From: a virus
DNA length: 64,000 bases
Strand: one strand, 5' to 3'
IMG/VR virus record: IMGVR_UViG_3300031884_000939
Span: 94,514-158,513 of that record
In this document: in pieces, positions 1 to 64,000 of the stretch
Position numbering within the stretch: the first letter of the stretch is position 1
Layout of the letters: the number at the start of each line of letters is the position of its first letter
The notes under the pieces: model-generated
What the model was told of the DNA's origin: nothing
Database searches by the model: none
The model's input: only the letters and a program-made list of their open reading frames with translations
Position numbers and translations under genes: made by a program

Positions 1-603
1 TTTAAGTCCTTCCCAATCACATTTAGGACTTACGTAATTTTCGTCCCATGGCGCTGTGTCATTACAGCCACTATGATCCCAAAACTTATCTTCGGAGTGT
101 TCATCAACTAATTGTTCGAATGCCCATATTTCTTCGTTAAGCACCCAGTCCCAACGGTCATGTAGTGTTGTATCTTCATCGCCCATGTCTACAGCGTGTG
201 CGTTAACCTCTACACCTTTTTTCTTACGACGCTGACCTTTTTTGTAGCCTTCAGATTGTAAGTGTACCGGTACATCTTCGTCGTCGACATATGGACTACC
301 ATGCTTAGTATCACGTAACTGTTTGAGCATAGGTAGTATGACATCAGCTAATGTATGATCCATTGACCAAGTGTCCCAAAAGTCAATCTTGATATAAGAC
401 CAGCGTGGGTGGACTGTGTCTAGGAACTTTTGCCATAGTTGGCAAATAGGATCTAATATCTTAACCCAAGTTCCATATACAGGTTTATACGCTACATCGT
501 GGTCATAAAAGACTCCATCGTCCTTTTCCCAAAAGCAAACTCGCTTGAGAATATGATACGGGCTTACCCAGTGATTACGATACTTACTTGTCCAAATTTT
601 CAT
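1..603 (-). CDS. Conserved T4-like phage protein, partial
   Basis: The frame is open from an ATG at 603 to the window edge (201 codons, no stop), so the C-terminus lies outside. It begins MKIWTSKYRNHWVSPYHIL and is rich in Trp, Asp and His, with a basic patch (KKGQRRKKKG) in the middle. I associate this N-terminus with uncharacterised proteins of T4-like marine and freshwater phages. The function is unknown. The start overlaps the end of the next gene upstream by 20 bp, as expected inside a phage operon. Confidence 0.8.
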   Translation of the reverse strand, partial: MKIWTSKYRNHWVSPYHILKRVCFWEKDDGVFYDHDVAYKPVYGTWVKILDPICQLWQKFLDTVHPRWSYIKIDFWDTWSMDHTLADVILPMLKQLRDTKHGSPYVDDEDVPVHLQSEGYKKGQRRKKKGVEVNAHAVDMGDEDTTLHDRWDWVLNEEIWAFEQLVDEHSEDKFWDHSGCNDTAPWDENYVSPKCDWEGLK

Positions 604-778
604 TTTTGTATTCCTTGATATAATCTTTTAAAATTTGTTCAACCAACTGATTTAGTGTAATATCTTGTTCATGAGCATATAACATAAGCTGATACAACTC
701 TTCGCGATCTAATCGTAGTTCAACAATTTCGCTACCATCTAACGGGTCATCTATACTTGTTAAATCAATATCTGTCAT
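584..778 (-). CDS. Small protein with ribbon-helix-helix-like segment
   Basis: This is a 64-residue acidic protein. The segment VELRLDREELYQLMLYAHEQ followed by DITLNQLVEQIL has the strand-helix-helix pattern of Arc/MetJ-type small regulators and of many uncharacterised phage proteins. The ATG at 778 overlaps the upstream stop as TAATG; a TTG two codons earlier is possible but less likely. DNA binding is inference only. Confidence 0.7.
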   Translation of the reverse strand: MTDIDLTSIDDPLDGSEIVELRLDREELYQLMLYAHEQDITLNQLVEQILKDYIKEYKNENLDK

Positions 779-960
779 TACCAACTCCCGTCATCTATCC
801 ATAGTCTTACTGTTAAAAACAACCAACTAACGTACCAAGTACGTTCATTAGGTCCTGCCCATTCATCTGTAAACGCTCTGCCACCTTGTGGCATATAACG
901 CCAGTGTAATGGATTAACTGTTATTATAACAGACATTCCCGAGTAAGTCAACCATTTCAT
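778..960 (-). CDS. Hypothetical small phage protein
   Basis: This 60-residue protein starts MKWLTYSGMSVIITVNPLHW and is rich in Trp and aromatic residues with one hydrophobic stretch. It overlaps the upstream gene by four bases (ATGA type) and the downstream gene by TAATG, so it sits in a tight operon. I recognise the opening as common in T4-like phages but know no function. Confidence 0.7.
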   Translation of the reverse strand: MKWLTYSGMSVIITVNPLHWRYMPQGGRAFTDEWAGPNERTWYVSWLFLTVRLWIDDGSW

Positions 961-1379
961 TTGTATTCCTTATCTAATTTGGTACTAGTTAATTCAGCTA
1001 GTACTTGGAACTTATCCCATGCTTCTTTAACTGCTGGGCGCTTGGCCAACTCGGTATCAGGTAACACGGTTTCTAGCCAAATCTCAGATCTGCGTGTGCT
1101 GTGTGCGCCAAACTTACGAGGTTGGTGTAGCTTGCCGGAATCGTATAGTTCCATCGATATAGCTCTAAAAGCCAATTTGTGTTTATCGGTTGGGTAGTGT
1201 TGCCACTCCGGACTACTCCAACTTTGACGAGCATGATATCCTTGCCAAATGTCTTCCCACTCCTCATCGATATGTGGATCAAAATTAGTACGAGCAATAA
1301 CAACCAATACATCGTCAATGTCCACAACCCCTTCGTAGAGATCAACTAAACATCGACTATAACTTAATCCTACTTTCAT
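957..1379 (-). CDS. Conserved phage protein, function unknown
   Basis: The 140-residue protein begins MKVGLSYSRCLVDLYEGVVD and contains a conserved-looking block SGKLHQPRKFGAH near residue 80. The length and both motifs match a family I know only as uncharacterised T4-like phage proteins. It abuts the metallophosphoesterase gene upstream (shared base at 1379) and is probably cotranscribed with it. An antisense frame inside it is rejected as a shadow. Confidence 0.75.
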   Translation of the reverse strand: MKVGLSYSRCLVDLYEGVVDIDDVLVVIARTNFDPHIDEEWEDIWQGYHARQSWSSPEWQHYPTDKHKLAFRAISMELYDSGKLHQPRKFGAHSTRRSEIWLETVLPDTELAKRPAVKEAWDKFQVLAELTSTKLDKEYK

Positions 1380-2299
1380 TACACCTCCAAATATTGTAAT
1401 TTAAACCAATCAGCACTTGCTTCATGGCCAACATAGCCTCGTGGGTTACATACTACTCTAGTATCGCCAATCCAATAGTTAAAATTAAAATGCGTGTGTC
1501 CATGTAGCCAATACTTAATCTGTGGCCTAGCTTCAATAAAATCATCCAAGTTACTACGAAAAGCAGCGTTTAGTAAGTTACCTTTATATACATCTGCTAC
1601 GCTTAACTCAGACGGACAATGATGACCAACAACAATATAACTGCCGGGATCGCGTGTAACATGGTCAACATAGGCTAACATTTTCTTATGGTCAACCACG
1701 CTATCTTCAGGAGTCCATCGAGCCGGCTCTTCTTTGCTCTTGTAGCCAATATTGATCATGGCACCTGTGGCATCTTTGCTATACTGCCCACCGTTACGAC
1801 CATCATCGGTCCACAAAGGATTCTTTTCGTAGATAGGAACATTCCGCACAACCATTCTATTGCTGTTTAACACTTCGCGGAAATCATTCATAGATCCTTG
1901 AGCATAATTCATAGCTAACGAATCCTCATTGTTCATGTCGGTCCATAGTGTACCACCAATAAATGTATGATCCATATGAGTCCAACACTCTTTCTCAAGG
2001 ATATGTAAATTACCATAGTCCAAATGATACTTAAGAATGTTTTCAGTATGGGCAACATCTCCCGAGTAGTGTTCGTGATTGCCCATGATGTAAACTATAT
2101 GGGGAAACTCTCGACAAACATTGTCAAAAAACTGCCTGTACTCTTTAGCCAAATGCTTTAAGTAAGTGGGCCTACCATCTGTGAAGTGTTTAGCTACACA
2201 GATGTCGCCAGCAAGAACTAATACATCTGCCTGTTCTTCATTCTTGAGTTCAATAGGTCCGAACTCTAAATGGATATCACTTGCTAGAGCTAATTTCAA
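1379..2299 (-). CDS. Calcineurin-like metallophosphoesterase
   Basis: This 306-residue protein carries the complete metallophosphoesterase signature: D8-x-H10, G31-D32, GNHEH at 73-77, GHH at 225-227 and HGHTH at 266-270. These residues bind the two catalytic metals in this superfamily. The substrate (cyclic nucleotide, dinucleotide, nucleic acid or phosphoprotein) cannot be read from the sequence. No signal peptide is present, so it should be cytoplasmic. A second family member lies at 45998-46786. Confidence 0.9.
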   Translation of the reverse strand: MKLALASDIHLEFGPIELKNEEQADVLVLAGDICVAKHFTDGRPTYLKHLAKEYRQFFDNVCREFPHIVYIMGNHEHYSGDVAHTENILKYHLDYGNLHILEKECWTHMDHTFIGGTLWTDMNNEDSLAMNYAQGSMNDFREVLNSNRMVVRNVPIYEKNPLWTDDGRNGGQYSKDATGAMINIGYKSKEEPARWTPEDSVVDHKKMLAYVDHVTRDPGSYIVVGHHCPSELSVADVYKGNLLNAAFRSNLDDFIEARPQIKYWLHGHTHFNFNYWIGDTRVVCNPRGYVGHEASADWFKLQYLEV

Positions 2300-2633
2300 T
2301 TGTGACTTCCTTTAATTGTGTTTGTAGTTCTTTTACTAGGTCTTCGTCACCGCCTGCTAAGTAGGCTGTTTTATCCGGAAAGCGAGCTTTAATAGCATCG
2401 CGAAGTTCTGTTATTGTATTACCTTGACAAAGAAACTGTTTGTCTTCTTCACTATAACAATAGATTTGGCCGTTAACTCGTTCGACAGTAACCGGCATTA
2501 AAGTATCCGAGGCTTGCTTAATTTTAGAATCAATTTCTCCAATAACTTGGCGAACTACGCTTCTAATATAAACATATACAAATACAAATGTTAATCCAAT
2601 ACCGATTACAATTCCTAAAATAATATCGCTCAT
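2277..2633 (-). CDS. Small membrane-anchored protein
   Basis: The 118-residue protein has one N-terminal transmembrane helix (about residues 4-24, ILGIVIGIGLTFVFVYVYI) followed by a soluble, mixed-charge domain. It overlaps the start of the metallophosphoesterase by 23 bp and the stop of the upstream gene by 4 bp. Family and function are not recognised; the topology suggests a cytoplasmic domain tethered to the inner membrane. Confidence 0.7.
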   Translation of the reverse strand: MSDIILGIVIGIGLTFVFVYVYIRSVVRQVIGEIDSKIKQASDTLMPVTVERVNGQIYCYSEEDKQFLCQGNTITELRDAIKARFPDKTAYLAGGDEDLVKELQTQLKEVTIEISSSK

Positions 2634-3148
2634 TTATCTAATCCTTTATCTTCTACACCTTGTTTATACCATTCAGTTAAGGGTTCTGGCTCTTCGTCAT
2701 CTTCCCAACCCCATTCATCTTTAACTTTATCTTTGTAGTACTCTGGTTCATTGGAACTATCTGTACATTCATCATCGAAGTACTCGCCATCGTATATAGC
2801 TGTTCCTACAAATCCTACTCCAGGCTCAAAGTAATCTAGCTGAAATGTTACATTGGGTTGACTTCTTGCCCAAGTTTCAAACGCTTGAACTGGAGGAGCC
2901 CATGCCGTACTAAAACTAAAACTAATCGAATCACCTTCTTCGTCGTCTAGATAACATTCGTTGATATCCCACTTGGTGCCCCAATTTTCTACATTCCAGC
3001 TATACCAGTCTTGGTCGTTTTCAAACTTAGGTTGTGGGACCATCCAGTTCAATAATTCTCCATCATCGCTTTCTATAATCTTTTTGATTTCATTAATTAC
3101 TTCTGCTGGACCACTAATAGTTGCTCTGTTATCACACCAATTAGGCAT
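2630..3148 (-). CDS. DUF1281/YubB-like ferredoxin-fold protein
   Basis: I place the start at the ATG at 3148 because the N-terminus MPNWCDNRATISGP matches the typical opening of the DUF1281 family and is preceded by a good Shine-Dalgarno run (AAGGAGAAG). The 172-residue product also has the family's aromatic-rich core (STAWAPPVQAFETWA). Members are plasmid and phage proteins of unknown function. The C-terminal 50 residues are very acidic. It overlaps the upstream stop by 8 bp. Confidence 0.8.
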   Translation of the reverse strand: MPNWCDNRATISGPAEVINEIKKIIESDDGELLNWMVPQPKFENDQDWYSWNVENWGTKWDINECYLDDEEGDSISFSFSTAWAPPVQAFETWARSQPNVTFQLDYFEPGVGFVGTAIYDGEYFDDECTDSSNEPEYYKDKVKDEWGWEDDEEPEPLTEWYKQGVEDKGLDK

Positions 3149-3602
3149 TCTTCTTCTCCTTGCGGTTTTCAAAATATTGTTCGTGTTGGACCCATTCATC
3201 ATTAACTAGGAATCCCCAGTCTCTTCTTTGCTTACCAGGCATAAACAATGTCCAACAAGTCTTACCTGGCTTCAACTCAATTCTATGATATGATTCTGCC
3301 GAACAAGTACGGAAGTGCCCTGGGCCACGCCATTTTTGTACTTCGCTAACCATTTCACCCATTTCATTAAAGTATGGGATCCATTCATAATAGCCACCCC
3401 ATAAAATTATTGTAGCATAGGGCCAAGGATGATCATGAACATCATCTGGATCGCCCTTTAGGAACTTGTGTAGGAATATATTAAATGGAAAGTGCTTACG
3501 ATCCTTTAGGAACAAATAATATCGTTCCAAATAAGGTTCGTTATCTTGCCTGTCCAAAATAACACGGTATTTACCTAATCGTTCGAATAGTTTTTTAAGC
3601 AT
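3141..3602 (-). CDS. Cupin-like conserved phage protein
   Basis: The 153-residue protein has a His-rich stretch (DDVHDHPWPYATIILWGGYYE) and a later YHRIEL motif, in the spacing of a cupin metal site. This suggests a small metal-binding beta-barrel, but the family is uncharacterised. I choose the ATG at 3602 over an upstream TTG at 3626 because a consensus promoter runs through the TTG. The predicted transcript begins on the start codon itself (leaderless). Confidence 0.7.
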   Translation of the reverse strand: MLKKLFERLGKYRVILDRQDNEPYLERYYLFLKDRKHFPFNIFLHKFLKGDPDDVHDHPWPYATIILWGGYYEWIPYFNEMGEMVSEVQKWRGPGHFRTCSAESYHRIELKPGKTCWTLFMPGKQRRDWGFLVNDEWVQHEQYFENRKEKKNA

Positions 3603-3608
3603 ACAATG

Positions 3609-3637
3609 ATTATACCTTAAAATCAATTACTTGTCAA
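3609..3637 (-). promoter_or_regulatory. Consensus sigma70 promoter, predicted leaderless start
   Basis: TTGACA (3632-3637) and TATAAT (3609-3614) are both perfect and separated by exactly 17 nt. Only six bases lie between the -10 box and the ATG at 3602, so the usual +1 falls on the A of the start codon. Confidence 0.85.
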
Positions 3638-3639
3638 TG

Positions 3640-3666
3640 AAAAAGCCCCAGGGATTGGGGCTTTTT
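3640..3666. terminator. Bidirectional rho-independent terminator
   Basis: A ten-base stem (AAAAAGCCCC with GGGGCTTTTT) and a 7-nt loop lie between the gene ending at 3704 and the promoter at 3609-3637. A and T runs flank both arms, so it can work in both directions. Confidence 0.85.
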
Positions 3667-3671
3667 GGTTT

Positions 3672-3696
3672 TAAATGCCGCCGAACGGGGCATTTA
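3672..3696. terminator. Second hairpin after the 3704-3973 gene
   Basis: TAAATGCC pairs with GGCATTTA around a 9-nt loop, directly next to the terminator above. On the minus strand it comes first after the stop at 3704, so the two hairpins may act as a tandem terminator. Confidence 0.55.
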
Positions 3697-3703
3697 GGTG
3701 TGA

Positions 3704-3973
3704 TTACAAGCCTACAGCAAGAGCGCGGTAGCCAGCAGCGATCAACTCGCGTGATGGTTTGGTCAATGCGTATTCAGTTACTTGAATGCCATTACCAGCC
3801 TTACGGTTGATAGTAGCTACAGCAAAACCATTGTGGCGAATGCGTGAAACTTCAGCGGCCAAGTTCTTGATGCCAAAACGCTTTTGTGCTACAGAAGCTG
3901 TAACAACTTCACCTGCTTGAAGAGCTGTTTGGAGTTTAAATGTTTTTGTATCGCGTGAATATTGATATTTCAT
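3704..3973 (-). CDS. Winged-helix-like conserved phage protein
   Basis: This 89-residue basic protein starts MKYQYSRDTKTFKLQTAL. The segment QKRFGIKNLAAEVSRIRHNG looks like a recognition helix region, and the C-terminus TKPSRELIAAGYRALAVGL is typical of a family common in T4-like cyanophages. A DNA-binding role is inferred. The ATG at 3973 is preferred because it matches the family start; longer in-frame starts lie in the leader. A weak TATACT -10 box lies at 4034-4039 without a good -35. Two terminators follow the gene. Confidence 0.75.
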   Translation of the reverse strand: MKYQYSRDTKTFKLQTALQAGEVVTASVAQKRFGIKNLAAEVSRIRHNGFAVATINRKAGNGIQVTEYALTKPSRELIAAGYRALAVGL

Positions 3974-4118
3974 GTTTATTGTATCCTTTCTTAGTAGTAA
4001 TAAACGGTAGTTGATTTTACACAACTTAGAACTAGTATACACTCACTAACTTAATAAAACAAGTGAAACGGCGCACTAAATTGGTTAATTCTGCCAAAAA
4101 CCGCTATACAGCGTTTTA

Positions 4119-4126
4119 ACTAAATA
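4119..4126 (+). promoter_or_regulatory. T4-like late promoter octamer
   Basis: ACTAAATA lies 25 bases before the ATG of the first fibre gene, at the start of the plus-strand virion block. It is one base from the T4 late consensus at two positions and recurs before other genes in this window. Confidence 0.6.
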
Positions 4127-4151
4127 ATAAAGCTAACCAAGGATAACATAG

Positions 4152-6248
4152 ATGTCCCAAATTATTATTAACACCGGAAATATTGCCAATGATGGCACTG
4201 GTGACCCGCTACGTACCGCATTTAATGATGTAAATAACAATTTTACACAGGTTTTTAGTGCCGGCCCGGTAGGTAGTAACATAGCAATCGCTAACAATAC
4301 TATCCAAACTACCAATACAAATGGTAATTTAATCCTTGCTACAAATGGTGTAGGAGTTGTTGTTCCGGCGGCTAATTTTGTTCCAGATAGACCAAACACT
4401 CGTTCTATTGGTACTTCAGCAGACCGTTTTTCTACAGTTTACGCCCAATATCTTAATGCCAATTCAGGTACATTTAGTGGTAACATTTATGCTGGAAATA
4501 TGCATTTTACTGGCAATGTTGTTACAGTTAACTACTCTACAGCAAATATTGGAAACCTTAATCTTACATTAGCGGCCAACGCTTCTAATGCCGCATTAGC
4601 TAATGGCGCTGGTATTATAGTTGCTAATGCCAATGCTAACTTAATTTATAATTACAGTTCTAATTCTTGGGATAGCTCAATTGCTATTACAGCCCCAACC
4701 TTTATTGGCGATGGCGCAAATTTAACCAATGTTGTTGCTAATGTTAATGCTATTAATTTATTAGGCAACACATTAAGTTCATCTGTTGTATATTCAAATT
4801 TAACTAGTTTTGGAAGTGTAACTAGTTTATCAGCTATAGGTGATATATCAACTACAGGTAATGTTTATGCTAACGCAATCGTTGGCAATACTATCTTTGG
4901 TGCTCTTAATGGCGACGGTAGTAACATTACTAATATTACGGCTAATGCTATTGTAGGTAATGTTCCATTTGCTCTTAATGCTAACTCAGCTTATACAGCT
5001 AACTTAGCAGCACTAGCCACACAAGCTATCAATGCCGACACAGCATTGTTTGCCATTAATGCTAACTTAGCAGCATTTTCTAATGTAGCAACTTCAGCAC
5101 AAACAGCTAACAGTTCTCATTACTCTATTCAATCAGACAATGCTAACTCTGCTGTTGTAGCAGGTATGGCTTATGAATTATCTCCTAGTGCTAATGTGTC
5201 CTTAACTGGAAACATTCAAGTTGGAGGCATTTTAACTAACGGTTATTACTATGCTAACGGTACACCATTTACTGGTGCTACTAGTAATGTTTCTAATTTA
5301 GTTAATGGCAATGCTATTTTTAGTTTAACATCAGATGGCGTGTTAAATCTTCCAGTAGGGCATAGTTATTCATACAATGCTACCCTTACTGGCTATGGCA
5401 GCAACACAGCCCAAATACATTTTAATTTAGTTTGCGATCAATCAGGCACACAAACTGAATGGCAAGCAGGAATTACCAATCCAGGTAACGGATATTCTGT
5501 AGGCCAAACATTTACATACGATTCTACATTCATAGGAATACCTAACGCATCTGTTAGTATCGAAGTCGCAAGTGTAAACGGATCTGGCGGAGTTACTAAT
5601 TTAGCATTTACACAACCTCCATTATATCCACCTAGCTTTTATCAATCAAATTCATTTATAGCGTTAGAAGCTAATACACAGCGTTGGACTTTTGGATTAA
5701 ATGGCAACTTAACATTGCCGGCCACTATAACTGGCTTGGCTACTGCTGTCACACTTAACGCTGGCCTCACAGTAGGCTACTCCACAGCGGCCAACGTGCC
5801 AACCATTGCTGACACAGGTACAGGCACAGGCCTAACTGTTGACATCATAGCCGATAGTGGCAACGCTGGTTCAATTACTAGTGTCACCCTTAATCAGCGT
5901 GGCCAAGGCTATGCGCCGGGTGATCAGTTAACTATTAATCAGCCCAGCAGTACTGGCAACGGTGAGTTAACTGTTGTGGCAGTCGAGACTGTCAATCCTA
6001 GCATTAACTATGCTAACGGTCAACCATATGGTGGTAGTGGTAACTTTACAGGTAATATTAATGCTGTTAATGTTACAGCTACCGGTAATGTTAGTGCTGG
6101 CAATTTATATATTGGTAACACACTTTTTACAAGAACACTTTTAGTAGGAACATGGACTGCCCCAGTTACTGTGCCGCTAGCAAGTAATAATAGTTTTAAT
6201 GTTTTAACTGCTAATGGCAGTTCTAACATCGTGGTATATACAACTTAA
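4152..6248 (+). CDS. Tail or head fibre-like repeat protein 1
   Basis: This 698-residue protein is low in charged residues and dominated by degenerate Asn/Gly/Ala repeats (for example TGNVYANAIVGNTIFG, GDGSNITNI, YYANGTPFTG), the beta-helical repeat style of trimeric phage fibres. The N-terminus MSQIIINTGNIANDGTGDPL resembles the virion-attachment ends of T4-like fibre proteins. Residues around 420-510 and 530-610 form less repetitive, probably globular inserts. It is followed 21 bp later by a second fibre gene sharing the ANGQPF/ANGTPF repeats. Role in host recognition or virion decoration is inferred. Confidence 0.8.
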   Translation: MSQIIINTGNIANDGTGDPLRTAFNDVNNNFTQVFSAGPVGSNIAIANNTIQTTNTNGNLILATNGVGVVVPAANFVPDRPNTRSIGTSADRFSTVYAQYLNANSGTFSGNIYAGNMHFTGNVVTVNYSTANIGNLNLTLAANASNAALANGAGIIVANANANLIYNYSSNSWDSSIAITAPTFIGDGANLTNVVANVNAINLLGNTLSSSVVYSNLTSFGSVTSLSAIGDISTTGNVYANAIVGNTIFGALNGDGSNITNITANAIVGNVPFALNANSAYTANLAALATQAINADTALFAINANLAAFSNVATSAQTANSSHYSIQSDNANSAVVAGMAYELSPSANVSLTGNIQVGGILTNGYYYANGTPFTGATSNVSNLVNGNAIFSLTSDGVLNLPVGHSYSYNATLTGYGSNTAQIHFNLVCDQSGTQTEWQAGITNPGNGYSVGQTFTYDSTFIGIPNASVSIEVASVNGSGGVTNLAFTQPPLYPPSFYQSNSFIALEANTQRWTFGLNGNLTLPATITGLATAVTLNAGLTVGYSTAANVPTIADTGTGTGLTVDIIADSGNAGSITSVTLNQRGQGYAPGDQLTINQPSSTGNGELTVVAVETVNPSINYANGQPYGGSGNFTGNINAVNVTATGNVSAGNLYIGNTLFTRTLLVGTWTAPVTVPLASNNSFNVLTANGSSNIVVYTT

Positions 6249-6268
6249 TTCACTAGGAAATAATAGCA

Positions 6269-9200
6269 ATGGCAAACCAAATCCCATTAATCGTAAATGC
6301 TGGCGCAGGTCAGATACAACAATTAGCAACAGAGGATAATCTTTCTGTTACTGCTAATGTTGTTACAGGTAATATTTTAGCAGGTGGCTACTTTTACGCA
6401 AACGGACAACCGTTTAGTGGCGGCGGCAATGCTACTCCAGGCGGCAGCAACACACAAGTTCAGTTTAATCTTGATGGCGCATTTGCTGGCGACTCTAGCT
6501 TTACATATGATAGTGCTAATGCCGCTAATGGCTTAATACTACAATCATCATTTGTAGCCAACCCAGGCGCTAGTATTTTAGAAGTACACGGGTTAAGCGC
6601 ATATATGGGCGAAGTAGCCGGAGGTGGTATTGAGGTTAATGCTGCTACTCACACAACTACTATTAGTACTCCTGCTACAAATATTACCGGCGATGTATCT
6701 GCCGCAGGCAATATTACTGGCAATTTTATTATTGGAGATGGTTCTCAGTTAACTAATCTTCCGTCAAGTACTCCTACAAATATTCAATATGGCACAACTA
6801 CAGTGGCTATTGACGCTCCAAGTGGTAATGTTTATATTCAAGTAGATGACAATCCAATTTGGACATTTAATTCTGATGCCACACTTACTGCTCCTGGCAC
6901 AATAATTGCTCAAGAATTAAATGCTGGCGACTACACATATGGAACTTCTGGCGATGCGTTTTTCCATTCTAATATTAGTGGAACTAGTATAGGCGTTACT
7001 GGTGGTGGTGGCATTGCCGTTGATGGTGGCGGCATCAGTATTGGTGGCACAGGCGGAGCAAACATTTTTGGTATTGCTAATGCTAACATTATTATTGGTG
7101 GTCCTTATACACAATCCGTTAATGTATTAACTCCTATCAATGCTACTAATAGTATCACAGCTACAAATTTTTATGGTACTGATATTTCAGCTTCGGGTAA
7201 TATTACTAGTGATGGCAAAGTTATTACAGTAGCTAGCAACTTATCAGATGGCGCAGTATCTGGTGCTGGATTAATTGCTGGAGCAAATACTGCTACTATT
7301 CTTTATGACAATAGCGTGTTTGGTTGGACAGTAAATCAAGGTTGGCACCCAGCGGCTAATGCAACATATAACTTAGGTCGTCCAACTCGTTATTGGAATA
7401 ATCTTTATTCAGTTAATGTTACAGCTGATAACATGGATATTGTCGACGGGCTTGCTAGTAATTCTATTACTTCTGGATCATTCTTATTAGCTAATGCGGG
7501 CAATTCAACTACTAGTATAATTCAACAAAATCAAAATCCTCCATTAGGTTCAGAGGCATTTGGTATTGAGTTATTAACCACTGCTAATGATAACCCTGGT
7601 GTTTACAGTAGTGTTTCTGCTGGGCCAGACTATGTTTCATTACAAAGTAGTAATGCTGGTAATGCTAATGTAACATTACAAGGTGGATATGGTATTACAC
7701 TTAATACAAGTAATGCTACAGGCGGTGGACAACAAACTTGGACCTTTACAGAAGGCGGTCAATTCCTTGCTGCCGGAGATGTTAGCACAACAGGTAATGT
7801 ATTAGCTCAAGGAGTAGTTTCTGCTACTGGCAATATTATTACTGACGGATACTTTGTTGGTAACTTTGCTGGTAACATTACAGGTAATATTGTTGTTCCT
7901 GGTTCAAATACACAAGTATTGTTTAACACAAACGGTAATGTTGATGCTGTTGGTGGATTAACTTATAACAAAGATTCAAACACATTAACAATTTTAGGTG
8001 TTGTAAGTGCTCAAGGCGATGTATTTGGAGCTACTATTAATGGCAATGGTGCTAACTTAACTAGCTTGTATAGTACTGTTGATGTCATTGCTCTTGGTAG
8101 AAATGCTGGCGGCGGCTCTTATGCTAATTCCATATCAATTGGTGTTGGTTCAGGTGACCAAGGAGCAAACTCAGTAGCAGTTGGTCCTTACAGTGGCGCT
8201 AATGCTCAAGGCAGTTATAGTGTAGCAATTGGTCGTAGCGCAGCTTATTCAGCTCAAGGAAATATTGCTATTGCTATTGGTCGCGGCGCTGGATGGGGCA
8301 ACCAAAGTGACGAAGCGATTTCGATTGGTTATGGAGCAGGTAATTCAACACAAGGGTACCAAGCTATTTCCATTGGTTCAAATGCGGGTGCTAATTCACA
8401 AACTGATAACGCTATATCAATTGGTTCAGCGGCTGGTTTTGAAACACAAGGCGAATTTTCAATTGGTATTGGACATATAGCAGGCGGATATTTCCAAGGA
8501 CCACAAGCTATTGCGATTGGTTTATCAGCAGGTAATACTACGCAAGGCGCAAATGCTATAGCGTTAGGATGGATAGCTGGTAATATTAACCAAGGCAGTG
8601 ATGGCATTGCTATTGGTACTAACGCTGGTAACAGTAATCAAGGCGTTGGAGCTGTTGCTATCGGCCGCTGGGCAGGCAATGGTAATCAAGGTATTAACTC
8701 TGTAGCACTTGGCCGCAATGCTGGTAATGTTAGTCAAGGTATAGAAGCTGTAGCTGTTGGTCATAGTGCTGGTAATACTACACAAGGTAATGCGGCAGTA
8801 GCCGTTGGTTGGCAAGCAGGTTATATCAGTCAAGCTGATTATTCTGTAGCGATTGGCGCTTATGCTGGTAACCTTAACATGGGTGCTAACGCTGTAGCCA
8901 TTGGATCCTTTGCTGGATATCCAAATTCAGCTAATAACTCTATTGCTATTAACGGCAATCCAACTCCATTAGATGCGCCTAACGCAGGCTTTTATGTAGC
9001 TCCAGTTCGCAATGACACAGGTAATGTAACTAATGTCGTTTATTACAATACTTTAACTAATGAAGTTACATATGGTCCAACAACCATTGGTAGCTCAATT
9101 GTTAATGGTAATAGTAATGTTTCTATTAGTACTGCTGGTGGCAACATCGACCTCAATGTAAATGGAAATCCATTTGGTAGTTTAGGATTTGGTGTTGCTT

Positions 9201-9991
9201 TAGGATACAATGCTGGCGGATCAGGAAATACAGCATTCCAAGAATCAGGCATTGCTATTGGTACGAGTGCTGGTAATACTAGCCAAGGCATACATAGTAT
9301 TGCTATTGGTTGGAATACTGGTGAATATCTACAAGGTAATAGTGCCGTAGCTATTGGAGAAAACGCTGGTTACGCACAACAGGGCGATTTTGCTATTGCC
9401 ATTGGGGCAGTAGCTGGTCGTGCGTTACAAGGTGCTAATGCTATTGCTTTCGGTACTCGAGCTGGATTAGAAGGCCAAGGAGCTTATGCTATTGCTATTG
9501 GTGCCGAGGCTGCTTCAAATAATCAACCTGTTAATAGTATTGCTATCGTAGCATCTGGTGTTGACCCAGTGCCAACTAACTCAGGATTGTATATTGATCC
9601 AGTTCGCAATGACACAGGCAATGTAACTAACGCTGTTTACTATAATACAACAACTAAAGAAGTTACATATGGCCCAGCGGGTGGCGGATCTAGTGTGGCC
9701 GAAGCGGCATTTACTATCCAATCATCTGACTTTAATGCGGTAGTTGGCAATAGATATGGAGTAGACACTACTAGTAATCCAGTAACAGCCACATTAACTG
9801 CGTTTCCTATAACAGGAACTGCTGTGTTCTTTGCTGATGCAGGCGGAGCATTTGCCACAAATAATTTAACAATTAACCCAGTAGGGCGAACCATTATGGG
9901 TTCAAGTGGCAACTATGTTGTTAATACTAACAATAATAGTTTTGGCTTGTTCTGGAATGGAACAACATGGCGCACATATAGTAATGTTTAA
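6269..9991 (+). CDS. Giant fibre protein with YadA-head-like repeats
   Basis: The 1,240-residue protein has an N-terminal half of Asn/Gly-rich fibre repeats like its neighbour. A C-terminal half has about 20 copies of an AIG-x-x-AG-x-x-x-QG repeat resembling the left-handed beta-roll of YadA/trimeric autotransporter heads. The repeat array occurs as two blocks, each closed by a near-identical module (PVRNDTGNVTN then YYNT...EVTYGP, near residues 915 and 1115). The last 100 residues look globular. This is probably a trimeric virion fibre or adhesin. Confidence 0.85.
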   Translation: MANQIPLIVNAGAGQIQQLATEDNLSVTANVVTGNILAGGYFYANGQPFSGGGNATPGGSNTQVQFNLDGAFAGDSSFTYDSANAANGLILQSSFVANPGASILEVHGLSAYMGEVAGGGIEVNAATHTTTISTPATNITGDVSAAGNITGNFIIGDGSQLTNLPSSTPTNIQYGTTTVAIDAPSGNVYIQVDDNPIWTFNSDATLTAPGTIIAQELNAGDYTYGTSGDAFFHSNISGTSIGVTGGGGIAVDGGGISIGGTGGANIFGIANANIIIGGPYTQSVNVLTPINATNSITATNFYGTDISASGNITSDGKVITVASNLSDGAVSGAGLIAGANTATILYDNSVFGWTVNQGWHPAANATYNLGRPTRYWNNLYSVNVTADNMDIVDGLASNSITSGSFLLANAGNSTTSIIQQNQNPPLGSEAFGIELLTTANDNPGVYSSVSAGPDYVSLQSSNAGNANVTLQGGYGITLNTSNATGGGQQTWTFTEGGQFLAAGDVSTTGNVLAQGVVSATGNIITDGYFVGNFAGNITGNIVVPGSNTQVLFNTNGNVDAVGGLTYNKDSNTLTILGVVSAQGDVFGATINGNGANLTSLYSTVDVIALGRNAGGGSYANSISIGVGSGDQGANSVAVGPYSGANAQGSYSVAIGRSAAYSAQGNIAIAIGRGAGWGNQSDEAISIGYGAGNSTQGYQAISIGSNAGANSQTDNAISIGSAAGFETQGEFSIGIGHIAGGYFQGPQAIAIGLSAGNTTQGANAIALGWIAGNINQGSDGIAIGTNAGNSNQGVGAVAIGRWAGNGNQGINSVALGRNAGNVSQGIEAVAVGHSAGNTTQGNAAVAVGWQAGYISQADYSVAIGAYAGNLNMGANAVAIGSFAGYPNSANNSIAINGNPTPLDAPNAGFYVAPVRNDTGNVTNVVYYNTLTNEVTYGPTTIGSSIVNGNSNVSISTAGGNIDLNVNGNPFGSLGFGVALGYNAGGSGNTAFQESGIAIGTSAGNTSQGIHSIAIGWNTGEYLQGNSAVAIGENAGYAQQGDFAIAIGAVAGRALQGANAIAFGTRAGLEGQGAYAIAIGAEAASNNQPVNSIAIVASGVDPVPTNSGLYIDPVRNDTGNVTNAVYYNTTTKEVTYGPAGGGSSVAEAAFTIQSSDFNAVVGNRYGVDTTSNPVTATLTAFPITGTAVFFADAGGAFATNNLTINPVGRTIMGSSGNYVVNTNNNSFGLFWNGTTWRTYSNV

Positions 9992-9997
9992 TAAATA
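9990..9997 (+). promoter_or_regulatory. Late-type AATAAATA box
   Basis: AATAAATA overlaps the stop codon of the giant fibre gene and lies about 20 bases before the next start at 10017. It is a weaker match to the late consensus. Confidence 0.4.
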
Positions 9998-10016
9998 TAC
10001 AAAAGGAAATTAAATC

Positions 10017-10424
10017 ATGGTAGCACCATTACAAATCGGACCAGGAATTAACATAGGACCAGGAATTAACATAGGAGCAGGAGCAGCTCCTATTACAGGC
10101 GGAACAATCACTTATCTTGAAATGAATCCGCCAGTTATCCCAGGGAACCAATTAGAAGATACTACTGCTACAGTTAACGGATCAGTTGGCTTTACTATTA
10201 ACGATCTTACTAAAACAGGAGTAGCAGTATCTAACCTTACACCATCTAATAATACATTCTTTAGTAATCAAGGCACGGGATATTTTGCTGCTTCATTTGG
10301 GCCAGGAAGTACTCATGCTACAGCTATAGTACAAATAGTAAATGTCAGTGGCGGCTTAGTATTCTACATTGACCATACCATAGGTTATCCAGCAACATTT
10401 AACTATCCATTTGTGATAGCATAA
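10017..10424 (+). CDS. Small virion-like protein with IGPGI repeats
   Basis: The 135-residue protein starts MVAPLQIGPGINIGPGINIG. This repeated Ile-Gly motif is shared with the proteins at 10536 and 11400 and so is probably a common attachment or assembly segment. The remaining ~110 residues are a low-charge beta-rich domain that I do not recognise. It has a clear ribosome-binding site (AAAAGGAAATTAAATC) and lies in the late plus-strand block. Confidence 0.7.
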   Translation: MVAPLQIGPGINIGPGINIGAGAAPITGGTITYLEMNPPVIPGNQLEDTTATVNGSVGFTINDLTKTGVAVSNLTPSNNTFFSNQGTGYFAASFGPGSTHATAIVQIVNVSGGLVFYIDHTIGYPATFNYPFVIA

Positions 10425-10436
10425 GGAAAATAAATC

Positions 10437-10526
10437 ATGTATACAACAGCAAATCCAAAACCCGGCGACCCAGGCTTCTGGGAGTGGCATAGAACTAACA
10501 ACCCACCAACATTTCCAAAACCTTAA
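10437..10526 (+). CDS. 29-residue Pro-rich small ORF
   Basis: An ATG at 10437 preceded by AAGGAAAATAAATC opens a 29-codon frame (MYTTANPKPGDPGFWEWHR then NNPPTFPKP). It fits exactly between two virion genes, leaving 12 and 9 bp, and has its own ribosome-binding site. It is probably translated as a small structural or accessory peptide. The function is unknown. Confidence 0.55.
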   Translation: MYTTANPKPGDPGFWEWHRTNNPPTFPKP

Positions 10527-10535
10527 GGACAAATT

Positions 10536-11171
10536 ATGTCACAACCATTTACAATAGGCGGCGGTATCGAAATAGGCGGTGGCATTAGTGTTGGGCAACC
10601 TTCAACTCCCCCAGGCCCTACGGTAACAGGAGTTAATCCTAATTTTGGATATGCCAACGGCAATACTTATGTTGAAGTGTATGGTACTTTATTAGATACA
10701 GTTACATCGTGCTCAATTGGTGGTATTGTTCAAACTCAATTTGTATGTTTTGGTAATCCTACCTTGGCTTATATATTTCAAACAGAACCAGGAGTTGCTG
10801 GCACTGGATTAAGTGTAGAAGTTACCAATCCAGATGGAACAAGTGTTCCAAATACATTGTGGACTTGCTTACCTGCAGTACCTTTCCCAACAGTTACTTC
10901 GATTAGCCCTAATAACGGACCTGCGGCCGGCGGAACACCAGTAACTATCACTGGATCAGGATTTACAGCAGGAGACGATTATAATACCTATCCTCAGTTT
11001 GGGGATCTGCTTGGGTCATGCAGTTTAGCCAATGTTACTATAGATTCAACGACGCAGATATCCGGAATCACTAATCCATTTCCACCAGGTGTATATAATG
11101 TACTGGTTACGACTCCGGCTACTGGTCCAGCTAATCCAGCTACATTAACCAATGGTTGGACTTATACTTAA
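10536..11171 (+). CDS. IPT/TIG-domain virion-like protein
   Basis: The 211-residue protein opens with the shared motif MSQPFTIGGGIEIGGGISVG. Two Ig-like IPT/TIG repeats follow, starting near residues 28 (PTVTGVNPNFGYANGNTYVE) and 118 (PTVTSISPNNGPAAGGTPVT, with a GSGF motif). IPT/TIG domains in phages are usually surface-exposed decoration or adhesion modules that bind carbohydrate weakly. Its place directly after the fibre genes supports a virion role. Confidence 0.8.
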   Translation: MSQPFTIGGGIEIGGGISVGQPSTPPGPTVTGVNPNFGYANGNTYVEVYGTLLDTVTSCSIGGIVQTQFVCFGNPTLAYIFQTEPGVAGTGLSVEVTNPDGTSVPNTLWTCLPAVPFPTVTSISPNNGPAAGGTPVTITGSGFTAGDDYNTYPQFGDLLGSCSLANVTIDSTTQISGITNPFPPGVYNVLVTTPATGPANPATLTNGWTYT

Positions 11172-11323
11172 CATCCGCATTAATATGCCCGCTGGCACGG
11201 TTCCAACTGTAAAAAATCCTAGGCCATTAACTACCCACTAAATAATATTAGCAACATACACTCGTGACTTAGTTGAGTATAAAATTAAGCTGGTGGGTCG
11301 GTAAACTCGGTAATAATAAAACC
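11172..11323 (+). other. Short intergenic segment with late-type box
   Basis: This stretch holds an 18-codon ORF (11185-11241, starting MPAGTVPTVKNPRP) without a convincing ribosome-binding site and an ACTAAATA octamer at 11237-11244 overlapping its stop. About 80 bases with a weak ACTC/GAGT hairpin follow, ending at a strong terminator. A short late RNA could run from the octamer to the terminator; this is speculative. No tRNA fold was found. Confidence 0.35.
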
Positions 11324-11349
11324 AAAAAGCACCTTACGGTGCTTTTTTG
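11324..11349 (+). terminator. Rho-independent terminator
   Basis: AAAAAGCACC pairs with GGTGCTTTTT around a short loop and is followed by a T-run. It ends transcription after the IPT/TIG gene and isolates the next gene. Confidence 0.85.
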
Positions 11350-11365
11350 TTGACTTTTAACTTTA

Positions 11366-11373
11366 GCTAAATA
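11366..11373 (+). promoter_or_regulatory. T4-like late promoter octamer
   Basis: GCTAAATA lies just after the terminator and 26 bases before the ATG of the Hint-domain gene, so that gene appears to have its own late promoter. Confidence 0.65.
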
Positions 11374-11399
11374 CATTATAAGTTTAAAGGATAACAATC

Positions 11400-12473
11400 A
11401 TGGTAGCACCATTACAAATTGGCGGTGGAATTAATATAGGCGGTGGAATTAGTGTTGGCCCAGCGGGCCCAGGACCTGCGACTATCCCAATCTTAGATAT
11501 AACAGGACATACATTTGGCCAACCATTTGCTGACGTTACATTTGACATAACCAGTGATGGCGGCAGTCCTATAATTGAAGCCGGAGTCATCTGGGGATTG
11601 CCCGGGCAGACAACTTATGCTATCAGCGTAGATAGTTGTGTGACAACTAGCACTACTTCAGAAAGAAAAGCTGTACGAAGCGGCGACGATTGTGGAAATC
11701 CAATACTTACTGGAATTACCGGATCACAAACAGTTGGCTTTAACGCTAGTGAATTTCTATATGAATCTATCAATGCAGTCGCTTATGCTATCAATTCAGT
11801 AGGTATATCATATAGTCCCACAGTACTAACTTGGGTTCCTACTATTTGTTTAGCTGAAGGAACATTGATCACATTAGCAGATGAAAGTACAAAACCCATT
11901 GAAAATATTCTAATGTCAGACGTGATTCGAGTTTGGGATTTTGATAAAGGTGTATTTGCTTCAGCCAAACCGTTATGGATCAAACAAAAAGAAACAACTA
12001 TGCGGTATAACTTACTAACATTTAGTGATGGAACAACACTTAAAACTATTGAACAGCACAGAATTTTTAATAAGGAAGCTGGAGCATTTACTTACCCAAT
12101 GACTGATGATACTCCTATTGGCACTACAACTATTAATGTATTGGGCAATGAGATTACATTAGTTGATAAGTGTGTTATGATTGACACAGTTAATTACTAC
12201 AATGTAATTACAGAACACTACCTAAACTTATATGCTGACGGCATTTTAACCAGTATGCGTTATAACAACATCTATCCTATTGTTAATATGAAGTTTGTCA
12301 AAGACTCTCGTCAACTGCGTAAGCGTAACGAGTTTGTTGGTATAGACCAGCGTTGGATTGATGGGTTGCGATTAACAGAGCAAACAATACCATTAGCAGC
12401 TATTAAACGATACACACAGCGACTAGAGTACACAGACGCTAATCAGCAGATAATAAAGGAAACAATATCATGA
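11400..12473 (+). CDS. Virion-like protein with C-terminal Hint domain
   Basis: The 357-residue protein begins with the shared IGGGI motif (MVAPLQIGGGINIGGGISVG) and a ~120-residue beta-rich domain. From Cys150 it reads CLAEGTLITLADESTKPIEN, the block A signature of Hint (hedgehog/intein) domains. LKTIEQHRIF (His220) lies in the block B position and VITEHYLNLYADGILTS near 269-285. No C-terminal His-Asn splice junction is visible, so it should not splice as an intein. Hedgehog-like cleavage or transfer at Cys150 is possible. About 65 residues follow the Hint core. Confidence 0.75.
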   Translation: MVAPLQIGGGINIGGGISVGPAGPGPATIPILDITGHTFGQPFADVTFDITSDGGSPIIEAGVIWGLPGQTTYAISVDSCVTTSTTSERKAVRSGDDCGNPILTGITGSQTVGFNASEFLYESINAVAYAINSVGISYSPTVLTWVPTICLAEGTLITLADESTKPIENILMSDVIRVWDFDKGVFASAKPLWIKQKETTMRYNLLTFSDGTTLKTIEQHRIFNKEAGAFTYPMTDDTPIGTTTINVLGNEITLVDKCVMIDTVNYYNVITEHYLNLYADGILTSMRYNNIYPIVNMKFVKDSRQLRKRNEFVGIDQRWIDGLRLTEQTIPLAAIKRYTQRLEYTDANQQIIKETIS

Positions 12474-12476
12474 CAG

Positions 12477-12812
12477 CTACTGCTCAATATGACGACATTT
12501 GCCCCTAAATTTATATCCTGGACAAGAGCATTGACTTACACCGTTTACTTCAGTAATGGTATATTTTTCTCCCTTGCTTCCTAACACAATTTTAACAAAG
12601 CCTTCTGGAATTACTTCCTTAGGAATAAAGTTCCAAGTATTATTGATCTCTTTAAATTTGCGACGACTAGCACTAAAGGGTAATGGGTTATTGAATTCTT
12701 TAATCTCGCCTGTACTCTTTTTTACATAAGCAAACATCTTATCTTTGCTGTCATTAACAAAGTAAACATGATTAGGCAAGTCCCAATCGGTTACTTCCTT
12801 TATTGTTTTCAT
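12477..12812 (-). CDS. Small protein with SWIM-like zinc finger
   Basis: The 111-residue protein ends in VSQCSCPGYKFRGKCRHIEQ, which fits the C-x-C-x(n)-C-x-H pattern of SWIM zinc fingers, here as C-S-C then C-R-H. SWIM fingers mediate DNA or protein binding. The rest is basic and not recognised. It converges on the Hint-domain gene with only 3 bp between stops and overlaps the upstream gene by 4 bp. Confidence 0.65.
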   Translation of the reverse strand: MKTIKEVTDWDLPNHVYFVNDSKDKMFAYVKKSTGEIKEFNNPLPFSASRRKFKEINNTWNFIPKEVIPEGFVKIVLGSKGEKYTITEVNGVSQCSCPGYKFRGKCRHIEQ

Positions 12813-13153
12813 CCTGTTACTCTTTCGTTAGGTTTATAATCACGCACCATTTTAACTAAACGATCGCGATGTAGCGTAATACACTCCACTACACGATCAT
12901 AAGCGTCTGCTGAGTGCCCGCCAATATGCCAAGCATATTCAAACATTGGCGTATGATAACCCATCTTCCAATCATAAATTGAAGCAATGGTGCCATCTTC
13001 AAACTTTAATGCCCATTCACAACTAGACTTATCCAAGTCAGCGTTAGGACCAACATCAGGGCGACCAAATATCTCTACAAGTTCAGAAAATGTAATTGGG
13101 AACTCACCCTTTGAACTAGTCATATTAACATTAGCTCGATTAGTAAATTTCAT
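12809..13153 (-). CDS. Conserved phage protein, function unknown
   Basis: The ATG at 13153 (MKFTNRANVNMTSSKGEFPI) is preferred because it has a purine-rich ribosome-binding site supplied by the poly-Glu codons that end the upstream gene. The 114-residue product has the block CEWALKFEDGTIASIYDWK, seen in uncharacterised phage proteins. It overlaps the upstream gene by 14 bp. Confidence 0.65.
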   Translation of the reverse strand: MKFTNRANVNMTSSKGEFPITFSELVEIFGRPDVGPNADLDKSSCEWALKFEDGTIASIYDWKMGYHTPMFEYAWHIGGHSADAYDRVVECITLHRDRLVKMVRDYKPNERVTG

Positions 13154-13544
13154 CTTCTTCTTCCTCTTCTTCAATATTCTCGTCACTAGTATCAATAACT
13201 ACGCTACCAAATCTAATTACACCGCCTGCACTAAATGTACTAAAGTCTTGTAGAAATTCAATTACGCGACCACTACCCAAATTCTCAATCTCTGACGGGG
13301 CGATATCTTTAACATTAATACAACCAATTAGGCCAGCATCTACTGGATACTTGTTACCTTGCTCGTCAACGTAAGTGCCATCACCATACTTGGTAGTAAA
13401 TGTAGCAAAACGAGTACCATCTTTAAGATTAAACTCGCCGTCTAGTACATTGTTGTCACTACAAGTTAAACTACAAAACTCGTCCCACCGATCGTTTAGG
13501 ACATAACAAAGATCGCCAATATAGAATGTTCCAGCTTTCATCAT
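13140..13544 (-). CDS. Conserved phage protein with YIGDLCYVL motif
   Basis: The 134-residue protein begins MMKAGTFYIGDLCYVLNDRW and ends in a poly-acidic tail (EEEEEEDEIY). The opening resembles a widespread uncharacterised phage and bacterial family that starts with a G-D-(L/P)-C-Y-V motif. GGAG eight bases before the first ATG supports this start. The acidic tail also encodes the purine-rich ribosome-binding site of the next gene. Confidence 0.7.
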   Translation of the reverse strand: MMKAGTFYIGDLCYVLNDRWDEFCSLTCSDNNVLDGEFNLKDGTRFATFTTKYGDGTYVDEQGNKYPVDAGLIGCINVKDIAPSEIENLGSGRVIEFLQDFSTFSAGGVIRFGSVVIDTSDENIEEEEEEDEIY

Positions 13545-13708
13545 TGCTTAATCTCCAAAATATCATCTATCGCAAAATTATCACCATCATAAGGCTCGCC
13601 AATATTAGCCGTACCCGACATAACCATGTCGCGGGCTTGATCTTCTGACTCAGCTTCCACAGTAAACCGATAACAAACTGTTTCGCTACAAAGAATTTCA
13701 AATTTCAT
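13541..13708 (-). CDS. Hypothetical small protein
   Basis: The 55-residue protein starts MKFEILCSETVCYRFTVEAE. I use the ATG at 13708 because it forms an ATGA overlap with the upstream stop. The opening resembles short single-domain proteins that carry a modified amino-acid-binding-like beta-alpha fold, but no family can be assigned. Confidence 0.6.
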   Translation of the reverse strand: MKFEILCSETVCYRFTVEAESEDQARDMVMSGTANIGEPYDGDNFAIDDILEIKQ

Positions 13709-13905
13709 ACTGTTACCATCTCCCAATTATAAATCCTGCGTTCCATTTCAGCGTTAATAACATCACGGATCAATGCTTCCACTGTATCGACTGAATCACA
13801 ACGATTAAATGTTTCAGCAAGGCCTTCTAATTCTTTAGTAGGCATTGCCTTAACCATTGCTTGATATTGTGCTTTAGTTGGGATTTTATTGTAGGATGAT
13901 TTCAT
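13705..13905 (-). CDS. Hypothetical small helical protein
   Basis: The 66-residue protein starts at ATG 13905, preceded by AAGGAGAACTTA, a strong ribosome-binding site. It is rich in helix-forming residues and ends ERRIYNWEMVTV. It overlaps the gene upstream by one helix turn of coding sequence in another frame (13916 is that gene's stop, so the gap is 10 bp). No function is recognised. Confidence 0.6.
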   Translation of the reverse strand: MKSSYNKIPTKAQYQAMVKAMPTKELEGLAETFNRCDSVDTVEALIRDVINAEMERRIYNWEMVTV

Positions 13906-13915
13906 TAAGTTCTCC

Positions 13916-14197
13916 TTATTCAGACAAGTTAATAATACGAGCGTCATATTCCATGAAGCTCACTTGCATTGGGACGAACACTTCTTTAGTAACACGACCA
14001 CCATAACCAAATGCTGTATATTCTTTATTGTCAAACACATCTTTAGTAACACGGATTTTGAAAGCCTTGTAACCTTGACTGTTGTCAATAGCTAAAACTT
14101 TACCTTCTACGAAACAGTCACTACGACCAATCATTGGCTTAAAGTCATAAGCACGGATAGTTTGACCAACTTTAGCGATATTTTGGAATTTCAACAT
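13916..14197 (-). CDS. Conserved phage protein, beta-rich
   Basis: The 93-residue protein starts MLKFQNIAKVGQTIRAYDFK and looks like a small beta-barrel (alternating strands, VEGKVLAID, EYTAFGYGGRV). I recognise the overall style from T4-like phages but no function. It is the first gene after a consensus promoter and has a good ribosome-binding site (AAAAGGAGC). Confidence 0.7.
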   Translation of the reverse strand: MLKFQNIAKVGQTIRAYDFKPMIGRSDCFVEGKVLAIDNSQGYKAFKIRVTKDVFDNKEYTAFGYGGRVTKEVFVPMQVSFMEYDARIINLSE

Positions 14198-14227
14198 TTA
14201 ATGCTCCTTTTCATTTACTATACATGC

Positions 14228-14256
14228 AGTATAGCTGATTGGCAATTTCTCGTCAA
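14228..14256 (-). promoter_or_regulatory. Sigma70-type promoter
   Basis: TTGACG (14251-14256) and TATACT (14228-14233) are spaced by 17 nt. The TATAGTAAA just downstream of the -10 box recurs after several other early promoters in this window. Confidence 0.8.
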
Positions 14257-14310
14257 CCAAAATCTACTCGGAGCAGACCCATATAGATAGGGCCTAGTTT
14301 CGTTGTTTTC

Positions 14311-15375
14311 TTACAACAAACCGTACTTTTTGAGGATTTCCAGGGATTTTATAGCTGAATTAGCCCAAGAGTACTTAGACCTTATGATTTCACTGTTTTT
14401 AGCGGCTTGAACGCTAAGACTAGCATAATTGTCATATGCTTGTTTAATTGCTGTGGCTATGCTGTCTACACTACTGACTGCCCACTTACCATAGTTACCA
14501 TCGGGTGCTGGATAAAACTCTTGATATTCAGGACAAGCGATAGGTTCTAACTCATAAGGAACTAATACGCAAGATGATTTAATATCTTGTATAAACTCTG
14601 TTTGTCCCGAATGATATGTAGTAATTAATGGTAGCCCACAAGCCGCGGCTTCAATTAAAGGTAAGCCCCAACCTTCTGCCTTTGACGGAAATAAGAATAC
14701 ATCAGCTGACCTATACAAGTTAGATAAGTCTTCGATAGTTCTGTGTCCCCATATCAATTTAATATTGTTCGCACCTGTGCTTGCTATCTTAGCATCTAGC
14801 TCTGCTTTCTTTGATTCAACATTACGGAAGAAGTCAGATTTGATTACTAACTCTACATTGGGATTATTACCAAATACACGAGCAAAAGCATCAATACTTT
14901 CTTCAACTGACTTACGCATTTCGTATTTGCCAATCAATAAGAATCTAAACTTATCGTGCGTAGGTTTGAAATAAGGATGAAAGGTATTACCATCAACACC
15001 TTCAGGTACAACATCAATTTGAATAGGTTTTAATCCATTCTCTAAAGACATCTTGCGACCCCATTCAGTTGGCAGCCATAGTTGATGCTTTTTCATTATG
15101 TCTAACAACTTAGGTGGAATAACTGTAGATTCAAACACGCACCAATTAATATTATTGCCGTTGAAGTATTCATTTAGGTTAGCACATACAAAAGCAATAT
15201 TGATATCGCCCTGTTTACTAGCCGATGCCGCAACTTTGATAGCTTCCTGATTTTGGAAGTCAACTAATTCAAGAACAGGCTTCATGCCTTTAATTTCAGC
15301 AATAGCTTTGGAGTAGTGATGGAAGTGTGTACCAATGCCGCTATCATTGGCTTGGCCTATAAGTCTAATCTTCAT
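14311..15375 (-). CDS. GT4-family glycosyltransferase
   Basis: The 354-residue protein has the two-domain GT-B layout of GT4 retaining glycosyltransferases. Residues 165-175 (LLIGKYEMRKSVEES) start the C-terminal nucleotide-sugar domain. The late motif FPSKAEGWGLPLIEAAACGLP gives the E-x7-E signature that binds the donor. Phage enzymes of this type decorate DNA, virion proteins or host surface glycans; the acceptor here is unknown. It lies just downstream of the 15389-16516 gene and may be cotranscribed. Confidence 0.85.
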   Translation of the reverse strand: MKIRLIGQANDSGIGTHFHHYSKAIAEIKGMKPVLELVDFQNQEAIKVAASASKQGDINIAFVCANLNEYFNGNNINWCVFESTVIPPKLLDIMKKHQLWLPTEWGRKMSLENGLKPIQIDVVPEGVDGNTFHPYFKPTHDKFRFLLIGKYEMRKSVEESIDAFARVFGNNPNVELVIKSDFFRNVESKKAELDAKIASTGANNIKLIWGHRTIEDLSNLYRSADVFLFPSKAEGWGLPLIEAAACGLPLITTYHSGQTEFIQDIKSSCVLVPYELEPIACPEYQEFYPAPDGNYGKWAVSSVDSIATAIKQAYDNYASLSVQAAKNSEIIRSKYSWANSAIKSLEILKKYGLL

Positions 15376-15388
15376 TAAACTTAATTAG

Positions 15389-16516
15389 TTAAGATAATTG
15401 TTCCCAGGATAAAAACTGTGCGTTCTTCAGGGATTGGACACGGGCTGTTGGATTAGTTTCAAAGATACCATTAGCATAACGAACATGGATTTCTACTTGT
15501 GCGTTTTCTTCTGAGTCTTTCATACCAATCAATGCTATGAACTTCATTGTTGCGCCTTCCGGAGCGGCAAACACAACATCTTTAAGTGTTAAGTCAGCTA
15601 CGTCATCGATGGATGGAACATAGTACACATGACTTGGGTTAACATAAAAGAAAGGACGCTTAACAAACTTAACTAGCTTGGCCGCTGTACCACCTTGTGA
15701 TAAGTGTGCTTTCATAATGGCTGTAAACTTCTCGGCAATAGCTTCAACTAATGGCGCCATTAAACCTTTTTGGGTAGCATAATTAGCTACAAACCAATCA
15801 CCAAATGCTCGTTGCCAATAAGCATTCTTTTCCATGTCAGCCATAATCTCTTGGCTAGTTCCTACTTTTTGATTCTTGCCGTTACAAGTAAACTTCTTAG
15901 TCTTAGGATCAAATACAACATAATATTTGGCTGTATCTTTGCCGCCAACAGGAACACCTGGATTCTTTTGTGCTAACTGTAACACTTGGGTGAACACACC
16001 TTTTTTCCAAGAAAGATATTCTGGACGAGCATAGCGTAAGAAAGCATCGCCGCCTACTTCTAAACCTAAGTCCTTAGGACTAGGATTGTTTAATGTAATA
16101 CCAGACTTTTCTTTAATTGATACCCCGGATATAGTGCTACCAACGAACTCAATATCAGCACTTGTTTCTGGATTAATATTTGCTCCGCCTGCCCAATCAA
16201 ACTGATCAACTACTTCACCCACTTCAACTAACTTATTAACTACGATAGGCTTAACAGTAGCTTGGGCATAATCATACCAACGCTTTAACAGTTCAGGATT
16301 ATATGCCGGTGCTAACAACTTTTTAATGTCATTATATGTATTTTGTGGATTGGCTAGCATACTAGGAGGAATACTGCGCTCAGGTTTGCTAGGATCAAAC
16401 TTATCAACATTAGCACTACAAAAGCTCAATAACATTCCTATTTCGGAGTTATAACGAACAGCATCGGACTTGCCGCCTTCGTTTAATTGTTCGTCTTGGA
16501 ATTCAAATAATCTCAT
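15389..16516 (-). CDS. Uncharacterised phage protein, nuclease-like motif
   Basis: The 375-residue protein starts MRLFEFQDEQLNEGGKSDAV, an N-terminal style (MRLFEF...EGG) seen on several T4-like phage proteins. In the middle, ETSADIEFVGSTISGVSIKE followed by K-S-G could be read as the D...(x)-K core of a PD-(D/E)XK nuclease, but I cannot confirm this. A late promoter octamer sits 7 nt before the ATG, so a leaderless or very short-leader mRNA is predicted. Confidence 0.7.
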   Translation of the reverse strand: MRLFEFQDEQLNEGGKSDAVRYNSEIGMLLSFCSANVDKFDPSKPERSIPPSMLANPQNTYNDIKKLLAPAYNPELLKRWYDYAQATVKPIVVNKLVEVGEVVDQFDWAGGANINPETSADIEFVGSTISGVSIKEKSGITLNNPSPKDLGLEVGGDAFLRYARPEYLSWKKGVFTQVLQLAQKNPGVPVGGKDTAKYYVVFDPKTKKFTCNGKNQKVGTSQEIMADMEKNAYWQRAFGDWFVANYATQKGLMAPLVEAIAEKFTAIMKAHLSQGGTAAKLVKFVKRPFFYVNPSHVYYVPSIDDVADLTLKDVVFAAPEGATMKFIALIGMKDSEENAQVEIHVRYANGIFETNPTARVQSLKNAQFLSWEQLS

Positions 16517-16523
16517 GGTTATA

Positions 16524-16531
16524 TATTTAGC
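16524..16531 (-). promoter_or_regulatory. T4-like late promoter octamer, short leader
   Basis: GCTAAATA lies on the minus strand with seven bases to the ATG at 16516. With T4-like late geometry the transcript would start at or within a base or two of the start codon. Confidence 0.6.
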
Positions 16532-17471
16532 AATTCCAAATGTAAATCTTATCCTGTTTCTTTTTACCTTTTGCTTGCCCTAACTGCTGTAATAAATCCT
16601 CTTCCCCATGGCATGGAGTTAACCCATATTTGATAGCATCATCATACATTTTAGGGCTAATATTAAAGCATACAGTTCCGCCCTGCTTAATATTATCCAC
16701 ACATTTTTGCCACAAGGGAATAAAGAATCCTTCATAAAAGGCTTTATCGTTTTCCCAGGGCTTCATGTTCTTGTATAATTCCATATTAATATATGGCGGG
16801 CTAGTTAATACAAAATCATAATTAATTTTGGAGAAATCTACATCCAAGCAACTGTCCCAAATCATTTCTAATTTAGAGGGATTTTCCATAGAAAATAAGC
16901 CATTACCAAAGCTGACTTTATTATCTAAAAAGTCTATCATGCCGTCGTATGCTGGCTTCATATCTATATTAGTATCAATGCCCACATAGTCTATGCCTAA
17001 ACTCCATGCGCCCAACATACGGCCGCCCCAACCTGCTGTGGGATCTAATACTGCTGTAGCATTATATTTCTTATACAAGTATTTGGCTGTTACGGATTTA
17101 AACATAACAATCGAACCAGTATTAATTCTATAACATTCAAATATATTATTAGCAGGGACCTTGCCGCCTCTATTTCTTTTGCGAGTTTGTTCAATTAAGA
17201 AAGCCTTTTTAACAGGATCGGCCCACATCTCATATAATGTTTCCCTGGGCTTGCCTGAACGCTCTCTAGTACAATATAATAAATTAGGAAATTGAAAGTG
17301 ATAAAGGAAACGATTGCCAGCAAAGTTATTTTCGTTATTAATGCCGTCGTATTTGTTTAAATTAGCCAAATCTTTATTCAGCTCTATATCAGATATTTGT
17401 TTATGATTAACGATATCTTCTATAGTTACTAACTCTAAATGGTCATTAACAGTTCTTACTTTTTTATTCAT
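16527..17471 (-). CDS. DNA N4/N6 methyltransferase
   Basis: The 314-residue protein has the AdoMet-binding motif I as VLDPTAGWGGRMLGAW near residue 140 and a catalytic LTSPPYINMELY motif near 227. This is the (S/D)PPY type of amino-methylating enzymes. The TSPPY form is common in N4-cytosine methylases but N6-adenine is also possible. No partner restriction enzyme is adjacent, so it probably protects phage DNA or marks it. It overlaps the upstream gene by 4 bp. Confidence 0.85.
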   Translation of the reverse strand: MNKKVRTVNDHLELVTIEDIVNHKQISDIELNKDLANLNKYDGINNENNFAGNRFLYHFQFPNLLYCTRERSGKPRETLYEMWADPVKKAFLIEQTRKRNRGGKVPANNIFECYRINTGSIVMFKSVTAKYLYKKYNATAVLDPTAGWGGRMLGAWSLGIDYVGIDTNIDMKPAYDGMIDFLDNKVSFGNGLFSMENPSKLEMIWDSCLDVDFSKINYDFVLTSPPYINMELYKNMKPWENDKAFYEGFFIPLWQKCVDNIKQGGTVCFNISPKMYDDAIKYGLTPCHGEEDLLQQLGQAKGKKKQDKIYIWNC

Positions 17472-17749
17472 TGCTTTTCAAACAACCATAAATCTTCAAA
17501 ATTGCCACCTTTCATCTTGGCCGCTTGGCGTCCTGTGGAAATGGCACTCCATTGTACTTTATAACGGCCTGTATTAGTTAAATGGCGACTAACAACCTCC
17601 ATCATATCTTCACTAATTGTAACATCTTCTTTGGTTTTAGTTGACCCGTCTACACTAATTGAATCAAAATTCAATCTAAGTTTAATTTCTTCATGGAGAG
17701 CTTGATTGCTCTCCATTAATCTGCCTTCATAGTATTCGTTGCTACCCAT
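17468..17749 (-). CDS. Hypothetical protein upstream of methyltransferase
   Basis: The 93-residue protein starts MGSNEYYEGRLMESNQALHE and ends GGNFEDLWLFEKQ. It is mostly helical with no recognised motif. It is the first gene of the methyltransferase operon, about 20 bases after a consensus promoter, and overlaps the methyltransferase start by 4 bp (ATGA). A role linked to DNA modification is only suggested by this context. Confidence 0.65.
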   Translation of the reverse strand: MGSNEYYEGRLMESNQALHEEIKLRLNFDSISVDGSTKTKEDVTISEDMMEVVSRHLTNTGRYKVQWSAISTGRQAAKMKGGNFEDLWLFEKQ

Positions 17750-17775
17750 ATGCTAATCCAATTAAGTAAAAGCAT

Positions 17776-17804
17776 AGTATAGCACTCAATTTAACTATTG
17801 TCAA
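17776..17804 (-). promoter_or_regulatory. Sigma70-type promoter
   Basis: TTGACA (17799-17804), a 17-nt spacer and TATACT (17776-17781) precede the gene starting at 17749. The -35 box contains the stop codon of the gene upstream. Confidence 0.85.
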
Positions 17805-18016
17805 ACATCTTCGCCTTTTAATATTCGCCATGCTTTGGGCTCTAATCGTACATACTGCCAAAACCATCGCTTAACTCGTTTGGAGTAGCGTAATCTAAAA
17901 TATCGCTTTTCGGTTCTAAACATAAACCCAAAGCTATCCTTGTCGGATAATGGATAAAAGGTTAGTCCGTTGTTTAAGTATTCGCCTTCTTGGTGTCGAA
18001 TATGTAAGTATCTCAT
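17801..18016 (-). CDS. Hypothetical basic small protein
   Basis: This 71-residue protein starts MRYLHIRHQEGEYLNNGLTF and has a strongly basic aromatic middle (KRYFRLRYSKRVKRWFWQY). The ATG at 18016 overlaps the upstream stop as ATGA. It closes the tandem array of LKW-type paralogues but lacks their C-terminal motif. Binding to nucleic acid is possible from the charge; nothing more can be said. Confidence 0.65.
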   Translation of the reverse strand: MRYLHIRHQEGEYLNNGLTFYPLSDKDSFGFMFRTEKRYFRLRYSKRVKRWFWQYVRLEPKAWRILKGEDV

Positions 18017-18246
18017 GCCCACCTTAACATAAACATTAGATAGGCTTGTTCACTGTCAAACATAATTTCATCGTATCCACTACCAGATCTGACAGATAAC
18101 CCGTGTGTTTCTTTAAGCCATTGATCTCTTTCAATGCTGTTATTAAATAACCAATCCCCGCGAGTAGCTGTCACACAATTTCGCATTGGGGCAATAATGT
18201 TAGATAGTCGTACAGAATACATTGTTTTTACCAACTCTTGGCGCAT
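18013..18246 (-). CDS. LKW-family small protein (LRWA end)
   Basis: The 77-residue protein ends SEQAYLMFMLRWA, matching the C-terminal pattern (acidic-x-A/Y-x-x-F-x-L-K/R-W-G/S/A) shared by about ten small proteins in this window. Its start codon lies inside the last codons of the upstream gene (19-bp overlap). The family is not one I can name. Confidence 0.7.
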   Translation of the reverse strand: MRQELVKTMYSVRLSNIIAPMRNCVTATRGDWLFNNSIERDQWLKETHGLSVRSGSGYDEIMFDSEQAYLMFMLRWA

Positions 18247-18473
18247 AAGGCATAATGTACATATACCTTTTCTTCCATAAGAATAATGTTGTTGCTAAAA
18301 ACTGTCCCCCATCCATTCATGTTAGGATAATTTTCCTCTAGCCACTTTAATACATCGCAGTCGCCGTTAATGCGCCACAGTACTTGGTCTTCCCACTCTT
18401 TGGTTTCATTGTTCCATACTTTCTTTTTAGTAGCTCTGCGGCGCCATTGTTCTTCTTCTACATAATCAACCAT
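18228..18473 (-). CDS. Divergent LKW-family small protein
   Basis: The product (81 residues from ATG 18473; a GTG at 18482 is an alternative) starts MVDYVEEEQWRRRATKKKVW and ends KVYVHYALCAKSW. The terminal aromatic pattern is a degenerate version of the LKW end. Neither start has ideal spacing to the GGAG encoded by the upstream LKWS codons. It is part of the head-to-tail array. Confidence 0.6.
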   Translation of the reverse strand: MVDYVEEEQWRRRATKKKVWNNETKEWEDQVLWRINGDCDVLKWLEENYPNMNGWGTVFSNNIILMEEKVYVHYALCAKSW

Positions 18474-18483
18474 AATATTCACA

Positions 18484-18723
18484 CTAACTCCATTTTAATA
18501 CAAACATTGTATAATTAGATTCAATCCTAAATGTAATATAAAAATAACTTTTATGATAATTTCTATTTAAACGGCCCCCGAATTCTAATAATTTACTATT
18601 AACTAGTTTACCCCAGTCGTCCCTATTTAATAATATACTGTCCTTATAATCAGGAAATACATAATTCATAAAATTATCCCACCACACGGGTTTTTCATTA
18701 CGGCCTAATTCAATACAAATCAT
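18484..18723 (-). CDS. LKW-family small protein (VLKWS end)
   Basis: The 79-residue protein starts MICIELGRNEKPVWWDNFMN and ends ESNYTMFVLKWS, the shared C-terminal motif. The TGGAGT codons for the last Trp-Ser also provide GGAG upstream of the next gene. An AAAGGAT ribosome-binding site precedes the ATG. Confidence 0.7.
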   Translation of the reverse strand: MICIELGRNEKPVWWDNFMNYVFPDYKDSILLNRDDWGKLVNSKLLEFGGRLNRNYHKSYFYITFRIESNYTMFVLKWS

Positions 18724-18735
18724 AATTAATATCCT

Positions 18736-18906
18736 TTATTTGGCGGCAGGCCTGCGTGGTTTACTATGATCCCTCCTTAATTCAATAAACAATCTATTGC
18801 GCCTATAATGAATTAAATCCATTATACTAGCAATTAAAAATGCCATAAAGATTAATCCCGTTAATATTGCAAGAATTAATATTAAAATAATTAAAATTAA
18901 CTCCAT
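18736..18906 (-). CDS. Tiny membrane protein nested in array
   Basis: The ATG at 18906 lies inside the AAATGGAGTTAA that ends the upstream gene as K-W-S-stop, giving a 10-bp overlap. The 56-residue product has a hydrophobic helix (about residues 2-28, Leu/Ile rich) and a basic tail (RRDHSKPRRPAAK), so it should be an inner-membrane protein with a cytoplasmic C-terminus. The function is unknown. Confidence 0.6.
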   Translation of the reverse strand: MELILIILILILAILTGLIFMAFLIASIMDLIHYRRNRLFIELRRDHSKPRRPAAK

Positions 18907-19103
18907 TTTAATAAAAACATCATAGCGTCATGCTCTGTATTAAATTTAACCATAAAATCCCCGTCAATACCATTTTCAACGTCAATTATATTAAATTGAC
19001 TACAAAAATAATCGTGTTGAATTGGCATGGGTCGCCCAGTATCTGTTAATGAGCAAGCCGCACGATGAAATGCCCTAAAAGGAATTTGAATTTCTATCCC
19101 CAT
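18897..19103 (-). CDS. LKW-family small protein (LLKWS end)
   Basis: I place the start at ATG 19103, which is embedded in the AAATGGGGATAG that ends the upstream gene as K-W-G-stop (10-bp overlap). The 68-residue protein starts MGIEIQIPFRAFHR and ends HDAMMFLLKWS. An upstream TTG at 19118 is less likely. Confidence 0.65.
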   Translation of the reverse strand: MGIEIQIPFRAFHRAACSLTDTGRPMPIQHDYFCSQFNIIDVENGIDGDFMVKFNTEHDAMMFLLKWS

Positions 19104-19360
19104 TTTAATAAAAACCAAGAATAATCTTTTTCTTTACGAAAATATAATTGAACTCCCACAGCCGTATGGGCAAAATTACCTGTACTTTCATAATGTGGGC
19201 GCCAACACCAACGAGGGTTATTTTTACGAGTAAATCCCTGGGAGCCTAAATTCTTCTGTAGCCAAGCAAAAATATCATCAACATAATTATCCTCGTCTTC
19301 AATTATATTAATAGCATAAGGCCAACGACGCTCTACTATTCTACGCTCGTGACTATTCAC
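19094..19360 (-). CDS. LKW-family small protein (LLKWG end)
   Basis: The 88-residue protein starts with GTG at 19360, five bases after a GGGG supplied by the upstream LKWG codons. It ends KDYSWFLLKWG. Arg, Trp and His are abundant (KNNPRWCWRPHYE). Confidence 0.65.
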   Translation of the reverse strand: MNSHERRIVERRWPYAINIIEDEDNYVDDIFAWLQKNLGSQGFTRKNNPRWCWRPHYESTGNFAHTAVGVQLYFRKEKDYSWFLLKWG

Positions 19361-19361
19361 A

Positions 19362-19586
19362 TTAACCCCATTTTAACATAAACCAAGTATAATCTTCGTC
19401 ATGGTCAAAGATATATGTTATATTGCCGGGACCGTGTGAACCGTCAGGATCAACACGGCATTTAAATGCTTCACGCCACCGTTGACCATATTGGCGGGGA
19501 GTTTCCAATCGTGCTACAGGTAATGTTCTTTTGGCATTCCAATAAGCTCGATTAAAAGCATCATCTTTAATATTAACGCGAATCAT
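19362..19586 (-). CDS. LKW-family small protein (MLKWG end)
   Basis: The 74-residue protein starts MIRVNIKDDAFNRAYWNAKR and ends HDEDYTWFMLKWG. Its ATG overlaps the upstream stop as ATGA. It is most similar in its C-terminal third to the neighbour at 19094-19360 (D-Y-x-W-F-x-L-K-W-G), suggesting recent duplication. Confidence 0.7.
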   Translation of the reverse strand: MIRVNIKDDAFNRAYWNAKRTLPVARLETPRQYGQRWREAFKCRVDPDGSHGPGNITYIFDHDEDYTWFMLKWG

Positions 19587-19816
19587 ATATAAATTAATCC
19601 AAATAATGTGGCCATTCCAGGGTCTTTAAAACACATAGCAATATAAGCTATATTATTCTTTTTATATGTATAATGCTCATATTCAATATCTTCATGATAA
19701 TTACGGCCAGCTAACCAAGCAGACATATACCAATATTGATGCTTGTGCATTTCAATATGTACTTGATGGGGATAATGTATAGCTATATCTTTAACAATTA
19801 AATCGAAATTATTCAT
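19583..19816 (-). CDS. LKW-family relative with altered end
   Basis: The 77-residue protein starts MNNFDLIVKDIAIHYPHQVH, has a region rich in Tyr and His (HQYWYMSAWLAGRNYHED) and ends GMATLFGLIYI, where the LKW motif is replaced. Its length, charge pattern and place inside the array suggest it belongs to the same family. The ATG overlaps the upstream stop by 8 bp. Confidence 0.55.
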   Translation of the reverse strand: MNNFDLIVKDIAIHYPHQVHIEMHKHQYWYMSAWLAGRNYHEDIEYEHYTYKKNNIAYIAMCFKDPGMATLFGLIYI

Positions 19817-20177
19817 TTAAATCCTTTTCGAATCTAGCACGAACTAATGGCTCATTGGGTTGATCCCGCCTACTGCGTACATATATCTGCCCCTCGGGAT
19901 AATCCATGGTTAACTGCCAATTCAAATACTTTTTATTATACAAATCACGCTCTTTATATAACATAGCTGTGTATAAATCAGGTAATGTACTGAATTTAGG
20001 AGTAACAGCGTTAGGATTAATTAACGCATTAATTAAAATATCCTGTTGTATTCCTTTATAAGTTAATGGCTCGGAATCTACACGATCCCATAAACTATTG
20101 GGAATAGATTCACGAACAATATTAACTAAATCCTTTTCCCGCATAATAACAGTACGAACAATAGTTTTTATCCCCAT
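19809..20177 (-). CDS. Hypothetical protein in LKW array
   Basis: The 122-residue protein begins MGIKTIVRTVIMREKDLVNI. Its ATG is embedded in the AAATGGGGATAA that ends the upstream gene as K-W-G-stop (10-bp overlap), the same arrangement as at 19103. It lacks the LKW end and is largely helical. No function is recognised. Confidence 0.65.
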   Translation of the reverse strand: MGIKTIVRTVIMREKDLVNIVRESIPNSLWDRVDSEPLTYKGIQQDILINALINPNAVTPKFSTLPDLYTAMLYKERDLYNKKYLNWQLTMDYPEGQIYVRSRRDQPNEPLVRARFEKDLNE

Positions 20178-20389
20178 TTTAACTCCGCATATGATAGTAA
20201 TGATTCATTAATAAAAGTAAAATCTACACTAGCTGGGATAATATCGTCGTTGGTAAAATAATCCCCACGGCTACCATTATAACGCCAAGTAAAATCCACG
20301 CCAGCCTTAAGCCCCATAGACTTTAATTCTTCCACATAAGACATAGCTTCCATGGCATTCTTAACTGGTATAGACACATAATTAGGCAT
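20168..20389 (-). CDS. LKW-family small protein (ELKWG end)
   Basis: The 73-residue protein starts MPNYVSIPVKNAMEAMSYVE and ends NESLLSYAELKWG. The N-terminal half looks like a beta-alpha-beta unit. It is separated from the upstream paralogue by about 50 bp that contain one copy of a dispersed repeat (20401-20427). Confidence 0.65.
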   Translation of the reverse strand: MPNYVSIPVKNAMEAMSYVEELKSMGLKAGVDFTWRYNGSRGDYFTNDDIIPASVDFTFINESLLSYAELKWG

Positions 20390-20400
20390 GGTTTTGCTAT

Positions 20401-20427
20401 AGAACTAGAGAACAAGCGCGAAGCGCA
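20401..20427 (+). repeat. Dispersed repeat copy 1 (REP-like)
   Basis: GAACTAGAGAACA followed by AGCGCGAAGCGCA recurs in inverted orientation at 25644-25672. The GCGC-GAA-GCGC core is a small hairpin. Both copies sit in short gaps next to LKW-family genes. Confidence 0.6.
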
Positions 20428-20442
20428 CGTGCACGATAGATA

Positions 20443-20715
20443 TTATTCAATAACAATCTCCCCACCGTATTTTAGTATATAAAAGGATGCTAACTCCTCG
20501 GAATCAAACTCTACATAATGTAATTGATGTTGCTTAGGCCCACCAAACTTAATACGCCACCCCTCGCCCACAGCTAATACAGGATAATCAGAGCCAGATA
20601 TAATCGGCCCAACTAATTCAATTAATTCCTGCATAACCCTCTTAAGTTCACGCCTATACACACCATCGTCATATATCCCACTTAATCTATTAGTAATGGA
20701 AACGATGGTAGTCAT
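20443..20715 (-). CDS. LKW-family small protein (ILKYG end)
   Basis: The 90-residue protein starts MTTIVSITNRLSGIYDDGVY and contains DSEELASFYILKYGGEIVIE at the end. The LK(W/Y)G motif is thus followed here by six extra residues. The N-terminal part differs from the other paralogues. It lies downstream of a tiny membrane protein gene. Confidence 0.65.
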   Translation of the reverse strand: MTTIVSITNRLSGIYDDGVYRRELKRVMQELIELVGPIISGSDYPVLAVGEGWRIKFGGPKQHQLHYVEFDSEELASFYILKYGGEIVIE

Positions 20716-20726
20716 TATATGCTAAG

Positions 20727-20870
20727 TTAATTATCTTCACGAGAGTACACAAACAAGCAGACTAATCCCACTCCTGCCCAGCCCCAATGATTAATTACTA
20801 ACACAGATCCTGTAATAAACAATAACAAATTAATCCACTGTGGACTATAACTTATTTCATAACGACTCAT
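20727..20870 (-). CDS. Tiny membrane protein (47 residues)
   Basis: The ATG at 20870 overlaps the upstream stop (20867) by 4 bp. The product MSRYEISYSPQWINLLLFIT... has two short hydrophobic segments separated by NHWGWAG, so it probably spans the membrane once or twice. It was too short for ordinary gene calling but the overlap and composition support it. Confidence 0.6.
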   Translation of the reverse strand: MSRYEISYSPQWINLLLFITGSVLVINHWGWAGVGLVCLFVYSREDN

Positions 20871-21373
20871 TTTTGATTCACTCCATAGTTTTGATAGGAA
20901 TTAGCTTGAGTAGCCGCATATCCTTGATTAGTATTCATATTAGCCGCATGATTAAATGCCTGTTGAGCTTGAGCATAGCTTTGAAGATTCTGTACTCTTT
21001 TCATGATATCATCCTCGGGATCATAATCAGCTTCTTTCTTTTTAAGCGCATCCATAGTACGATTGAGCTCATTACAATATTTGTCATATTGAATACTGAG
21101 TATAACAGTAATAAACTCTATAACATAATAAACATACATGAATACAATAGACGCTAATATAACAACATCAGAATGTACACTAAACACGATATTAATTCCT
21201 ATGCCTATAAGTGTTAATAGTATGCCAGTGACAGCAAAGCGTCCTAGTGTGTATAGTACAAACAACCCTGTTTCATAGCGTAGTCCATGCTTATACCATA
21301 TAAAATGCGCTCTTGGGAATGAAATAATGTTATTACCAATTTTACGCAATAGCCATAACGCAAAGTTTTTCAT
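20867..21373 (-). CDS. Membrane protein with Gln/Asn-rich tail
   Basis: From ATG 21373 (preceded by AGGAT) the 168-residue protein has two or three transmembrane helices (about residues 40-65 and 75-100). A charged linker (KKKEADYDPEDD) and a Gln/Asn/Ala-rich C-terminal 45 residues (SYAQAQQAFNHAANMNTNQG) follow. The family is unknown. A TATAAT box with a poor -35 (TTGTTC, 17 nt) lies upstream. Confidence 0.6.
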   Translation of the reverse strand: MKNFALWLLRKIGNNIISFPRAHFIWYKHGLRYETGLFVLYTLGRFAVTGILLTLIGIGINIVFSVHSDVVILASIVFMYVYYVIEFITVILSIQYDKYCNELNRTMDALKKKEADYDPEDDIMKRVQNLQSYAQAQQAFNHAANMNTNQGYAATQANSYQNYGVNQK

Positions 21374-21500
21374 AGTGTGTATCCTAGTTAATAATGCTAT
21401 TATTATAACATAATACGAATAAATGAACAATCTTTTTGATATGGCTAGCTAACCATACGAGCCGGAACCGTTTAATATAGCTAGTGTAAAGGATAGTTAA

Positions 21501-21611
21501 GGGAATTATAGTAAATGGTACAGAAATAAAGGATACAAGGCCGAATATTTAGTGTGTGAAAAAAATGGTGATTTTACAGAATATAAGAAAAGATTCAATC
21601 TTTATGGTTAG
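21501..21611 (+). pseudogene. Possible gene remnant without start
   Basis: The frame opened by the TAA at 21498-21500 runs 36 codons to TAG at 21609-21611 and reads protein-like (KWYRNKGYKAEYLVCEKNG then DFTEYKKRFNLYG). There is no ATG, GTG or TTG near its beginning and no ribosome-binding site. It could be the decayed end of a lost gene, or chance. Confidence 0.35.
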
Positions 21612-21775
21612 TAAGACATAGTGAAGAAAGTGTCAAAACCTTCGGCCCTCGGGGCGAGCAATGGCGAAAACGGCCTATACATCGCCTACTATCACCTTGA
21701 TACCGTTTCCATATCCCTTATCCGCATAGTCTCCTACTGTATAACACCCTTTTCTACGGTTATCGCCAGGTTCTC

Positions 21776-21810
21776 GGCTATACTATACACTACCCAACCT
21801 TAGTATAGCC
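21776..21810. repeat. Perfect 10-bp inverted repeat
   Basis: GGCTATACTA pairs with TAGTATAGCC around a 15-nt loop, 19 bp beyond the stop of the serine hydrolase gene. There is no T-run, so it may be an RNA-stabilising hairpin or a protein-binding dyad rather than an intrinsic terminator. Confidence 0.6.
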
Positions 21811-21828
21811 TTGACCCCGAGCTAACAA

Positions 21829-22995
21829 CTACTTCTTAGGGGCTTGCTGTACGGTAACTGAACCTTGCACTGCAGCGTTTTGACTTTGTGTATCTTGACG
21901 CCAATTACCCCATGCTTGACCCAGCTTTTGATTAAAACTATCACTATGACGGTTTCTAAACAGTATTAACACTAGTTCATGATTAGGGTCTACCCACGCT
22001 TTTTGGCCATACATACCTAACCATACATATCCATTCTTAATGACAGGATGTGTCCATACTCCAGTGCCATAACCAAAGTATATGCCGGCTTCTTCAGGTT
22101 TCACTACAGTATGTGTAGCATTTAGCATATATTCCTGTAAACACTTTCCATTAGCGCCTTTAATAGTATCCAATCCATATTGTGCCAAGTGTGCCCAATC
22201 AGTTAATGTAGCGGATAATCCATAGGATGTATTAATACGATTATCCTTGTCCCTAAACCAATCCATGGGCTGTTCTGTGTGGCTTTTATTAACTAGTTCA
22301 CGCATATAGTATTCAGTACCTTTTAAGTGGTCCAATACTAATCCTAATGCGCTGGTATTCAAGTTATCATATGTATAATCATGGTCATAACTTTTGAGGT
22401 TTTTGGGATTATTCATTAGGTCTGTTTGACTACTAAACTGTTTAGTTAATAGCCAAAAGTCCCCAGGGTTTTCACCGGTTCCTTGGCGGTCTGGGCCCGG
22501 GGCTCCTGATGTCATGGATAGTAATTGGGCTATAGTAGCACGGCCATACGCATTGTTTTTAAGCTCGGGCGCATATGATTCCGCGGTGTCATTTAGTGAT
22601 TTAATATCGCCCCGACATAGTGCTTGACCCACTAATAAATTGGTTACGCCCTTGGCCAAACTCCATCCGAGGTATTGTGTGTTTATGTCCTTGTTACGCT
22701 CATATACTATAGTGCCGTGATCCAATAGTATCATGGATAAGTTATTGGGATCCTCTTCATACATCGTGTCCATACGAGCTTTAACTTGGGGGCTCAATTG
22801 CTCCTTGTCCCTAGCTAATGCCTCAGGTTTAGTGGGCTCAAATGTTATATGATTTAAGTCATGGCTAACACCGCCCTCCATCATATAGTATGTGGATACA
22901 CCCTTACCGTCTGGGGTAAAGTTTAAATCTGAGCCCGGCACTAATGCTAGTGCATGGCCAGCATATAATAACAGTAATAATAGCCATTTATTCAT
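21829..22995 (-). CDS. Secreted beta-lactamase-fold serine hydrolase
   Basis: From ATG 22995 (preceded by AGGAATTAAT) the 388-residue protein has a signal peptide (MNKWLLLLLLYAGHALA). It carries the class C beta-lactamase/esterase signature: S-L-A-K in YLGWSLAKGVTN near residue 112, and Y-D-N in YTYDNLNTSALG near 210. The fold is used by penicillin-binding esterases, 6-aminohexanoate-dimer hydrolases and D-aminopeptidases, so the substrate is open. Export implies action in the periplasm, for example on peptidoglycan peptides. This is unusual for a phage. Confidence 0.85.
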   Translation of the reverse strand: MNKWLLLLLLYAGHALALVPGSDLNFTPDGKGVSTYYMMEGGVSHDLNHITFEPTKPEALARDKEQLSPQVKARMDTMYEEDPNNLSMILLDHGTIVYERNKDINTQYLGWSLAKGVTNLLVGQALCRGDIKSLNDTAESYAPELKNNAYGRATIAQLLSMTSGAPGPDRQGTGENPGDFWLLTKQFSSQTDLMNNPKNLKSYDHDYTYDNLNTSALGLVLDHLKGTEYYMRELVNKSHTEQPMDWFRDKDNRINTSYGLSATLTDWAHLAQYGLDTIKGANGKCLQEYMLNATHTVVKPEEAGIYFGYGTGVWTHPVIKNGYVWLGMYGQKAWVDPNHELVLILFRNRHSDSFNQKLGQAWGNWRQDTQSQNAAVQGSVTVQQAPKK

Positions 22996-23003
22996 ATTAA
23001 TTC

Positions 23004-23237
23004 CTAGTAGTAACAAACATGGCTAGAACCATGCCTAGAATCCATAGGGCCAGGATAGTTAACAGCTAGACGAGTCTTATATAACTGTGTAGCCAAGTTA
23101 ATCTGCTCATGAGTAAAGCCATAGTCATATATGCCGTTAGGTCCGTAGAAGTCCAGCATATAATTAGTAAAGTTATTAGTATAATCAAACCCTAGAGGAG
23201 TCATGCCATATAATGCTTCAACTTGTGGGGTCTTCAT
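23004..23237 (-). CDS. Hypothetical protein upstream of hydrolase
   Basis: The 77-residue protein starts MKTPQVEALYGMTPLGFDYT and is rich in Tyr, Asn and Gly. It ends 9 bp before the serine hydrolase start and is probably cotranscribed with it. Its own start abuts the upstream stop at 23237. No family is recognised. Confidence 0.6.
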   Translation of the reverse strand: MKTPQVEALYGMTPLGFDYTNNFTNYMLDFYGPNGIYDYGFTHEQINLATQLYKTRLAVNYPGPMDSRHGSSHVCYY

Positions 23238-23410
23238 TATACTATCTCCTTGATGGGGAACTTCGCCTGTATGACATGGAATGCTATCATGGTACGCTCA
23301 CTGTATAGCCTACGGCCATGTTTAGCGATATCTCTAACAATATCCGGGGCGGTCCAGCCTATGAATGCCGCTTCTTTTTTAATCTGTTTAATGGCAGTTT
23401 CTAGCTTCAT
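23237..23410 (-). CDS. Hypothetical small helical protein
   Basis: I use ATG 23410 (MKLETAIKQIKKEAAFIGWT), giving 57 residues. It follows the stop of the 23412-23558 gene by one base. The protein is basic and helical. No function is recognised. Confidence 0.6.
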   Translation of the reverse strand: MKLETAIKQIKKEAAFIGWTAPDIVRDIAKHGRRLYSERTMIAFHVIQAKFPIKEIV

Positions 23411-23411
23411 A

Positions 23412-23558
23412 TTAGTATATTTCCTTTGCATGTTTTCGTATAATGCGGCGGCCTAATGCGAGATTATCAGCCAATTTTAACGCTTGTTTTTTGCTAGGAG
23501 CAAACACTAGCTGCTCTATAGTTTCATCAATAGTAACCACTGTTAATCGATATGGCAT
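23412..23558 (-). CDS. Small protein, 48 residues
   Basis: The ATG at 23558 overlaps the upstream stop (TAATG). The product begins MPYRLTVVTIDETIEQLVFA and ends in a basic helix (GRRIIRKHAKEIY). It lies in an unbroken chain of four tiny genes running from the promoter at 23881-23909, which supports translation. Confidence 0.6.
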   Translation of the reverse strand: MPYRLTVVTIDETIEQLVFAPSKKQALKLADNLALGRRIIRKHAKEIY

Positions 23559-23680
23559 TATAGTGCCTCGTATAAGTGTGCGAATGCTTCCGGGCTAACA
23601 TAGTCTTTAACATAGATATAGATATCTACAATGTCATAGCCTGTGAGCTTCATGCGTACAATCTCTGCGTTAACATCCAT
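23558..23680 (-). CDS. Small protein, 40 residues
   Basis: The product MDVNAEIVRMKLTGYDIVDI then YIYVKDYVSPEAFAHLYEAL is coupled to both neighbours by TAATG overlaps. It resembles in pattern the 44-residue protein at 57044-57178 (helix, then D-x-Y-I-Y-x-K-D-Y), so the two may be related. Confidence 0.6.
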   Translation of the reverse strand: MDVNAEIVRMKLTGYDIVDIYIYVKDYVSPEAFAHLYEAL

Positions 23681-23844
23681 TATAGTTGCTCCTTGATAGT
23701 TGCGATTAGTGCGCGAATGCGCTGGTTGTCTGAACAGTCCTCACGGTTCTGATTAACACGAACTGACAAGAGTTCACGCAGGGCCTCTAGGGTTAGCTCT
23801 GCTTGCCTAGGGGTAATGTCTAACTTAACTCTCTGTGCTATCAT
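23680..23844 (-). CDS. Small protein, 54 residues, first gene of operon
   Basis: The product begins MIAQRVKLDITPRQAELTLE and is a charged two-helix protein. It is the first reading frame after the promoter at 23881-23909, with GCAGGAGCA as ribosome-binding site. Confidence 0.6.
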   Translation of the reverse strand: MIAQRVKLDITPRQAELTLEALRELLSVRVNQNREDCSDNQRIRALIATIKEQL

Positions 23845-23880
23845 TTATTAGTGCTCCTGCTTATTGTTTACTATATACAT

Positions 23881-23909
23881 AGTATAACGCCAAGGGCATT
23901 GTATGTCAA
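23881..23909 (-). promoter_or_regulatory. Sigma70-type promoter
   Basis: TTGACA (23904-23909), 17 nt, TATACT (23881-23886), followed by the recurring ATAGTAAAC element. It drives the four tiny genes below 23844. Confidence 0.85.
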
Positions 23910-23966
23910 CCAAAAGGATTGATTATGGCATCTGCCTGGGCCCCAACACACGGTTAGCCTAACTAT

Positions 23967-23995
23967 ATTATAACATCTTATTAGAGCTTAGTCAA
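23967..23995 (-). promoter_or_regulatory. Sigma70-type promoter, second in stack
   Basis: TTGACT (23990-23995), 17 nt, TATAAT (23967-23972). It lies 86 bp upstream of the previous promoter with no clear gene between them. Confidence 0.75.
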
Positions 23996-24073
23996 CCCCC
24001 TGGGCCTTGCCATACTGTGGGGTAGGTTAGCCATAATATCATAGCTGTTTTTAGGGCCCAAAATAGGGTGTAT

Positions 24074-24102
24074 ATTATACAGGTTTTTAGGGCTTTTGTC
24101 AA
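24074..24102 (-). promoter_or_regulatory. Perfect sigma70 promoter, third in stack
   Basis: TTGACA (24097-24102), 17 nt, TATAAT (24074-24079). Both boxes match consensus exactly. Only tiny ORFs follow before the next promoter about 107 bp on. Confidence 0.8.
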
Positions 24103-24363
24103 GTGGCCTAGGCTTGCCATTCAAGATTATTTTGAGCAACCATGGGGTGGGGGGTCTAAAAACTTCGGGTACCCCCGGTAGGTCTATTAAGCTACAATAC
24201 AAAGTGTAAAGTTGGAAAAGGCGCCAATTTTATTTCGTATTATTCTGCCCTAATATAAGCCCACCATACCCCCAGGTCTTAAAACTTCACCACCTTTATT
24301 TTTCCGGGGTTTTCAAAAATTTGCACAAAATTTTTTTTTATCTTCTGTGCATATAGACCTGGT

Positions 24364-24371
24364 TATAAATA
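24364..24371 (+). promoter_or_regulatory. Perfect T4 late promoter octamer, short leader
   Basis: TATAAATA matches the T4 late consensus exactly and lies seven bases before the ATG at 24379. No ribosome-binding site fits between them, so a leaderless or near-leaderless mRNA is predicted. Confidence 0.7.
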
Positions 24372-24378
24372 TATCTCT

Positions 24379-24819
24379 ATGTTCTATATTATAACCTTTT
24401 TCGGCTGGACACTATATCTATACTGTTTACACCGTATAGCACACTCTGGATCAATACCCTTTTTACGGCGTGCTCACATGGCACATCATGCTCAAATACG
24501 TATAAAGGGTACTACTCACTGGCATTATACTAACTTATTCTTATATACAGATACTTGGGCTGTAACTAGGGATATGTGGGTTACTGAGATTATTCCCACT
24601 ATTATATTTGCTATAGTATTCAATGCTTACTGGTTATTGGGTTTATACTATATATGGGCTGCGTTTTTACAAGAACCATTAGAGCATAATCCCAAATTAG
24701 GTATATTCCCATTTACTAGTGGAGTATGGCATTTAAAGCATCATAGTAATGTATATTGTAACTATGGATTATTCTTCCCTATATGGGATAAGTTGTTTAA
24801 TACTGAATCTAAGTTATAA
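24379..24819 (+). CDS. Fatty acid hydroxylase/sterol desaturase-like protein
   Basis: The 146-residue integral membrane protein has the three His clusters of the fatty acid hydroxylase superfamily: HRIAH (18-22), HMAHH (33-37) and HLKHH (about 121-125) followed by NYGLFFPIWDKLF. These bind a di-iron centre that hydroxylates or desaturates lipids. It is shorter than most family members but all clusters are present. It is the only plus-strand gene in this region and has its own late promoter. Confidence 0.8.
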   Translation: MFYIITFFGWTLYLYCLHRIAHSGSIPFLRRAHMAHHAQIRIKGTTHWHYTNLFLYTDTWAVTRDMWVTEIIPTIIFAIVFNAYWLLGLYYIWAAFLQEPLEHNPKLGIFPFTSGVWHLKHHSNVYCNYGLFFPIWDKLFNTESKL

Positions 24820-24851
24820 CTTATACGAGCTTTAGTATATACACTATCCAT

Positions 24852-25073
24852 TTAGTCATGTTCCATACCCACTATATCCAATATAGTAGCATACTCATAT
24901 CCCAAGTTCTTATTACCCGTATGGCGCAGTCTTCTATATACATCCTGATTAACTAGTAGTTCATCATTAATGCTATACTGTGGTTCTAGTGTATAATAGG
25001 GTTCCCAATGGCCAGGAGTCACTACTAGGGTTACAACCTTTTTGGGTATGCTGGTTATTTTAGGTATTGCCAT
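24852..25073 (-). CDS. Hypothetical small protein with nested start
   Basis: The 73-residue protein starts MAIPKITSIPKKVVTLVVTP. Its ATG lies inside the AAATATGGC encoding K-Y-G of the upstream LKYG-type gene (14-bp overlap), the same nesting as in the 18-20 kb array. It has no LKW motif itself. No function is recognised. Confidence 0.65.
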   Translation of the reverse strand: MAIPKITSIPKKVVTLVVTPGHWEPYYTLEPQYSINDELLVNQDVYRRLRHTGNKNLGYEYATILDIVGMEHD

Positions 25074-25299
25074 ATTTCAATCTTATTAGTATTGCGTATT
25101 GTTCGTTATCCACTTCTAGACGCCATTCGGAATGTTGTCGTTTCCAATTACTAGCATCTTTAATATATTCATTGTATAAGCGCCATCCCACTCCACCTAT
25201 ACTATCATGTAAGTAATAGCGCCTAGGACTTATGTTACTGTGACAGTAATTAGCTATGTCCTCTTTGCGTATATGTTGGGGAATCTCAATCGTTGTCAT
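25060..25299 (-). CDS. LKW-family small protein (RLKYGNT end)
   Basis: The 79-residue protein starts MTTIEIPQHIRKEDIANYCH and ends DNEQYAILIRLKYGNT. It begins with MTTI like the member at 20443-20715, suggesting these two are closest relatives. Its ATG overlaps the end of the tiny gene upstream. Confidence 0.65.
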   Translation of the reverse strand: MTTIEIPQHIRKEDIANYCHSNISPRRYYLHDSIGGVGWRLYNEYIKDASNWKRQHSEWRLEVDNEQYAILIRLKYGNT

Positions 25300-25438
25300 G
25301 TTGTTTAAGTTTATCCCACATACGCTGTTTATTCAGTTTACGCTTACGTATATAGTTGTCCACAGTACTAGCTATAATACCCATAGTAGCACCCAGTACA
25401 GCCGCTATTACTCCTATAATTAATTCACTAGTATTCAT
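25286..25438 (-). CDS. Tiny membrane protein (50 residues)
   Basis: The ATG at 25438 is nested in the TATAATGAATAC that ends the upstream gene. The product begins MNTSELIIGVIAAVLGATMG, a single transmembrane helix, and continues with a basic cytoplasmic tail (YIRKRKLNKQRMWDKLKQH). The topology is N-out, C-in by the positive-inside rule. Confidence 0.6.
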   Translation of the reverse strand: MNTSELIIGVIAAVLGATMGIIASTVDNYIRKRKLNKQRMWDKLKQHDND

Positions 25439-25631
25439 TATACGCCAACATAAAGGTCATTGCTAGTTGCTCACTAGTATAGTACAAGGTACGACCCCGC
25501 ATTAGTAAGGGTATATCCAATCTTTCATGTATATCATATATGTCGCTGGCGTGTACTATATCCAATGTGAGTCTATATGGATACAAGGGTAATCCCGGTA
25601 ATTGGTCAGATTGTAATCGTTCTAATATCAT
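25428..25631 (-). CDS. Divergent LKW-family small protein
   Basis: The 67-residue protein starts MILERLQSDQLPGLPLYPYR and ends TSEQLAMTFMLAYNEY. The acidic-x-x-A-x-x-F-x-L pattern aligns with the LKW family though K-W is replaced by A-Y. The dispersed repeat at 25644-25672 lies immediately upstream. Confidence 0.55.
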   Translation of the reverse strand: MILERLQSDQLPGLPLYPYRLTLDIVHASDIYDIHERLDIPLLMRGRTLYYTSEQLAMTFMLAYNEY

Positions 25632-25643
25632 GTGTCTACCGCG

Positions 25644-25672
25644 CTGCGCTTCGCGCTTGTGTTCTCTAGTTC
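25644..25672 (-). repeat. Dispersed repeat copy 2 (REP-like)
   Basis: On the minus strand it reads GAACTAGAGAACA, CA, then AGCGCGAAGCGCA. It matches copy 1 (20401-20427) except for a 2-nt insertion and lies in inverted orientation relative to it. Confidence 0.6.
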
Positions 25673-25677
25673 AATAG

Positions 25678-25956
25678 TCACGAATTCTTCAATAAATTCC
25701 ATGTAATTGATTGGGGTAGTGTAGTGCCTAATTGTATAGTACGTTCGGGCATGATTAGTGTACTCCAAGCGCCTTTCTTTACTTCGCCCTCGCGGGTTTT
25801 ATATGTATAGGTGTACAGTATTCTAATGCGGGCCCTACGTATACTACTAACTGTACCAATCTTAACTCCTTTTAAATATGAGGAGGTAAATGCTATGGGC
25901 TGTCCTAGTTCTATTAGTTGCCCCAAGCTGTCATAGTGTATATACTCTTTAACCAT
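25678..25956 (-). CDS. Hypothetical beta-rich protein
   Basis: The 92-residue protein starts MVKEYIHYDSLGQLIELGQP and has an SH3-like strand pattern (GVKIGTVSSIRRARIRILYT). Similar small beta-barrels occur in many T4-like phages without known roles. The ATG overlaps the upstream stop as TAATG. Confidence 0.6.
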   Translation of the reverse strand: MVKEYIHYDSLGQLIELGQPIAFTSSYLKGVKIGTVSSIRRARIRILYTYTYKTREGEVKKGAWSTLIMPERTIQLGTTLPQSITWNLLKNS

Positions 25957-26108
25957 TACTTGCCTTTAATTAGTACAGGAGTTTTAATTAGTTTATCCAG
26001 GGGTTCATCTAATACTACTAAAATACCATACATAATGGCACCATATGCTATAAACAAAAATAGCAAACATAATACCATAATGACGTGTATCCTAGTGTTA
26101 GATTTCAT
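25956..26108 (-). CDS. Tiny membrane protein, leaderless
   Basis: The 50-residue product begins MKSNTRIHVIMVLCLLFLFI and has one strong transmembrane helix followed by a short charged tail (DEPLDKLIKTPVLIKGK). A perfect sigma70 promoter ends six bases before the ATG, so +1 should be the A of the start codon. The function is unknown. Confidence 0.65.
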   Translation of the reverse strand: MKSNTRIHVIMVLCLLFLFIAYGAIMYGILVVLDEPLDKLIKTPVLIKGK

Positions 26109-26114
26109 AATAAC

Positions 26115-26143
26115 ATTATACAAGATTTAGTATTACTTGTCAA
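26115..26143 (-). promoter_or_regulatory. Perfect sigma70 promoter, predicted leaderless start
   Basis: TTGACA (26138-26143), 17 nt, TATAAT (26115-26120), then exactly six bases to the ATG at 26108. The geometry is identical to the promoter at 3609-3637. Confidence 0.85.
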
Positions 26144-26151
26144 ATACAACA

Positions 26152-26268
26152 GAACCCCTTTCGGGGCCATGTTGTCCTAGTATCTAGTCCACATCTAGGG
26201 TAGTGGATAGTAACCCCAAGTGACCAATTTGGGTGCCCACCAGACTTGGGCAATTTATAAGGAGCGGT
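26152..26268. other. Non-coding segment with two hairpins
   Basis: After the 26269 gene the minus-strand transcript would contain a long-looped CCCAAGT/ACTTGGG stem (26217-26250) and a CCCC-TTTC-GGGG hairpin flanked by ACAAC/GTTGT (26148-26177). Neither ends in a U-run on the minus strand. It may be a 3' stabilising structure or a rho-dependent end; no ORF is convincing. Confidence 0.45.
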
Positions 26269-26502
26269 CTAATCCAAATATACTGTAAATGCTACTGCGT
26301 GTCTCTTAAGTGTATGACGATTATCTGTACCAATTCTGGGTCCGCGATATCTAATCCTTGGTTTATATCCCAAACTCTTTAATTGGTTGCGTGTAATATC
26401 TAACTGACTAATAGGTACATGATATAGTTTACGCTCAACAATATTAGTATATAATTCAGCGTACCCAGCAATAAATGCCGCTACCGTAAGTTCGCTATTC
26501 AT
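26269..26502 (-). CDS. Hypothetical small protein
   Basis: The 77-residue protein starts MNSELTVAAFIAGYAELYTN at ATG 26502, one base after the upstream stop. It has a helical N-terminal half and a basic beta C-terminal half (RPRIRYRGPRIGT-like). No family is recognised. Confidence 0.6.
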   Translation of the reverse strand: MNSELTVAAFIAGYAELYTNIVERKLYHVPISQLDITRNQLKSLGYKPRIRYRGPRIGTDNRHTLKRHAVAFTVYLD

Positions 26503-26503
26503 A

Positions 26504-26905
26504 TTACTCACCATCATAGCTTAAATGTTTATGCTTACGATTCCAAGCGTCACGCACCTTGCGAGCTTCTGCGGGAGTCATTATAGCACTGACTTCAACC
26601 TTGGCGCCTTGTAGTTCTTGACTAAACTTAGTGGGCACCTTAACTACTACTGTATTTTTGCGTACAGTTGCGCCACGAGCTTTGCCTACTAGTAAATTAG
26701 TAATTTCTGTACGACCGTTGTCAAAACCGCGTACTAGCAATTCTTTAATGGCACTATCCTTGTCCATGGGCTTGGTTAGTTTAATCATTTCAACTTCTGT
26801 ATGGCCCACTTTAACCAAGTGTAAAAAACGAGCATCACTAGTAGTAAAGCGCAATTTAAGCTCACCGTTTAATCTGCTAACACCTGCGTATGTAAATTGT
26901 TTCAT
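26504..26905 (-). CDS. Conserved phage protein, function unknown
   Basis: The 133-residue protein starts MKQFTYAGVSRLNGELKLRF, a pattern (FTYAG-S--NG-LK-R-TND) widespread in T4-like marine phages. It is basic, with a helical C-terminus (TPAEARKVRDAWNRKHKHL). It is the first gene after the promoter at 26936-26964. Confidence 0.7.
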   Translation of the reverse strand: MKQFTYAGVSRLNGELKLRFTTSDARFLHLVKVGHTEVEMIKLTKPMDKDSAIKELLVRGFDNGRTEITNLLVGKARGATVRKNTVVVKVPTKFSQELQGAKVEVSAIMTPAEARKVRDAWNRKHKHLSYDGE

Positions 26906-26935
26906 TTATTGCTCCTATTTGTTTACTATAGAACT

Positions 26936-26964
26936 AGTATAAGTTAAATTGAATTACGTGTCAA
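26936..26964 (-). promoter_or_regulatory. Sigma70-type promoter
   Basis: TTGACA (26959-26964), 17 nt, TATACT (26936-26941), then TATAGTAAAC. The -35 box lies directly after the stop of the upstream small gene. Confidence 0.85.
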
Positions 26965-26965
26965 C

Positions 26966-27142
26966 CTAGCTGTTTACAGTACTGTAAGGGCTATAATCTA
27001 CTTGGGCACCAATAGCATCTAGTTCTTCTAGAGCATCCATATGGGCATTCCAAACTCTTGCGAAATTTTCTGCTGAACCAAAGTTTTCTGTAATTAGTGC
27101 TCTGAACTCTGCGTCTAGTTCTTCTCTTGTTAATATTTTCAT
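26966..27142 (-). CDS. Small acidic protein (58 residues)
   Basis: The product begins MKILTREELDAEFRALITEN and is a compact acidic helical protein. It has its own promoter (27173-27201) and an AAGGAG ribosome-binding site before the ATG at 27142. It is a one-gene transcription unit or is read through into the next. The function is unknown. Confidence 0.65.
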   Translation of the reverse strand: MKILTREELDAEFRALITENFGSAENFARVWNAHMDALEELDAIGAQVDYSPYSTVNS

Positions 27143-27172
27143 TACTAACTCCTTTTTGTTTACTATAATGCT

Positions 27173-27201
27173 AGTATAGCAAAATTGGAATTAGTAGTCA
27201 A
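27173..27201 (-). promoter_or_regulatory. Sigma70-type promoter
   Basis: TTGACT (27196-27201), 17 nt, TATACT (27173-27178), then the recurring TATAGTAAAC element and AAAAAGGAG. Confidence 0.85.
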
Positions 27202-27224
27202 CCGCCCCTAAACTACAAGTGTTG

Positions 27225-27512
27225 TTATTCTACAACACCTATGATTTCTTCTTCTTTAAGCACCAAATAGTCTTGTCCATCTACTTTAACTGGAGTACCT
27301 GCGCCCGGGCCAAACATAATAACATCGCCTACTTTAACGGATAATGGAATTAATACACCTTGGGCTGTGACACGACCTGGGCCCGCGGATATAATAGTTC
27401 CTTGATTATTCTTTTCAGCATTACTATCGGGAATAATAAGTCCTGAGCTAGTTTTAGTTTCTGGAGGAGCACGATGTATTAGTACACGATCTGCTGTGGG
27501 ATTAAATGCCAT
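27225..27512 (-). CDS. groES: GroES co-chaperonin
   Basis: The 95-residue protein matches GroES along its length: PTADRVLIHRA at the start, the mobile loop region ETKTSSGLIIPDSNAEK (about 18-34, with the GroEL-contacting hydrophobic LII), and VKVGDVIMFGPGAGTPVK. It caps a GroEL ring during folding. No GroEL gene is in the window, so it would act with the host's, as phage T4 gp31 does for capsid folding. It follows clpP by one base in the same operon. Confidence 0.93.
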   Translation of the reverse strand: MAFNPTADRVLIHRAPPETKTSSGLIIPDSNAEKNNQGTIISAGPGRVTAQGVLIPLSVKVGDVIMFGPGAGTPVKVDGQDYLVLKEEEIIGVVE

Positions 27513-27513
27513 G

Positions 27514-28137
27514 TTATACTCTCTTTTCTACAATTTTATCGGCTAGGCCATATTCGACTGCTTCTTGAGCAGATAGGAATGTATCATGCTTCATAGCTTG
27601 ATACAGTTCATCATAACTTTTGCCTGCGGTATTATGTTTAACATACAATTCGGTTAAGCGTTGGTTAATGCGCTTGGATTCTTCAAAAGTACGGCGAGCA
27701 TCTTCAAACTCTAACTCTTGTACATGAACAGAACCCGAAGTACCAGGAGTACCTGAACTTACACGGTGAATCATAGTGCGTGACTCTGGCAATACTAATC
27801 GTTTACCTGGAGCGCCAGCTTGTGCTAAAAATGAACCCATTGAGCAAGCCTGACCTAATACAATAGTGGACACATCTGGTTTAATAAACTGCATAGTGTC
27901 ATAGATAGCTAATCCAGCGGTAACTAGTCCGCCTGGGCTGTTAATATAAAACAAGATATCACTGTCTGGATCTTCTGCTTCTAAAAATAGCATTTGTGCT
28001 ACAATTAAACTGGCTGTGTGTTCACTTACCGCTTGGTCCAACATTACAATACGATCTTTAAGTAATCGACTATAAATGTCGTAACTGCGTTCACCTTTTG
28101 CGGTCTGCTCAACCACCATTGGAATCAAACTTGGCAT
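27514..28137 (-). CDS. clpP: ClpP protease subunit
   Basis: The 207-residue protein is a full ClpP with the catalytic triad Ser99 (GQACSMGSF), His124 (TMIHR) and Asp185 ([18 protein letters not shown]), and conserved [20 protein letters not shown] at the N-terminus. There is no long propeptide. The stretch between His and Asp is somewhat longer than in E. coli ClpP, with an [10 protein letters not shown] insertion. It forms a barrel protease with ClpX; a phage ClpX is encoded at 50251-51441. It is transcribed with groES from the promoter at 28166-28194. Confidence 0.94.
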
Positions 28138-28165
28138 ACTAATCCTTTATGTTTATAATATTACT

Positions 28166-28194
28166 ATTATACTTTCAAGGACTGGCTGTGTCAA
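28166..28194 (-). promoter_or_regulatory. Perfect sigma70 promoter of clpP-groES
   Basis: TTGACA (28189-28194), 17 nt, TATAAT (28166-28171). The clpP ATG follows at 28137 after an AAAGGAT ribosome-binding site. Confidence 0.85.
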
Positions 28195-28199
28195 GTCTT

Positions 28200-28925
28200 T
28201 TAATAAGTTAAATGGGTATTTGTTTTGAATGGCTTGCCAATTGCCGCATATTCTAATTGCTTAAGAACCTTTTGCTTCATTTGGCGAACTTTGATATGGT
28301 CGTGATTGTAATCAAAACTCTTTAGAAATCTAGCAAAAGTAGACTTCCTAACACGGCGAGGAATTGTATCCATATAGTTACTAATTGCCGCAGGATTGTA
28401 ACCAAATTTATCAATTAACTCGCAAGCAATATTAAACGAGTGGGCGCCCATTTCATCGCGATGTCCATAGTACTCTTGGTCAACCTTTTGCTTGCGTAGC
28501 TCTGCGGTGGATTCGTATCCTGGAATGTCTTTAAAGTTTCTGCTGCGATACTGTCGCATATGAATGATTTCATGTAGTATAGTATCAGCAAATATTGAAC
28601 AAAGACGCTGCCAACGATATTCAGTTATCTTAACTTCTCTATCATGTGGATGGTAACTTAATACTACCTCGATAAAACGCTTCTTACCACGCTTGTCCAG
28701 TACGCTGTCATAACTACCACCCATATAAGGAAATCCGCGATCCTGGGTCGGATCATACTGTTGCTTTTTAATACTAACTGGTAACTTGGATTTGATGTGC
28801 TTACTTAGAATACGGTGTAGGGAATTTAGGGGTAGTTTTTGACCAACAATATCTTTCCCAGCACCGTACAACATACTGTATAGATTATTGCGATCCAGCA
28901 AACTCCAGTTAAAATCCTTACGCAT
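28200..28925 (-). CDS. SprT/zincin-like metalloprotease
   Basis: The 241-residue protein contains HEIIHMRQ, the HExxH zinc-protease signature, near residue 124. It is followed about 35 residues later by YYGHRDEMGAHSFN with a candidate third ligand. The surrounding sequence is basic. It resembles SprT-like and other small phage zincins of unknown substrate. A late octamer at 28949-28956 and GGGGAG ribosome-binding site precede it, so it is probably expressed late. Confidence 0.75.
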   Translation of the reverse strand: MRKDFNWSLLDRNNLYSMLYGAGKDIVGQKLPLNSLHRILSKHIKSKLPVSIKKQQYDPTQDRGFPYMGGSYDSVLDKRGKKRFIEVVLSYHPHDREVKITEYRWQRLCSIFADTILHEIIHMRQYRSRNFKDIPGYESTAELRKQKVDQEYYGHRDEMGAHSFNIACELIDKFGYNPAAISNYMDTIPRRVRKSTFARFLKSFDYNHDHIKVRQMKQKVLKQLEYAAIGKPFKTNTHLTY

Positions 28926-28948
28926 TTGACTCCCCGATTGGACTTTAG

Positions 28949-28956
28949 TATTTAGC
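28949..28956 (-). promoter_or_regulatory. T4-like late promoter octamer
   Basis: GCTAAATA on the minus strand lies 23 bases before the ATG of the metalloprotease gene. Confidence 0.6.
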
Positions 28957-28977
28957 TAAAATCCGGGGGAATTTAAG

Positions 28978-30081
28978 TTAGTTAGAACACTGGGATTTTG
29001 GCACCAATTTCAGCTGAGTTTGTGAGGCTAAATTCATTTGCTCGGGTGTAGTTCTTAGCTGTATAGCTAACTCCCGGGAAAAGTTGCCATTTATGTTAAT
29101 ATCAGGAGATCCATAGTTTCTAATATTAACAAAGTACTTGCCATCTGTCCAGCCATTTTCCTGATGGTCCAACACAGGCCAATAGAAACATTCCCTGTGC
29201 ATAACTTGGTTTTGATTAGTAAGTACTGTAAGTTCGATAGCAGGGTTGGATAATATCATAGTATTGATTAAGGCATTGGCTCTTGCTACATCACTGAATC
29301 CTAACTTACCTCCGTTACCTCCCATAAACCCACCTGTGGCTATTGCGATAACTGCGGCATTCTGATTACAGTTACCCCAGCATGATCCTGCTCGTGGATC
29401 TTGGGCCGTTGCCTTAAGAGCTTCCCACAATGAATTTAAGTAATCGCGATTCCAACTTAACTTAAATGGGATAACCAATGTGCCATTGCGATTGTTGTCA
29501 AACTTTAATTGTGCTGGTTGTAATTCAATATTCATACCACGACGATAAAAATCGTTTAGTACTATACCTACTAACCTATCGCCTTGACTTCTTTCATACT
29601 GTAATGTGCTTAGTTGTGCCGCGGCCTTGGCGCCTTCTAAGTCCCCAGATACTTTACTTTCGTTTAATAGTCTGTTGGCAATGGCACTCTTTTTAATCCA
29701 AACTTTCATCTTAGTTTGGTATCCGTTATTGGATGGTTCTTGATTTACTATTTCGTATCGGGTAACATAGCCACTAGCATAACTGATAATTTCATCTCTA
29801 GTTAAATGACTATTGTTAACTTCGGTTTCAGATGCTATTACGGATCCCACTGCTTGCTCAACGGCTATACGAAATCCGTTTAGTCTAGATTCTTCTAGTG
29901 TAGCGCCTTCGCCAGCTACTTCGATATAATAAGTCTTTTCGCCTTCCCAGATGATCCACTGACCTAGCGATATAATAATACCTAATGGGTTAGGCATTAG
30001 CATGGCACCAGTAAAAGCAAACTGCGCTTGTGCTGAAGCAATTAAGCCAACACAAGCGAGTCCTGCTAAGATGCGACGCAT
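28978..30081 (-). CDS. Secreted FlgT-like N-domain protein
   Basis: The 367-residue protein has a signal peptide (MRRILAGLACVGLIASAQAQ). Residues 52-115 (EVAGEGATLEESRLNGFRIA then VEQAVGSVI...) resemble the N-terminal domain of FlgT and related LPP20-neighbour proteins that sit in the periplasm. The C-terminal 200 residues are unrecognised but contain two nearby cysteines (GSCWGNCNQN). It follows an LPP20-type lipoprotein gene by one base, so the pair probably works together at the outer membrane. This is very unusual in a phage. Confidence 0.7.
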   Translation of the reverse strand: MRRILAGLACVGLIASAQAQFAFTGAMLMPNPLGIIISLGQWIIWEGEKTYYIEVAGEGATLEESRLNGFRIAVEQAVGSVIASETEVNNSHLTRDEIISYASGYVTRYEIVNQEPSNNGYQTKMKVWIKKSAIANRLLNESKVSGDLEGAKAAAQLSTLQYERSQGDRLVGIVLNDFYRRGMNIELQPAQLKFDNNRNGTLVIPFKLSWNRDYLNSLWEALKATAQDPRAGSCWGNCNQNAAVIAIATGGFMGGNGGKLGFSDVARANALINTMILSNPAIELTVLTNQNQVMHRECFYWPVLDHQENGWTDGKYFVNIRNYGSPDININGNFSRELAIQLRTTPEQMNLASQTQLKLVPKSQCSN

Positions 30082-30082
30082 C

Positions 30083-30799
30083 TTACATTGCCATCAGTTT
30101 GCCGATTTCAAGACGGGCGGCGTTGTTTTTCTTGTCCCAACGCATTACAACCTTAACTGCTTTACCATCGTCGATAACTGTGCCTTCTTTAAGATACAGT
30201 CCACTAAGGATACCGCGGTTGGAGTTAGTAATTGTAGTACTCAACTTAGAAGCAATTTTAAGAGCATTGTTTCTAATAGCCGCATTTTCTTTACTATCAG
30301 TGCCACCATTAGTAACGGCTGAATCATCATCAGAAGCAATTAAGTCATCGGCTGTACCAGTATTGCCTTGGGTAGTAGGTTTGTTAGTAGAAAACTTATT
30401 ACTGTTATTATCCTGTGCGTGTTCCAAGTTTTCGGAAATCATAGTAACAGAAGTTTTAGAAGCAATCGTTTCTTTGTTAATAAAATCGTTTAATGATTTT
30501 TTAGCTTCTAGTTCTGCCGCACGAAACGCTTCGCGAGCTGAGTTATGTGACCCACCCCATGTAGGAGCATAGCCACTTACTTCTACTGCTTCGATCTGTC
30601 CACTTAGATTATAAATGATCTTAACACCATCTCGTTTAAAATCATTTACTGCTACTCGTTGATCCGAGATAGGCGCACTAGCATTAGAGCCTGGTTCAAT
30701 ACCTGCGCCACTACTTAAACTATTAGATGGAGCAGAACCACAACCTACTAATGTAGTTACTAAGCCAGCCATTGCCAAAATTAAAATTCTTTGTTTCAT
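30083..30799 (-). CDS. LPP20-type lipoprotein
   Basis: From ATG 30799 (MKQRILILAMAGLVTTLVGC) the 238-residue protein has a lipobox (LVGC), so Cys20 should be lipidated; Gly-Ser after it favours the outer membrane. Residues 70-120 (AVEVSGYAPTWGGSHNSARE, AFRAAELEAKKSLNDFI) match the LPP20 fold pattern of a strand then an A-x-x-A-A-x-x-A helix. A low-complexity Asn/Thr/Asp linker follows. It is first in the operon behind the promoter at 30831-30859. Confidence 0.75.
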   Translation of the reverse strand: MKQRILILAMAGLVTTLVGCGSAPSNSLSSGAGIEPGSNASAPISDQRVAVNDFKRDGVKIIYNLSGQIEAVEVSGYAPTWGGSHNSAREAFRAAELEAKKSLNDFINKETIASKTSVTMISENLEHAQDNNSNKFSTNKPTTQGNTGTADDLIASDDDSAVTNGGTDSKENAAIRNNALKIASKLSTTITNSNRGILSGLYLKEGTVIDDGKAVKVVMRWDKKNNAARLEIGKLMAM

Positions 30800-30830
30800 A
30801 ATTAACCTCAAGGTTTGTTATACTTTACAT

Positions 30831-30859
30831 AGTATAGCACCGTAGGGTATCAAAGTCAA
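30831..30859 (-). promoter_or_regulatory. Sigma70-type promoter of lipoprotein operon
   Basis: TTGACT (30854-30859), 17 nt, TATACT (30831-30836). It lies between a terminator and the LPP20-type gene, so the operon is host-polymerase driven. Confidence 0.85.
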
Positions 30860-30878
30860 TTGATTTTGGAGCCAAAAT

Positions 30879-30902
30879 AAAAGCCCCAATTAAGGGGCTT
30901 TT
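30879..30902. terminator. Rho-independent terminator
   Basis: AAAAGCCCC pairs with GGGGCTTTT around a 6-nt loop. It lies 17 bp beyond the stop of the phasin-like gene and ends that transcript. Confidence 0.85.
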
Positions 30903-30918
30903 GGTAAAGTAAAATTAA

Positions 30919-31170
30919 TTACTTAACAGCTTTAGTAAAAGACTTAACTGCGTCTTCAGCTTGTGTCTTAACGATAGCTGTGATTGATTCGATTGCTGAT
31001 AACTGAGCACGAACGAAATCACTAGCGTCAGAAGTAAAACTAACCAAAGTCTTACTGAGTTCAGCTGGTTGTACATAAGCCAAAATAGCTTGTGTGTTCT
31101 TTTCAGCTTGGTCAATGAACTTAGCTGGGTTCAATGCTTCTTTTAATGTATCAAAGTTAAATGTATTCAT
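30919..31170 (-). CDS. Phasin-like protein
   Basis: The 83-residue helical protein starts MNTFNFDTLKEALNPAKFID. It has the alternating Ala/Gln/Ser amphipathic pattern of phasin family proteins (SDFVRAQLSAIESITAIVKT), which coat polyhydroxyalkanoate granules or act as small chaperones. It is shorter than most phasins but covers the core. It has its own late promoter and terminator, so it is an independent late unit. A phasin in a phage suggests a storage-granule-forming host, or a reused scaffold or chaperone function. Confidence 0.6.
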   Translation of the reverse strand: MNTFNFDTLKEALNPAKFIDQAEKNTQAILAYVQPAELSKTLVSFTSDASDFVRAQLSAIESITAIVKTQAEDAVKSFTKAVK

Positions 31171-31240
31171 GGTAAATCTCCTTAAAATTAAGCGAGGTTT
31201 TTGTTAGCCCGAACCATTCGGCACTAACCTTTCTCACAAG

Positions 31241-31248
31241 TATTTATA
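31241..31248 (-). promoter_or_regulatory. Perfect T4 late promoter octamer
   Basis: TATAAATA on the minus strand precedes the phasin-like gene by about 70 bases and directly follows a palindrome (31247-31263). Confidence 0.7.
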
Positions 31249-31297
31249 TTGCGACGCAATATATAATATATATCTATTATATTGCGACCGCACATTT
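31247..31297. promoter_or_regulatory. Palindromic operator-like region
   Basis: ATATTGCG-A-CGCAATAT is a 17-bp palindrome. A further half-site (ATATTGCGACCGCA) lies about 25 bp away, with an AT-rich palindromic stretch between. The arrangement looks like a paired regulator-binding site beside the late promoter. Confidence 0.5.
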
Positions 31298-31319
31298 TTT
31301 TCAAGCCTATTTGGCTACT

Positions 31320-32024
31320 TTAATTACGGAGTTTTGCCAATCCCAAACCGCGGAATAATTGGATATATGCCCACCCTAAATCAAACTCAAACCATTTACG
31401 GCTTAGTTTTGGGTTAGCTGGATCTGCGTGGTGGTTATTGTGTAATTCTTCGCCACCGATTATAATACCCCATGGTGAAAAATTAGTACTAAAGTCCTGG
31501 GTTTGTTTATTGCGATAACCCCACCAATGTCCCAATCCATTTACTACTCCAGCCGCCCAGAATGGAATCCACAACATTTGAATGCCCCAAACTAAGAATC
31601 CCCAGCCCTGGAATAATATTACATTGATAACCAACATTATCATAATACCTAGCCGACTATGTGGAGTATAAACTATTTGTTCTATAGTATCTTCTGGCGT
31701 TCCTGATCCATAAGCCCGTACCATTGTTTTATCTTTACTAGCACGATTATAAAGCAATGCGCCCTTAAAGAACACAGTCCAAAAACCAAAGATGTGCGGG
31801 CTATGTGGATCACCTTCTGCGTCATCGAACCTGTGATGTTTGCGATGTATAGCTACCCATTGTTTAGTAACCATACCCGTTGTCAGCCATAGCCAAAAAC
31901 GCATAAAATGTTCTAACACAGGATTGAATATTAATCCTTTGTGAGCTTGTCCACGATGTAAAAATACTGTAACGCAAACAATAGTGATATGTGTTACTAT
32001 TAAGGTATAGAGTAATATAAGCAT
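31320..32024 (-). CDS. Delta-9 type fatty acid desaturase
   Basis: The 234-residue integral membrane protein has the three His boxes of acyl-CoA/acyl-lipid desaturases: HRGQAH (about 23-28), HRKHH (about 60-64) and HNNHH (about 195-199, in GGEELHNNHHADP). These bind the di-iron centre that introduces a cis double bond. ATG 32024 is preferred to the TTG just before it. It could change host membrane fluidity during infection, together with the hydroxylase-like protein at 24379-24819. It follows a GNAT gene by 7 bp. Confidence 0.9.
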   Translation of the reverse strand: MLILLYTLIVTHITIVCVTVFLHRGQAHKGLIFNPVLEHFMRFWLWLTTGMVTKQWVAIHRKHHRFDDAEGDPHSPHIFGFWTVFFKGALLYNRASKDKTMVRAYGSGTPEDTIEQIVYTPHSRLGIMIMLVINVILFQGWGFLVWGIQMLWIPFWAAGVVNGLGHWWGYRNKQTQDFSTNFSPWGIIIGGEELHNNHHADPANPKLSRKWFEFDLGWAYIQLFRGLGLAKLRN

Positions 32025-32031
32025 CAAGTAC

Positions 32032-32586
32032 TTAGCCCAAATCAGCGTAAGGCGCCCAAAGATTCTGTAAATTTAAAAAGAATATATTCTTATTAGTAGT
32101 AACAGCTTCTTGAGCGTATGTAAGCATACTTGGTGGCGGTATATGCGTTACAACTTCAGCATCACCGTGATCCTCGTGTACTTCTAAACCATGTTTATTA
32201 GCCAAGTGCTTCATAGCACTATTGCGGTTCAAACAATGTAGGTATAATGTATTAAATCCGCGATTGCGAATCCAAGTAATAGCTTCTTCCATAAGTTGAT
32301 CTGCTATACCCCGATGTTGTTCTTCTTCGGCAACCATAATACCAAACTCCATATCCCGTTCAGATATTCTAGCCATATGGATAACCCCTACCCATTTGTT
32401 ACCTTTTGTAGCTACTAGGAAGTAATGCTCGTCAGGATTAGCCAATATACGATCTATTAAATTGGCGATAAAGTCAGGACTAGTAGCTATACCAAAATAG
32501 GTAGCTAGAGTTTCTGGGGATTTCTCCCGCAACCAGTCTCCATATAAATGAAAATCCTGCATAGGTAAAAAGCGTGTGGCTAACAT
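32032..32586 (-). CDS. GNAT-family acetyltransferase
   Basis: The 184-residue protein has the GNAT acetyl-CoA-binding pattern: FLVATKGNKWVGVIHM (strand 4-like), then GIMVAEEEQHRGIADQLMEE (motif A with Q-x-x-G-I-A), and a C-terminal LYLHCLNRNSAMKHLANKHG (motif B with NxxA-x-xLxxKxG). The acceptor is unknown: phage GNATs acetylate proteins, small molecules or tRNA. It sits in an operon with the desaturase. Confidence 0.85.
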   Translation of the reverse strand: MLATRFLPMQDFHLYGDWLREKSPETLATYFGIATSPDFIANLIDRILANPDEHYFLVATKGNKWVGVIHMARISERDMEFGIMVAEEEQHRGIADQLMEEAITWIRNRGFNTLYLHCLNRNSAMKHLANKHGLEVHEDHGDAEVVTHIPPPSMLTYAQEAVTTNKNIFFLNLQNLWAPYADLG

Positions 32587-32587
32587 A

Positions 32588-32677
32588 TTAATAGTTGTGA
32601 TATTGGGTACGAGCTTTAGCCGCTTCTAAACGAGCTTCTAAAAATGCTTGCCAAAGATTCTTTAATAGCTTCTTCAT
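32588..32677 (-). CDS. 29-residue basic peptide
   Basis: The product MKKLLKNLWQAFLEARLEAA... is an amphipathic basic helix. Its ATG follows the upstream stop by one base and its stop lies one base before the GNAT start. Its N-terminus resembles the DUF3563-type and small membrane-associated host proteins, but this is too short to assign. Confidence 0.5.
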   Translation of the reverse strand: MKKLLKNLWQAFLEARLEAAKARTQYHNY

Positions 32678-32678
32678 T

Positions 32679-32819
32679 TTATAAACCGCGATATTCAAAG
32701 TATTTGACCCAATACTCAACTTCAGCATGGGACTTTGGTTCTTTAGCATTGATAAATTGCTCCAAAGCAGTTGGTTGTTTTGCGAAGAACTGGGTAAGTT
32801 CCTTTAATAGTTTTGTCAT
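32679..32819 (-). CDS. 46-residue hypothetical protein
   Basis: The product begins MTKLLKELTQFFAKQPTALE and ends VEYWVKYFEYRGL. AAAAGGAG precedes the ATG and a CATAAATA late-type box lies at 32866-32873, so it is the first gene of the GNAT-desaturase operon. The length and ending (Y-W-x-x-x-F-E-Y-R-G-L) suggest a DUF3563-like or host-derived small protein; function unknown. Confidence 0.6.
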   Translation of the reverse strand: MTKLLKELTQFFAKQPTALEQFINAKEPKSHAEVEYWVKYFEYRGL

Positions 32820-32865
32820 TTTGTGACTCCTTTTTGATGTTCTCAGTGTTTCTACTGAGTACTTT

Positions 32866-32873
32866 TATTTATG
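32866..32873 (-). promoter_or_regulatory. T4-like late promoter octamer
   Basis: CATAAATA on the minus strand lies 46 bases before the ATG at 32819. It differs from the T4 consensus only at the first base. Confidence 0.55.
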
Positions 32874-32928
32874 CTGTGCCGCCGCATAGAATATTAAAGT
32901 TTTATTACAATACCTTATAAGTATTGCT

Positions 32929-33393
32929 ATGGAATTATGTAAATTACCTAACTGCAATAAGCCTGTAAAAAACTATTGTACTCATTTTTGCTGTAAATCT
33001 CACGCCGCTAAGTATGGCGGTTTATCGCGGTATCAAGGCTATCCAAAGTTACCAGTTATAGATAACCGTATAAGACCAGCAGATTATGTATCACAATTCT
33101 CATTACCATACAAGGACAGATTACCCGAAGTAAAAGGTAAATGGGTAGCCTACGTAACCGCTAGACAGCAACGAATAAAACAAGCTACACCGCAATGGGC
33201 AGATCTTGAAATTATACGGTCGACTTATGTAAAGGCTCAAGAGCTTACAAAACAAACTGGAATACCGCACGAAGTAGACCATATTATTCCTATCAAAGGG
33301 GAATATGTATCAGGGCTTCATGTACCAGCAAATTTACAAATACTAACAGAGTACGAAAATCAATCCAAAACTAACAAGTTTAAAGTAGAATAA
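32929..33393 (+). CDS. HNH endonuclease
   Basis: The 154-residue protein has an N-terminal Cys/His cluster (C4...C9, C17, H19-x-C21-C22, H25) that probably binds zinc. A C-terminal HNH motif follows: HEVDHIIPIKGEYVSGLH then VPANLQILTEYENQSKTNKF, with catalytic His-Asp-His and Asn. It is either a free-standing homing endonuclease or a late DNA-processing enzyme. It diverges from the minus operon and precedes a late basic-protein gene. Confidence 0.85.
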   Translation: MELCKLPNCNKPVKNYCTHFCCKSHAAKYGGLSRYQGYPKLPVIDNRIRPADYVSQFSLPYKDRLPEVKGKWVAYVTARQQRIKQATPQWADLEIIRSTYVKAQELTKQTGIPHEVDHIIPIKGEYVSGLHVPANLQILTEYENQSKTNKFKVE

Positions 33394-33400
33394 TAGGCAT

Positions 33401-33408
33401 ACTAAATA
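33401..33408 (+). promoter_or_regulatory. T4-like late promoter octamer
   Basis: ACTAAATA lies 18 bases before the ATG of the Lys/Ala-rich protein gene, with CAAGGAGAA between as ribosome-binding site. Confidence 0.65.
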
Positions 33409-33426
33409 ATGAACAAGGAGAACACT

Positions 33427-33585
33427 ATGTTATCATTTATTAAGAAGTTATTTGGCTCTAAGCCAGCAGTTAAAGCCGCACCTTATAAAGTTGAGGCTCC
33501 TGTAGCTGAATCAAAGCCAGCTAAGGCTAAAAAGGCTACTGTTAAAAAAGCTACTACACGTAAGCCAAAAGCCCCTAAGGCTTAA
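33427..33585 (+). CDS. Lys/Ala-rich basic protein
   Basis: The 52-residue product starts with an amphipathic helix (MLSFIKKLFGSK) and continues as a Lys/Ala/Pro/Thr-rich tail (KPAKAKKATVKKATTRKPK) like the tails of histone H1-like bacterial proteins. It could bind DNA or membranes. A late octamer and strong ribosome-binding site support expression. It overlaps the convergent gene's stop by 4 bp. Confidence 0.7.
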   Translation: MLSFIKKLFGSKPAVKAAPYKVEAPVAESKPAKAKKATVKKATTRKPKAPKA

Positions 33586-33872
33586 TGGTTTAAGAAGTAC
33601 CGGATTAATCCTATACTGTCAATAGTAACTAGGAAGGCGGAGTTTGCGAGTAATCCAAAACTCCGTCTAGTCCAACAAGCCCATGCGCTGGCACAACACC
33701 CAGCAATAAAAATACTATAAAGTGGGACCACTGGAATAACAGGAACGGTTATAGCAAATATAACGGCTGATATTACACTACACGACCACGCAAATACTTC
33801 GGCAAAGAATCTAATTCGATTGCTTTTAAAATCAGTTTTGATATACTGCCAACTGTTTGTAATCCATTCCAT
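33582..33872 (-). CDS. Multi-pass small membrane protein
   Basis: The 96-residue protein starts MEWITNSWQYIKTDFKSNRI and has three hydrophobic segments (about 24-45, 48-65 and 73-92), typical of the small inner-membrane proteins with an SNRIRF motif found in T4-like phages and host genomes. It follows an LKW-family gene by one base. The function is unknown. Confidence 0.7.
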   Translation of the reverse strand: MEWITNSWQYIKTDFKSNRIRFFAEVFAWSCSVISAVIFAITVPVIPVVPLYSIFIAGCCASAWACWTRRSFGLLANSAFLVTIDSIGLIRYFLNH

Positions 33873-33873
33873 A

Positions 33874-34101
33874 CTATAACCATTTCAATCTAAAATATGT
33901 TGCGTCACTAGGGTTTTCAAATTTAAAAACAAATCCTTCTGTTCCTTTGTAGCCATGTAAATGATATCTGCCGCCCGGGGCTTCGGCAATCCATGCTAGT
34001 ATTTCTCTAATAGGAAAATAAGGTGCGTGGGTTATTTCGTCCCACATTATAATAACCTCTGTCCATTCAGGATATGGATATGTATAATCTATTTTTTCCA
34101 C
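33874..34101 (-). CDS. LKW-family small protein (RLKWL end)
   Basis: The 75-residue protein ends NPSDATYFRLKWL, the same C-terminal motif as the 18-20 kb array but 13 kb away. It starts with GTG at 34101, nested in the last codons of uvsE (13-bp overlap). The N-terminus is rich in Tyr, Pro and Trp (DYTYPYPEWTEV). Confidence 0.65.
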   Translation of the reverse strand: MEKIDYTYPYPEWTEVIIMWDEITHAPYFPIREILAWIAEAPGGRYHLHGYKGTEGFVFKFENPSDATYFRLKWL

Positions 34102-35117
34102 TGTTCGTACAACGATTGGCTTGCTAAATTCTTACCTTTCGATTCGCACATAATATCGAAATTATCTAAGAATGTAAGAGCCCATTCGTTAGTAGCTGTG
34201 TTCCAGTAAAAGTCTGAATGGGCTCTTAGTTTTTGTTTTTTGTAACCGGACTCTAAGAGCGTACCCATACTAGGCGGGGTGGATGTATTATGTCCAACAA
34301 GTACATCCTCTCTACTTACGGAGTAATGGCAAGTAGGACGAGAACCGCGCCAACTATCGCACACACGGCTAACTCTAGGATCTCGCGGTTGGATATATTC
34401 TCCCTCTCGGATCCAATGGTGGTGAATGTCAAGTACAATAGGTACAATGTCACTAATAGTAAGGCAATCATCTAACCCCCAGGCGTTTTCTTCGTTTTCG
34501 ATGGTGATACAGTTACGAGCTTCAAGTGACAATTTTTTGTAGGCTTGTCTAATACCTTCTGGCCCTTGACGACCTGAGATGTGTACGTTAATCTTATAAT
34601 CTTGGAATCTTTTTCCGAAACCCATCCAACGGACCATATCTGCATGATATTCAAATTCCTTTATCGATTGTTCAACAATACCTGGATTGCTACTGGCAAG
34701 AACAGTGAACTGACCAGGATGGAAGCTGAGGCGAATATTGCGAGCCCTAGCAATGTCTCCCACTTGTGCGAAGTGTCTTTCTGCGTATGCCTTGACATCG
34801 GACCTCTGCCAAAAATACGACCAATTGGCATGAGTATAAGCAGGAAGCAAGTCACTGCTGAGACGTACCATACGAAGTGATTCATGTAAATTTCCAACTC
34901 GTTCCACCAACTTTCTTGTTGCTTCAATGTTTTGGACCATTAGGTCCCATAGTTTTTGTTCTGCTACATCACGACTCTGCTTATTCAGCCAAGTAATTGT
35001 AGTACTACCTGTATTGTATTGTTTAGCGTCATCTTTTGGTTTGATGCCAGTTACCTGATCAGGAGTATCAATCCATTTACAAGCAAAGCCAATGTGTGGT
35101 ATAGTCTTAGTCGTCAT
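34089..35117 (-). CDS. uvsE: UV damage endonuclease UvsE/UvdE
   Basis: The 342-residue protein matches the UvdE family: an HIGFACKW opening, RLSFHPGQFTVLASSNPGIV (about 148-168), NVHISGRQG, ITIENEENAWGLDDCL and VLDIHHHWI, which supply the metal ligands of the TIM-barrel active site. It nicks 5' to UV photoproducts to start excision repair. A phage copy would repair sunlight damage, fitting surface waters. Its promoter predicts a leaderless mRNA. Confidence 0.93.
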   Translation of the reverse strand: MTTKTIPHIGFACKWIDTPDQVTGIKPKDDAKQYNTGSTTITWLNKQSRDVAEQKLWDLMVQNIEATRKLVERVGNLHESLRMVRLSSDLLPAYTHANWSYFWQRSDVKAYAERHFAQVGDIARARNIRLSFHPGQFTVLASSNPGIVEQSIKEFEYHADMVRWMGFGKRFQDYKINVHISGRQGPEGIRQAYKKLSLEARNCITIENEENAWGLDDCLTISDIVPIVLDIHHHWIREGEYIQPRDPRVSRVCDSWRGSRPTCHYSVSREDVLVGHNTSTPPSMGTLLESGYKKQKLRAHSDFYWNTATNEWALTFLDNFDIMCESKGKNLASQSLYEQWKK

Positions 35118-35123
35118 GTTACA

Positions 35124-35152
35124 ATAATACTATAACACGAATTAATTGTCAA
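35124..35152 (-). promoter_or_regulatory. Sigma70 promoter of uvsE, predicted leaderless start
   Basis: TTGACA (35147-35152), 17 nt, TATTAT (35124-35129), then exactly six bases to the ATG at 35117. It is the third case with this geometry in the window. Confidence 0.8.
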
Positions 35153-35709
35153 TCGTTTAGGATCTTTAAGACATTTTCAAAAGAGTCTTTGCCAATATTT
35201 GGTAATTCGGCTAACTCTGGCATAAAGTCATTAGGATGATCAACTACAATCCATTGTACATGGGGTGTTGATTTAATTGCTTGGGTAACCAAACCGCGAT
35301 AGTTTCGAGCTTTAACTTCCTCGAACTTGTCAGCTAATTTTTCTTTTTCGGTCCAATCAAATCCTATTAACAGCACTACATCGCAGATACTTGCGGCTAA
35401 ATTCATAGCAACGATTTCATCTTGATTGTTAACATCATGCCCTAAAAAATCGCCTTCGTATAATCTTACACCTTGAGGACGATTCAGTGATGTATAAGCC
35501 GAATTTGGAATATAAAAATTACAAGTAGCTTGAAAGGCTCTTTTAATCAATTCTTGTGCTTTGGTAACATCGTGACAAATAACATTATCAGTATTATATG
35601 CTCGCCAAGTTTTCCAAGAACCCCAAAATGCTCCGCCACGCTTCATACGCATGATATCAGCAGTAGGATCTAATACAAGATTGTCAGCAAGTACCCATTG
35701 AATATTCAT
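35149..35709 (-). CDS. Conserved phage protein, nucleotide-binding-like fold
   Basis: The 186-residue protein starts MNIQWVLADNLVLDPTADIM and shows alternating hydrophobic strands and helices (CDVVLLIGFDW, VQWIVVDH), a Rossmann-like pattern. FLGHDVNN and an N-terminal WGSWKTWRAY stretch are conserved-looking. I know it only as an uncharacterised T4-like phage protein. It diverges from the plus-strand cyclase operon. Confidence 0.65.
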   Translation of the reverse strand: MNIQWVLADNLVLDPTADIMRMKRGGAFWGSWKTWRAYNTDNVICHDVTKAQELIKRAFQATCNFYIPNSAYTSLNRPQGVRLYEGDFLGHDVNNQDEIVAMNLAASICDVVLLIGFDWTEKEKLADKFEEVKARNYRGLVTQAIKSTPHVQWIVVDHPNDFMPELAELPNIGKDSFENVLKILND

Positions 35710-35731
35710 ACATTTACTTAGTTAAAAATAT

Positions 35732-35750
35732 AATATAGGTACTTTATTCA
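35732..35750. promoter_or_regulatory. GGTACT/AGTACC dyad between divergent genes
   Basis: GGTACT and AGTACC flank a 6-bp spacer in the 93-bp region between the minus gene starting at 35709 and the plus gene at 35803. It may be an operator or simply a hairpin. Confidence 0.4.
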
Positions 35751-35773
35751 GTACCATTTGAACCCGAAATCTA

Positions 35774-35781
35774 GCTAAATA
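35774..35781 (+). promoter_or_regulatory. T4-like late promoter octamer
   Basis: GCTAAATA lies 21 bases before the ATG at 35803, so the cyclase operon appears to be late-transcribed. Confidence 0.65.
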
Positions 35782-35802
35782 TTTGTTACATTGGAGACAC
35801 AT

Positions 35803-36060
35803 ATGAAAGACTTTTTAACACACGACGAGCGCATTGAAGAAGGTACAGCATTACGAGATTTGGAAAGAAAAGTCCATTGGCTAATGTTTCAATTGGCCCA
35901 AGCAGGACTCGCTACAGATTTAGCTGGCAGCTCATATGCGTTCCCAGATGATTTAAATAAACAAGATATTCAAAATGATGCTATGGCAGTTGCTATGAAT
36001 GCTCAGCACGATAATGGACTCACCGCTGGGTGTGGCGCATTACAAAATAATCAAGAATAA
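35803..36060 (+). CDS. Conserved small phage protein before cyclase
   Basis: From ATG 35803 (preceded by TTGGAGACAC) the 85-residue protein starts MKDFLTHDERIEEGTALRDL. It has a helical, coiled-coil-like stretch (LRDLERKVHWLMFQLAQAGL). The upstream TTG reading start is unlikely because it lies in the ribosome-binding site. It ends one base before the cyclase start, so the two are translationally coupled. Confidence 0.65.
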   Translation: MKDFLTHDERIEEGTALRDLERKVHWLMFQLAQAGLATDLAGSSYAFPDDLNKQDIQNDAMAVAMNAQHDNGLTAGCGALQNNQE

Positions 36061-36061
36061 A

Positions 36062-38110
36062 ATGCTTCGCAAACTTTTACTCAGTCCATGGACTGCGTTA
36101 ATTACTGTAGGATTAATTACAGCTCTCCGTATTGCCGATCCTACATTTGTCGAATCAGTTCGACTACGCTATTTTGATACCTTAGTTACTAGTAAGGCAC
36201 CAGAAGTTATTGGCGTTCATGTTGTAAACATAGATGAAAAGGCATTAGAAAAATATGGACAATTTCCTTTCAGTCGGGATATCTACGGACGCATTATCTC
36301 CGATCTTTATAATCGCAACGCTGGTCTTGTTGTGTTCAATATTCTTACTCCTGATGGTGATCGTATGGGCAGGGATGGAGCGTATGTACAAGCATTGGGA
36401 AGGTTCCCATCAATTCTGCCAAACTTGGGTTCATCTCAAAATCGCAACAAAGCGAAAGTTCCGGGATCCGTTGTAATAGGTCCTTACAATAATCAAATAG
36501 TAGAATACCCAGGGATCATTGCTAACATACCTGCTGTAGAAAATGCTGCCGCCGGTGTTGGTATTGTAAACACTTTTCCTGAGATAGACGGAGTAGTACG
36601 CCGTGCCCCATTAGTAATTGCTAGTCAAGGTAAATTATATCCTAGTTTAGCTATGGAAACATTACGAGTGGCTGGAGCCGATACTACCTTCCAAGTTAAG
36701 CTCAACGAGAACGGTGTTGAGAAAATGCGTATTCCTGCGTTTGGTCCTATCGCGACAGACAGTCTAAGTCGTATATGGATTGATTGGAGTATGGTTCCCG
36801 AAGTTCATAGCCTTACTGACTTACCTAAAGATTTTGATGGCGAGATAGTCATTGTTGGCGTAAGTGCCGCAGGTCTCGCTAATCCAGTAGCGACAAGTAA
36901 GGGCGAGATGTTGCCACAAGAATTACAAGCGGCTGTACTAGGTACGGTTATTGCTAATAAAGATCGACCAGTTATCACTCGTCCAGATTGGGCTGATGGA
37001 GCAGAAGTCATTGGTTTAGTTATATTAGCTTTGGTATTATTATTTTTAACAAGGTATGTGTATGTTGGACTTATTGCTAGTATTAGTTTCATTGTTCTTC
37101 TTTTGTGTGCTGGGCACTACAGTTATTCGCTTTATAGCTACTTACTTGATGTTACTATTCCTGTCGGTGGTCTTATACTCGTATCTCTTCACGCCTATGG
37201 GGTTAAATTTGTAAGCGAGTTCTTACAGAAGCAAGCAATCAAGAAACAGTTTGCTGGATATGCTAGTCCGACTGTAGTTAAGTTGTTACAAGAAAATCCA
37301 GACTTAATCAAGAAGGGTATCAAGCGTGAAGTATCTATCTGCTTTAGTGACCTTCGTGGCTTTACTCCGTTAGGCGAATCGTTTGGTGATGATGTAGGCG
37401 GACTTACTCGAGTTATGAATGGCTACATGGATGCAATTACACAACCTATCCTAGAAGCTAACGGTATGGTTATTAAGTACATTGGTGATGCGTCAATGCA
37501 CATACACAATGCTCCTATCGATGATCCGGATCATCCTAAGACTGCGGTAGCAGTTGGATTAAAGATGGTCAAGGCTGTTAAGGAATATAGTAAACAGTTA
37601 GAGGCACAAGGTCGTCCTGGTGTTAAGATGGGTGCTGGTATTAACACAGGCTTAGGCTACATTGGCGAAATGGGCTCTACTCAGCGTCACAGTTACGATG
37701 TACTGGGCGATGCTGTATCAACTACAGCTCGTATCGAAAGTAAGTGTAAAGAATATGGATGTGTATTATTGGTTGGAGAAGAAACTGTTAAGCGTTGTGC
37801 GGACGATTACTTCTTTTTAAAGATTGACGACTTGACTGTCAAAGGTAAAAGTGTCGGAGTTGGTATCTACACAGTACTAGATGATGTTACGCCTGAATAT
37901 GTCTTAGCTGGTAAAACACATGATAAAATGCATCAACTATATAGACTTCAAAAGTTTGATGCGGCTATTATATTATGCCAAGAACTTAAAGCAGAGTTCG
38001 ATGGCAAGATGTCAGTTTATTATGATATGTGGATTGAGCGTTGTGAGTTCCAGAAGACGCAGGACCTGCCCGAAGATTGGAACGGCGTCTTCATTGCGAC
38101 TAGCAAATAA
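36062..38110 (+). CDS. CHASE2-domain adenylate cyclase
   Basis: The 682-residue protein has an N-terminal membrane anchor (about 10-28), a periplasmic CHASE2 sensor (about 30-300) and three transmembrane helices (about 316-390). A class III nucleotide cyclase domain occupies about 425-590. Metal-binding Asp residues are visible in ICFSDLRGFT and KYIGDASMHI, and the base-recognition Lys and Asp in VIKYIGD and YDVLGDAVSTTARIES. The usual transition-state Asn (VN-x-AAR) is Ser here, while the following Arg is kept. The product is inferred to be cAMP. It is preceded by ATG 36062 after a coupled small gene. Confidence 0.88.
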   Translation: MLRKLLLSPWTALITVGLITALRIADPTFVESVRLRYFDTLVTSKAPEVIGVHVVNIDEKALEKYGQFPFSRDIYGRIISDLYNRNAGLVVFNILTPDGDRMGRDGAYVQALGRFPSILPNLGSSQNRNKAKVPGSVVIGPYNNQIVEYPGIIANIPAVENAAAGVGIVNTFPEIDGVVRRAPLVIASQGKLYPSLAMETLRVAGADTTFQVKLNENGVEKMRIPAFGPIATDSLSRIWIDWSMVPEVHSLTDLPKDFDGEIVIVGVSAAGLANPVATSKGEMLPQELQAAVLGTVIANKDRPVITRPDWADGAEVIGLVILALVLLFLTRYVYVGLIASISFIVLLLCAGHYSYSLYSYLLDVTIPVGGLILVSLHAYGVKFVSEFLQKQAIKKQFAGYASPTVVKLLQENPDLIKKGIKREVSICFSDLRGFTPLGESFGDDVGGLTRVMNGYMDAITQPILEANGMVIKYIGDASMHIHNAPIDDPDHPKTAVAVGLKMVKAVKEYSKQLEAQGRPGVKMGAGINTGLGYIGEMGSTQRHSYDVLGDAVSTTARIESKCKEYGCVLLVGEETVKRCADDYFFLKIDDLTVKGKSVGVGIYTVLDDVTPEYVLAGKTHDKMHQLYRLQKFDAAIILCQELKAEFDGKMSVYYDMWIERCEFQKTQDLPEDWNGVFIATSK

Positions 38111-38323
38111 TTAAGCGTAATCCGGAACCTGTGGGTGAGAACCGTCGATAATTTCTGTATGTTGAATTTCGCCTGATTCTGCATCATAAATTTTAAAACT
38201 ATGCGGACCACGATTGTAAGCCAATGCTTTAGCTTCTTCATGTGAGTCAGCAAAATGTTCTTCTGTAAACAAACGACCATCGAACCATGTGAATAATTTT
38301 ACTTTGTGTTTTTTGTGTGACAT
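38111..38323 (-). CDS. Conserved small phage protein
   Basis: The 70-residue protein starts MSHKKHKVKLFTWFDGRLFT, with FADSHEEAKALAYNRGPHSF in the middle, a pattern I recognise from T4-like phages without known function. It is convergent with the cyclase (adjacent stops) and lies downstream of a glycosyltransferase gene. Confidence 0.7.
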   Translation of the reverse strand: MSHKKHKVKLFTWFDGRLFTEEHFADSHEEAKALAYNRGPHSFKIYDAESGEIQHTEIIDGSHPQVPDYA

Positions 38324-38334
38324 TTTTATTTCCT

Positions 38335-39387
38335 TTATTGTTTAAAATACTTAGTCCAAACTTTGCGAGTTTGGGTCGTATAGTTGGTTAATTTGCGTTG
38401 ATTTAACCATACATTAACTTGTGGCATAACATAGCTTCTGTACAGCTTGTTAGCTATATCGTGACTATTAGTTGGATCAGCATTAAAATAATTACTGCTC
38501 CAAGGAATCTCGACACTACCTACTAACGGAACTCCTTGACTAACTAAGTCAGCACCTACAATGTTAAATGTTTCACTAAAACTAACTTGTAATCCAATGT
38601 CCATTTGAGCACAAATTTTTAAGAAATCTTCTCTAGGACACCATTGATGATTAATCATTTCATGTCCTGTTCCTGCTAATTGCTCAAACAAACCTTTGAG
38701 ATTATTAAGAACAGGGCTACCATTCATTTCGATACGACCAGCATTAACATGGAATCGTAATTTTTTGCCAATGCGCCCAGCAAACTCCAAAGCAGCAAAT
38801 GCTTGCAACAAGTGATTTTTTAATGGGCGGATAGCTCCAAAACATCCAACATCAACATAATCTTTATCTTTGTTAAATTGTTTGGTTACATAATCTTGTG
38901 GATAAAAGTTGGGTTGATATAATACACGGGACCATGTTTGCTGATTGGTCCAGTTATTGCGTACTTGCAAGTAGTTGCGTATTTCTTGTAGCATTCTTGG
39001 AGCATTACAAGAAATGTACACATTCTTAAATGTAGTATAATCACCTACCCAATTTAGGGCATTTCCCTCACCTGCCATAAAAGGCATTTCAGAATGTAAG
39101 CGAATGATCCACTTTACTGTAGGATGTAATTTTTGTAAAATAACAAACTTGCTAGGCACCGACCAAAGTGCTTCAATAATTACGTGTGTTGGCTTGTGTT
39201 TAGTCACTAGTCGATCAATACAGTTATTATCAATAGCAACTTCGAGCACACTATCTAAACCAGCTTCTGTCATCATGTTGTTCATAAAACTAGCAGAATT
39301 ATATAAGCCTGTGGATAACCCCACATGACTGTGTAGCGACGCAGAGTAATCTTCTCTTCGCTTGAGTATGAATAGTGTTTTTGTCAT
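38335..39387 (-). CDS. GT-B fold glycosyltransferase-like protein
   Basis: The 350-residue protein resembles GT4-type enzymes: DVGCFGAIRPLKNHLLQAFA begins the C-terminal domain near residue 185, and LQVSFSETFNIVGADLVSQG then VPLVGS gives the donor-binding segment with Glu. The N-terminal domain (TKTLFILKRREDYSASLHSH) is a style found in many T4-like phages. The acceptor is unknown. A late octamer lies at 39419-39426. Confidence 0.75.
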   Translation of the reverse strand: MTKTLFILKRREDYSASLHSHVGLSTGLYNSASFMNNMMTEAGLDSVLEVAIDNNCIDRLVTKHKPTHVIIEALWSVPSKFVILQKLHPTVKWIIRLHSEMPFMAGEGNALNWVGDYTTFKNVYISCNAPRMLQEIRNYLQVRNNWTNQQTWSRVLYQPNFYPQDYVTKQFNKDKDYVDVGCFGAIRPLKNHLLQAFAALEFAGRIGKKLRFHVNAGRIEMNGSPVLNNLKGLFEQLAGTGHEMINHQWCPREDFLKICAQMDIGLQVSFSETFNIVGADLVSQGVPLVGSVEIPWSSNYFNADPTNSHDIANKLYRSYVMPQVNVWLNQRKLTNYTTQTRKVWTKYFKQ

Positions 39388-39418
39388 TTCGCTGTATGCA
39401 TTAAGAATAATATACAGC

Positions 39419-39426
39419 TATTTAGT
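39419..39426 (-). promoter_or_regulatory. T4-like late promoter octamer
   Basis: ACTAAATA on the minus strand lies 31 bases before the ATG at 39387; a TATAAT-like word overlaps just upstream. Confidence 0.6.
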
Positions 39427-39457
39427 ATTATAGCAAAAATTGAAGATTAAATATTTG

Positions 39458-39772
39458 TTACGCACTACCGCCGGAGGCTTCGTTATCGTTTGATGTTTTA
39501 TTGATTTCTGTTTCTGCTTGTACTCGTTCTGCTTCAATACTTTTGCCGCGCAGGTGTAATACAGTATTAACTTTTTGATTTAATCGAATCAAATCATTGT
39601 CCAACATACGGATGCGGTCGATAAGAGCAATAAGAACTGTGTTAGCATCATTGATTACAGGTTTGATTTCTTTGGTTGCCCATTCCCAAACCATGTGAAT
39701 GATAAAGCCCATACCAACCGCCATAACGATTGGGAATCCATATTTGCTAATTGCGTCTGCTATTCCGCCCAT
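39458..39772 (-). CDS. Small membrane protein, paralogue A
   Basis: The 104-residue protein has one N-terminal transmembrane helix (YGFPIVMAVGMGFIIHMVWE, about 11-30) and a coiled-coil-like region (IDRIRMLDNDLIRLNQKVNT) followed by a polar tail. The GFP-(I/V)-V start, the RIR/RVK-x-x-(L/M)-(D/N)-x-D-(L/V)-IR and the LxLR elements are shared with 40071-40352, showing duplication. Similar proteins in T4-like phages are called holin-like or virion membrane proteins without proof. Confidence 0.65.
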   Translation of the reverse strand: MGGIADAISKYGFPIVMAVGMGFIIHMVWEWATKEIKPVINDANTVLIALIDRIRMLDNDLIRLNQKVNTVLHLRGKSIEAERVQAETEINKTSNDNEASGGSA

Positions 39773-39870
39773 TTTTTCTTCTCTCTTTGATTTCTTGATT
39801 ACAAATTTTTATATACATCTCTAGCCACTTATGTCTGTTAATAACATAGTTGGCTCGATTATATGGCCAT

Positions 39871-40071
39871 TCAACTACCTTGTTCATTCTTAGCCGCACC
39901 ATCTTCTAAAAACTTAACCAACGGGTCTATTTTAATTAACAGTTGCCGACCATTTACATTTACAAACTTAAATAAATCTCCTGATTTCCAACCTAGCTTG
40001 TCAGTGTTAAGCTCTTCGTCTAATACGATTTTATCTTTAGTTAAGTACCACTGGTAATCGTAGTGAAACAT
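39871..40071 (-). CDS. Hypothetical small phage protein
   Basis: The 66-residue protein starts MFHYDYQWYLTKDKIVLDEE and contains LGWKSGDLFKFVNVNGRQLL, a small beta-barrel-like pattern (W-x-x-GD) common in uncharacterised phage proteins. Its start shares a base with the stop of the upstream paralogue B gene. Confidence 0.65.
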   Translation of the reverse strand: MFHYDYQWYLTKDKIVLDEELNTDKLGWKSGDLFKFVNVNGRQLLIKIDPLVKFLEDGAAKNEQGS

Positions 40072-40352
40072 TAATCTCTTCTCGCATCTGTTTTACCGTC
40101 GGCACGACTAATACGATCCACATCTGGGCGTAAACCTAATGCATTGCTAACTACTGTATCGATACGGATGACATCATGGTTCATAGTTTTAACACGGTTG
40201 TCTAATGCTGTAATAATGCCAGCCATACTTTTTACTGCGGATAACACTCCAGCTAATAATAGCTTAATTGTAAGATACACAAAATAGCCGCCAGCTAGCG
40301 CCGCAACGACTGGAAAACCTAGATCACCTACGATCTTGAATACTTCATTCAT
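40071..40352 (-). CDS. Small membrane protein, paralogue B
   Basis: The 93-residue protein starts MNEVFKIVGDLGFPVVAALA, with a transmembrane helix at about 12-36, then ITALDNRVKTMNHDVIRIDT VVSNALGLR, aligning with paralogue A at 39458-39772. It lies directly after curlin-like 2, with its own late-type octamer (40383-40390) and GGGG ribosome-binding site. Confidence 0.65.
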   Translation of the reverse strand: MNEVFKIVGDLGFPVVAALAGGYFVYLTIKLLLAGVLSAVKSMAGIITALDNRVKTMNHDVIRIDTVVSNALGLRPDVDRISRADGKTDARRD

Positions 40353-40382
40353 TATAACCCCTTATTATTTTTATTATACTAC

Positions 40383-40390
40383 TATTTAGT
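40383..40390 (-). promoter_or_regulatory. T4-like late promoter octamer
   Basis: ACTAAATA overlaps the stop of the curlin-like 2 gene, 30 bases before the ATG at 40352. A TATAAT word lies just downstream. Confidence 0.55.
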
Positions 40391-41174
40391 TGCCCTGGCG
40401 TACAGTTACCGTTCCGCAGGTAGTTACACAAGTTTGGGTAATACTATAATTTTGACCTCCAGTTTGAGTTAAATTCACACTAGCAGGAGCGCCAGCGTTT
40501 ATTAAGGTTATACTAGCACTATTAGGAGTACTACCGCTTTGATTTACAATAGCACTATTTCCATTTCCGGATTCTGATACATTTAAGTAATGACCAGCTG
40601 ATCCAGATTGCGTGGCTGATACTGTATTACTATTTCCATTAACGCTAGCAAATAGTTGCATTCTTGCCGTACCTGTTTGGGTAATCCCAACTGTGTTTAA
40701 GTCGCCTATAATATTTAAAGTTGCTGATTGGCCAGAGTTTGATGTAGTATTTTGTTGACTCGTAGTAATCATATTATCTGATCCATTAACATAAACATAT
40801 TGATAATGGCCACCAACATCGAGCCCAGTTGATAGTCCAACAACATCTGTTCCTTGGTTTAAATTTAAAATATTCCCAGGACCAATAACTGTCATATCAA
40901 TTTTATTTTTACCAGTGTTAGCAATTGGATCACCTTGTCTTGTTGTGATTTGATTTGCGCCACCACTAACTACAGCAATATGCGTACTTGAATTGAGAGT
41001 ATTGCCGCTTGCTCCTTCTAGAATATTGCTTGTACCGTTTTGTATAAGATTATAAGTGTCGCCTGTACCTATTTGATTAATATAGATAGAATTTGTGGTA
41101 ATAGGTTGTGAATGTGCCATAGGACTACAATATCCTAACCCAGCAACAAGAATGATTAATAAAAATTTTACCAC
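40386..41174 (-). CDS. Curlin-like repeat protein 2
   Basis: The 262-residue protein has a signal peptide (about residues 1-22, ending AHSQP). Curlin-type repeats (N-x-I-x-x-x-Q-x-G-x-x-N) follow, for example NSIYINQIGTGDTYNLIQNG, NTVGITQTGTARM, NTVSATQSGSAGH and NSAIVNQSGS. Such repeats stack into amyloid beta-solenoids in CsgA/CsgB. The C-terminus carries two cysteines (TCVTTCGTVTVRQGN), unusual for a curlin. It overlaps the TorF-like gene by 7 bp and is probably exported through the CsgG pore encoded 3 kb upstream. Confidence 0.75.
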   Translation of the reverse strand: MVKFLLIILVAGLGYCSPMAHSQPITTNSIYINQIGTGDTYNLIQNGTSNILEGASGNTLNSSTHIAVVSGGANQITTRQGDPIANTGKNKIDMTVIGPGNILNLNQGTDVVGLSTGLDVGGHYQYVYVNGSDNMITTSQQNTTSNSGQSATLNIIGDLNTVGITQTGTARMQLFASVNGNSNTVSATQSGSAGHYLNVSESGNGNSAIVNQSGSTPNSASITLINAGAPASVNLTQTGGQNYSITQTCVTTCGTVTVRQGN

Positions 41175-41854
41175 GATTTACTAACTCCTAACACCCAAGC
41201 GTTGCGATATAACTCATGCCCATCGACTGTATTAACTGTTTTAAAGTCTGCGCTTAGACCGCTGTTCCAATAATATGAAACAGATACATCTACGTCAAAT
41301 ATGTTATATGTAGGGCCAACTCGCCAGTCAGTGTAACTTAACCACGTAACAGGACTAACTGTTCGGCCAGCATGACTTACTAGTGTTATCTCTTTTATAG
41401 GCAAATAATTGTCTACGCTGTAATATTGTGTGCCTACAGTATTAGCAACACCAAACTCATTAGTTAAACTGCGATAATATTTAAATGTAAAATAAGGAAC
41501 ACGTAACTGAGCAAAAACTTCATTAGTATAATAGTTAGTAGCTCCAGGATAGTTATAAGTGTAATCCCCTACAAATATTTTTACATCATCATTAAATTTA
41601 TAATGATAGCCACCATACACATCAGCTTCTCCGCCGATACCATTATTGTATTCCTGTTTGCTTACTGTATTAAGTTTATTGCCCAACCATACTCCGCTAT
41701 CGTCACGATATTCTATTTGACTAGCTATACTTGGCGCCATATTAGATTGACTAACACCACGGAATCTATAATCGCTAACTACTCCTTCGGTTATATCAAT
41801 TGTACCTGCGTAGACAGGAGAACAAAATAATAAAATTAATAATATTCGTTTCAT
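41168..41854 (-). CDS. TorF-family outer membrane porin-like protein
   Basis: The 228-residue protein has a signal peptide (MKRILLILLFCSPVYAG) followed by ITEGVVSDYRFRGVSQSNMA, the characteristic start of TorF-type putative porins (a Y-x-(F/Y)-RG-x-S-x-S motif). Amphipathic strands follow and the last residue is a Trp, as in outer-membrane barrels inserted by BamA. It sits between the FecR-like and curlin-like 2 genes (1 bp from the former) and could serve transport across the outer membrane. Confidence 0.8.
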   Translation of the reverse strand: MKRILLILLFCSPVYAGTIDITEGVVSDYRFRGVSQSNMAPSIASQIEYRDDSGVWLGNKLNTVSKQEYNNGIGGEADVYGGYHYKFNDDVKIFVGDYTYNYPGATNYYTNEVFAQLRVPYFTFKYYRSLTNEFGVANTVGTQYYSVDNYLPIKEITLVSHAGRTVSPVTWLSYTDWRVGPTYNIFDVDVSVSYYWNSGLSADFKTVNTVDGHELYRNAWVLGVSKSW

Positions 41855-41855
41855 A

Positions 41856-43016
41856 TTAGTTCTGCTTCGTTGTTATAAAAGTATTGCCACCTTGATTAAC
41901 ACGGTTAGTAATTGTTACATTGCCCGCCTGTGTTTGGCTAATAGTACTATTTTGTCCATGTGGGGTTGTAACGCAACTAGTATTACTATTAGCATCTCCT
42001 CGACATAACTGTACTGATATTGGATCTACTGTGGCTACCACACCAGTTTTACTATTGTAATCGGGTAACAGTTGATTTTTAGGAGGCGCAAGCAAATTAC
42101 CAAATTCTTGTGCTAGCTGTTCATTCATTAATTGTAATATACTTTCAAGAAAATCTTGGTCTAATAAATTACGCTGTAAGGCATTAGAATATATTTGATT
42201 GTTTTCAGCGGCTAGTACACTACTTAAATCAACTCCTTGTAAAAAATTTTGACTTAAGGCCGTAACATTTTGATGCTTTTCGTCATCTCTTTCTTTTGTC
42301 GCATTTTTAATTTCTTGTGGAGGTGCTAATATTAATATGTTACTTATTGCGTCTTCTGATAGATGTAATGTTGTTGGTTTTGTCGGAGCGACATTTCGAG
42401 CTACCACTTTGGTTCCTTGAAATGGTTGATCTAATAATACACTACCCGCTTCATTAATAACTTCAATTTTTCCAGTTTTACACAAACGCTCTATTTCGTC
42501 TGGAAGCATATCTTTACGAGGGCAAGACGGTAATAAAATAACAGTACTTGCGCCAAGCTCATCTACTGTAGCGGTAAAGTCAGTACCCCGGACAGCCACA
42601 GTAGCAGTAGGAGTATTAATAGCCACGCTATTAGGATTGTTGTGAGCAATGGCACCACTAGCGTATCGAACAGTACCCGAAGCCATGTTAAGAGCCAGTT
42701 TACCAACTCCTTTACTTTTTGGATCATATACGAATTCATCAATAACGAGTTTAGAATTTTCATTTACTTGTACTTTTGTATCGTCGGCGAAAACAATTAC
42801 AACTTTACCTTGTTTCGTGTTTATTGCGTCGGCCATCTCCACCCCAGTCCCCTTTGTCCCGGGTAGAGTCGTCTTGGCTCTTTGAATCTGAGCTGGATTG
42901 TTTACTTGTTCGGTAATAGTTCCTATTGCGGCTTCGCAGTTCGTGTAAGTATTGAACAAGCCCACGCAAAACATGACTATCCATAATTTTAATCTCCCTT
43001 TTCGAACCAATAACAT
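41856..43016 (-). CDS. FecR-domain protein with curlin-like C-terminus
   Basis: The 386-residue protein has a signal sequence (KGRLKLWIVMFCVGLFNTYT). A periplasmic FecR domain occupies about 45-200 (NTKQGKVVIVFADDTKVQVN, ASGTVRYASG, INTPTATVAVRGTDF) and a helical middle region follows. The last 40 residues read like curlin repeats (NSTISQTQAGNVTITNRVNQ then GGNTFITTKQN). FecR domains sense or scaffold at the envelope and are common beside CsgG/LPP20 genes in bacteria. The fusion suggests contact with curlin-like subunits. Confidence 0.8.
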   Translation of the reverse strand: MLLVRKGRLKLWIVMFCVGLFNTYTNCEAAIGTITEQVNNPAQIQRAKTTLPGTKGTGVEMADAINTKQGKVVIVFADDTKVQVNENSKLVIDEFVYDPKSKGVGKLALNMASGTVRYASGAIAHNNPNSVAINTPTATVAVRGTDFTATVDELGASTVILLPSCPRKDMLPDEIERLCKTGKIEVINEAGSVLLDQPFQGTKVVARNVAPTKPTTLHLSEDAISNILILAPPQEIKNATKERDDEKHQNVTALSQNFLQGVDLSSVLAAENNQIYSNALQRNLLDQDFLESILQLMNEQLAQEFGNLLAPPKNQLLPDYNSKTGVVATVDPISVQLCRGDANSNTSCVTTPHGQNSTISQTQAGNVTITNRVNQGGNTFITTKQN

Positions 43017-43162
43017 TTTTGTAATTCTCTCATTAATTGGTCTTTCGATTCGTGTGTAAGTCTGTGGGCTAATTCTACAAAGTCCACGGCTCTACTAGCA
43101 ACATTAGACTGACCATCGCTCCACTGTTGATATACTGTTTTTAGGAAACGAAGGTCTGCCAT
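42989..43162 (-). CDS. Small cytoplasmic protein in curli-like cluster
   Basis: From ATG 43162, two bases after the curlin-like 1 stop, the 57-residue protein reads MADLRFLKTVYQQWSDGQSN and continues as charged helices with no signal peptide. It overlaps the FecR-like start by 28 bp. It does not look like CsgE or CsgC, which are exported. The longer frame running back into curlin-like 1 is rejected. Confidence 0.6.
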   Translation of the reverse strand: MADLRFLKTVYQQWSDGQSNVASRAVDFVELAHRLTHESKDQLMRELQKCYWFEKGD

Positions 43163-43163
43163 A

Positions 43164-44069
43164 TTAATGATGTTGTACGATTGTCCAGTTGTTACTACCA
43201 CCACTACTTTGAATATTTGTGGTATTATTACCTGTTGTGGCACTTTGGGTAACATTAAATGTATTGCCGCTTCCAGTCAATCCTAGCACAAAAGTATTAT
43301 CTGCTGTGCCTGTTTGACTAGCTGTAAGACTATTGCTAGATCCTGTTAAAGAACCAACAACAGATATTCCAGTAGCATTATATCCGCCTACAGTAATAGT
43401 ATCACCATTTGTTCCACCGGTTTGTGTAATGCCAAAAGTATTACTTGCTCCAGTGCTATTTAATGTAACTGCTGCGTTAGTAGCTACAGTAGTTGAGTTA
43501 CCTTGAACAAGATTTAAACTATTATTGCCACCGCCGTTCATTACAATGGTATCAGCATTACTTGTGCCATATATACTAGCAACTACAGAATTATATGTTC
43601 CACCAGCAGTAGTAGCTGTGAAGTTATTTCCTGTACCTAATAAATTAATATTTAAATTAGAATAATTGCCAGTTTGTGTTACTGCGATATTATTACTTGC
43701 GCTAGTATCAGAGCCATCGTTATTACTATTAATAACAGCGGTAGCATTATTACCTGTTACAGAGTAACTATAATTGTTACCGGTTAATCCATTAGCTACA
43801 CTTGTTTGTATTCCAAATTGTAATGTATTACCAGTACCAATTTGACTAACTGATACGATATTATTGTTACCAACAATAACGGCTGGCGTGGTAGCACTTG
43901 TACCTGTGCCTTGTACGCCTTCTACTGCGTTTCCTGCGCCATCTTGTGTAACAGAAATACTACTGTTACCTCCTGATTGATTAATGTAGATGGTATTATC
44001 AGCACCAAACACATTTAAACTTGCTACAGCTAGCATTGTTATTATTGTTTTCGCTAGGTTTATTTTCAT
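43164..44069 (-). CDS. Curlin-like repeat protein 1
   Basis: The 301-residue protein has a signal peptide (MKINLAKTIITMLAVASLNVFGA) and is then built almost wholly of curlin-like repeats: NTIYINQSGGNSSISVTQDG, NIVSVSQIGTGNT, NIAVTQTGNYSN, NTFGITQTGG, NSLTASQTGT and NTFNVTQSAT. The Q-x-G-x-x-N spacing is the amyloid-forming signature of CsgA/CsgB. It lies directly downstream of csgG and csgF, so it is the likely main secreted substrate. It is about twice CsgA's length. Confidence 0.82.
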   Translation of the reverse strand: MKINLAKTIITMLAVASLNVFGADNTIYINQSGGNSSISVTQDGAGNAVEGVQGTGTSATTPAVIVGNNNIVSVSQIGTGNTLQFGIQTSVANGLTGNNYSYSVTGNNATAVINSNNDGSDTSASNNIAVTQTGNYSNLNINLLGTGNNFTATTAGGTYNSVVASIYGTSNADTIVMNGGGNNSLNLVQGNSTTVATNAAVTLNSTGASNTFGITQTGGTNGDTITVGGYNATGISVVGSLTGSSNSLTASQTGTADNTFVLGLTGSGNTFNVTQSATTGNNTTNIQSSGGSNNWTIVQHH

Positions 44070-44096
44070 TTTACTTCTTCCTTTGGTCTTAGACCA

Positions 44097-45059
44097 TTAT
44101 TTTACAATTCCTATTTTTGCCTCTACATCTGCTGGTAAACTCGGATTTTTAGACATACCGAGTGGAATTGTTGCGGTGCCGTTTGCTTCTGGATTTGGAA
44201 CTACTGGTGCTACTTGGACATAATCCCAAACACCTTTGCGTTGCCCTTCTTTAATTAATTCTACTACACTTGATTCAATAGTTGTTTTAAGTGCTATTGT
44301 TGTAGCTTCGTTAATTGTTAATCCAGATTCAAATTGAAATATTGCTGCTGCCGCATCTGTTGCGCCGTTGTTACTAGCGCCTACTTGTTTAACTATACTG
44401 CTTATGCCACCTGGATCAATACTTTTAAAAATGGCAATACTATCTGCGGTACTGTAAACAATCTTTGTAACGGTTACCGACGCTAAGATTTTACCAGTGT
44501 TTACACTTACTGCTCGTAAACTAATTGTAATAATATCTTTACTGTATTGAGTCGATGGGCCAATACCTAGGAAATTATATCCAATGCCCCCTGACTCTAA
44601 CCCAGTGTCGTAACCAATAATCCCACCTTCAATAATAACTCCAGCAAATTGTAGTGGCATTAATTTCTGTGCGTCTTTACCTTCATAGGCTTGGCGCATC
44701 TGTGTAATAATTAATCTTTCTTTAGTAAGCGCATCAATATTACCGCGCTCGACTACTTCAAACCATTGACCTTTACCTACATCTTGTAAGGCACGAATCA
44801 GTAAAGCATCTCCGCCTTGTGTAACCGCTGTACTAAAACTAGCAATACCCGGAACGGCTTTACGCTGTCCAGTTTTATCAGCGAACTGATATACTGCTAC
44901 AGTAAGTTTGCCTTTGGCTGGAGGAGGTACAGCATCAAATTCTTTTTGTAGTTCATTTTTAGGAATTTGCGGTTTATGATCCGGGACACCAATTTTCTGG
45001 CCTATAGCACAACCAGATAACATAACGATTAAGACTAATGTAGGAAATAATTTACGCAT
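44097..45059 (-). CDS. csgG: CsgG-like outer membrane secretion lipoprotein
   Basis: The 320-residue protein has a lipobox (MRKLFPTLVLIVMLSGC) and the full CsgG pattern: LTVAVYQFADKTGQRK, the channel-loop segment GIASFSTAVTQGGDALLIRA, WFEVVERGNIDALTKERLII, and IIEGGIIGYDTGLESGGIGY. CsgG forms a nine-subunit outer-membrane pore that exports curlins. By hand alignment, E. coli constriction Phe56 is kept (FSTAV) but the Tyr51 and Asn55 positions differ. The C-terminal ~50 residues extend past the family core. It shares one base with the csgF stop. Confidence 0.92.
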   Translation of the reverse strand: MRKLFPTLVLIVMLSGCAIGQKIGVPDHKPQIPKNELQKEFDAVPPPAKGKLTVAVYQFADKTGQRKAVPGIASFSTAVTQGGDALLIRALQDVGKGQWFEVVERGNIDALTKERLIITQMRQAYEGKDAQKLMPLQFAGVIIEGGIIGYDTGLESGGIGYNFLGIGPSTQYSKDIITISLRAVSVNTGKILASVTVTKIVYSTADSIAIFKSIDPGGISSIVKQVGASNNGATDAAAAIFQFESGLTINEATTIALKTTIESSVVELIKEGQRKGVWDYVQVAPVVPNPEANGTATIPLGMSKNPSLPADVEAKIGIVK

Positions 45060-45526
45060 TATTGACCGCTTCCTGTGATATTAAATGAGCCAAGCGGAAC
45101 ATTAATTGTAGTAATATTTCCTACATTGTCTGTTACTTGAAGTTGAATTACCGATCCAGTATTAGTCCAGAAAATTGTATTGCCTTGAAAATTCATTTGT
45201 CCGCTAGTAGAGCTTCCACCGGCAAACATAGCTGTAGCTAAATTTTGACTAATCTGTGCGTAAATGCGAGATTCAAGATTAGTTAAAAATTGATTGATTG
45301 GTGTGTTAGCGGCGTCAGCTTTTGCTTGGGCTTGGGCTGCAATTAGAGCCTGTTGAATTGCCTGTGAACGAGCATATTGTTCGTTTTCTAAAGCCATTTG
45401 AAATGAGCCGTAACCGTTTCCGTTAAGACTTGGGCTTTTAAATTGATAATCCGCTATAGGCGTTGCGACGGCTTGTAAGGAGATCGCAGATAAACATAGC
45501 AGAGTCGTTCTTATTATTATTTTCAT
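45059..45526 (-). CDS. csgF: CsgF-like curli nucleation/pore partner
   Basis: The 155-residue protein has a signal peptide (MKIIIRTTLLCLSAISLQAVA). DYQFKSPSLNGNGYGSFQMA then follows, the N-terminal motif of CsgF that in E. coli inserts into the CsgG pore and narrows it (F-x-NP-x-FGGN-type). The C-terminal strands (FWTNTGSVIQLQVTDNVGN then ITTINVPLGSF) match the family's beta-sheet end. It heads the operon behind a 17-bp dyad. CsgE and CsgC were not found. Confidence 0.9.
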   Translation of the reverse strand: MKIIIRTTLLCLSAISLQAVATPIADYQFKSPSLNGNGYGSFQMALENEQYARSQAIQQALIAAQAQAKADAANTPINQFLTNLESRIYAQISQNLATAMFAGGSSTSGQMNFQGNTIFWTNTGSVIQLQVTDNVGNITTINVPLGSFNITGSGQ

Positions 45527-45569
45527 ACTCTCGCTCCTACTATTATTTAACAGTAAAAAGCAAGTAGTT

Positions 45570-45586
45570 AAGTTATGTTATAACTT
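45570..45586. promoter_or_regulatory. 17-bp palindrome upstream of csgF-like gene
   Basis: AAGTTAT-GTT-ATAACTT is a perfect 7-3-7 dyad 44-60 bp before the csgF-like ATG. Only weak promoter-like words lie between (TTAACT with a GTTAAATA late-like box), so this may be a binding site that controls the cluster. Confidence 0.5.
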
Positions 45587-45620
45587 GTTCTAGAGCAAAA
45601 GGTTAGCTCTGGGGAGAATG

Positions 45621-45971
45621 TTATTTTGCTATAATTCCTGTCCAGGACTCGTCTGGCTCGTTTTCTTTGTATTCTATAAGGCGTTTAGCAAGGATTTCAT
45701 AGAAGGTATCAACTTGTTTGCCCCAGAAGCCCATTAAATGTCCAATGGCTTGAGTACAGAAATCCCAGTTACGCTTACGATATTGCTCCATCATATCAGA
45801 ATGAAGTTTTTTGAATTTGTCAGCTTTAGGCAGTTCTTCAAGGGGTATATTTTCGATAATACAGTACACAGTAATGGGAGTACTGCTTTTAATAGTAACG
45901 GTATCTAACTCAAGTACAATATACTTCTCGCTAAGTTGTTCTGCTTCGCTGGTGCCAAAAATAATATTCAA
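45621..45971 (-). CDS. Conserved phage protein, function unknown
   Basis: The 116-residue protein starts MNIIFGTSEAEQLSEKYIVL and contains VYCIIENIPLEELPKAD and YRKRNWDFCTQAIGHLMGFW, blocks I recognise from a family widespread in T4-like marine phages with no known role. A short hairpin region separates it from the csgF-like gene, so it may be outside that operon. Confidence 0.72.
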   Translation of the reverse strand: MNIIFGTSEAEQLSEKYIVLELDTVTIKSSTPITVYCIIENIPLEELPKADKFKKLHSDMMEQYRKRNWDFCTQAIGHLMGFWGKQVDTFYEILAKRLIEYKENEPDESWTGIIAK

Positions 45972-45997
45972 TCTGTATCTCCTGTTAAATAATTATC

Positions 45998-46786
45998 ATG
46001 ATATTCAACTTTGATTTAATTTCCGACATCCACAGAGAAACTTGGGCAAACTTTGATTGGGAAGGTCAACCGACTGCGCCATATTGTATTGTAGCAGGTG
46101 ATATAGCAAGAGACCGAGCATTAGTAATAGATACCTTAGAACAACTTAGCGAAGTATATCAAGGAGTGTTTTACATTGACGGTAATGATGAACATAAAGA
46201 TTACGGCGAAGATTTAGGTCGTAGTTATGCTGAATTAAATGATTTAATAAAAGCAATGCCCAAGGTTGTGTATATGCAAGACAATGTTGTAATCATAAAT
46301 GGTATTGCTATTGTAGCAACAAATGGGTGGTGGACTTACGACTTTGATTGTAACTTAGAATTAGATCAATCAATACAGTGGGTACAACAGAAAGATAGTA
46401 TTACACAGGAAGCGGCGATAAACATCAATGGTGTAGGGTACAACGATGCGGGATACATGGCAAATGGTGTACAAAAATTACAAGCCCACAGGGATGTCAA
46501 AGCAATCATCATGGTAACGCATACCGTGCCCCGAGCAGAAATTATCGAACATGATTTAGAATTAATTGATACTTGGCGATTTAACTCTATGGGCAATAGT
46601 CATATGACTAATGCGTTACGAGAAGACTTAGAGCATAAAGTTAAACTTTGGTGTTTTGGTCATTATCATAGACCAGTTGATACTATAATCGATGGTATTA
46701 GATATGTTAGCAATCCTCGGGGAAGAGGCGATACTCAATATTCTCAAGTGGCCTACTATCCCAAAAGAATTAGCGTAAAAATTTAA
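45998..46786 (+). CDS. Metallophosphoesterase 2
   Basis: The 262-residue protein carries the calcineurin-like pattern: D10-... in LISDIH (Asp9/His12 region), AGDI at 33-36, GNDEH at 62-66 (Asp replaces the usual His of GNHE), MVTHTVP and CFGHYHRP near 225. The deviation in the third motif could change metal choice or weaken activity. It is a single plus-strand gene between two minus operons. It is only distantly similar to the enzyme at 1379-2299. Confidence 0.85.
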   Translation: MIFNFDLISDIHRETWANFDWEGQPTAPYCIVAGDIARDRALVIDTLEQLSEVYQGVFYIDGNDEHKDYGEDLGRSYAELNDLIKAMPKVVYMQDNVVIINGIAIVATNGWWTYDFDCNLELDQSIQWVQQKDSITQEAAININGVGYNDAGYMANGVQKLQAHRDVKAIIMVTHTVPRAEIIEHDLELIDTWRFNSMGNSHMTNALREDLEHKVKLWCFGHYHRPVDTIIDGIRYVSNPRGRGDTQYSQVAYYPKRISVKI

Positions 46787-47091
46787 ACAGTTTCTGGTTC
46801 TAGTTTAATCTGTAACGGCATATCTTGTGACCGAGCACAAACTGTAACTTCAATACCTTTTTGTTCAGCTACTTCGTATGGCAATACTGCTACTACTGCT
46901 GATCCAGCTTCGTGAATATCTTGAGTAATCTTTACCGCAGAGTCTGGTGTGTAATCAAAAAAGTTCATTAAAGATTCGATAACAAATTCCATAGTTGTGC
47001 CGGTATCATTTAAATAGATAACTTTAAACATAGGTGGTTCTTTAAGTTCATTATTAACTTGTATTTGTGTAACGATATCTGCTTGTGACAT
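46783..47091 (-). CDS. clpS: ClpS adaptor protein
   Basis: The 102-residue protein matches ClpS: EPPMFKVIYLNDTGTTMEFV, FFDYTPDSAVKITQDIHEAG, and a C-terminal ARSQDMPLQIKLEPE. Residues that form the N-degron pocket in bacteria (Asn-Asp, Met of MEF and His of DIHEAG) are present. ClpS delivers N-end-rule substrates to ClpA (or ClpC); this phage encodes ClpX instead, so it would act through the host unfoldase. It converges on metallophosphoesterase 2 with a 4-bp overlap. Confidence 0.92.
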   Translation of the reverse strand: MSQADIVTQIQVNNELKEPPMFKVIYLNDTGTTMEFVIESLMNFFDYTPDSAVKITQDIHEAGSAVVAVLPYEVAEQKGIEVTVCARSQDMPLQIKLEPETV

Positions 47092-47108
47092 ACTATTCCT
47101 TTGTTTTT

Positions 47109-47135
47109 AGTAGGGGGCATAATTGCCCCCGTACT
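47109..47135. other. GC-rich hairpin between hsp20 and clpS
   Basis: AGTA-GGGGGC pairs with GCCCCC-GTACT around a 5-6 nt loop in the gap between hsp20 and clpS. The minus-strand side is followed by A-rich rather than U-rich sequence, so it is more likely an mRNA-processing or stability element than a terminator. Confidence 0.5.
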
Positions 47136-47152
47136 GTATTTACTATATTATA

Positions 47153-47593
47153 TTACGATTCGTATGTAATAGCAATAGTTTTAGGCTGAAGTGCTTCAGG
47201 AATATGGCGCTCTAACTTAACCGTTAAGATACCATTCTTTACCGATGCTGTAATTACTTCTACATGATCGGCTAAACTGAATGTACGGATAAAGCGTCTG
47301 TCACTAATACCTTTGTGTGTATATTCTACACCTTCTGGTAATTCTTCTGGTAACTTTTCGCCAGTAATAACCAAATTACTATCACGAACTGCTACTTCGA
47401 TTTCACCTTGAGTAAATCCAGCTACAGCCACTTGAACTTCAAACGTGTTCTCGCCGGTTTTCAAAATGTTATATGGCGGATAGTTTTGTGTACTAGCCGT
47501 ATCAATTTGATTAATAATTCGATCAAATAGTTTATCGACTCCGATAGAGTTACGATAGAATGGGTTTAAATCTAATGCTGTGAGTTTAGTCAT
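47153..47593 (-). CDS. Hsp20/IbpA-type small heat shock protein
   Basis: The 146-residue protein has the alpha-crystallin core: NPFYRNSIGVDKLFDRI at the N-terminus, YNILKTGENTFEVQVAVAGF, and VKNGILTVKLER (the A-x-x-x-n-G-v-L motif). The C-terminal KTIAI is a possible I-x-I/V-type anchoring motif. It holds unfolded proteins for DnaK, whose gene lies directly upstream. Small heat shock proteins are common in T4-like cyanophages. Confidence 0.92.
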   Translation of the reverse strand: MTKLTALDLNPFYRNSIGVDKLFDRIINQIDTASTQNYPPYNILKTGENTFEVQVAVAGFTQGEIEVAVRDSNLVITGEKLPEELPEGVEYTHKGISDRRFIRTFSLADHVEVITASVKNGILTVKLERHIPEALQPKTIAITYES

Positions 47594-47622
47594 TTTATTC
47601 TCCTTAATTAAGCAAGACTAAT

Positions 47623-47650
47623 GTGTGGGCCCGACTATCGGCACCCACAC
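47623..47650. other. Hairpin between dnaK and hsp20
   Basis: GTGTGGG pairs with CCCACAC and the loop holds a second GCC/GGC-type pairing. It lies between the dnaK stop and the hsp20 ribosome-binding site and could limit read-through or protect an mRNA end. Confidence 0.5.
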
Positions 47651-47658
47651 TATTTTTA

Positions 47659-49557
47659 CTACTTTTCAGTAAAGTCAGCGTCTACGACATTGTCGTCATC
47701 GGCTGGCTTAGCTGACTCTTGTGGCTCAGCAGCAGGTTGTGCTGCTTGTGCCTTTGCTTCTTGAATAGCCTGCGAGGCTGTTATTAAAGCGGTTACTGCC
47801 TTTTGGATTTCGTCCCTATCAGTACCTTTGACTGCTTCTTCTACAGCCTTGATAGCTGTGTTGATATCGTCAATTTGTGTACCGCTAAGGCTACTGCTAG
47901 TTTCATCTAGGTCCTTACGGATCTCGTGTACCATAGCATCAGCAGAGTTGCGAGCTTGGATGAGTTCAACTTGTTTCTTATCATCTTCCGCATTAGCTTC
48001 TGCTTCTTTAATCATCTTTTGAATTTCATCATCTGACAATCCTGAGTTTGCTTTAATAGTAATCTTGTTTTCTTTGCCTGTGGTTTTATCCTTGGCTTTA
48101 ACACTTAAGATACCATTTGCGTCAATATCAAGCTCAACGTCAATTTGTGGTTGACCTCGGCGTTGTGGCTGGATGCCTTCTAAACTAAACTCGCCTAAGA
48201 GTTTATTGTAAGAGCATAACTCGCGCTCGCCTTGATAAACTTTAATTGTAACTGCTGGTTGGTTATCTTCGGCAGTACTAAACACTTGATTAGCCTTAGT
48301 AGGAATCGTAGTGTTCTTTTTAATCAACTTAGTCATTACACCGCCCATAGTTTCAATGCCTAATGACAATGGGGTAACATCAAGTAACAATACGTCTGTA
48401 CGGTCGCCGCCTAATACAGCACCTTGAATAGCCGCACCAGCCGCTACTGCTTCGTCTGGATTAACATCTTTGCGTGGTGCTTTACCAAACAGCTTCTCAA
48501 CTGTTTCTTGTACTTTAGGCATACGAGTCATGCCACCAACAAGAATAACCTCGTCGATATCGCTGTTACTTACACCCGCATCAGACATGGCAGTCTTACA
48601 TGGGCCTACGGAACGTTGAATCAATTCATCAACTAAACTTTCAAATTTAGCACGAGAGATGGTAACATTCAAATGCTTAGGACCACTTGCGTCTGCTGTA
48701 ACATATGGTAAGTTAACAGTAGTAGACTGTGCTGAAGACAATTCAATCTTAGCTTTTTCTGCGGCATCTTTCAAACGCTGTAATGCTAACACATCACTTT
48801 TAAGGTCACATCCAGATTCTTTCTTAAACTCATCACAGAGGTAATCCATAATGCGTTGGTCAAAGTCTTCGCCGCCCAAGAATGTATCGCCGTTAGTTGA
48901 CAATACTTCAATCTGCTTGTCGCCATCCACATTGGCAATTTCGATAATGGACACATCAAATGTACCACCACCTAAGTCATACACGGCAATTTTACGATCC
49001 TTAGTACTTGCTTTATCAACGCCATATGCTAGTGCGGCCGCTGTTGGCTCGTTGATAATGCGTAGAACTTCTAAGCCCGCAATTTTACCTGCGTCTTTGG
49101 TAGCTTGTCTTTGGCTGTCATTGAAGTATGCTGGTACAGTGATAACGGCTTGTGTAACTGTCTCACCTAAATAGTCTTCGGCAGTTTTTTTCATCTTACG
49201 CAATACTTCAGCAGATACTTGTGGTGGTGCCAAATCTTGGCCATTTGCTTGAATCCAAGCATCACCATTATCAGCTTCGATAATTTTGTAAGGCATCAAG
49301 TTGATGTCTTTTTGTACAGCTTCTTCTTTAAATTTACGACCAATCAAACGCTTTGCAGCATAGATTGTGTTCGATGGGTTTGTAACTGATTGGCGTTTAG
49401 CTGTAGCACCAACTAATACTTCGTCGGCTGTATAGGCGACAATACTTGGTGTAGTTCTAGCACCTTCTGCGTTTTCAATTACTTTTGGAATGTTATTTTC
49501 GATTACGGAAACACAGGAATTTGTAGTTCCCAAATCTATGCCGATGATTTTGCTCAT
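47659..49557 (-). CDS. dnaK: DnaK (Hsp70) chaperone
   Basis: The 632-residue protein is a complete Hsp70: [13 protein letters not shown] at 6-18, [18 protein letters not shown] (phosphate 2), [14 protein letters not shown] (adenosine motif), a linker [18 protein letters not shown] and a full substrate domain and lid. It ends [11 protein letters not shown]. It uses ATP to refold proteins with DnaJ and GrpE, neither of which is in the window. It is close in length to bacterial DnaK, suggesting acquisition from a host. A late-type octamer lies at 49622-49629. Confidence 0.96.
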
Positions 49558-49621
49558 GTTGTTTTCTCCTTTAATTAAGCAAGTAACTTCTTACGAACCC
49601 AAACTACGGCATTCGTAGAAG

Positions 49622-49629
49622 TATTTATG
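49622..49629 (-). promoter_or_regulatory. T4-like late promoter octamer of dnaK
   Basis: CATAAATA on the minus strand lies about 65 bases before the dnaK ATG, followed by a CTACG/CGTAG hairpin in the leader. Confidence 0.55.
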
Positions 49630-49669
49630 GTACTACAAAATCATTATATACAAATATTATTCGGTTAAG

Positions 49670-50032
49670 TTAAGCATTTCTGATAACCAGTTTAGCTTTA
49701 ATTTTAGTAGGGCTAAAATGTTTCTTTACTACCTTTTCTGCCGTTTTTGGATTAAACTTTTTACAGCTAAACACATCAATGTATGCCGTTCTATCTTGAT
49801 CCATAAAGTGTCCAGTAATGTTACTAGTTTGTATTAGCTGAACTAAACTGTATCCACTGTTTGGATGTCCATCGAGCAAATACTTAATTACTGGTTTGCC
49901 CACTGCTTCCATTTTAATTTGCTCTACCAAGTCTTTGATAAACTCTTTTAATTTAGCTTTACTATTGATATTGTCATTCATGCCTTGGCAATCCAGCATT
50001 AGGTGGTAACCCCATGGTTTGATTTTTTTCAT
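49670..50032 (-). CDS. AdoMet decarboxylase-like (SpeD) protein
   Basis: The 120-residue protein resembles the bacterial SpeD/SpeH fold: WGYHLMLDCQGMN at the start, then GYSLVQLIQTSNITGHFMDQ and TAYIDVFSCKKFNPKTAEKV. The Ser in TSNITGHF aligns with the serine that becomes the pyruvoyl cofactor, and His (GHF) and Cys (FSC) match later active-site residues. In classical enzymes the Ser is followed by His, here Asn. It would make decarboxylated AdoMet for spermidine. SpeD-like genes are known from T4-like cyanophages. Confidence 0.75.
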   Translation of the reverse strand: MKKIKPWGYHLMLDCQGMNDNINSKAKLKEFIKDLVEQIKMEAVGKPVIKYLLDGHPNSGYSLVQLIQTSNITGHFMDQDRTAYIDVFSCKKFNPKTAEKVVKKHFSPTKIKAKLVIRNA

Positions 50033-50254
50033 TTAAAATAATTTTTTAGGTAATTGTTGATCGCGGAGTTTTTTGCGCCATCTAGCTTTGGCAGCGCCTT
50101 TTTTACGCTTGCGTTCAGTAGTTGGTTTTTCGTAAGTTTCACGGGCACGAAGGTCATCAAGTAATCCAGATTCCTGGACTTTCTTTTTGAATTTTCTGAG
50201 GGCTTTTTCGACGTTGCCGTCTTTAACTAATACCCCTTTACCGTAATACGTCAT
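50033..50254 (-). CDS. rpsU: Ribosomal protein bS21
   Basis: The 73-residue basic protein matches bS21: [20 protein letters not shown] near the N-terminus, then an Arg/Lys-rich C-terminal helix ([17 protein letters not shown]). bS21 joins the 30S subunit near the anti-Shine-Dalgarno and affects initiation. A phage copy could exchange into host ribosomes and favour phage mRNAs, an idea proposed for other phages. It lies between clpX and the SpeD-like gene with 0-4 bp junctions. Confidence 0.93.
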
Positions 50255-51441
50255 TCATTCTCCTGAGCAAGTGTTCTAGGAGTATTTACTAGATTTGACG
50301 TAATTGAGACGGTTTTTATACTTTGCTTACGATAGCGTGGCAAATCGTACATATGGGGTAGCAATATGCGTTCTAATTCAGAATGTAGGCCACGAGCCCC
50401 AGTTTTTGTTTTTAAAGTGCGTTCAGCTATAAGATCCAATGATTCATCTTCAAAATATAGTTCTACGCCATCTTGATCAAATAGCCACTGATACTGCTCT
50501 ACAAAATTGTGTTTAATATCGACTAAAATACTAATTAGCTGTTCTTTGGTCAACCCGTGTAACGATACAGAACTGCTAAAGCGACCAATAAATTCTGGAA
50601 TCATGCCATACTTGACTAAATCGTCTGGAGTTACTATTTCGTTGTCTACGCTTAAATCTGTAGTAAGATTTGCCCCAAACCCCATAGCGGTTCCTTGGAT
50701 ACGATTTTTAACTATTTTTTCTAGTCCCACAAATGCGCCGCCAGCGATGAATAAAATATTAGTGGTGTCAACTTCTATAGTAGCTTCAGTTTTTCTGCCG
50801 CCAGTAGGGTTAATTTTAATTTTAGTACCTTCTACTAATTTAAGCAAGGCCTGCTGAACACCTTCGCCTGATACATCACGACTAACCGTAGCGGATTCGG
50901 ACTTGCGAGCAATTTTATCAATCTCGTCTAGGAAGATAATGCCACGCTGAGTGCGCTCAAGGTCATTATCAGCATTTTGATATAATCTTAAAATAACGCT
51001 ATCAACATCGTCGCCGACATATCCAGCTTCAGTTAATGTAGTAGCGTCGGCTATTACGAATGGGACATTTAAATATTCTGCTAAGGTTTTTGCTAATAAT
51101 GTTTTACCGGTGCCTGTCGGCCCAATCATTAATATATTAGATTTAGCAACTTCGTTGTCTGCGCTACTAATTCTTTTATAATGATTAGTAATTGCTACAG
51201 ATAACACAATCTTGGCTTCGGGTTGACCAACTACATACTGGTCGAGATATTCTTTAATCTCGCGAGGATTAGGAATTTCTATTGTTGAAGAAGATTTAGC
51301 AGAATGCTTTTTATCTTTTAATAGTTTATCGCAAAAGGTTACACATTCGCTACATATAGCAACTTCGTGTCCTACAATTAGTCTACCTACGGAACTTTTA
51401 TGTTTTCCGCAAAATGAACAGTGATCAATTTTTTCTGACAT
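50251..51441 (-). CDS. clpX: ClpX unfoldase
   Basis: The 396-residue protein is a full ClpX: zinc-binding Cys8/Cys11/Cys30/Cys33, Walker A GPTGTGKT (107-114), pore loop GYVG (140-143), and Walker [10 protein letters not shown] (168-176). [11 protein letters not shown] loop corresponds to the IGF-type ClpP-docking loop, here MGF. It unfolds substrates into ClpP, and the phage encodes its own ClpP at 27514-28137. It overlaps rpsU by 4 bp. Confidence 0.94.
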
Positions 51442-51442
51442 A

Positions 51443-52966
51443 TTATCCTAAATCGGTAGAGGTTTTAAGTTTTTCTGAAATGCGTTCGCGTTCAATATCA
51501 CTTAACAAATCAGGATCGTATTCTCCTGATCCAATTTTTTCAATAAGATGGTCGATATAAGCTGTATCGTAAATATAACTATCACTTAGATTTTTATTTA
51601 CTTTGATCCACTGAGTACCGTTATATTTAAATAACTGACTTGGAAGATTGTCTACTCTAAGAAACATATCTCCTTTTTTAGCTGTTTTAGGAAACTCTGT
51701 TCCGAATCCTTGTACTTCACCAGATGTTGGTTCGTTATCTGCTTCTAGGGATAATTTAAGATTAAGTAAATCTCTATTACTTAAATTTAGAGTCTCAACA
51801 TGGTCAGGATGTTCCCACGGTAGTTCAGAAATTTCTCCGCTAGCAACCTGGTTAATATATTCTTTATATGACTTATCAGGATTTTGAGATTTCCAAACTC
51901 GCATAGCGTGTTGCTGTATTTCATTACCATAAGGTTCTACATCATCTTCGATTATCACTGCTTCTTCTTTTTTCTCGATATCAGGAAACATCCATCCCAC
52001 TGGATGCGGGTCTTTGTGTAAAGGTATATTATCATTACTATTAGAATTAGTAACGCCCTTACTTAATATATCATCGGCTTCGTATTTTGATTCTAGCGGA
52101 ATCTCGACTTCATCAAACACTGGAATGTCGCCATCTGCTTCTTCGTCTTCTTCTTCTTCGTCTTCTTCTTCTTCGTCTTCTTCTTTGCGCTCTAAATTAA
52201 ACAAATCAATTCCGTGTTCCCATTCAAGCGATTTAGTAGCGGCTAGTAATAATGTTAATGCTAGTGGATCGAATACTGCTACAATAAGAATAATAACCCA
52301 GCGTACTGCGTGTTCTAATAAGTTAGCGTCTGGATTATCGCCATATACCATAGCGGCAATATATTTGATAGGACCAACTTCAGCATCTACTTTTCTTATC
52401 TCTGCTCTAATTGGGGCAGCCTGCTCATTAAGTTGGCTAATCTTTTTCTGGTCGGCTTCGATTTCAGCCGCGATACGCTTGCGTTCAGCCTGTTGACTTT
52501 TGCGAATCGCAATCGCCTTATCAGCACCTTGCTCACTCGTAGACCTGCCCAACACTTGGTCAACACCAGCATCGAGCTGAGCAAGCGCCTTGCGGTTACT
52601 TTCGATATTTTCTTTTGAGGTTTTAATCTTCTCATCATATATTGCTACCTTACTTTGCACATCGCCTGATACTAAACCCTGGTCTGAGTGGGCTTTACTT
52701 AAGAATCCAAATACGCCCATCGAAGTTAAGAACATAAGAACTACTACTGCTGAACATAGATAAACTTTATATTGTATTTCTGCTCGGTCCCAGTATTTGT
52801 GTAGCCATAGTGTAGTAACAATCTTGCCGACTTCTAGTGATCCGCCCATAATAACAATAGGCCAAAATGCGGCGGCGAAAATTGCTGTTAATCCCAGGAT
52901 GGAATAGATAGCGGCACTTAAACTAATAATAAGTGCAGTTGCGAGGGTTATATATCCAAATATCAT
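51443..52966 (-). CDS. Large membrane/coiled-coil phage protein
   Basis: The 507-residue protein has N-terminal transmembrane helices (about 5-30, 34-50 and 70-95) and a long coiled coil (about 105-205, Lys/Glu/Gln/Ala rich). Another transmembrane segment is at about 230-250, then a poly-Glu/Asp stretch (EEDEEEEDEEEEDEEADGD) and a soluble C-terminal half. Related proteins in T4-like marine phages are unannotated membrane proteins. A late octamer lies 5 nt before its ATG. Confidence 0.75.
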   Translation of the reverse strand: MIFGYITLATALIISLSAAIYSILGLTAIFAAAFWPIVIMGGSLEVGKIVTTLWLHKYWDRAEIQYKVYLCSAVVVLMFLTSMGVFGFLSKAHSDQGLVSGDVQSKVAIYDEKIKTSKENIESNRKALAQLDAGVDQVLGRSTSEQGADKAIAIRKSQQAERKRIAAEIEADQKKISQLNEQAAPIRAEIRKVDAEVGPIKYIAAMVYGDNPDANLLEHAVRWVIILIVAVFDPLALTLLLAATKSLEWEHGIDLFNLERKEEDEEEEDEEEEDEEADGDIPVFDEVEIPLESKYEADDILSKGVTNSNSNDNIPLHKDPHPVGWMFPDIEKKEEAVIIEDDVEPYGNEIQQHAMRVWKSQNPDKSYKEYINQVASGEISELPWEHPDHVETLNLSNRDLLNLKLSLEADNEPTSGEVQGFGTEFPKTAKKGDMFLRVDNLPSQLFKYNGTQWIKVNKNLSDSYIYDTAYIDHLIEKIGSGEYDPDLLSDIERERISEKLKTSTDLG

Positions 52967-52971
52967 TTAAT

Positions 52972-52979
52972 TATTTAGC
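52972..52979 (-). promoter_or_regulatory. T4-like late promoter octamer
   Basis: GCTAAATA on the minus strand overlaps the stop of the upstream gene and lies five bases before the ATG at 52966. If used, the RNA would start at or inside the start codon, so read-through from upstream may be needed. Confidence 0.4.
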
Positions 52980-53376
52980 GCCATATTCTATGTTTTTCTG
53001 CTACCCATTCCTGCCCGTCGTAGTCGGATATAACCCAATCAACACCAGCAGGAACTTCTACTACTTTAAGTTTAGCAAATACACCGTTGGCTTTGCTACC
53101 TAAACGGCGAACAACTGCTACCAAACAAGGGTCATCTCGATCAATATCATACGGATGGAACTCTGTATCGTTTACTATAATACGATTTCCTAATCGAGTT
53201 TGTGTATCTCTATCGCCCTGCGGTTCTTCGGTGTAATCAATACCAGCTAGTTCAAGGTACATTATTGTGGCTTCTTTACTGAGGCCAAATCCTCCAAAAG
53301 CCTTATTGATAACTATTTTTTGAACACCCCGTAATTGTTTGAGTAGTTCTTCGTGTTCTGGATTTATTTCTGCCAT
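52975..53376 (-). CDS. Conserved phage protein, function unknown
   Basis: The 133-residue protein starts MAEINPEHEELLKQLRGVQK and has the block VINKAFGGFGLSKEATIMYL, which I recognise as conserved in many T4-like phages without known function. The C-terminus ends EWVAEKHRIWR, also typical. It overlaps the upstream membrane-protein gene by 13 bp. Confidence 0.75.
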   Translation of the reverse strand: MAEINPEHEELLKQLRGVQKIVINKAFGGFGLSKEATIMYLELAGIDYTEEPQGDRDTQTRLGNRIIVNDTEFHPYDIDRDDPCLVAVVRRLGSKANGVFAKLKVVEVPAGVDWVISDYDGQEWVAEKHRIWR

Positions 53377-53585
53377 TTACTAACAGTAAGATTATAGTCT
53401 CGTTCAGCGTGTACTAATCGATTTTCTAAATTTGCTAATCTACGCTCAACACGAATTTGCCTAGCAATTAATAATGCCACTGCTATAACCACACCAGTGA
53501 ACATCAATCCCCAGCCAGCAACTAACCCATAGGTCCAAAACCATAAATCATTAATGCCGCTAGTTAGTAGAGTTATTGGATTCAT
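53364..53585 (-). CDS. Single-pass membrane protein, spanin-like layout
   Basis: The 73-residue protein has a transmembrane helix (about 18-41, LVAGWGLMFTGVVIAVALLI) and a charged coiled-coil-like tail (RRLANLENRLVHAERDYNLT). It overlaps the next membrane-protein gene by 26 bp in another frame. Overlapping small membrane and coiled-coil genes can be spanins, but no lipobox is present here. Confidence 0.6.
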   Translation of the reverse strand: MNPITLLTSGINDLWFWTYGLVAGWGLMFTGVVIAVALLIARQIRVERRLANLENRLVHAERDYNLTVSKWQK

Positions 53586-53778
53586 TTAATTGCTTTCTTA
53601 GCTCTTTATTTTCTTCAACAAGTGTTTTTGTCAATTTTTTATAATACGCAATATCTTCTTGTAATGTCTTGTTCTGTGATTCGAGATGTTCACCGGTGTT
53701 AGCTTGCTCTTTGGGTGTGGTTACTCTGCCGCACAGGTAGCCAGCTAATATAGCAATGACCCAAAGAATATCAGTCAT
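53560..53778 (-). CDS. Small membrane coiled-coil protein
   Basis: From ATG 53778, which overlaps the upstream stop as ATGA, the 72-residue protein starts MTDILWVIAILAGYLCGRVT, one transmembrane helix. A coiled coil follows (LESQNKTLQEDIAYYKKLTK). It resembles an i-spanin in topology and overlaps 53364-53585; the assignment is tentative. Confidence 0.6.
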   Translation of the reverse strand: MTDILWVIAILAGYLCGRVTTPKEQANTGEHLESQNKTLQEDIAYYKKLTKTLVEENKELRKQLNESNNSTN

Positions 53779-53969
53779 TCTGGTTTTCCGCCTGTACACG
53801 ATCCGCCAGAGAACCAAAGTTCTTCAGCTTGTTCACGATACTGTGCCAAGTCGTATTCATCCTTCTTAGCTTTGTATTCTGATTCAGTAAGAGCGTGCCA
53901 GCCGCAACATTTACCTGTAGGGCTACGACCGCATCCACATTGTCCAATTGTTCCTGGCTTAGGTTGCAT
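53775..53969 (-). CDS. CDGSH-like iron-sulfur small protein
   Basis: The 64-residue protein contains CGCGRSPTGKCCGWH, close to the CDGSH pattern C-x-C-x2-(S/T)-x(n)-C-x-G-x-H that binds a 2Fe-2S cluster with three Cys and one His. The spacer before the third Cys is one residue shorter than in mitoNEET and the Asp is Cys. Similar small proteins occur in T4-like phages. The role is unknown: redox or zinc binding are possible. Confidence 0.65.
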   Translation of the reverse strand: MQPKPGTIGQCGCGRSPTGKCCGWHALTESEYKAKKDEYDLAQYREQAEELWFSGGSCTGGKPE

Positions 53970-54178
53970 TATTCTTCCTTTGGTAGCTCTGTCGTTTCTT
54001 TAACAAGAGCCAAAAGTTCGTCAACAGTCTTAACCATAATTTTAGCAGTCTTGTATTCCTCATCAGAATCGCGACCACCAACTTCAATCATAAAACCGTT
54101 ATCGTACATATTAATTGTAAAATTTTCATTTACTATAGTAAGTTTATCGCCAACTTTTTGTATTTGTTTTTTTGCCAC
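53969..54178 (-). CDS. Hypothetical small protein, GTG start
   Basis: The 69-residue protein starts at GTG 54178 (MAKKQIQKVGDKLTIVNENF) and is a predicted small beta-rich protein with an acidic C-terminus (ETTELPKEE). The upstream tiny membrane gene ends one base before it. The family is known to me only as uncharacterised phage proteins. Confidence 0.6.
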   Translation of the reverse strand: MAKKQIQKVGDKLTIVNENFTINMYDNGFMIEVGGRDSDEEYKTAKIMVKTVDELLALVKETTELPKEE

Positions 54179-54179
54179 T

Positions 54180-54284
54180 TTAATCCCCTTTGAATTTTGT
54201 TACAAACCAGCATACTATATAAATTATCGAAAGTGCGCCAGCCATAACAAGCAGAGCTTCGATTAACCAATTTTCAAGTACCAT
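54180..54284 (-). CDS. Tiny membrane protein (34 residues)
   Basis: The product MVLENWLIEALLVMAGALSI then IYIVCWFVTKFKGD is one transmembrane helix with a short basic tail. A consensus promoter (54308-54336) and GGGAGAAG ribosome-binding site precede the ATG at 54284, which supports real expression. The function is unknown. Confidence 0.65.
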   Translation of the reverse strand: MVLENWLIEALLVMAGALSIIYIVCWFVTKFKGD

Positions 54285-54307
54285 CTACTTCTCCCTAACG
54301 AATATAA

Positions 54308-54336
54308 ATTATATACTCAAATAGCTCTAAGGTCAA
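54308..54336 (-). promoter_or_regulatory. Sigma70-type promoter
   Basis: TTGACC (54331-54336), 17 nt, TATAAT (54308-54313). It overlaps the stop of the gene upstream and drives the small-gene run below 54284. Confidence 0.8.
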
Positions 54337-54581
54337 TCTAAAAGTTTGCCACTTACCTTGATTAATGCGCCTCGATATGTCCAATCTCCACCAACTTCAT
54401 CGTTTGGCCTGCCTTCTATTTTTTTAAAGGATGTATGTGGACGATTTTTGGCATCGATTACAAATTCTTTAAATTCTGTAGGAGTAAGTATAAATTCCTC
54501 AACTGGACCTAACTCTGCGTTTTTTAAACATTCGATTTCGAGTAGTTCAAAAATATTAAATTTTCTTCGTTTTACTTTCAT
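54333..54581 (-). CDS. Hypothetical small protein
   Basis: From ATG 54581 (ATGA overlap with the upstream stop) the 82-residue protein starts MKVKRRKFNIFELLEIECLK. It has an acidic helical centre and ends GALIKVSGKLLD. No family is recognised. Confidence 0.6.
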   Translation of the reverse strand: MKVKRRKFNIFELLEIECLKNAELGPVEEFILTPTEFKEFVIDAKNRPHTSFKKIEGRPNDEVGGDWTYRGALIKVSGKLLD

Positions 54582-54793
54582 TGATAATCCCTTGTCATTT
54601 GTGCCCACATCATCCAGGCTTTAAATCCTTCGTAGACTTTCGATGCTTCGTCAGCATCTTGCTCTACCTTAACACCACGAACCCAAAAACCACTAGGTCC
54701 TACTTTAAGCATTTCTTCGCCGGCCACCATACAAGTAATTGAGGCTGGGACATCATTGCGAAACATATACTCTTGTTGTATTTCTTCAGCCAT
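54578..54793 (-). CDS. Conserved small phage protein
   Basis: The 71-residue protein starts MAEEIQQEYMFRNDVPASIT and contains MLKVGPSGFWVRGVKVEQDA, a pattern that recurs in uncharacterised T4-like phage proteins. It ends in a helix rich in Trp and Met (FKAWMMWAQM). The ATG overlaps the upstream stop as TAATG. Confidence 0.7.
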   Translation of the reverse strand: MAEEIQQEYMFRNDVPASITCMVAGEEMLKVGPSGFWVRGVKVEQDADEASKVYEGFKAWMMWAQMTRDYQ

Positions 54794-54960
54794 TAATAAT
54801 TTTCCTTTACAACATAGTACTGTGGCTTCGGATATTTTTCCAGTAGTTCTTCTGCTTTAATATACTTGTTCATATCTGGTGCCGTGAAGAACATTTTGTC
54901 TAGCACTTTTTTATGCGTTGCTGTTTCTACTACTGTCAAATACCACGATTTCACTGCCAT
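54793..54960 (-). CDS. Small protein (55 residues) after ligase
   Basis: The product begins MAVKSWYLTVVETATHKKVL, a short beta-alpha protein ending PKPQYYVVKENY. It starts 13 bp after the ligase stop with AAAAGGAAAAT as ribosome-binding site and is coupled to the next gene by TAATG. The function is unknown. Confidence 0.65.
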   Translation of the reverse strand: MAVKSWYLTVVETATHKKVLDKMFFTAPDMNKYIKAEELLEKYPKPQYYVVKENY

Positions 54961-54972
54961 ATTATTTTCCTT

Positions 54973-56358
54973 TTATAATTTTTCACCAGGTTCGAATCCG
55001 CGGAATCGTACAAACCGTGGGAACCTTAAACTGTAGGTGCCGTCTTGGTTTTGTGTAACCGCATCAGCAGCCACTTCAACGACATCACCAATAAGCTGAT
55101 CAGCATTGTCCCAGTAACTAACCCTATCGTCATCAGTAAGCCCACTACCAACATTGACTCTAATGTTTCTATTATCATCTACACCTTCACAAATAAATGC
55201 GCCAAGTCTGCCCGCATTACGGCCTGTGCCTTCTTCTACACCAACAATGTTCAAATCTACAGTAATAACAGGCTTCCACTTCATCCAGAATGTTGAACGT
55301 TTACACTCGTATGGAGCATCAACATCCTTAATCATAATGCCTTCGAATCCTGCTACTACCGCATCGTTGGCAAATCTGCGTAATATATCATGCCCTTCAC
55401 TAATGCTAAGGTCAACTTCGATGCCATCCATTACTCGAATACAATCAGTATTGTACTCGAATACGCTACGATATTCTTCTAATATTTCCAATCGTTTATA
55501 TTGTTGAGCATTCCAATAACCACGCTCAAAGTCATCTAACGGAATAATATCAAATACAGAATAAACCATATCATTAGTTTCTACATTAGACTTCCGCTGG
55601 GCTTGCTTCATCAATGCTTGAAAACTTGCGCCAATTACTTCGCCATCTAATACAAATCCTGTTTTGTATTTAGAAAAGAGTTTAGCAAATTTATTTTTAT
55701 TTTCTTCTAGCGATTCTACAATATGCGGGAAGTTTTCAAACGGCTTGCCATTGCGACTGTATAAACTAATATTAGTCTTAGTTACGATTGCTAGTACACG
55801 AACGCCATCTAATTTTTCTTCAAGACGTTTAACGCCTTTCATTTTGCCCAGGTGTTTGTTTGAATCAGTGGCAAGTTGACATTCAAATACAGGAATAGCC
55901 CATTCAGTTTTGCCTAATACTTTATTAAGAGTGCGTTCTGTAATACCGCAACGTAAGTCCTTAATAAGAACACGACGGGCTAAGTTATTCCATTCTAATG
56001 AATCAAACTGCTCTGCTACTTCTTGAATCTTATCACGGGCCGCATGACCAGTAATACTGCGGGTTCGTAGTGCTTCGCACAACGCCCAAAACTTAGGCCA
56101 AGGGTTAACCTGGCCCGTGATGTTCTCAGTCTCTAGTACTTTTTTAACACCAAAGACATAATATGGATTGTATGCTTGATAACAGTTAAACAAGAAACAT
56201 TGAGCATTGGTACTGCCTAATTTTGCCGCCATCAGTGCTTTTTCAATTACAGATTCTTTATGTAATCGGCTGTCACTACTTTCTAAGTCGCGGATCCAAT
56301 CTGCCGCCAATTTAATCCCTTCGAAGTCTTTTAAAGCAAAGTCTATTGTCATACTCAT
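54973..56358 (-). CDS. ATP-dependent DNA ligase
   Basis: The 461-residue protein has the nucleotidyltransferase motif I E-K-L-D-G-V-R with catalytic Lys182, motif III FVLDGEVIG, motif IV GFEGIMIKD and motif V WMKWKP. An OB-fold domain (NVGSGLTDDDRVSYW) follows, and an N-terminal ~170-residue DNA-binding domain is as in T4 gp30. It seals nicks in replication and repair. It is the expected size for T4-like ligases. Confidence 0.94.
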   Translation of the reverse strand: MSMTIDFALKDFEGIKLAADWIRDLESSDSRLHKESVIEKALMAAKLGSTNAQCFLFNCYQAYNPYYVFGVKKVLETENITGQVNPWPKFWALCEALRTRSITGHAARDKIQEVAEQFDSLEWNNLARRVLIKDLRCGITERTLNKVLGKTEWAIPVFECQLATDSNKHLGKMKGVKRLEEKLDGVRVLAIVTKTNISLYSRNGKPFENFPHIVESLEENKNKFAKLFSKYKTGFVLDGEVIGASFQALMKQAQRKSNVETNDMVYSVFDIIPLDDFERGYWNAQQYKRLEILEEYRSVFEYNTDCIRVMDGIEVDLSISEGHDILRRFANDAVVAGFEGIMIKDVDAPYECKRSTFWMKWKPVITVDLNIVGVEEGTGRNAGRLGAFICEGVDDNRNIRVNVGSGLTDDDRVSYWDNADQLIGDVVEVAADAVTQNQDGTYSLRFPRFVRFRGFEPGEKL

Positions 56359-56359
56359 T

Positions 56360-56524
56360 TTATTTACTCAGCTTTTGCTGGTGCCTATATTCTCGTTTTA
56401 ACCAATATTTGTAACGCTTAATGTATTCTTCTAGTGGCATTGCTAACTCGCCCATTTCAGCGTGTTCATCTTTATTGTCCATCCATATATTTTGTAACCA
56501 CGCACGAAATGGATCTTGCTTCAT
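56360..56524 (-). CDS. Small conserved phage protein upstream of ligase
   Basis: From ATG 56524 (ATGA overlap) the 54-residue protein starts MKQDPFRAWLQNIWMDNKDE and ends in a basic helix (RYKYWLKREYRHQQKLSK). It has the W-L-x-x-x-Y-R ending seen in uncharacterised T4-like phage proteins. It lies 1 bp from the ligase start. Confidence 0.65.
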   Translation of the reverse strand: MKQDPFRAWLQNIWMDNKDEHAEMGELAMPLEEYIKRYKYWLKREYRHQQKLSK

Positions 56525-56808
56525 GCTACCTCCGTTAACATAGACCACATTGCTGTTTTTTCTAAATCTTGTTCAAATTCAGGATATACTTTGTCTAAGT
56601 TTGCTTTATCAACACTAGCATATCCCTTGGCTGTTTTTTGCCTAATCAGTTTAATTAATCCGTATGAACTAATGTTAAGTGATTTAGTCTGTAGTTTCTT
56701 GCCACGACGACCCCAAAATGTAACATACTTAGCTGTACCGAGTTCAATGGCACCCCATACTTTATCGTGAGTATCTTCTTTACACCAACCGATAAATGCG
56801 TAGTTCAT
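56521..56808 (-). CDS. WGR-like small protein
   Basis: The 95-residue protein contains TAKYVTFWGRRGKKLQTKSL, reminiscent of the WGR domain found in bacterial and PARP proteins, followed by SSYGLIKLIRQKTAKGY. The order K-x-W-x-x-(I/V)-x-x-G...WGR(R/I)G supports a small WGR-like fold, which can bind nucleic acid. The proximity to DNA ligase is suggestive only. Confidence 0.6.
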   Translation of the reverse strand: MNYAFIGWCKEDTHDKVWGAIELGTAKYVTFWGRRGKKLQTKSLNISSYGLIKLIRQKTAKGYASVDKANLDKVYPEFEQDLEKTAMWSMLTEVA

Positions 56809-57044
56809 TTCAACTCCATGATATGTTTAATCACTTCGTTAGCTTCAGGAAAACCTTCGCGTTCTTTCTTAGCTACTACGGTATCAATCATGTCTAACTG
56901 CACTACATGAAGCCCACTGACAAAAGTCATAACATCTTCGGGTTTCATCTTGTAGGAGATTTTGTATTCTTTTGCGGCCTGCGCTTTTTCAACTTCGTTT
57001 TTTAACGCATCGTACCAAACAAATTTAGGAGTTTTCTTTTCCAT
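56805..57044 (-). CDS. Hypothetical small helical protein
   Basis: The 79-residue protein starts MEKKTPKFVWYDALKNEVEK and is mostly helical and charged. It is coupled to both neighbours by TAATG/ATGA overlaps. No function is recognised. Confidence 0.6.
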   Translation of the reverse strand: MEKKTPKFVWYDALKNEVEKAQAAKEYKISYKMKPEDVMTFVSGLHVVQLDMIDTVVAKKEREGFPEANEVIKHIMELK

Positions 57045-57178
57045 TAGTTGCTCTCCCAGACTGTTACAAGGTCTTCCAACTCAATATAGTCTTTGAAATA
57101 AATGTAAGTGTCTTCAATGCTACGACCACGAGCCTTACACTCAAGAATTTCTTCGTAGATTCTTTTAAATGCGCCCAT
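57044..57178 (-). CDS. Small protein (44 residues)
   Basis: The product MGAFKRIYEEILECKARGRS then IEDTYIYFKDYIELEDLVTV is a helical protein. TAATG junctions link it to the genes on both sides. It shares a D-x-Y-I-Y-x-K-D-Y segment with the 40-residue protein at 23558-23680. Confidence 0.6.
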   Translation of the reverse strand: MGAFKRIYEEILECKARGRSIEDTYIYFKDYIELEDLVTVWESN

Positions 57179-57558
57179 TATGCTAGTTCCTTTGCTTGAC
57201 GATTAAACACAATTTCTGTGCTCTTAGAGTTCAGAACTTGGTCTTCCATTTCGGACCAGCTTATGTATGGCTCGCAGAAATAAATCTCTCCGTCAAACTT
57301 CAACTGTGACTTTTCGAAGTCTGACAAGTAGTCGTCCTCTTCGAAGGAGTAGCCCAAGATGTATTCGCGAGCACCAATGTCGTTAAACTCGACTCCGGCA
57401 ATGTTAATATAATCCTGTGGATCAGCAGTAGGGTCGACGCCAGTGATTTTGTATTCAGAACCACCTTTGAACTTCCAATATTGAGGGCATTCGCCTGTGC
57501 CGTCCCAATCATGGGCACCGTAGTTTTCCATGAATTGTGTGCGAATAACGAACATCAT
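57178..57558 (-). CDS. Conserved phage protein, function unknown
   Basis: The 126-residue protein starts MMFVIRTQFMENYGAHDWDG and contains GECPQYWKFKGGSEYKITGV, motifs I recognise in uncharacterised proteins of T4-like phages. It is acidic and aromatic. It is the first gene behind the promoter at 57590-57618. Confidence 0.75.
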   Translation of the reverse strand: MMFVIRTQFMENYGAHDWDGTGECPQYWKFKGGSEYKITGVDPTADPQDYINIAGVEFNDIGAREYILGYSFEEDDYLSDFEKSQLKFDGEIYFCEPYISWSEMEDQVLNSKSTEIVFNRQAKELA

Positions 57559-57589
57559 AATGTAGCTCCTTTTTATTAACTATACAAGT

Positions 57590-57618
57590 ATTATAGCTAT
57601 ATTGGAATTATTTGTCAA
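57590..57618 (-). promoter_or_regulatory. Perfect sigma70 promoter
   Basis: TTGACA (57613-57618), 17 nt, TATAAT (57590-57595), then TATAGTTAA and AAAAAGGAG before the ATG at 57558. Confidence 0.85.
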
Positions 57619-57623
57619 CCGAA

Positions 57624-57854
57624 TTACTTCTTTAGCATTTCTTTAATAGTTGCTTCGCGTTTCAATTGCTCTAAAATGATGGTGTAAAGCAAGTTTAGCA
57701 TGAACCCGCCAATTAAACAGCCACCTATAATTCCTAAAACATTAGGTGGAATGTAAGTGAACGCTAACTGAATTCCAATTATAGCTACAGCACTTATTAC
57801 TACAATACCCAATAAAATTGCTGCGGCTTTGATTTTGATATTTTTAATTTCCAT
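57624..57854 (-). CDS. Two-helix membrane protein
   Basis: The 76-residue protein starts MEIKNIKIKAAAILLGIVVI and has two transmembrane helices (about 10-32 and 38-58) and a basic tail (EQLKREATIKEMLKK). It is a single gene behind its own promoter. Holin-like topology is possible given a SleB-type hydrolase 0.3 kb away, but nothing proves it. Confidence 0.65.
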   Translation of the reverse strand: MEIKNIKIKAAAILLGIVVISAVAIIGIQLAFTYIPPNVLGIIGGCLIGGFMLNLLYTIILEQLKREATIKEMLKK

Positions 57855-57903
57855 TTTGTACTTCCTTTCCGAAGATTCGTTAATTAATTACTACTATAAC
57901 TGC

Positions 57904-57932
57904 ATTATACGACTAATTGATTTTCTTGTCAA
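57904..57932 (-). promoter_or_regulatory. Perfect sigma70 promoter
   Basis: TTGACA (57927-57932), 17 nt, TATAAT (57904-57909). The -35 box overlaps the stop region of the gene upstream. Confidence 0.85.
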
Positions 57933-58135
57933 CCGGGCACTACATCATGGGTTACACGGATATTTGTAGGGGTTCCTAGCTTGACTTCGCGAGCTGGCTT
58001 ACACTCTGCTTTCATACTAGTAAACTTTTCAGCATAGTAAGCCTGTTTTTCTTGACAATGTTCTTGGCTCAAATATACCGAATGAACTGTATAATTGCCA
58101 GGATTTGCCATCCAAAATATTAATGCCCATTTCAT
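57929..58135 (-). CDS. Small secreted or anchored protein
   Basis: The 68-residue protein starts MKWALIFWMANPGNYTVHSV, a short hydrophobic N-terminus, followed by SQEHCQEKQAYYAEKFTSMK and a second Cys (ECKPARE). Two Cys in this spacing occur in a family of small phage and bacterial proteins with an export-like N-terminus. It overlaps the SleB-type gene by 4 bp and so may assist lysis. Confidence 0.65.
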   Translation of the reverse strand: MKWALIFWMANPGNYTVHSVYLSQEHCQEKQAYYAEKFTSMKAECKPAREVKLGTPTNIRVTHDVVPG

Positions 58136-58656
58136 ATCATATCCTTACTTTTCGCATTATTATAAAACAAATGTCGGCCAATTGTCAATACGTGTTCTTC
58201 CGGATCCGCCCAACTTGGTCGTCGAATATAGTCTGCGTGGTAATATAAACTATCACTCAAACCTCGTACTCGTGTACCTTCTAATACTTCAATAGCAATA
58301 GACTTAGATTCTTCCCAAAGTGATTTCTCAGGCTTTGGTAACTTCTTTTGAAGTGTCCAACTAAATTGCTTTTTGGCATAGACTACTTTACATACATCCT
58401 TACCCCACTTACCGGTTTTCATTCTGTTAAGGGTAACATTGGCCACCGCATATTTTCCGGTTTTGTCTTCTCCACGAGCTTCGTAATAAATGTTCTTAGT
58501 TAAACACTCTACATCTTTTGGTGTGTATTTAACTACATATTTGGTTTGAATAATGTCGTCTAGCTTTTCTTCAATTCGATCCATACGCATTTCCGCACGA
58601 ATTAAAATTGCGCCTAAAATGACAACCGCGGCTACGGCTAGGATTCTGTTAAACAT
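58132..58656 (-). CDS. SleB-type cell wall hydrolase
   Basis: The 174-residue protein has an N-terminal signal-anchor helix (MFNRILAVAAVVILGAILI), a short coiled coil, then the hydrolase-2 (SleB) domain. ECLTKNIYYEARGEDKTGKY provides the catalytic Glu, with ANVTLNRM and LYYHADYIRRPSWADPEEHV. SleB enzymes are lytic transglycosylases or amidases cutting peptidoglycan. The anchor suggests a SAR-type endolysin exported by the host Sec system. Confidence 0.88.
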   Translation of the reverse strand: MFNRILAVAAVVILGAILIRAEMRMDRIEEKLDDIIQTKYVVKYTPKDVECLTKNIYYEARGEDKTGKYAVANVTLNRMKTGKWGKDVCKVVYAKKQFSWTLQKKLPKPEKSLWEESKSIAIEVLEGTRVRGLSDSLYYHADYIRRPSWADPEEHVLTIGRHLFYNNAKSKDMI

Positions 58657-58665
58657 AATTAATCC

Positions 58666-58878
58666 TTAAACAAAATCAAAGGCGTATTCGCCAGTGTCGC
58701 CGATTGGACTAACTTGTACCTTGCCTAAACCCAATGTCTCGGACAATCTATGAAACACTTTACGAGCTTGTGCCTCAGTAATAGTACGAACAAACAAGGT
58801 ACCATTACAAAACTCTGTTTTCACAGATTCGTTTGTAAGTGTTACTTTAACTAATTGATCTACGATTGTTTCGAACAT
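58666..58878 (-). CDS. Conserved small phage protein
   Basis: From ATG 58878 (TTGGAG ribosome-binding site) the 70-residue protein starts MFETIVDQLVKVTLTNESVK and contains EAQARKVFHRLSETLGLGKV. The pattern is seen in T4-like phages without known function. Its promoter is at 58909-58937. Confidence 0.7.
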   Translation of the reverse strand: MFETIVDQLVKVTLTNESVKTEFCNGTLFVRTITEAQARKVFHRLSETLGLGKVQVSPIGDTGEYAFDFV

Positions 58879-58908
58879 TTTTAACTCCAAATTGTTTACT
58901 ATGTTCAT

Positions 58909-58937
58909 AGTATAGCATTTTGGTAATTGCTCGTCAA
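58909..58937 (-). promoter_or_regulatory. Sigma70-type promoter
   Basis: TTGACG (58932-58937), 17 nt, TATACT (58909-58914), then ATAGTAAAC. The -35 end lies just before the terminator of the tail genes. Confidence 0.85.
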
Positions 58938-58944
58938 CCAAAAC

Positions 58945-58968
58945 AAAACCCCGCTAAAAAACGGGGTT
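58945..58968 (-). terminator. Rho-independent terminator after tail genes
   Basis: On the minus strand AACCCCG pairs with CGGGGTT around an 8-nt loop, followed by TTGTTTT. It ends transcription after the gene stopping at 59011. Confidence 0.85.
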
Positions 58969-59010
58969 CTGAGTGTTGTATTTCTACAACGGTAGGTACT
59001 TGCATGGGTG

Positions 59011-59961
59011 TTAAGTTACAATAGGCTGTGGGTATGGGTATTGCGCTGGCAGTAAATTTGCTTGAGGTAGTGGACTAGCTGGTTCTACAGGAATATTATT
59101 ACTGGTTGAAATACCAGTTGAGTTAATATTACTTTGACCTTGACGCATAGTAGCAATAATTGCCTGGCCACCGATAGTGTTTTTATCTGCTACGGCTTGT
59201 ATGAATTGTGCTGAGCCACCAGCGGCAGTATCTTGACCATAGCTAGGTAATGACAAAACAAAACTATAAATTGATGAAGTACTATTTGGTGTAAGGTTTG
59301 CGAAACTAACACTGGCACTTAATTGAATAGCCGTTTCTCTACTTAATTGAGTAGACATATTGTTCCAGTTTGTATTCAAGTTTGCTGTTTGTGTCGGATA
59401 AGCAGATATGATAGACGGAATAACAGTAGTAGTAGTTGCTGGAATCAAGCCAGGTCCTCCTATGTTGCCGGAAGATTCTTGGCCGCCAAATGCCGCTACA
59501 AGATTATCGTAAGTGCCAGCTGCTGCTCCGTCAGGAATTATAATAGGACCAGTTGGTGGGCCATAAGTTCCATTAGCAGTAGAAGTCATATCATTGTATA
59601 TGCCAGTTAAATTTGATAAGTTCATAGTACTAACAATGCTAACAGTATTAGCCATAGCGTTTGCTGAAACAACGCCAGCTACAGTTCCCATTGAATCATT
59701 GATAGTAACAGTTCCGTTCGGTCCTGTGCCTTTGCCTATTGCATTAACAACCGCATTGGCAGCCGCAGGAGATACTGCTGAGGTTTGTGCTGTGATTAAA
59801 GGCAACCCATAGTTTGTTTGAACATTAGAAACCGCTTGTGCTAATTGCGGTAAATTCATAAATGCTATATTTGTTATCTGTTGTAGTGCTGCAGACAAGG
59901 CTTTATTAGCTAATGCTTGGTCTGGTGGAATTATTTGACTTAATTTATCTAGTGCTGTCAT
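59011..59961 (-). CDS. Probable tail/virion structural protein 1
   Basis: The 316-residue protein starts MTALDKLSQIIPPDQALANK and is low in charge, rich in Ala/Asn/Thr/Ser/Pro, as typical of T4-like virion proteins. It is the last gene of an operon that starts with a PAAR spike tip and another structural protein, so a baseplate or tail role is likely. No enzymatic motif is visible. The C-terminus is Pro-rich (QPIVT end). Confidence 0.65.
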   Translation of the reverse strand: MTALDKLSQIIPPDQALANKALSAALQQITNIAFMNLPQLAQAVSNVQTNYGLPLITAQTSAVSPAAANAVVNAIGKGTGPNGTVTINDSMGTVAGVVSANAMANTVSIVSTMNLSNLTGIYNDMTSTANGTYGPPTGPIIIPDGAAAGTYDNLVAAFGGQESSGNIGGPGLIPATTTTVIPSIISAYPTQTANLNTNWNNMSTQLSRETAIQLSASVSFANLTPNSTSSIYSFVLSLPSYGQDTAAGGSAQFIQAVADKNTIGGQAIIATMRQGQSNINSTGISTSNNIPVEPASPLPQANLLPAQYPYPQPIVT

Positions 59962-60932
59962 GATAGTGAGCTTACTGCCACTTTTGGCAAATATTGTTGT
60001 AATGTAGAATTAACTGTACCGCCAGCGTTAATGTAGATATTTTGGGTTACTCCGTTTGTGCCAGTAACTGTTAAAGTCTGGAAACTATTAGGAAATATCT
60101 TGTAGGGATTTAATAAGTCAGCTAGCGTATTAATGTTTGGTGTTGTTACGCCAAATAATTTTAATATTTGTGTTAGCGGTGTACCAGTAATTTGCGTCAT
60201 AGCACTATACATGGCTTTTTGGTCTGCGTCTGATGCTGTTAGTGTTGGCGATGTTAAATTGACTACAGTATCAAGACTTACACCTGCGGTAGTAAAAGAT
60301 AAAGCAAGTTGTGGTGTAATGCCGCCAATTTTAGCTAGTTGCTTAACTAATGCTAACGGAGTTCCTAATTCTCCTAGATTACTTAAATCAATTAATCCGC
60401 CGAGTGCTACTAAATCTTTGCCCCATTGTTCAGTACAAATATTAACAGTAGTAATACCGCCACTAACCATATTGTCGGCTCCAGCATAAGTGCCACCTAA
60501 ATATGTTTGACTATTAATAGCTGAACTGATAAAACTGTTTGTTAAACCATTGTAGCCAACTAATGCTCCAAACCCTTGACAAAATTTAGTTAAATCTTTA
60601 TTTGCTCCGTGTATATCGGCACCTATATAAGAATACGCTGTTTGTTTTAATGTAGATGAAAATAAAGAACTACTAGTGTGCCCTGGATATGAATCACTTA
60701 ATGCTGGACAAGTATTTGATGCTAAATTATATAATTGTGCCGTTGTGTTTGCTGGCAGGGTAGAAGCCTTGGCAGCCACAATCGCTTCGTTTAATGCTAC
60801 TACAAATGGTTGACTTTCGTAAGAAGCTATATTTGTTAAAAATGCCGCATTAACACTTAGCCCCTGATTATATAATAAATTGGCAGTGGCTGTTATCTGA
60901 AAGGGTGATAATATACTTGGGCTTGTTGACAT
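59958..60932 (-). CDS. Probable tail/virion structural protein 2
   Basis: The 324-residue protein starts MSTSPSILSPFQITATANLL and has the same low-charge, Ala/Thr/Asn-rich composition as its neighbour. GADIHGANKDLTKFCQGFGA and IYINAGGTVNSTLQQYLPKV are distinct blocks. It overlaps structural protein 1 by 4 bp and follows the PAAR gene by 1 bp, suggesting it contacts the baseplate spike. Confidence 0.65.
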   Translation of the reverse strand: MSTSPSILSPFQITATANLLYNQGLSVNAAFLTNIASYESQPFVVALNEAIVAAKASTLPANTTAQLYNLASNTCPALSDSYPGHTSSSLFSSTLKQTAYSYIGADIHGANKDLTKFCQGFGALVGYNGLTNSFISSAINSQTYLGGTYAGADNMVSGGITTVNICTEQWGKDLVALGGLIDLSNLGELGTPLALVKQLAKIGGITPQLALSFTTAGVSLDTVVNLTSPTLTASDADQKAMYSAMTQITGTPLTQILKLFGVTTPNINTLADLLNPYKIFPNSFQTLTVTGTNGVTQNIYINAGGTVNSTLQQYLPKVAVSSLS

Positions 60933-60933
60933 A

Positions 60934-61206
60934 TCAAGATTCTATATCAGGACTTCCTTGAATGCGTACATGACCACAGCTATCAACATCACCTACAAAT
61001 ATTACAGGCTTGCCTTTAATTGTAATTAATGATTGTGATGCTCGGCAATGTGCGTGTGTATGTTCGCCTTTAAAGTTTGTGTGGCATGACACAGGCGAAC
61101 CGTCAACTGCTACAGGTAAATTATTCAATCGTAAAGAAGGTTCGCCGGATATTACTTTTCCGCCGCCGCTGTTTACATCACCGACGCGAACCAATGCTCT
61201 AGTCAT
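60934..61206 (-). CDS. PAAR-motif spike-tip protein
   Basis: The 90-residue protein has the PAAR layout: RVGDVNSGGGKVISGEPSLR, then GSPVSCHTNFKGEHTHAHCR, and VIFVGDVDSCGHVRIQGSPD at the end. The His and Cys residues form the metal-binding site of the cone that caps the tail spike (T4 gp5.4-like; also in type VI secretion). It sits first in the tail operon and would pierce the host outer membrane. Confidence 0.9.
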   Translation of the reverse strand: MTRALVRVGDVNSGGGKVISGEPSLRLNNLPVAVDGSPVSCHTNFKGEHTHAHCRASQSLITIKGKPVIFVGDVDSCGHVRIQGSPDIES

Positions 61207-61207
61207 T

Positions 61208-61510
61208 TTAACCCATTATAATTGATGGCTTACGAACTGGTTTAAGGCCAGTAGTTGCTTCTAAGTAATGATCTCCTACTTCTTCACGGGTAGAGCAAAT
61301 CATTGCTACTGCTGTTTTATTTATAGTCGCGTTTTCCTTGGGATCGCCCGTAAACACCGTATAGATAAGTTGGATGCCTTTTTCTGTAGGTACTGCGCTT
61401 AGAGGTTGAGCAATAATGTAACTATCTTCTGTAATCTCTACTACTTTACCTACGATTTCGTCTGCGTTGGTAAGTTTGAATGTGTAAACCTTGTCTTTTT
61501 CTACTATCAT
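61208..61510 (-). CDS. Sm-like/beta-barrel conserved phage protein
   Basis: From ATG 61510 the 100-residue protein starts MIVEKDKVYTFKLTNADEIV followed by GKVVEITEDSYIIAQPLSAV, the (F-x-L-x-(N/D)-x-(D/E)-x-(I/V)-x-G-x-V) pattern of LSm/Hfq-like barrels, also seen in T4-like phages as unannotated proteins. An RNA-binding role is conceivable but unproven. It is two bases from the glutaredoxin stop. Confidence 0.65.
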   Translation of the reverse strand: MIVEKDKVYTFKLTNADEIVGKVVEITEDSYIIAQPLSAVPTEKGIQLIYTVFTGDPKENATINKTAVAMICSTREEVGDHYLEATTGLKPVRKPSIIMG

Positions 61511-61511
61511 A

Positions 61512-61742
61512 TTATCCTTGGAAATGTTTGCGGAGTTCTGTAAACCCGCCAATGTAATTATCGTCTAAGAAGATCTGTGGTAAAGTTCTTGCGTTAGGTA
61601 CAGCTTCTAATAATTGCTCTTTGGTCCAAGTACCTTTCATGATATTGCGTTCTTCAAAATCGATACCTTTTGATTCCAATAATGCTTTTGCTTGTAGGCA
61701 GTAGGGGCAATTTTCTTTACTCCAAACTATTGCTTTTGTCAT
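61512..61742 (-). CDS. Glutaredoxin
   Basis: The 76-residue protein has the redox motif C12-P-Y-C15 and the cis-Pro segment TLPQIFLDDNYIGGFTEL. It reduces disulfides with glutathione and can recharge ribonucleotide reductase, whose beta subunit gene lies 11 bp upstream. The T4 NrdC is a functional parallel. Confidence 0.93.
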   Translation of the reverse strand: MTKAIVWSKENCPYCLQAKALLESKGIDFEERNIMKGTWTKEQLLEAVPNARTLPQIFLDDNYIGGFTELRKHFQG

Positions 61743-61753
61743 ATTTTTCCTTA

Positions 61754-62854
61754 TTATAAATTTGGTAATTCGTTGTAGTTTAATGAATCACTCATTAACC
61801 CAATAACATAGTTAGTCGATTCTGTTTCTTGTAAAGCAGATTGTTTGTTACTTACATTAACGTGTTTATTAAACCATGGAATAGGAGTTGTTTTAGGAGC
61901 AGGAGTTTGATACTTAATACCAACTTCCTTCAATGCGCCTAAGGCCGTAAAGTCAACAAATTCTTTTAAAATGTTGGCATTCAACCCAATAACTGGCCCT
62001 TTGTTAAACAAGTAGTCAGCCCATTGTTTTTCTTCACGGATAACATCTAAGTACAGTTGATATACTTCTTGTTCACATTCTACTTTAGCTTCGGCAAAAC
62101 GCGGATCTTCTTTAACTACCTGATTAATCATCCAAGCGGTCCAATCCTTGTGTAGGATTTCGTCTTGTAAGATTAAACTAATAATATTGCCGTTACCAAT
62201 AAAGATACGATTCTCAACCATTGCTAAGGATGTGGCGAACGATACCATAAAGCGGAATGCTTCTAATGCGTAACTAGCGTGTAATGCTAACCAAATAGCT
62301 TTAATATGTTCTTTTTCCGTCACCGTCTCGCCTAGTTCTTTACGACAGTTAATAACATGTAGGGCATCGTAGTAGTTTCCTACAGAGGATGCCATATCTA
62401 CGATTTCTTTTGTGTCGTGAATTGTATTGAACGCATCCTTAGGCACATTATAAATGTTACGAATAATGTGTGAATAGCTACGACTGTGAATGTTAGTTTC
62501 AAAGAATGTCCAAGCATACATTAGTGCTTCTAGTTCGGGAATACTACACACAGGTGTAAAGATTTGACATGGGCCGCGGCCTTGTAAACTGTCCAAGGCT
62601 GTTTGTCTGAGCAAGTTACTAGTAAAGATATGGCGTACCGTATCGCTTGCTTCTTTAAAATCGTTAGCATCTTTAGTCAAACTAATCTCTTCAGGAACCC
62701 AAAAGAATCCTCGTGCTTCTTGTTCAAACTTAGTAAGTTTATTATATTTTACTTCTTCGAAACGCTGAATAGTAACTGGGCCTGCTGGATCCAAAAACAT
62801 CTTACGACGCAAATAATCTGTTTTAGTACTTAAATTGTATTGTTCTTTACTCAT
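61754..62854 (-). CDS. nrdB: Ribonucleotide reductase beta subunit (class Ia-like)
   Basis: The 366-residue protein has the ferritin-like di-iron motifs: YAWTFFETNIHSRSYSHIIR (metal ligands and radical Tyr in RSYSH), LHASYALEAFRFMVSFATSL, and LILQDEILHKDWTAWMI with ExxxH. The N-terminus has RKMFLDPAGPVTIQRFEEVK, typical of phage NrdB. It makes the tyrosyl radical for NrdA. It forms an operon with glutaredoxin, and nrdA ends 0.7 kb upstream with an unrelated secreted protein gene between. Confidence 0.93.
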   Translation of the reverse strand: MSKEQYNLSTKTDYLRRKMFLDPAGPVTIQRFEEVKYNKLTKFEQEARGFFWVPEEISLTKDANDFKEASDTVRHIFTSNLLRQTALDSLQGRGPCQIFTPVCSIPELEALMYAWTFFETNIHSRSYSHIIRNIYNVPKDAFNTIHDTKEIVDMASSVGNYYDALHVINCRKELGETVTEKEHIKAIWLALHASYALEAFRFMVSFATSLAMVENRIFIGNGNIISLILQDEILHKDWTAWMINQVVKEDPRFAEAKVECEQEVYQLYLDVIREEKQWADYLFNKGPVIGLNANILKEFVDFTALGALKEVGIKYQTPAPKTTPIPWFNKHVNVSNKQSALQETESTNYVIGLMSDSLNYNELPNL

Positions 62855-63395
62855 GCAAGTTGCCGCCTACAGGATAAGATGAACCAACAGGAGCATCAGT
62901 AACTACGGTAGTACCAACAGGAACTGCTTGCCCGGTCCAAGGTGATTCGTTTAACGGACCATAGCATTTGGCTATTGTAACCCCGTTAACCTTTTGTGGT
63001 TCTTTAACGCAAGGGAATGACCACATATTACTCATACCGCCTGTACCTGTAGTTGTAACAAAAGTTCTTGGTTGTGCTGGTAATACTTCCCAAGTAGGTG
63101 CTTGTGGATATTCAGACTTGTAAGCAAACAAGCTCCATACAGTTGCTACACCTTTAGGTGGCTTACAAGAACCATTCATCAGCTCTAAGTCAGCAATACT
63201 TTTGCCTGTAAGAACAGGGCATACTGCTACGCCTTGTTGATATGTCGCACCATTAACCGTCATAGTCTTGCCTGTTGGTGTCGCGGCACTGGCGCCACAG
63301 AACGCAAACTCACCTTCGCAAATAGCTAAGTTATGAGCTACTGCTGTGCCTGCTAGTAATACTAATGCTGTCGCTACGATATGTTTAAATTTCAT
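62847..63395 (-). CDS. Secreted protein between nrdA and nrdB
   Basis: From ATG 63395 (AAAGGAAGAAAA ribosome-binding site) the 182-residue protein has a signal peptide (MKFKHIVATALVLLAGTAVA) and several Cys (CEGEFAFC, CPV, GSCKPP, FPC, KCYG), probably forming disulfides in the periplasm. The family is not recognised. Placing a secreted gene between the ribonucleotide reductase subunits is odd and suggests insertion. It overlaps the nrdB start by 8 bp. Confidence 0.7.
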   Translation of the reverse strand: MKFKHIVATALVLLAGTAVAHNLAICEGEFAFCGASAATPTGKTMTVNGATYQQGVAVCPVLTGKSIADLELMNGSCKPPKGVATVWSLFAYKSEYPQAPTWEVLPAQPRTFVTTTGTGGMSNMWSFPCVKEPQKVNGVTIAKCYGPLNESPWTGQAVPVGTTVVTDAPVGSSYPVGGNLHE

Positions 63396-63593
63396 TTTTC
63401 TTCCTTTAGTTCTTTCCATTCTAAATCTTCTATAGGAACCCAACCGTTCCTAAAATATCTATTTCATCTTACATCTATCGAAGTGGAACCGCTTCATCGC
63501 TGGACCTCTTCCTTCTTTATTACAATGCGGGCATACACAATATTTCTTAGAGCTTACAGGCCAAACAGTCCTCTTCTCCTTCGTCAAAATCAA
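63392..63593 (-). pseudogene. Frameshifted phage zinc-finger remnant
   Basis: Just after nrdA a frame encodes KYCVCPHCNKEGRGPAMKRF then HFDRCKMK-stop (63459), matching the CPHC...M-x-R-(W/F)-H-F-D-x-C zinc finger common in small phage proteins and HNH/homing enzymes. Another frame continues directly as RYFRNGWVPIEDLEWKELKE up to 63392. The two parts look like one protein split by a frameshift. No ATG precedes the finger; a TTG at 63593 inside nrdA is the only candidate start. Confidence 0.5.
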
Positions 63594-64000
63594 TTACTTC
63601 AAGTTTAGTTTCTTCGGCATCAACACCTTTACTACCCTGTTTGTTTATGAGTGAGTAGTACATGGTTTTTAAACCAAACTTATGAGCTAACATTAAATTC
63701 TTAGCAATCAAGGTAGTAGGAACTTTTCTATCCAAAAAGTGAGCGGGGTTATAGAACGAATTTGTACTTAGGCTCTGATCCGTGTATGCCGCAATAACAG
63801 CCGCGGTTTTAAGATAATCGATACAATCTTTTTGATCCCACATAAGCTGATACTTTGATTTTAACTTATTGTATTCTGGAGCGACCTGAATCAATGACCC
63901 TGCTTTTGACTCTTTAACTGTAATAAGACTCATAGGCATCTCAATACCGTTAGTTGAGTTGATTACTACACTACTTGATTCTACGGGTGCCACAGCCATT
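63547..64000 (-). CDS. nrdA: Ribonucleotide reductase alpha subunit, C-terminal part
   Basis: Only the C-terminal ~150 residues are in the window; the frame continues past 64000. VAPVESSSVVINSTNGIEMP is the conserved segment near the NrdA active site, and SLSTNSFYNPAHF a later conserved block. The protein ends DEGEEDCLACKL, with the C-x-x-C pair that relays electrons from glutaredoxin or thioredoxin. With nrdB and glutaredoxin it supplies dNTPs. Confidence 0.92.
   Translation of the reverse strand, partial: MAVAPVESSSVVINSTNGIEMPMSLITVKESKAGSLIQVAPEYNKLKSKYQLMWDQKDCIDYLKTAAVIAAYTDQSLSTNSFYNPAHFLDRKVPTTLIAKNLMLAHKFGLKTMYYSLINKQGSKGVDAEETKLEVIDFDEGEEDCLACKL

Follow-up and report, generated by a model that had tools for sequence, protein, structure and literature searches.

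A predicted CHASE2 nucleotide cyclase encoded beside a curli-FecR fibre module in a virus, and a type I secretion counterpart in other phages

Curli (type VIII secretion) gene clusters with a FecR gene, genes labelled 'HK' and an adenylate cyclase gene have been described in pelagiphages, both marine myo- and podoviruses, in versions that the available part of the report places closest to the alphaproteobacterial ones and that lack the accessory genes csgE, csgC and csgD (PMC9599517). Moreover, csgF and csgG have been found in phage according to the available text of another study (PMC7029224). The association of curli genes, FecR and a cyclase is already known, therefore, because the pelagiphage clusters are published. 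In these clusters csgF, csgG, a csgA/B-like gene, FecR, a second curlin gene and the cyclase follow one another in an order that matches the locus described here. The report differs from our analysis in that FecR was taken as an iron regulator; as far as its available part goes, the term 'CHASE2' is absent from the main text, and neither a type I secretion (T1SS) version nor an Asp/Ser active site nor an exchange of domains is described (PMC9599517). For the phage Melnitz, the available text states that csgA and csgB are missing and argues for a role of CsgGF in lysis (PMC9004378); contrary to this, the GenBank record of Melnitz has two curlin-repeat proteins, a FecR protein and a cyclase annotated. 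Both Melnitz and HTVC008M have the arrangement smA-smB-csgF-csgG-curlin-FecR-curlin-cyclase, where smA and smB are small membrane proteins, with all the genes on one strand. Among cellular systems, CyaD1/Clr of S. meliloti has a CHASE2 cyclase too, and the Clr-linked genes include SMc02177, which encodes a FecR-domain protein, but this system is cellular and, in the available text, comes without a fibre-export module (PMC5498481).

We have analysed a window of 64,000 nucleotides, positions 94,514 to 158,513 of the IMG/VR record IMGVR_UViG_3300031884_000939; like IMG/VR contigs, which are mostly incomplete, this 158,513-base record is itself a fragment. The features of the window that matter here are the following (coordinates, strand, description and basis).

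35775..35781, +, CTAAATA, a late-promoter-like heptamer before the small upstream ORF
35803..36060, +, small ORF directly 5' of the cyclase (ATG at 35803; frame open from 35791)
36062..38110, +, predicted CHASE2-class III nucleotide cyclase, 682 aa (Pfam, AlphaFold2 model, fold match)
36110..37036, +, CHASE2 periplasmic sensor domain, residues about 17-325 (PF05226, model)
37322..37852, +, class III cyclase catalytic domain, residues about 421-597 (PF00211, fold match)
37697..37699, +, Asp546, the substrate-specifying position (alignment)
37718..37720, +, Ser553, at the position of the transition-state Asn (alignment)
39458..39772, -, smB, small membrane protein (PHROG 18771)
39871..40071, -, 66-aa ORF between smA and smB, of a cluster found in 44 loci
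40071..40352, -, smA, small membrane protein, paralogue of smB (PHROG 18771)
40386..41174, -, curlin-repeat protein 2 (blastp matches to the Melnitz and HTVC008M curlins; under the cut-off in Pfam)
41168..41854, -, Gcw_chp protein inserted in the operon (Pfam)
41856..43016, -, FecR-domain protein with a C-terminal curlin-like strand (Pfam, model)
43164..44069, -, curlin-repeat protein 1 (PF07012)
44097..45059, -, CsgG outer-membrane pore (PF03783, 2.1e-41)
45059..45526, -, CsgF (PF10614, 7.5e-14)
45621..45971, -, stand-alone 116-aa copy of the C-terminal part of the cyclase

The initial annotation of this DNA had proposed a full sensor-membrane-cyclase protein at 36062-38110, and the analysis bears this out. 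The ORF runs from a first ATG at 36062 to a stop at 38108-38110, in a frame open from 35999, and its product matches both CHASE2 (PF05226, E=1.3e-34) and Guanylate_cyc (PF00211, E=2.6e-16) in Pfam. In the AlphaFold2 model (31-row alignment, mean pLDDT 89, pTM 0.62) the CHASE2 domain is placed between TM helices: an N-terminal TM-like helix leads into a mixed periplasmic domain, three TM-like helices follow (311-397), and the cytoplasmic part consists of the cyclase domain (418-610) and a C-terminal helical tail. In fold, the cyclase domain matches P. aeruginosa CyaB (Z 26.4, 1.9 A, 189 residues), and CyaC (Z 25.5) and the guanylyl cyclase Cya2 (Z 25.4) match as well. By predicted fold and by family the domain is a class III nucleotide cyclase; since the transition-state Asn is not kept, the claim covers fold and family, and normal catalysis lies outside it. 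The small ORF directly upstream has a homologue in one other of the loci compared (L008). Before it lies CTAAATA, the 7-mer with the strongest enrichment ahead of predicted ORFs (9 occurrences against 1.1 expected, for 118 ORFs, some of them spurious). The T4 late promoter consensus octamer is TATAAATA. A late octamer had been reported ahead of this operon, and what stands of that is an enriched motif 5' of the small ORF; the motif differs from the T4 consensus, and its enrichment would be compatible with a late-type promoter, with no proof of one.

The conserved catalytic residues, whose presence was to be checked by alignment, are intact: the window cyclase has the two metal-binding Asp, the substrate Lys and the transition-state Arg, and D430, K472, D476, D550 and R557 are invariant in 67/67 distinct phage cyclases. 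The Ser that had been read in place of the transition-state Asn is indeed there, as S553, paired with D546. The Asp/Ser pair is found in 65 of the 67 proteins, the exceptions being L062 (Thr/Asn) and HTVC008M (Ser/Asn), and in 38 of 39 additional window-type sequences, the other one having Thr/Asn; HTVC008M-type sequences are Ser/Asn in 75/76, and the remaining one is truncated. No mixed pair at the substrate and transition-state positions occurs among these phage sequences. In cells, all 28 CHASE2 proteins whose output domain is a cyclase have Ser/Thr and Asn (39 bacterial-genome rows, minus 6 with another output domain and 5 phage-like ones, L085, L086, L088, L090 and L105). A DNA pattern for the VST form of the site is absent from 385 genomes of one bacterial class and 369 of another (754 sampled) and present in 2 of a set of 8 genomes, only those that yielded phage-like contigs; the pattern for the canonical form is present in 32/58 genomes. 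Since the Asp/Ser pair has a single origin on the tree, co-adaptation of Asp546 and Ser553 gets no independent support from their coupling. Without the transition-state Asn, activity may be low. We found no paper on the mechanism of a class III Asn/Ser variant, and the Asp/Ser active site, with its VST motif missing from the 754 sampled bacterial genomes, appears from these alignments to be new within the literature searched.

A protein of this kind had been called rare in phages, a view that does not survive the searches. Among 50,697 phage records, 9 match the cyclase, 6 of them over 80% or more of its length: four are from Melnitz, at 50% identity, and two from HTVC008M, at 34.5%; the proposed search for homologues in further phages thus returned both. 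Cyclase relatives are encoded by 320 of 336 stretches in one IMG/VR scan, a profile scan gave at least 465 and a scan with the HTVC008M protein at least 585 (each among the first 600 matches listed), the sets overlapping, so that contig counts are not summed. A phrase search of the literature for phage-encoded cyclases found none, and papers that combine phage, CHASE2 and adenylate cyclase were unrelated. The Melnitz cyclase has the Asp/Ser pair of the window, whereas that of HTVC008M has the canonical Ser/Asn.

The identities differ from one domain to the other. L062 is 73% identical to the window in CHASE2 and 47% in the catalytic domain, and Melnitz is 36% and 73% identical, respectively. 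In the CHASE2 tree the window and 13 other rows form one clade (SH-aLRT 99); in the catalytic-domain tree the same 14 rows, a group fixed from the CHASE2 tree before the second tree was built, need 9 changes, and a single clade is rejected (AU p 4.8e-106), both being quick trees. The sensor and catalytic domains thus appear to have been shuffled between phages, which is new within the literature searched. Window and L062, with Asp/Ser and Thr/Asn on similar sensors, would be natural test enzymes for the class III mechanism.

What the initial annotation described, a sensor-cyclase with Ser for Asn, stands, but it missed the context, a curli-FecR surface-fibre module. CsgG, CsgF and curlin-repeat subunits are all present in the window. 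Fifty-six viral loci extend 9.9 kb or more upstream of the cyclase; 54 of them have csgF, csgG, curlin and FecR genes together, and 53 of the 54 share this gene order and strand, by profiles that were derived from the very loci counted. Of the exceptions, L041 has none that we found, L028 has csgG at the edge of the locus and L005 is rearranged like the window. When all neighbouring ORFs were clustered without a preset list, the same module families ranked first. In the window the cyclase gene is inverted and lies outside the curli transcription unit, unlike in Melnitz and HTVC008M. The inserted Gcw_chp protein (41168-41854) has no homologue in the other viral loci compared. Of the 55 loci that extend 4.5 kb or more downstream, 51 have one or more copies of phrog_18771, the smA/smB family, on that side in convergent orientation. 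Both smA and smB are short and have a single hydrophobic stretch, at the N-terminus, and proteins of this type have no match to Pfam or to a kinase family. The genes directly before csgF in two further loci (L083:15270-15908 and L084:6900-7462) are smA/smB homologues. The 'HK' genes placed before csgF in the available part of PMC9599517 probably correspond to smA/smB, with no kinase match.

Two further observations concern the region upstream of csgF. The 116-aa copy at 45621-45971, about 0.5 kb upstream of csgF, consists of the last catalytic strands of the cyclase and its C-terminal tail; its cluster is found in 12 loci, most of which have a CHASE2 of the type seen in the window, and it is possibly a regulator or a relic. 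A phosphodiesterase partner at 45998-46786 was considered and rejected, the only match being a weak one to Metallophos and the family lying within about 2.3 kb of csgF in 5/20 loci where both occur.

The FecR protein of the window matches PF04773 (1.7e-10); this is the sole Pfam match, and the cytoplasmic anti-sigma domain that classical FecR proteins have at the N-terminus, ahead of the TM helix, is absent. Its model, of moderate quality (pLDDT 66.5), has an N-terminal helix (3-21) followed by the FecR domain, which matches the PupR signalling domain in fold (Z 15.5). It also matches 5ix9, the MpAFP-type cell-surface anchoring domain of an antifreeze protein that is an RTX adhesin, at Z 7.1 over 73 of 76 residues, the next row being at 4.7 and chance folds occurring at such Z, and with a Foldseek probability of 1.00 (E 0.01). 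By sequence, a profile of the window FecR finds no solved relative, 5ix9 included; the best sequence match of the FecR region in a giant protein of another phage contig (L336) is 5ix9, and it is weak (E=0.007). A resemblance of FecR to an RTX adhesin anchoring domain, suggested by models and sequence, would be new within the literature searched. A curlin-like C-terminus is seen in 42 of 51 distinct phage FecR proteins, 64/103 curlins and 81/1361 of the remaining ORFs, and in none of the cellular FecR ends inspected.

A sister module is found in other phage contigs, outside the window. Two loci filed under a Rickettsiales MAG (L090 and L091) have the cyclase gene followed by smA/smB, and upstream of the cyclase L091 encodes a giant FecR protein, an outer-membrane efflux protein (OEP), an ABC membrane part and HlyD. 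A scan of IMG/VR with this cyclase gave 302 relatives in 303 stretches. In 38 sister loci 700 bp or more precede the cyclase; the gene directly upstream is HlyD in 30 of these and a curli gene in 8. The order FecR-OEP-ABC-HlyD-cyclase holds in 9/9 sister loci that have HlyD and extend 6.6 kb or more upstream; two smA/smB copies lie downstream in 69/81, PHROG 18771 being found there too. No ATPase domain was seen in the ABC part in the two copies scanned, and the OEP protein has no match in the 50,697 phage records. FecR is N-terminal in three further giant proteins by Pfam, with cadherin in L296 and L336 and with RTX repeats in L318, and the FecR domains of the curli-type and T1SS-type modules align throughout. 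All 68 long cyclases of the sister set are Ser/Asn, and T1SS-type, curli-type and cellular cyclases form three clades on the tree. Since baseplate/tail-fibre connector proteins are encoded in L331 and L336, these are tailed phages. L292:1-10536 holds the T1SS and curli modules side by side with one cyclase each, and L355 has a similar dual arrangement, the locus ending within the first cyclase. We found no paper on phage-encoded type I secretion with FecR, a first listing of the papers on pelagiphages, T1SS and RTX being screened by title; the sister T1SS module, with its core of FecR, cyclase and small proteins and its giant cadherin/RTX adhesin, is new within the literature searched. LapA-type RTX adhesins (5ix9, DvhA) seem alike in having an N-terminal beta-rich, possibly retention-like domain, helices, long repeats and a TolC-type channel, and their N-terminal domains are held in the periplasm, as the available text describes (PMC13090378); they differ in being under LapD/LapG control, as against the cyclase proposed here, in that the family here is FecR and in that the curli version is not T1SS.

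Cellular CHASE2 cyclases (Neomegalonema, Parvularculaceae and cyanobacteria; L095-L113) share CHASE2, the cyclase domain, the C-terminal tail and a FecR neighbour with the window, but are about 24-30% identical over the protein and have Ser/Thr and Asn. A FecR gene lies in the flank of 21 of 38 such loci, in several directly upstream on the same strand (17 by a phage-trained HMM and 4 among ten neighbours run in Pfam, all ten of which were FecR); at the other 17, where part of the neighbours were examined, FecR was not found. The cellular loci have no HMM matches to csgF, csgG or curlin. Phage genes can look cellular, because phage-like contigs sit in bacterial MAGs: L085, L086, L087, L088, L090, L091 and L105 are such contigs, in MAGs of Rhodobacteraceae, Pirellulales, Flavobacteriaceae and Rickettsiales.

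We consider it somewhat probable that the cyclase is the signalling arm of a phage surface-fibre module, with CHASE2 reading FecR and cAMP as the most likely product. The infected host would export curlin-type fibres via CsgG/CsgF, and the FecR protein, with its curlin-like strand, would be the end at which the fibre or pore is held in the periplasm. The cyclase, seated in the inner membrane, would read the FecR domain by means of CHASE2 and switch its cytoplasmic class III domain, which would most likely convert ATP to cAMP. In the sister phages, the core of FecR, CHASE2 cyclase and smA/smB would work with type I secretion, FecR forming the N-terminus of the giant adhesin, the expected place of a retention domain. 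FecR would be, in both modules, the held fibre end that CHASE2 reads. The domains, catalytic residues, linkage, FecR-adhesin fusion, sister modules and cellular FecR-CHASE2 pairs were computed, and we infer the contact between FecR and CHASE2, the direction of signalling, the product and the effector. Because CyaD1 without CHASE2 makes cAMP constitutively, according to the available text (PMC5498481), CHASE2 may restrain the enzyme. Points against this model are the inverted cyclase gene of the window, which stands apart from the curli transcription unit, the missing cAMP receptor in the record, the weak match to 5ix9, the moderate FecR model, the lost transition-state Asn and the 17 cellular loci where FecR was not found. 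If the model is true, a second messenger would read out the anchored end of a surface fibre, the puzzling phage curli operons and the bacterial FecR-CHASE2 gene pairs would both be given a function, and phages would install an adhesion-sensing circuit in the cell they kill. A wider reading, which we put forward tentatively, is that of a portable outside-in second-messenger system of tailed phages, in which a FecR retention domain on the phage fibre, a CHASE2 cyclase as reader, smA/smB parts and shuffled domains would go with a curlin strand exported via CsgG or a cadherin/RTX adhesin exported via a TolC-type T1SS, one large clade having a Lys-Asp-Ser-Arg active site not seen in sampled cells; the infected cell would then tell the phage whether the fibre is out, anchored or pulled.

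The gene might, instead, be an auxiliary one that acts on its own, raising cAMP and reprogramming the catabolite control of the host via host CRP, but we regard this as unlikely. Its intact class III site of the Lys-Asp (ATP) type would suit such a role, as would the lack of a phage cAMP receptor: the 158,513-base record, the sole record searched, has no match to the cNMP-binding family PF00027 (control positive in 11/14 genomes), a candidate receptor in the phage was rejected on this ground, and any effector would be the host's for the same reason. The tight linkage with fibre-export genes in two kinds of module and the FecR partners in cells speak against it and indicate, together, a dedicated input. 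That the module controls lysis, with CsgG as a gated pore or pinholin, as proposed for Melnitz in the available text of PMC9004378, whose authors favour such a role of CsgGF, with smA/smB as holin-like proteins and with the cyclase timing the event, seems quite unlikely: smA/smB have the size and the single hydrophobic stretch for it and lie beside the module, but they are of a type without a Pfam match, curlin subunits and FecR are constant members of the module, and lysis would have no need for the giant adhesin-like protein that is exported by the sister module. Equally, it is improbable that the cyclase is degenerate, of low activity or non-catalytic, and retained as a scaffold or nucleotide sensor. 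The replacement of the transition-state Asn by Ser throughout most of the phage proteins speaks for such an enzyme, but the other catalytic residues are invariant, the Asn is kept in the sister clades and dN/dS between the window cyclase and L003 is 0.037 in the catalytic domain (0.083 overall, 0.131 in CHASE2; dS is close to saturation). Counter-defence, in which the enzyme would flood or jam cyclic-nucleotide immunity or make cCMP, cUMP or cGMP, would fit the altered substrate and transition-state pair but is very improbable, a membrane sensor and constant fibre-export neighbours being unexpected for a decoy and the Lys-Asp pair being that typical of ATP-using cyclases.

As to whether the virus is T4-like, the 158,513-base record has no match to Gp23 or gp20, but both controls were silent too, and none to Terminase_6N, for which the control was positive in 6/14; Gp23 is found in 6 of 20 large relatives and in 0 of 13 sister records. 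A two-gene unit at 28978-30811 (-), encoding a lipoprotein-like protein of 242 aa and one of 367 aa with no Pfam or PHROG match, has homologues only in L005 among the loci compared. A cell wall hydrolase (PF07486; 58132-58656, -) with an N-terminal hydrophobic stretch is a candidate lysis enzyme. The window also encodes DnaK (47659-49557; Hsp70, E 2.9e-255), Hsp20 (47153-47593), a GroES-type Cpn10 (27225-27512) and a ClpX-like protein (50251-51441), a large chaperone set for a single phage.

Follow-up and report, generated by a model that had tools for sequence, protein, structure and literature searches.

The 64,000-nucleotide stretch of viral DNA analysed here (the window; positions 94,514 to 158,513 of IMG/VR record IMGVR_UViG_3300031884_000939) carries a phage-borne gene module that probably directs type VIII (curli) export and signalling and so serves the adhesion or aggregation of infected cells. 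Curli are sticky amyloid fibres by which bacteria clump and adhere. From 45526 down to 40386, the minus strand reads csgF (45059 to 45526), csgG (44097 to 45059), a first curlin gene (curlin-1; 43164 to 44069), a gene of 57 codons (42989 to 43162), a gene for an exported FecR-domain protein (41856 to 43016), one for a TorF-type outer-membrane porin (41168 to 41854) and a second curlin gene (curlin-2; 40386 to 41174). This order, proposed in the initial annotation, is borne out by Pfam matches. Beyond curlin-2 on the same strand lie two small membrane protein genes, hmA (40071 to 40352) and hmB (39458 to 39772), with the small gene s66 (39871 to 40071) in between. Neighbouring starts and stops overlap or almost touch, which fits one transcription unit, and the products from csgF to curlin-2, the 57-residue protein excepted, have N-termini that by eye resemble export signals. 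The module is wider than 39458 to 45526, as a CHASE2-adenylate/guanylate cyclase gene on the plus strand (35999 to 38110; PF05226 1.3e-34, PF00211 2.6e-16) belongs to it too. The initial annotation rightly let small membrane proteins follow the cluster, and it missed both the cyclase and the strict partnership of the small pair.

The order csgF-csgG-curlin-FecR(-cyclase) is near-invariant among 129 distinct viral csgG loci, a number obtained by counting ORFs with HMMs on contigs found by CsgG or hmA and not from a random sample of phages. In these loci, csgF lies upstream of csgG in 125 of 128 cases, a curlin and then FecR follow csgG in 99 of 100, and the cyclase is present in 74 of 80. Between FecR and the cyclase, a second curlin is recognisable in 54 of 74 loci and unrecognised in 20. 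The arrangement in the window, with the small pair after curlin-2 and a cyclase convergent to the rest of the module, is shared with two other loci (L197 and L210); in L013 the block is the same and runs the other way, and both forms occur elsewhere. Over 100 separate viral contigs, with phage genes around the cluster, show this gene order. It is therefore no accidental or chimeric join, and the possibility that a bacterial contig had been joined to phage sequence can be ruled out for practical purposes. The earlier proposal of a curli-like secretion module within a phage is supported. Upstream of the module is a dnaK-hsp20-clpS context common to several of the viral contigs.

As for the T4-like label of the initial annotation, the phage has a polymerase of the gp43 type, a clamp loader of the gp44 type and a DNA ligase, and neither Gp23 nor Portal_T4 was matched in the 158,513-base record, which is possibly a fragment. 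A nucleotide-level search against phages gave no match. The window has no tRNAs, and it encodes a SleB-type cell-wall hydrolase at 58132 to 58656. Promoter and terminator scans gave results near chance level; T4 late promoters were considered and rejected, as the window has fewer copies of TATAAATA than expected by chance. A glutamine riboswitch has been reported for phage Melnitz. The interval from 35000 to 47500 holds no Rfam element, so no counterpart of that riboswitch was detected near the module.

The signatures of the two pore components are as clear as first described (CsgF, PF10614 7.5e-14; CsgG, PF03783 2.1e-41). The csgF product has a signal peptide and an N-terminal F-x-[SN]-P-x-F-x-G segment. 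In E. coli CsgF, the corresponding segment inserts into the CsgG barrel, and this insertion motif is kept in about 130 of 133 homologues. The solved E. coli CsgG aligns over most of the phage CsgG (E 5e-39), which is predicted to be a secretion-pore lipoprotein with an LSGC lipobox, the Cys being invariant. The conservation of its constriction loop is unlike that in E. coli, and the handling of substrates may therefore differ. Curlin-1 was identified by Pfam (PF07012, Curlin_rpt, 1.1e-4). The 57-residue gene has a conserved MADL start inside a longer ORF (42989 to 43255); its product is 79% identical at the same position in L002/L003 and 33% in L005, and it is missing from many other loci.

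Curlin-2 scores 0.004 for Curlin_rpt, under the curated Pfam cut-off. The same profile is matched by 25 of 41 aligned homologues, and the AlphaFold2 model is a beta-solenoid (pLDDT 83, pTM 0.79) for which a comparison with solved folds gave no significant match. Relatives and predicted solenoid together settle its identity as a curlin, and the claim of two curlins is confirmed. Among the viral loci, curlin-2 varies in length from about 90 to 850 residues, and domain scans point to a common C-terminal solenoid with an exchanged N-terminus. The 41 proteins scanned include 11 with a PA14 head, six with GLEYA and six with F5/8-C, the remainder being unrecognised or headless. Judged by these scans, curlin-2 is a head-swapping protein across phages; in the window, it is a bare solenoid without a head.

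The FecR protein (PF04773 1.7e-10, the Pfam match being confined to the FecR domain) has an export-signal-like start, a helical linker and a beta-rich, Q-containing tail. Its model resembles PupR and a putative anti-sigma signalling domain. The layout of an iron-citrate anti-sigma protein (an N-terminus that binds sigma in the cytoplasm, a single TM helix and a FecI/FecA partner) was not found, and no sigma factor or FecA is seen among the neighbours of the gene. The tail has two invariant Gln about 22 residues apart and is modelled as beta strands; a true curlin repeat was rejected, as profile comparison with curlin-2 gives a probability of 1.9% and thus no homology, and the resemblance is one of spacing and predicted strands only. 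A role as an RTX-adhesin-style retention plug was likewise dismissed, the match to 5ix9 given by Foldseek being short and too weak (E 0.022). In the cyclase, the positions of the metal-binding catalytic Asp, of Lys and of Arg are kept in 102 of 102 sequences, and the enzyme is apparently intact. Upstream of csgF, a 116-residue gene (45621 to 45971, minus strand) encodes a stand-alone homologue of the C-terminal region of the cyclase (residues 590-697, BLASTP 5e-8); a similar gene occupies this place in 20 of 101 viral loci.

The products of hmA and hmB, 93-104 residues long, are distant paralogues, and hmB carries a LIDRIRMLDNDLIRL motif. The hmA protein matches phrog_18771 (4.8e-32) and, weakly, the holin family phrog_4898 (seven of 15 members, best 5e-4); neither protein has a Pfam holin match or a kinase domain. 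The latter bears on pelagiphage modules, in which one or two "histidine kinase" genes have been named at this position (PMC9599517); by position, these are apparently hmA and hmB, and in the sequences we found no support for the label. Among 50,697 phage records, an identical set of six (Melnitz four times, HTVC008M twice) is matched by CsgG, FecR, the cyclase, hmA and hmB, and CsgG alone also matches one unannotated record of 1.5 kb. Searching with hmA alone gave 78 viral loci; csgG lies within the retrieved stretch in 48 of them, and all ten full-length hmA stretches without it carry csgG elsewhere in the record. This co-occurrence ties the small pair to the curli genes, as opposed to a general phage gene. 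In many relatives, too, HMM matches put s66 in the gap that separates the two small membrane protein genes.

The porin is a full-length match to the TorF family above the curated cut-offs (PF09694 1.1e-22; TIGR02001), with a signal peptide read by eye; unlike other putative porins of this family, it is phage-borne and lies inside a curli module, between FecR and curlin-2. Besides the window, just two viral contigs have a porin there, 3300032665_001702 (61-62% identity) and 3300022602_003915 (49%); in the count of 80 viral loci with enough flank, two have it. A scan of 369 gammaproteobacterial genomes gave top matches of no more than 28-36% identity.

In the tree, the CsgG proteins of phages group in their own clade (support 100/99), separate from the other CsgG of bacteria. 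The window protein falls inside this clade, its nearest relative being from a viral contig (86% identical). The only clearly bacterial member, on a long branch, comes from a Hyphomonas MAG (L112), where a 705-kb contig has csgF-csgG-curlin-FecR-cyclase among cellular genes and without the small pair. The Hyphomonas locus indicates that the association of curlin, FecR and cyclase is not confined to phages. Among 80 bacterial csgG loci, FecR, the cyclase and the small pair are missing from nearly all, the exceptions being Hyphomonas, which has FecR and the cyclase, and short, phage-like MAG contigs. A general bacterial pairing of FecR with the CHASE2-cyclase was considered and rejected: Alphaproteobacteria commonly have FecR domains, but few of the short loci showed a cyclase next to them. 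To the alphaproteobacterial origin of the phage module proposed by Wittmers et al. (PMC9599517), Hyphomonas adds a bacterial FecR-cyclase curli operon.

The core of the phage module is known (PMC7029224, PMC9004378, PMC9599517). Wittmers et al. published the set csgF-csgG-curlin-FecR-curlin-adenylate cyclase for marine pelagiphages, of the HTVC023P type and myoviruses (2022, PMC9599517). In the window, too, csgF, csgG, curlin and FecR are adjacent in this order on one strand, with a second curlin and the cyclase nearby and a CsgG of the phage clade. Small genes before csgF are a further common feature; the window differs in its inserted porin and in having the cyclase and small pair downstream, the cyclase on the opposite strand. 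HTVC008M CsgG and FecR are 36-39% identical to those in the window. Melnitz, a phage of OM43 (Methylophilales), shares hmA, hmB, csgF, csgG, curlin, FecR, curlin and cyclase (the last 50% identical) and is without the porin; outside the module, only remote homologues connect it with the window phage. Melnitz has been said to lack csgA/csgB (PMC9004378), a statement that disagrees with its own GenBank record, which annotates two curlin-repeat proteins. Bacterial csg operons share the CsgG pore, CsgF and curlin substrates; they differ in that no csgD, csgE or csgC is seen in the window and in that phage CsgG is a separate clade. The suggestion that no described phage set combines two curlins, FecR and a porin therefore holds in part: two curlins, FecR and cyclase are published (PMC9599517) and in GenBank for HTVC008M and Melnitz, and the porin within the module is new. 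In a literature search that was light on subscription papers, we found no published TorF porin within a phage curli module, no phage curlin with a PA14 or F5/8-C head and no mention of the small membrane proteins as strict partners of the curli genes.

From the genes, their order and co-inheritance, the exchange of curlin-2 heads and the conserved catalytic and CsgF motifs, we infer secretion, amyloid, signalling and a benefit as follows. CsgG and CsgF would form an outer-membrane pore during infection, through which the two curlin beta-solenoids reach the surface of the infected cell. Of these, curlin-1 would be the constant and curlin-2 the variable subunit, serving in most relatives to display a carbohydrate-binding-like head that can be exchanged. 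FecR and the CHASE2-adenylate cyclase may act as a signalling arm from periplasm to cytoplasm, producing cyclic nucleotide according to the state of the envelope or fibre, and the small pair would act at the inner membrane, possibly in a holin-like manner. The TorF porin would be an insertion between FecR and curlin-2 in the window phage. The likely benefit is that infected cells adhere to, or aggregate with, new hosts or particles.

We favour adhesion or aggregation because it best explains the curlin-2 heads, whose varied binding domains lend indirect support to the aggregation role raised in the initial annotation. Speaking against this reading as a whole are the lack of a CsgE gate among the neighbours, the differing constriction loop of CsgG, the headless curlin-2 of the window phage, the want of a significant solved-fold match for curlin-2, the 20 of 74 loci in which it went unrecognised, and Melnitz cultures, which showed no clumping (PMC9004378). 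More specifically, and only tentatively, the swappable heads (PA14, F5/8-C and others) might evolve like the receptor-binding tips of tail fibres and keep new hosts or particles near before lysis, with FecR/CHASE2-cyclase and the small pair timing the display. Were a surface amyloid coat or the FecR/curlin proteins instead to mask receptors from other phages, the exposure and variability of the heads would be accounted for as well; the heads look like binding domains and not receptor mimics, however, and we regard such a superinfection barrier as very improbable.

A repurposed lysis system, proposed for Melnitz (PMC9004378), would have the CsgG:CsgF outer pore and an hm holin permeabilise the envelope late, with the curlins as plugs or gates. 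The weak holin likeness of hmA, its occurrence only with csgG and the SleB-type hydrolase agree with this idea, but curlins, FecR and a seemingly intact cyclase are retained with hardly an exception and a lysis pore needs none of them, while curlin-2 heads that vary like adhesins would be superfluous. Moreover, the Melnitz argument was built on missing curlins, two of which are annotated. A lysis role thus seems unlikely, and its pore-only version, among the roles first suggested, is weakened by the curlin kept in 99 of 100 loci and by the varied binding domains of curlin-2. In a nutrient-entry or envelope-remodelling module, CsgG and the TorF porin would admit solutes over a long infection and the curlin parts would be secondary. 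Uptake was suggested by Zaragoza-Solas in 2020 (PMC7029224); the extra porin here would fit, as would the missing CsgE, none of CsgE, CsgC and CsgD being found when the annotated neighbourhood was read. The porin's rarity argues that it is not a core function and the conserved curlin, FecR and cyclase are left unexplained, which makes nutrient entry a rather improbable role.

To our knowledge, curli genes have long been described in phages with no function assigned to them. The comparison fixes the likely functional unit as pore, curlin, FecR, cyclase and small membrane pair, and adhesion, lysis and uptake become separable by single-gene deletion in a cultured pair such as Melnitz/H5P1.

The phage curli module has a cellular counterpart in a Hyphomonas MAG, where the operon at L112:9459-15482 is ordered csgF-csgG-curlin-FecR-CHASE2 cyclase. 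Phage-type curli genes are also carried on nine other contigs assigned to bacterial MAGs (L115, L122, L140, L143, L161, L163, L170, L185, and L189), all of which are short except for the longer L161. The pair of small membrane proteins found beside the curli genes in the window is present on several of these nine, which are probably phage contigs misbinned into MAGs of Bacteroidota, Rhodobacteraceae, and others.

Directly upstream of csgF in the window, the gene at 45621-45971 encodes, as a protein on its own, a homologue of the C-terminal region of the CHASE2 cyclase; this product could act as a modulator of that enzyme. Also upstream of csgF, the order dnaK-hsp20-clpS is kept in many relatives. 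This single phage carries many host-type proteostasis genes, encoding GroES-like, ClpP, ClpX, ClpS-like, Hsp20, and DnaK proteins (27225-28137 and 46783-51441), as well as genes for a fatty acid hydroxylase and a fatty acid desaturase (24379-24819 and 31320-32027). Approximately eight small genes (17801-20715 and 33874-34101), whose products of 73-90 aa have a common F/Y-x-L-[KR]-W-like C-terminus, look like a local gene-family expansion.

In the compared csgG locus L015, the short curlin-2 is followed by a 661-aa protein (7733-9718), for which a Pfam scan returned no match. Towards its C-terminus this protein resembles an outer-membrane beta-barrel, and it is a possible parallel to the TorF-like porin added to the module in the window. 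An exported 367-aa protein, whose one match, to FlgP, is marginal (E 0.5), and the 242-aa lipoprotein that follows it (window 28978-30811) possibly constitute a second outer-membrane assembly.
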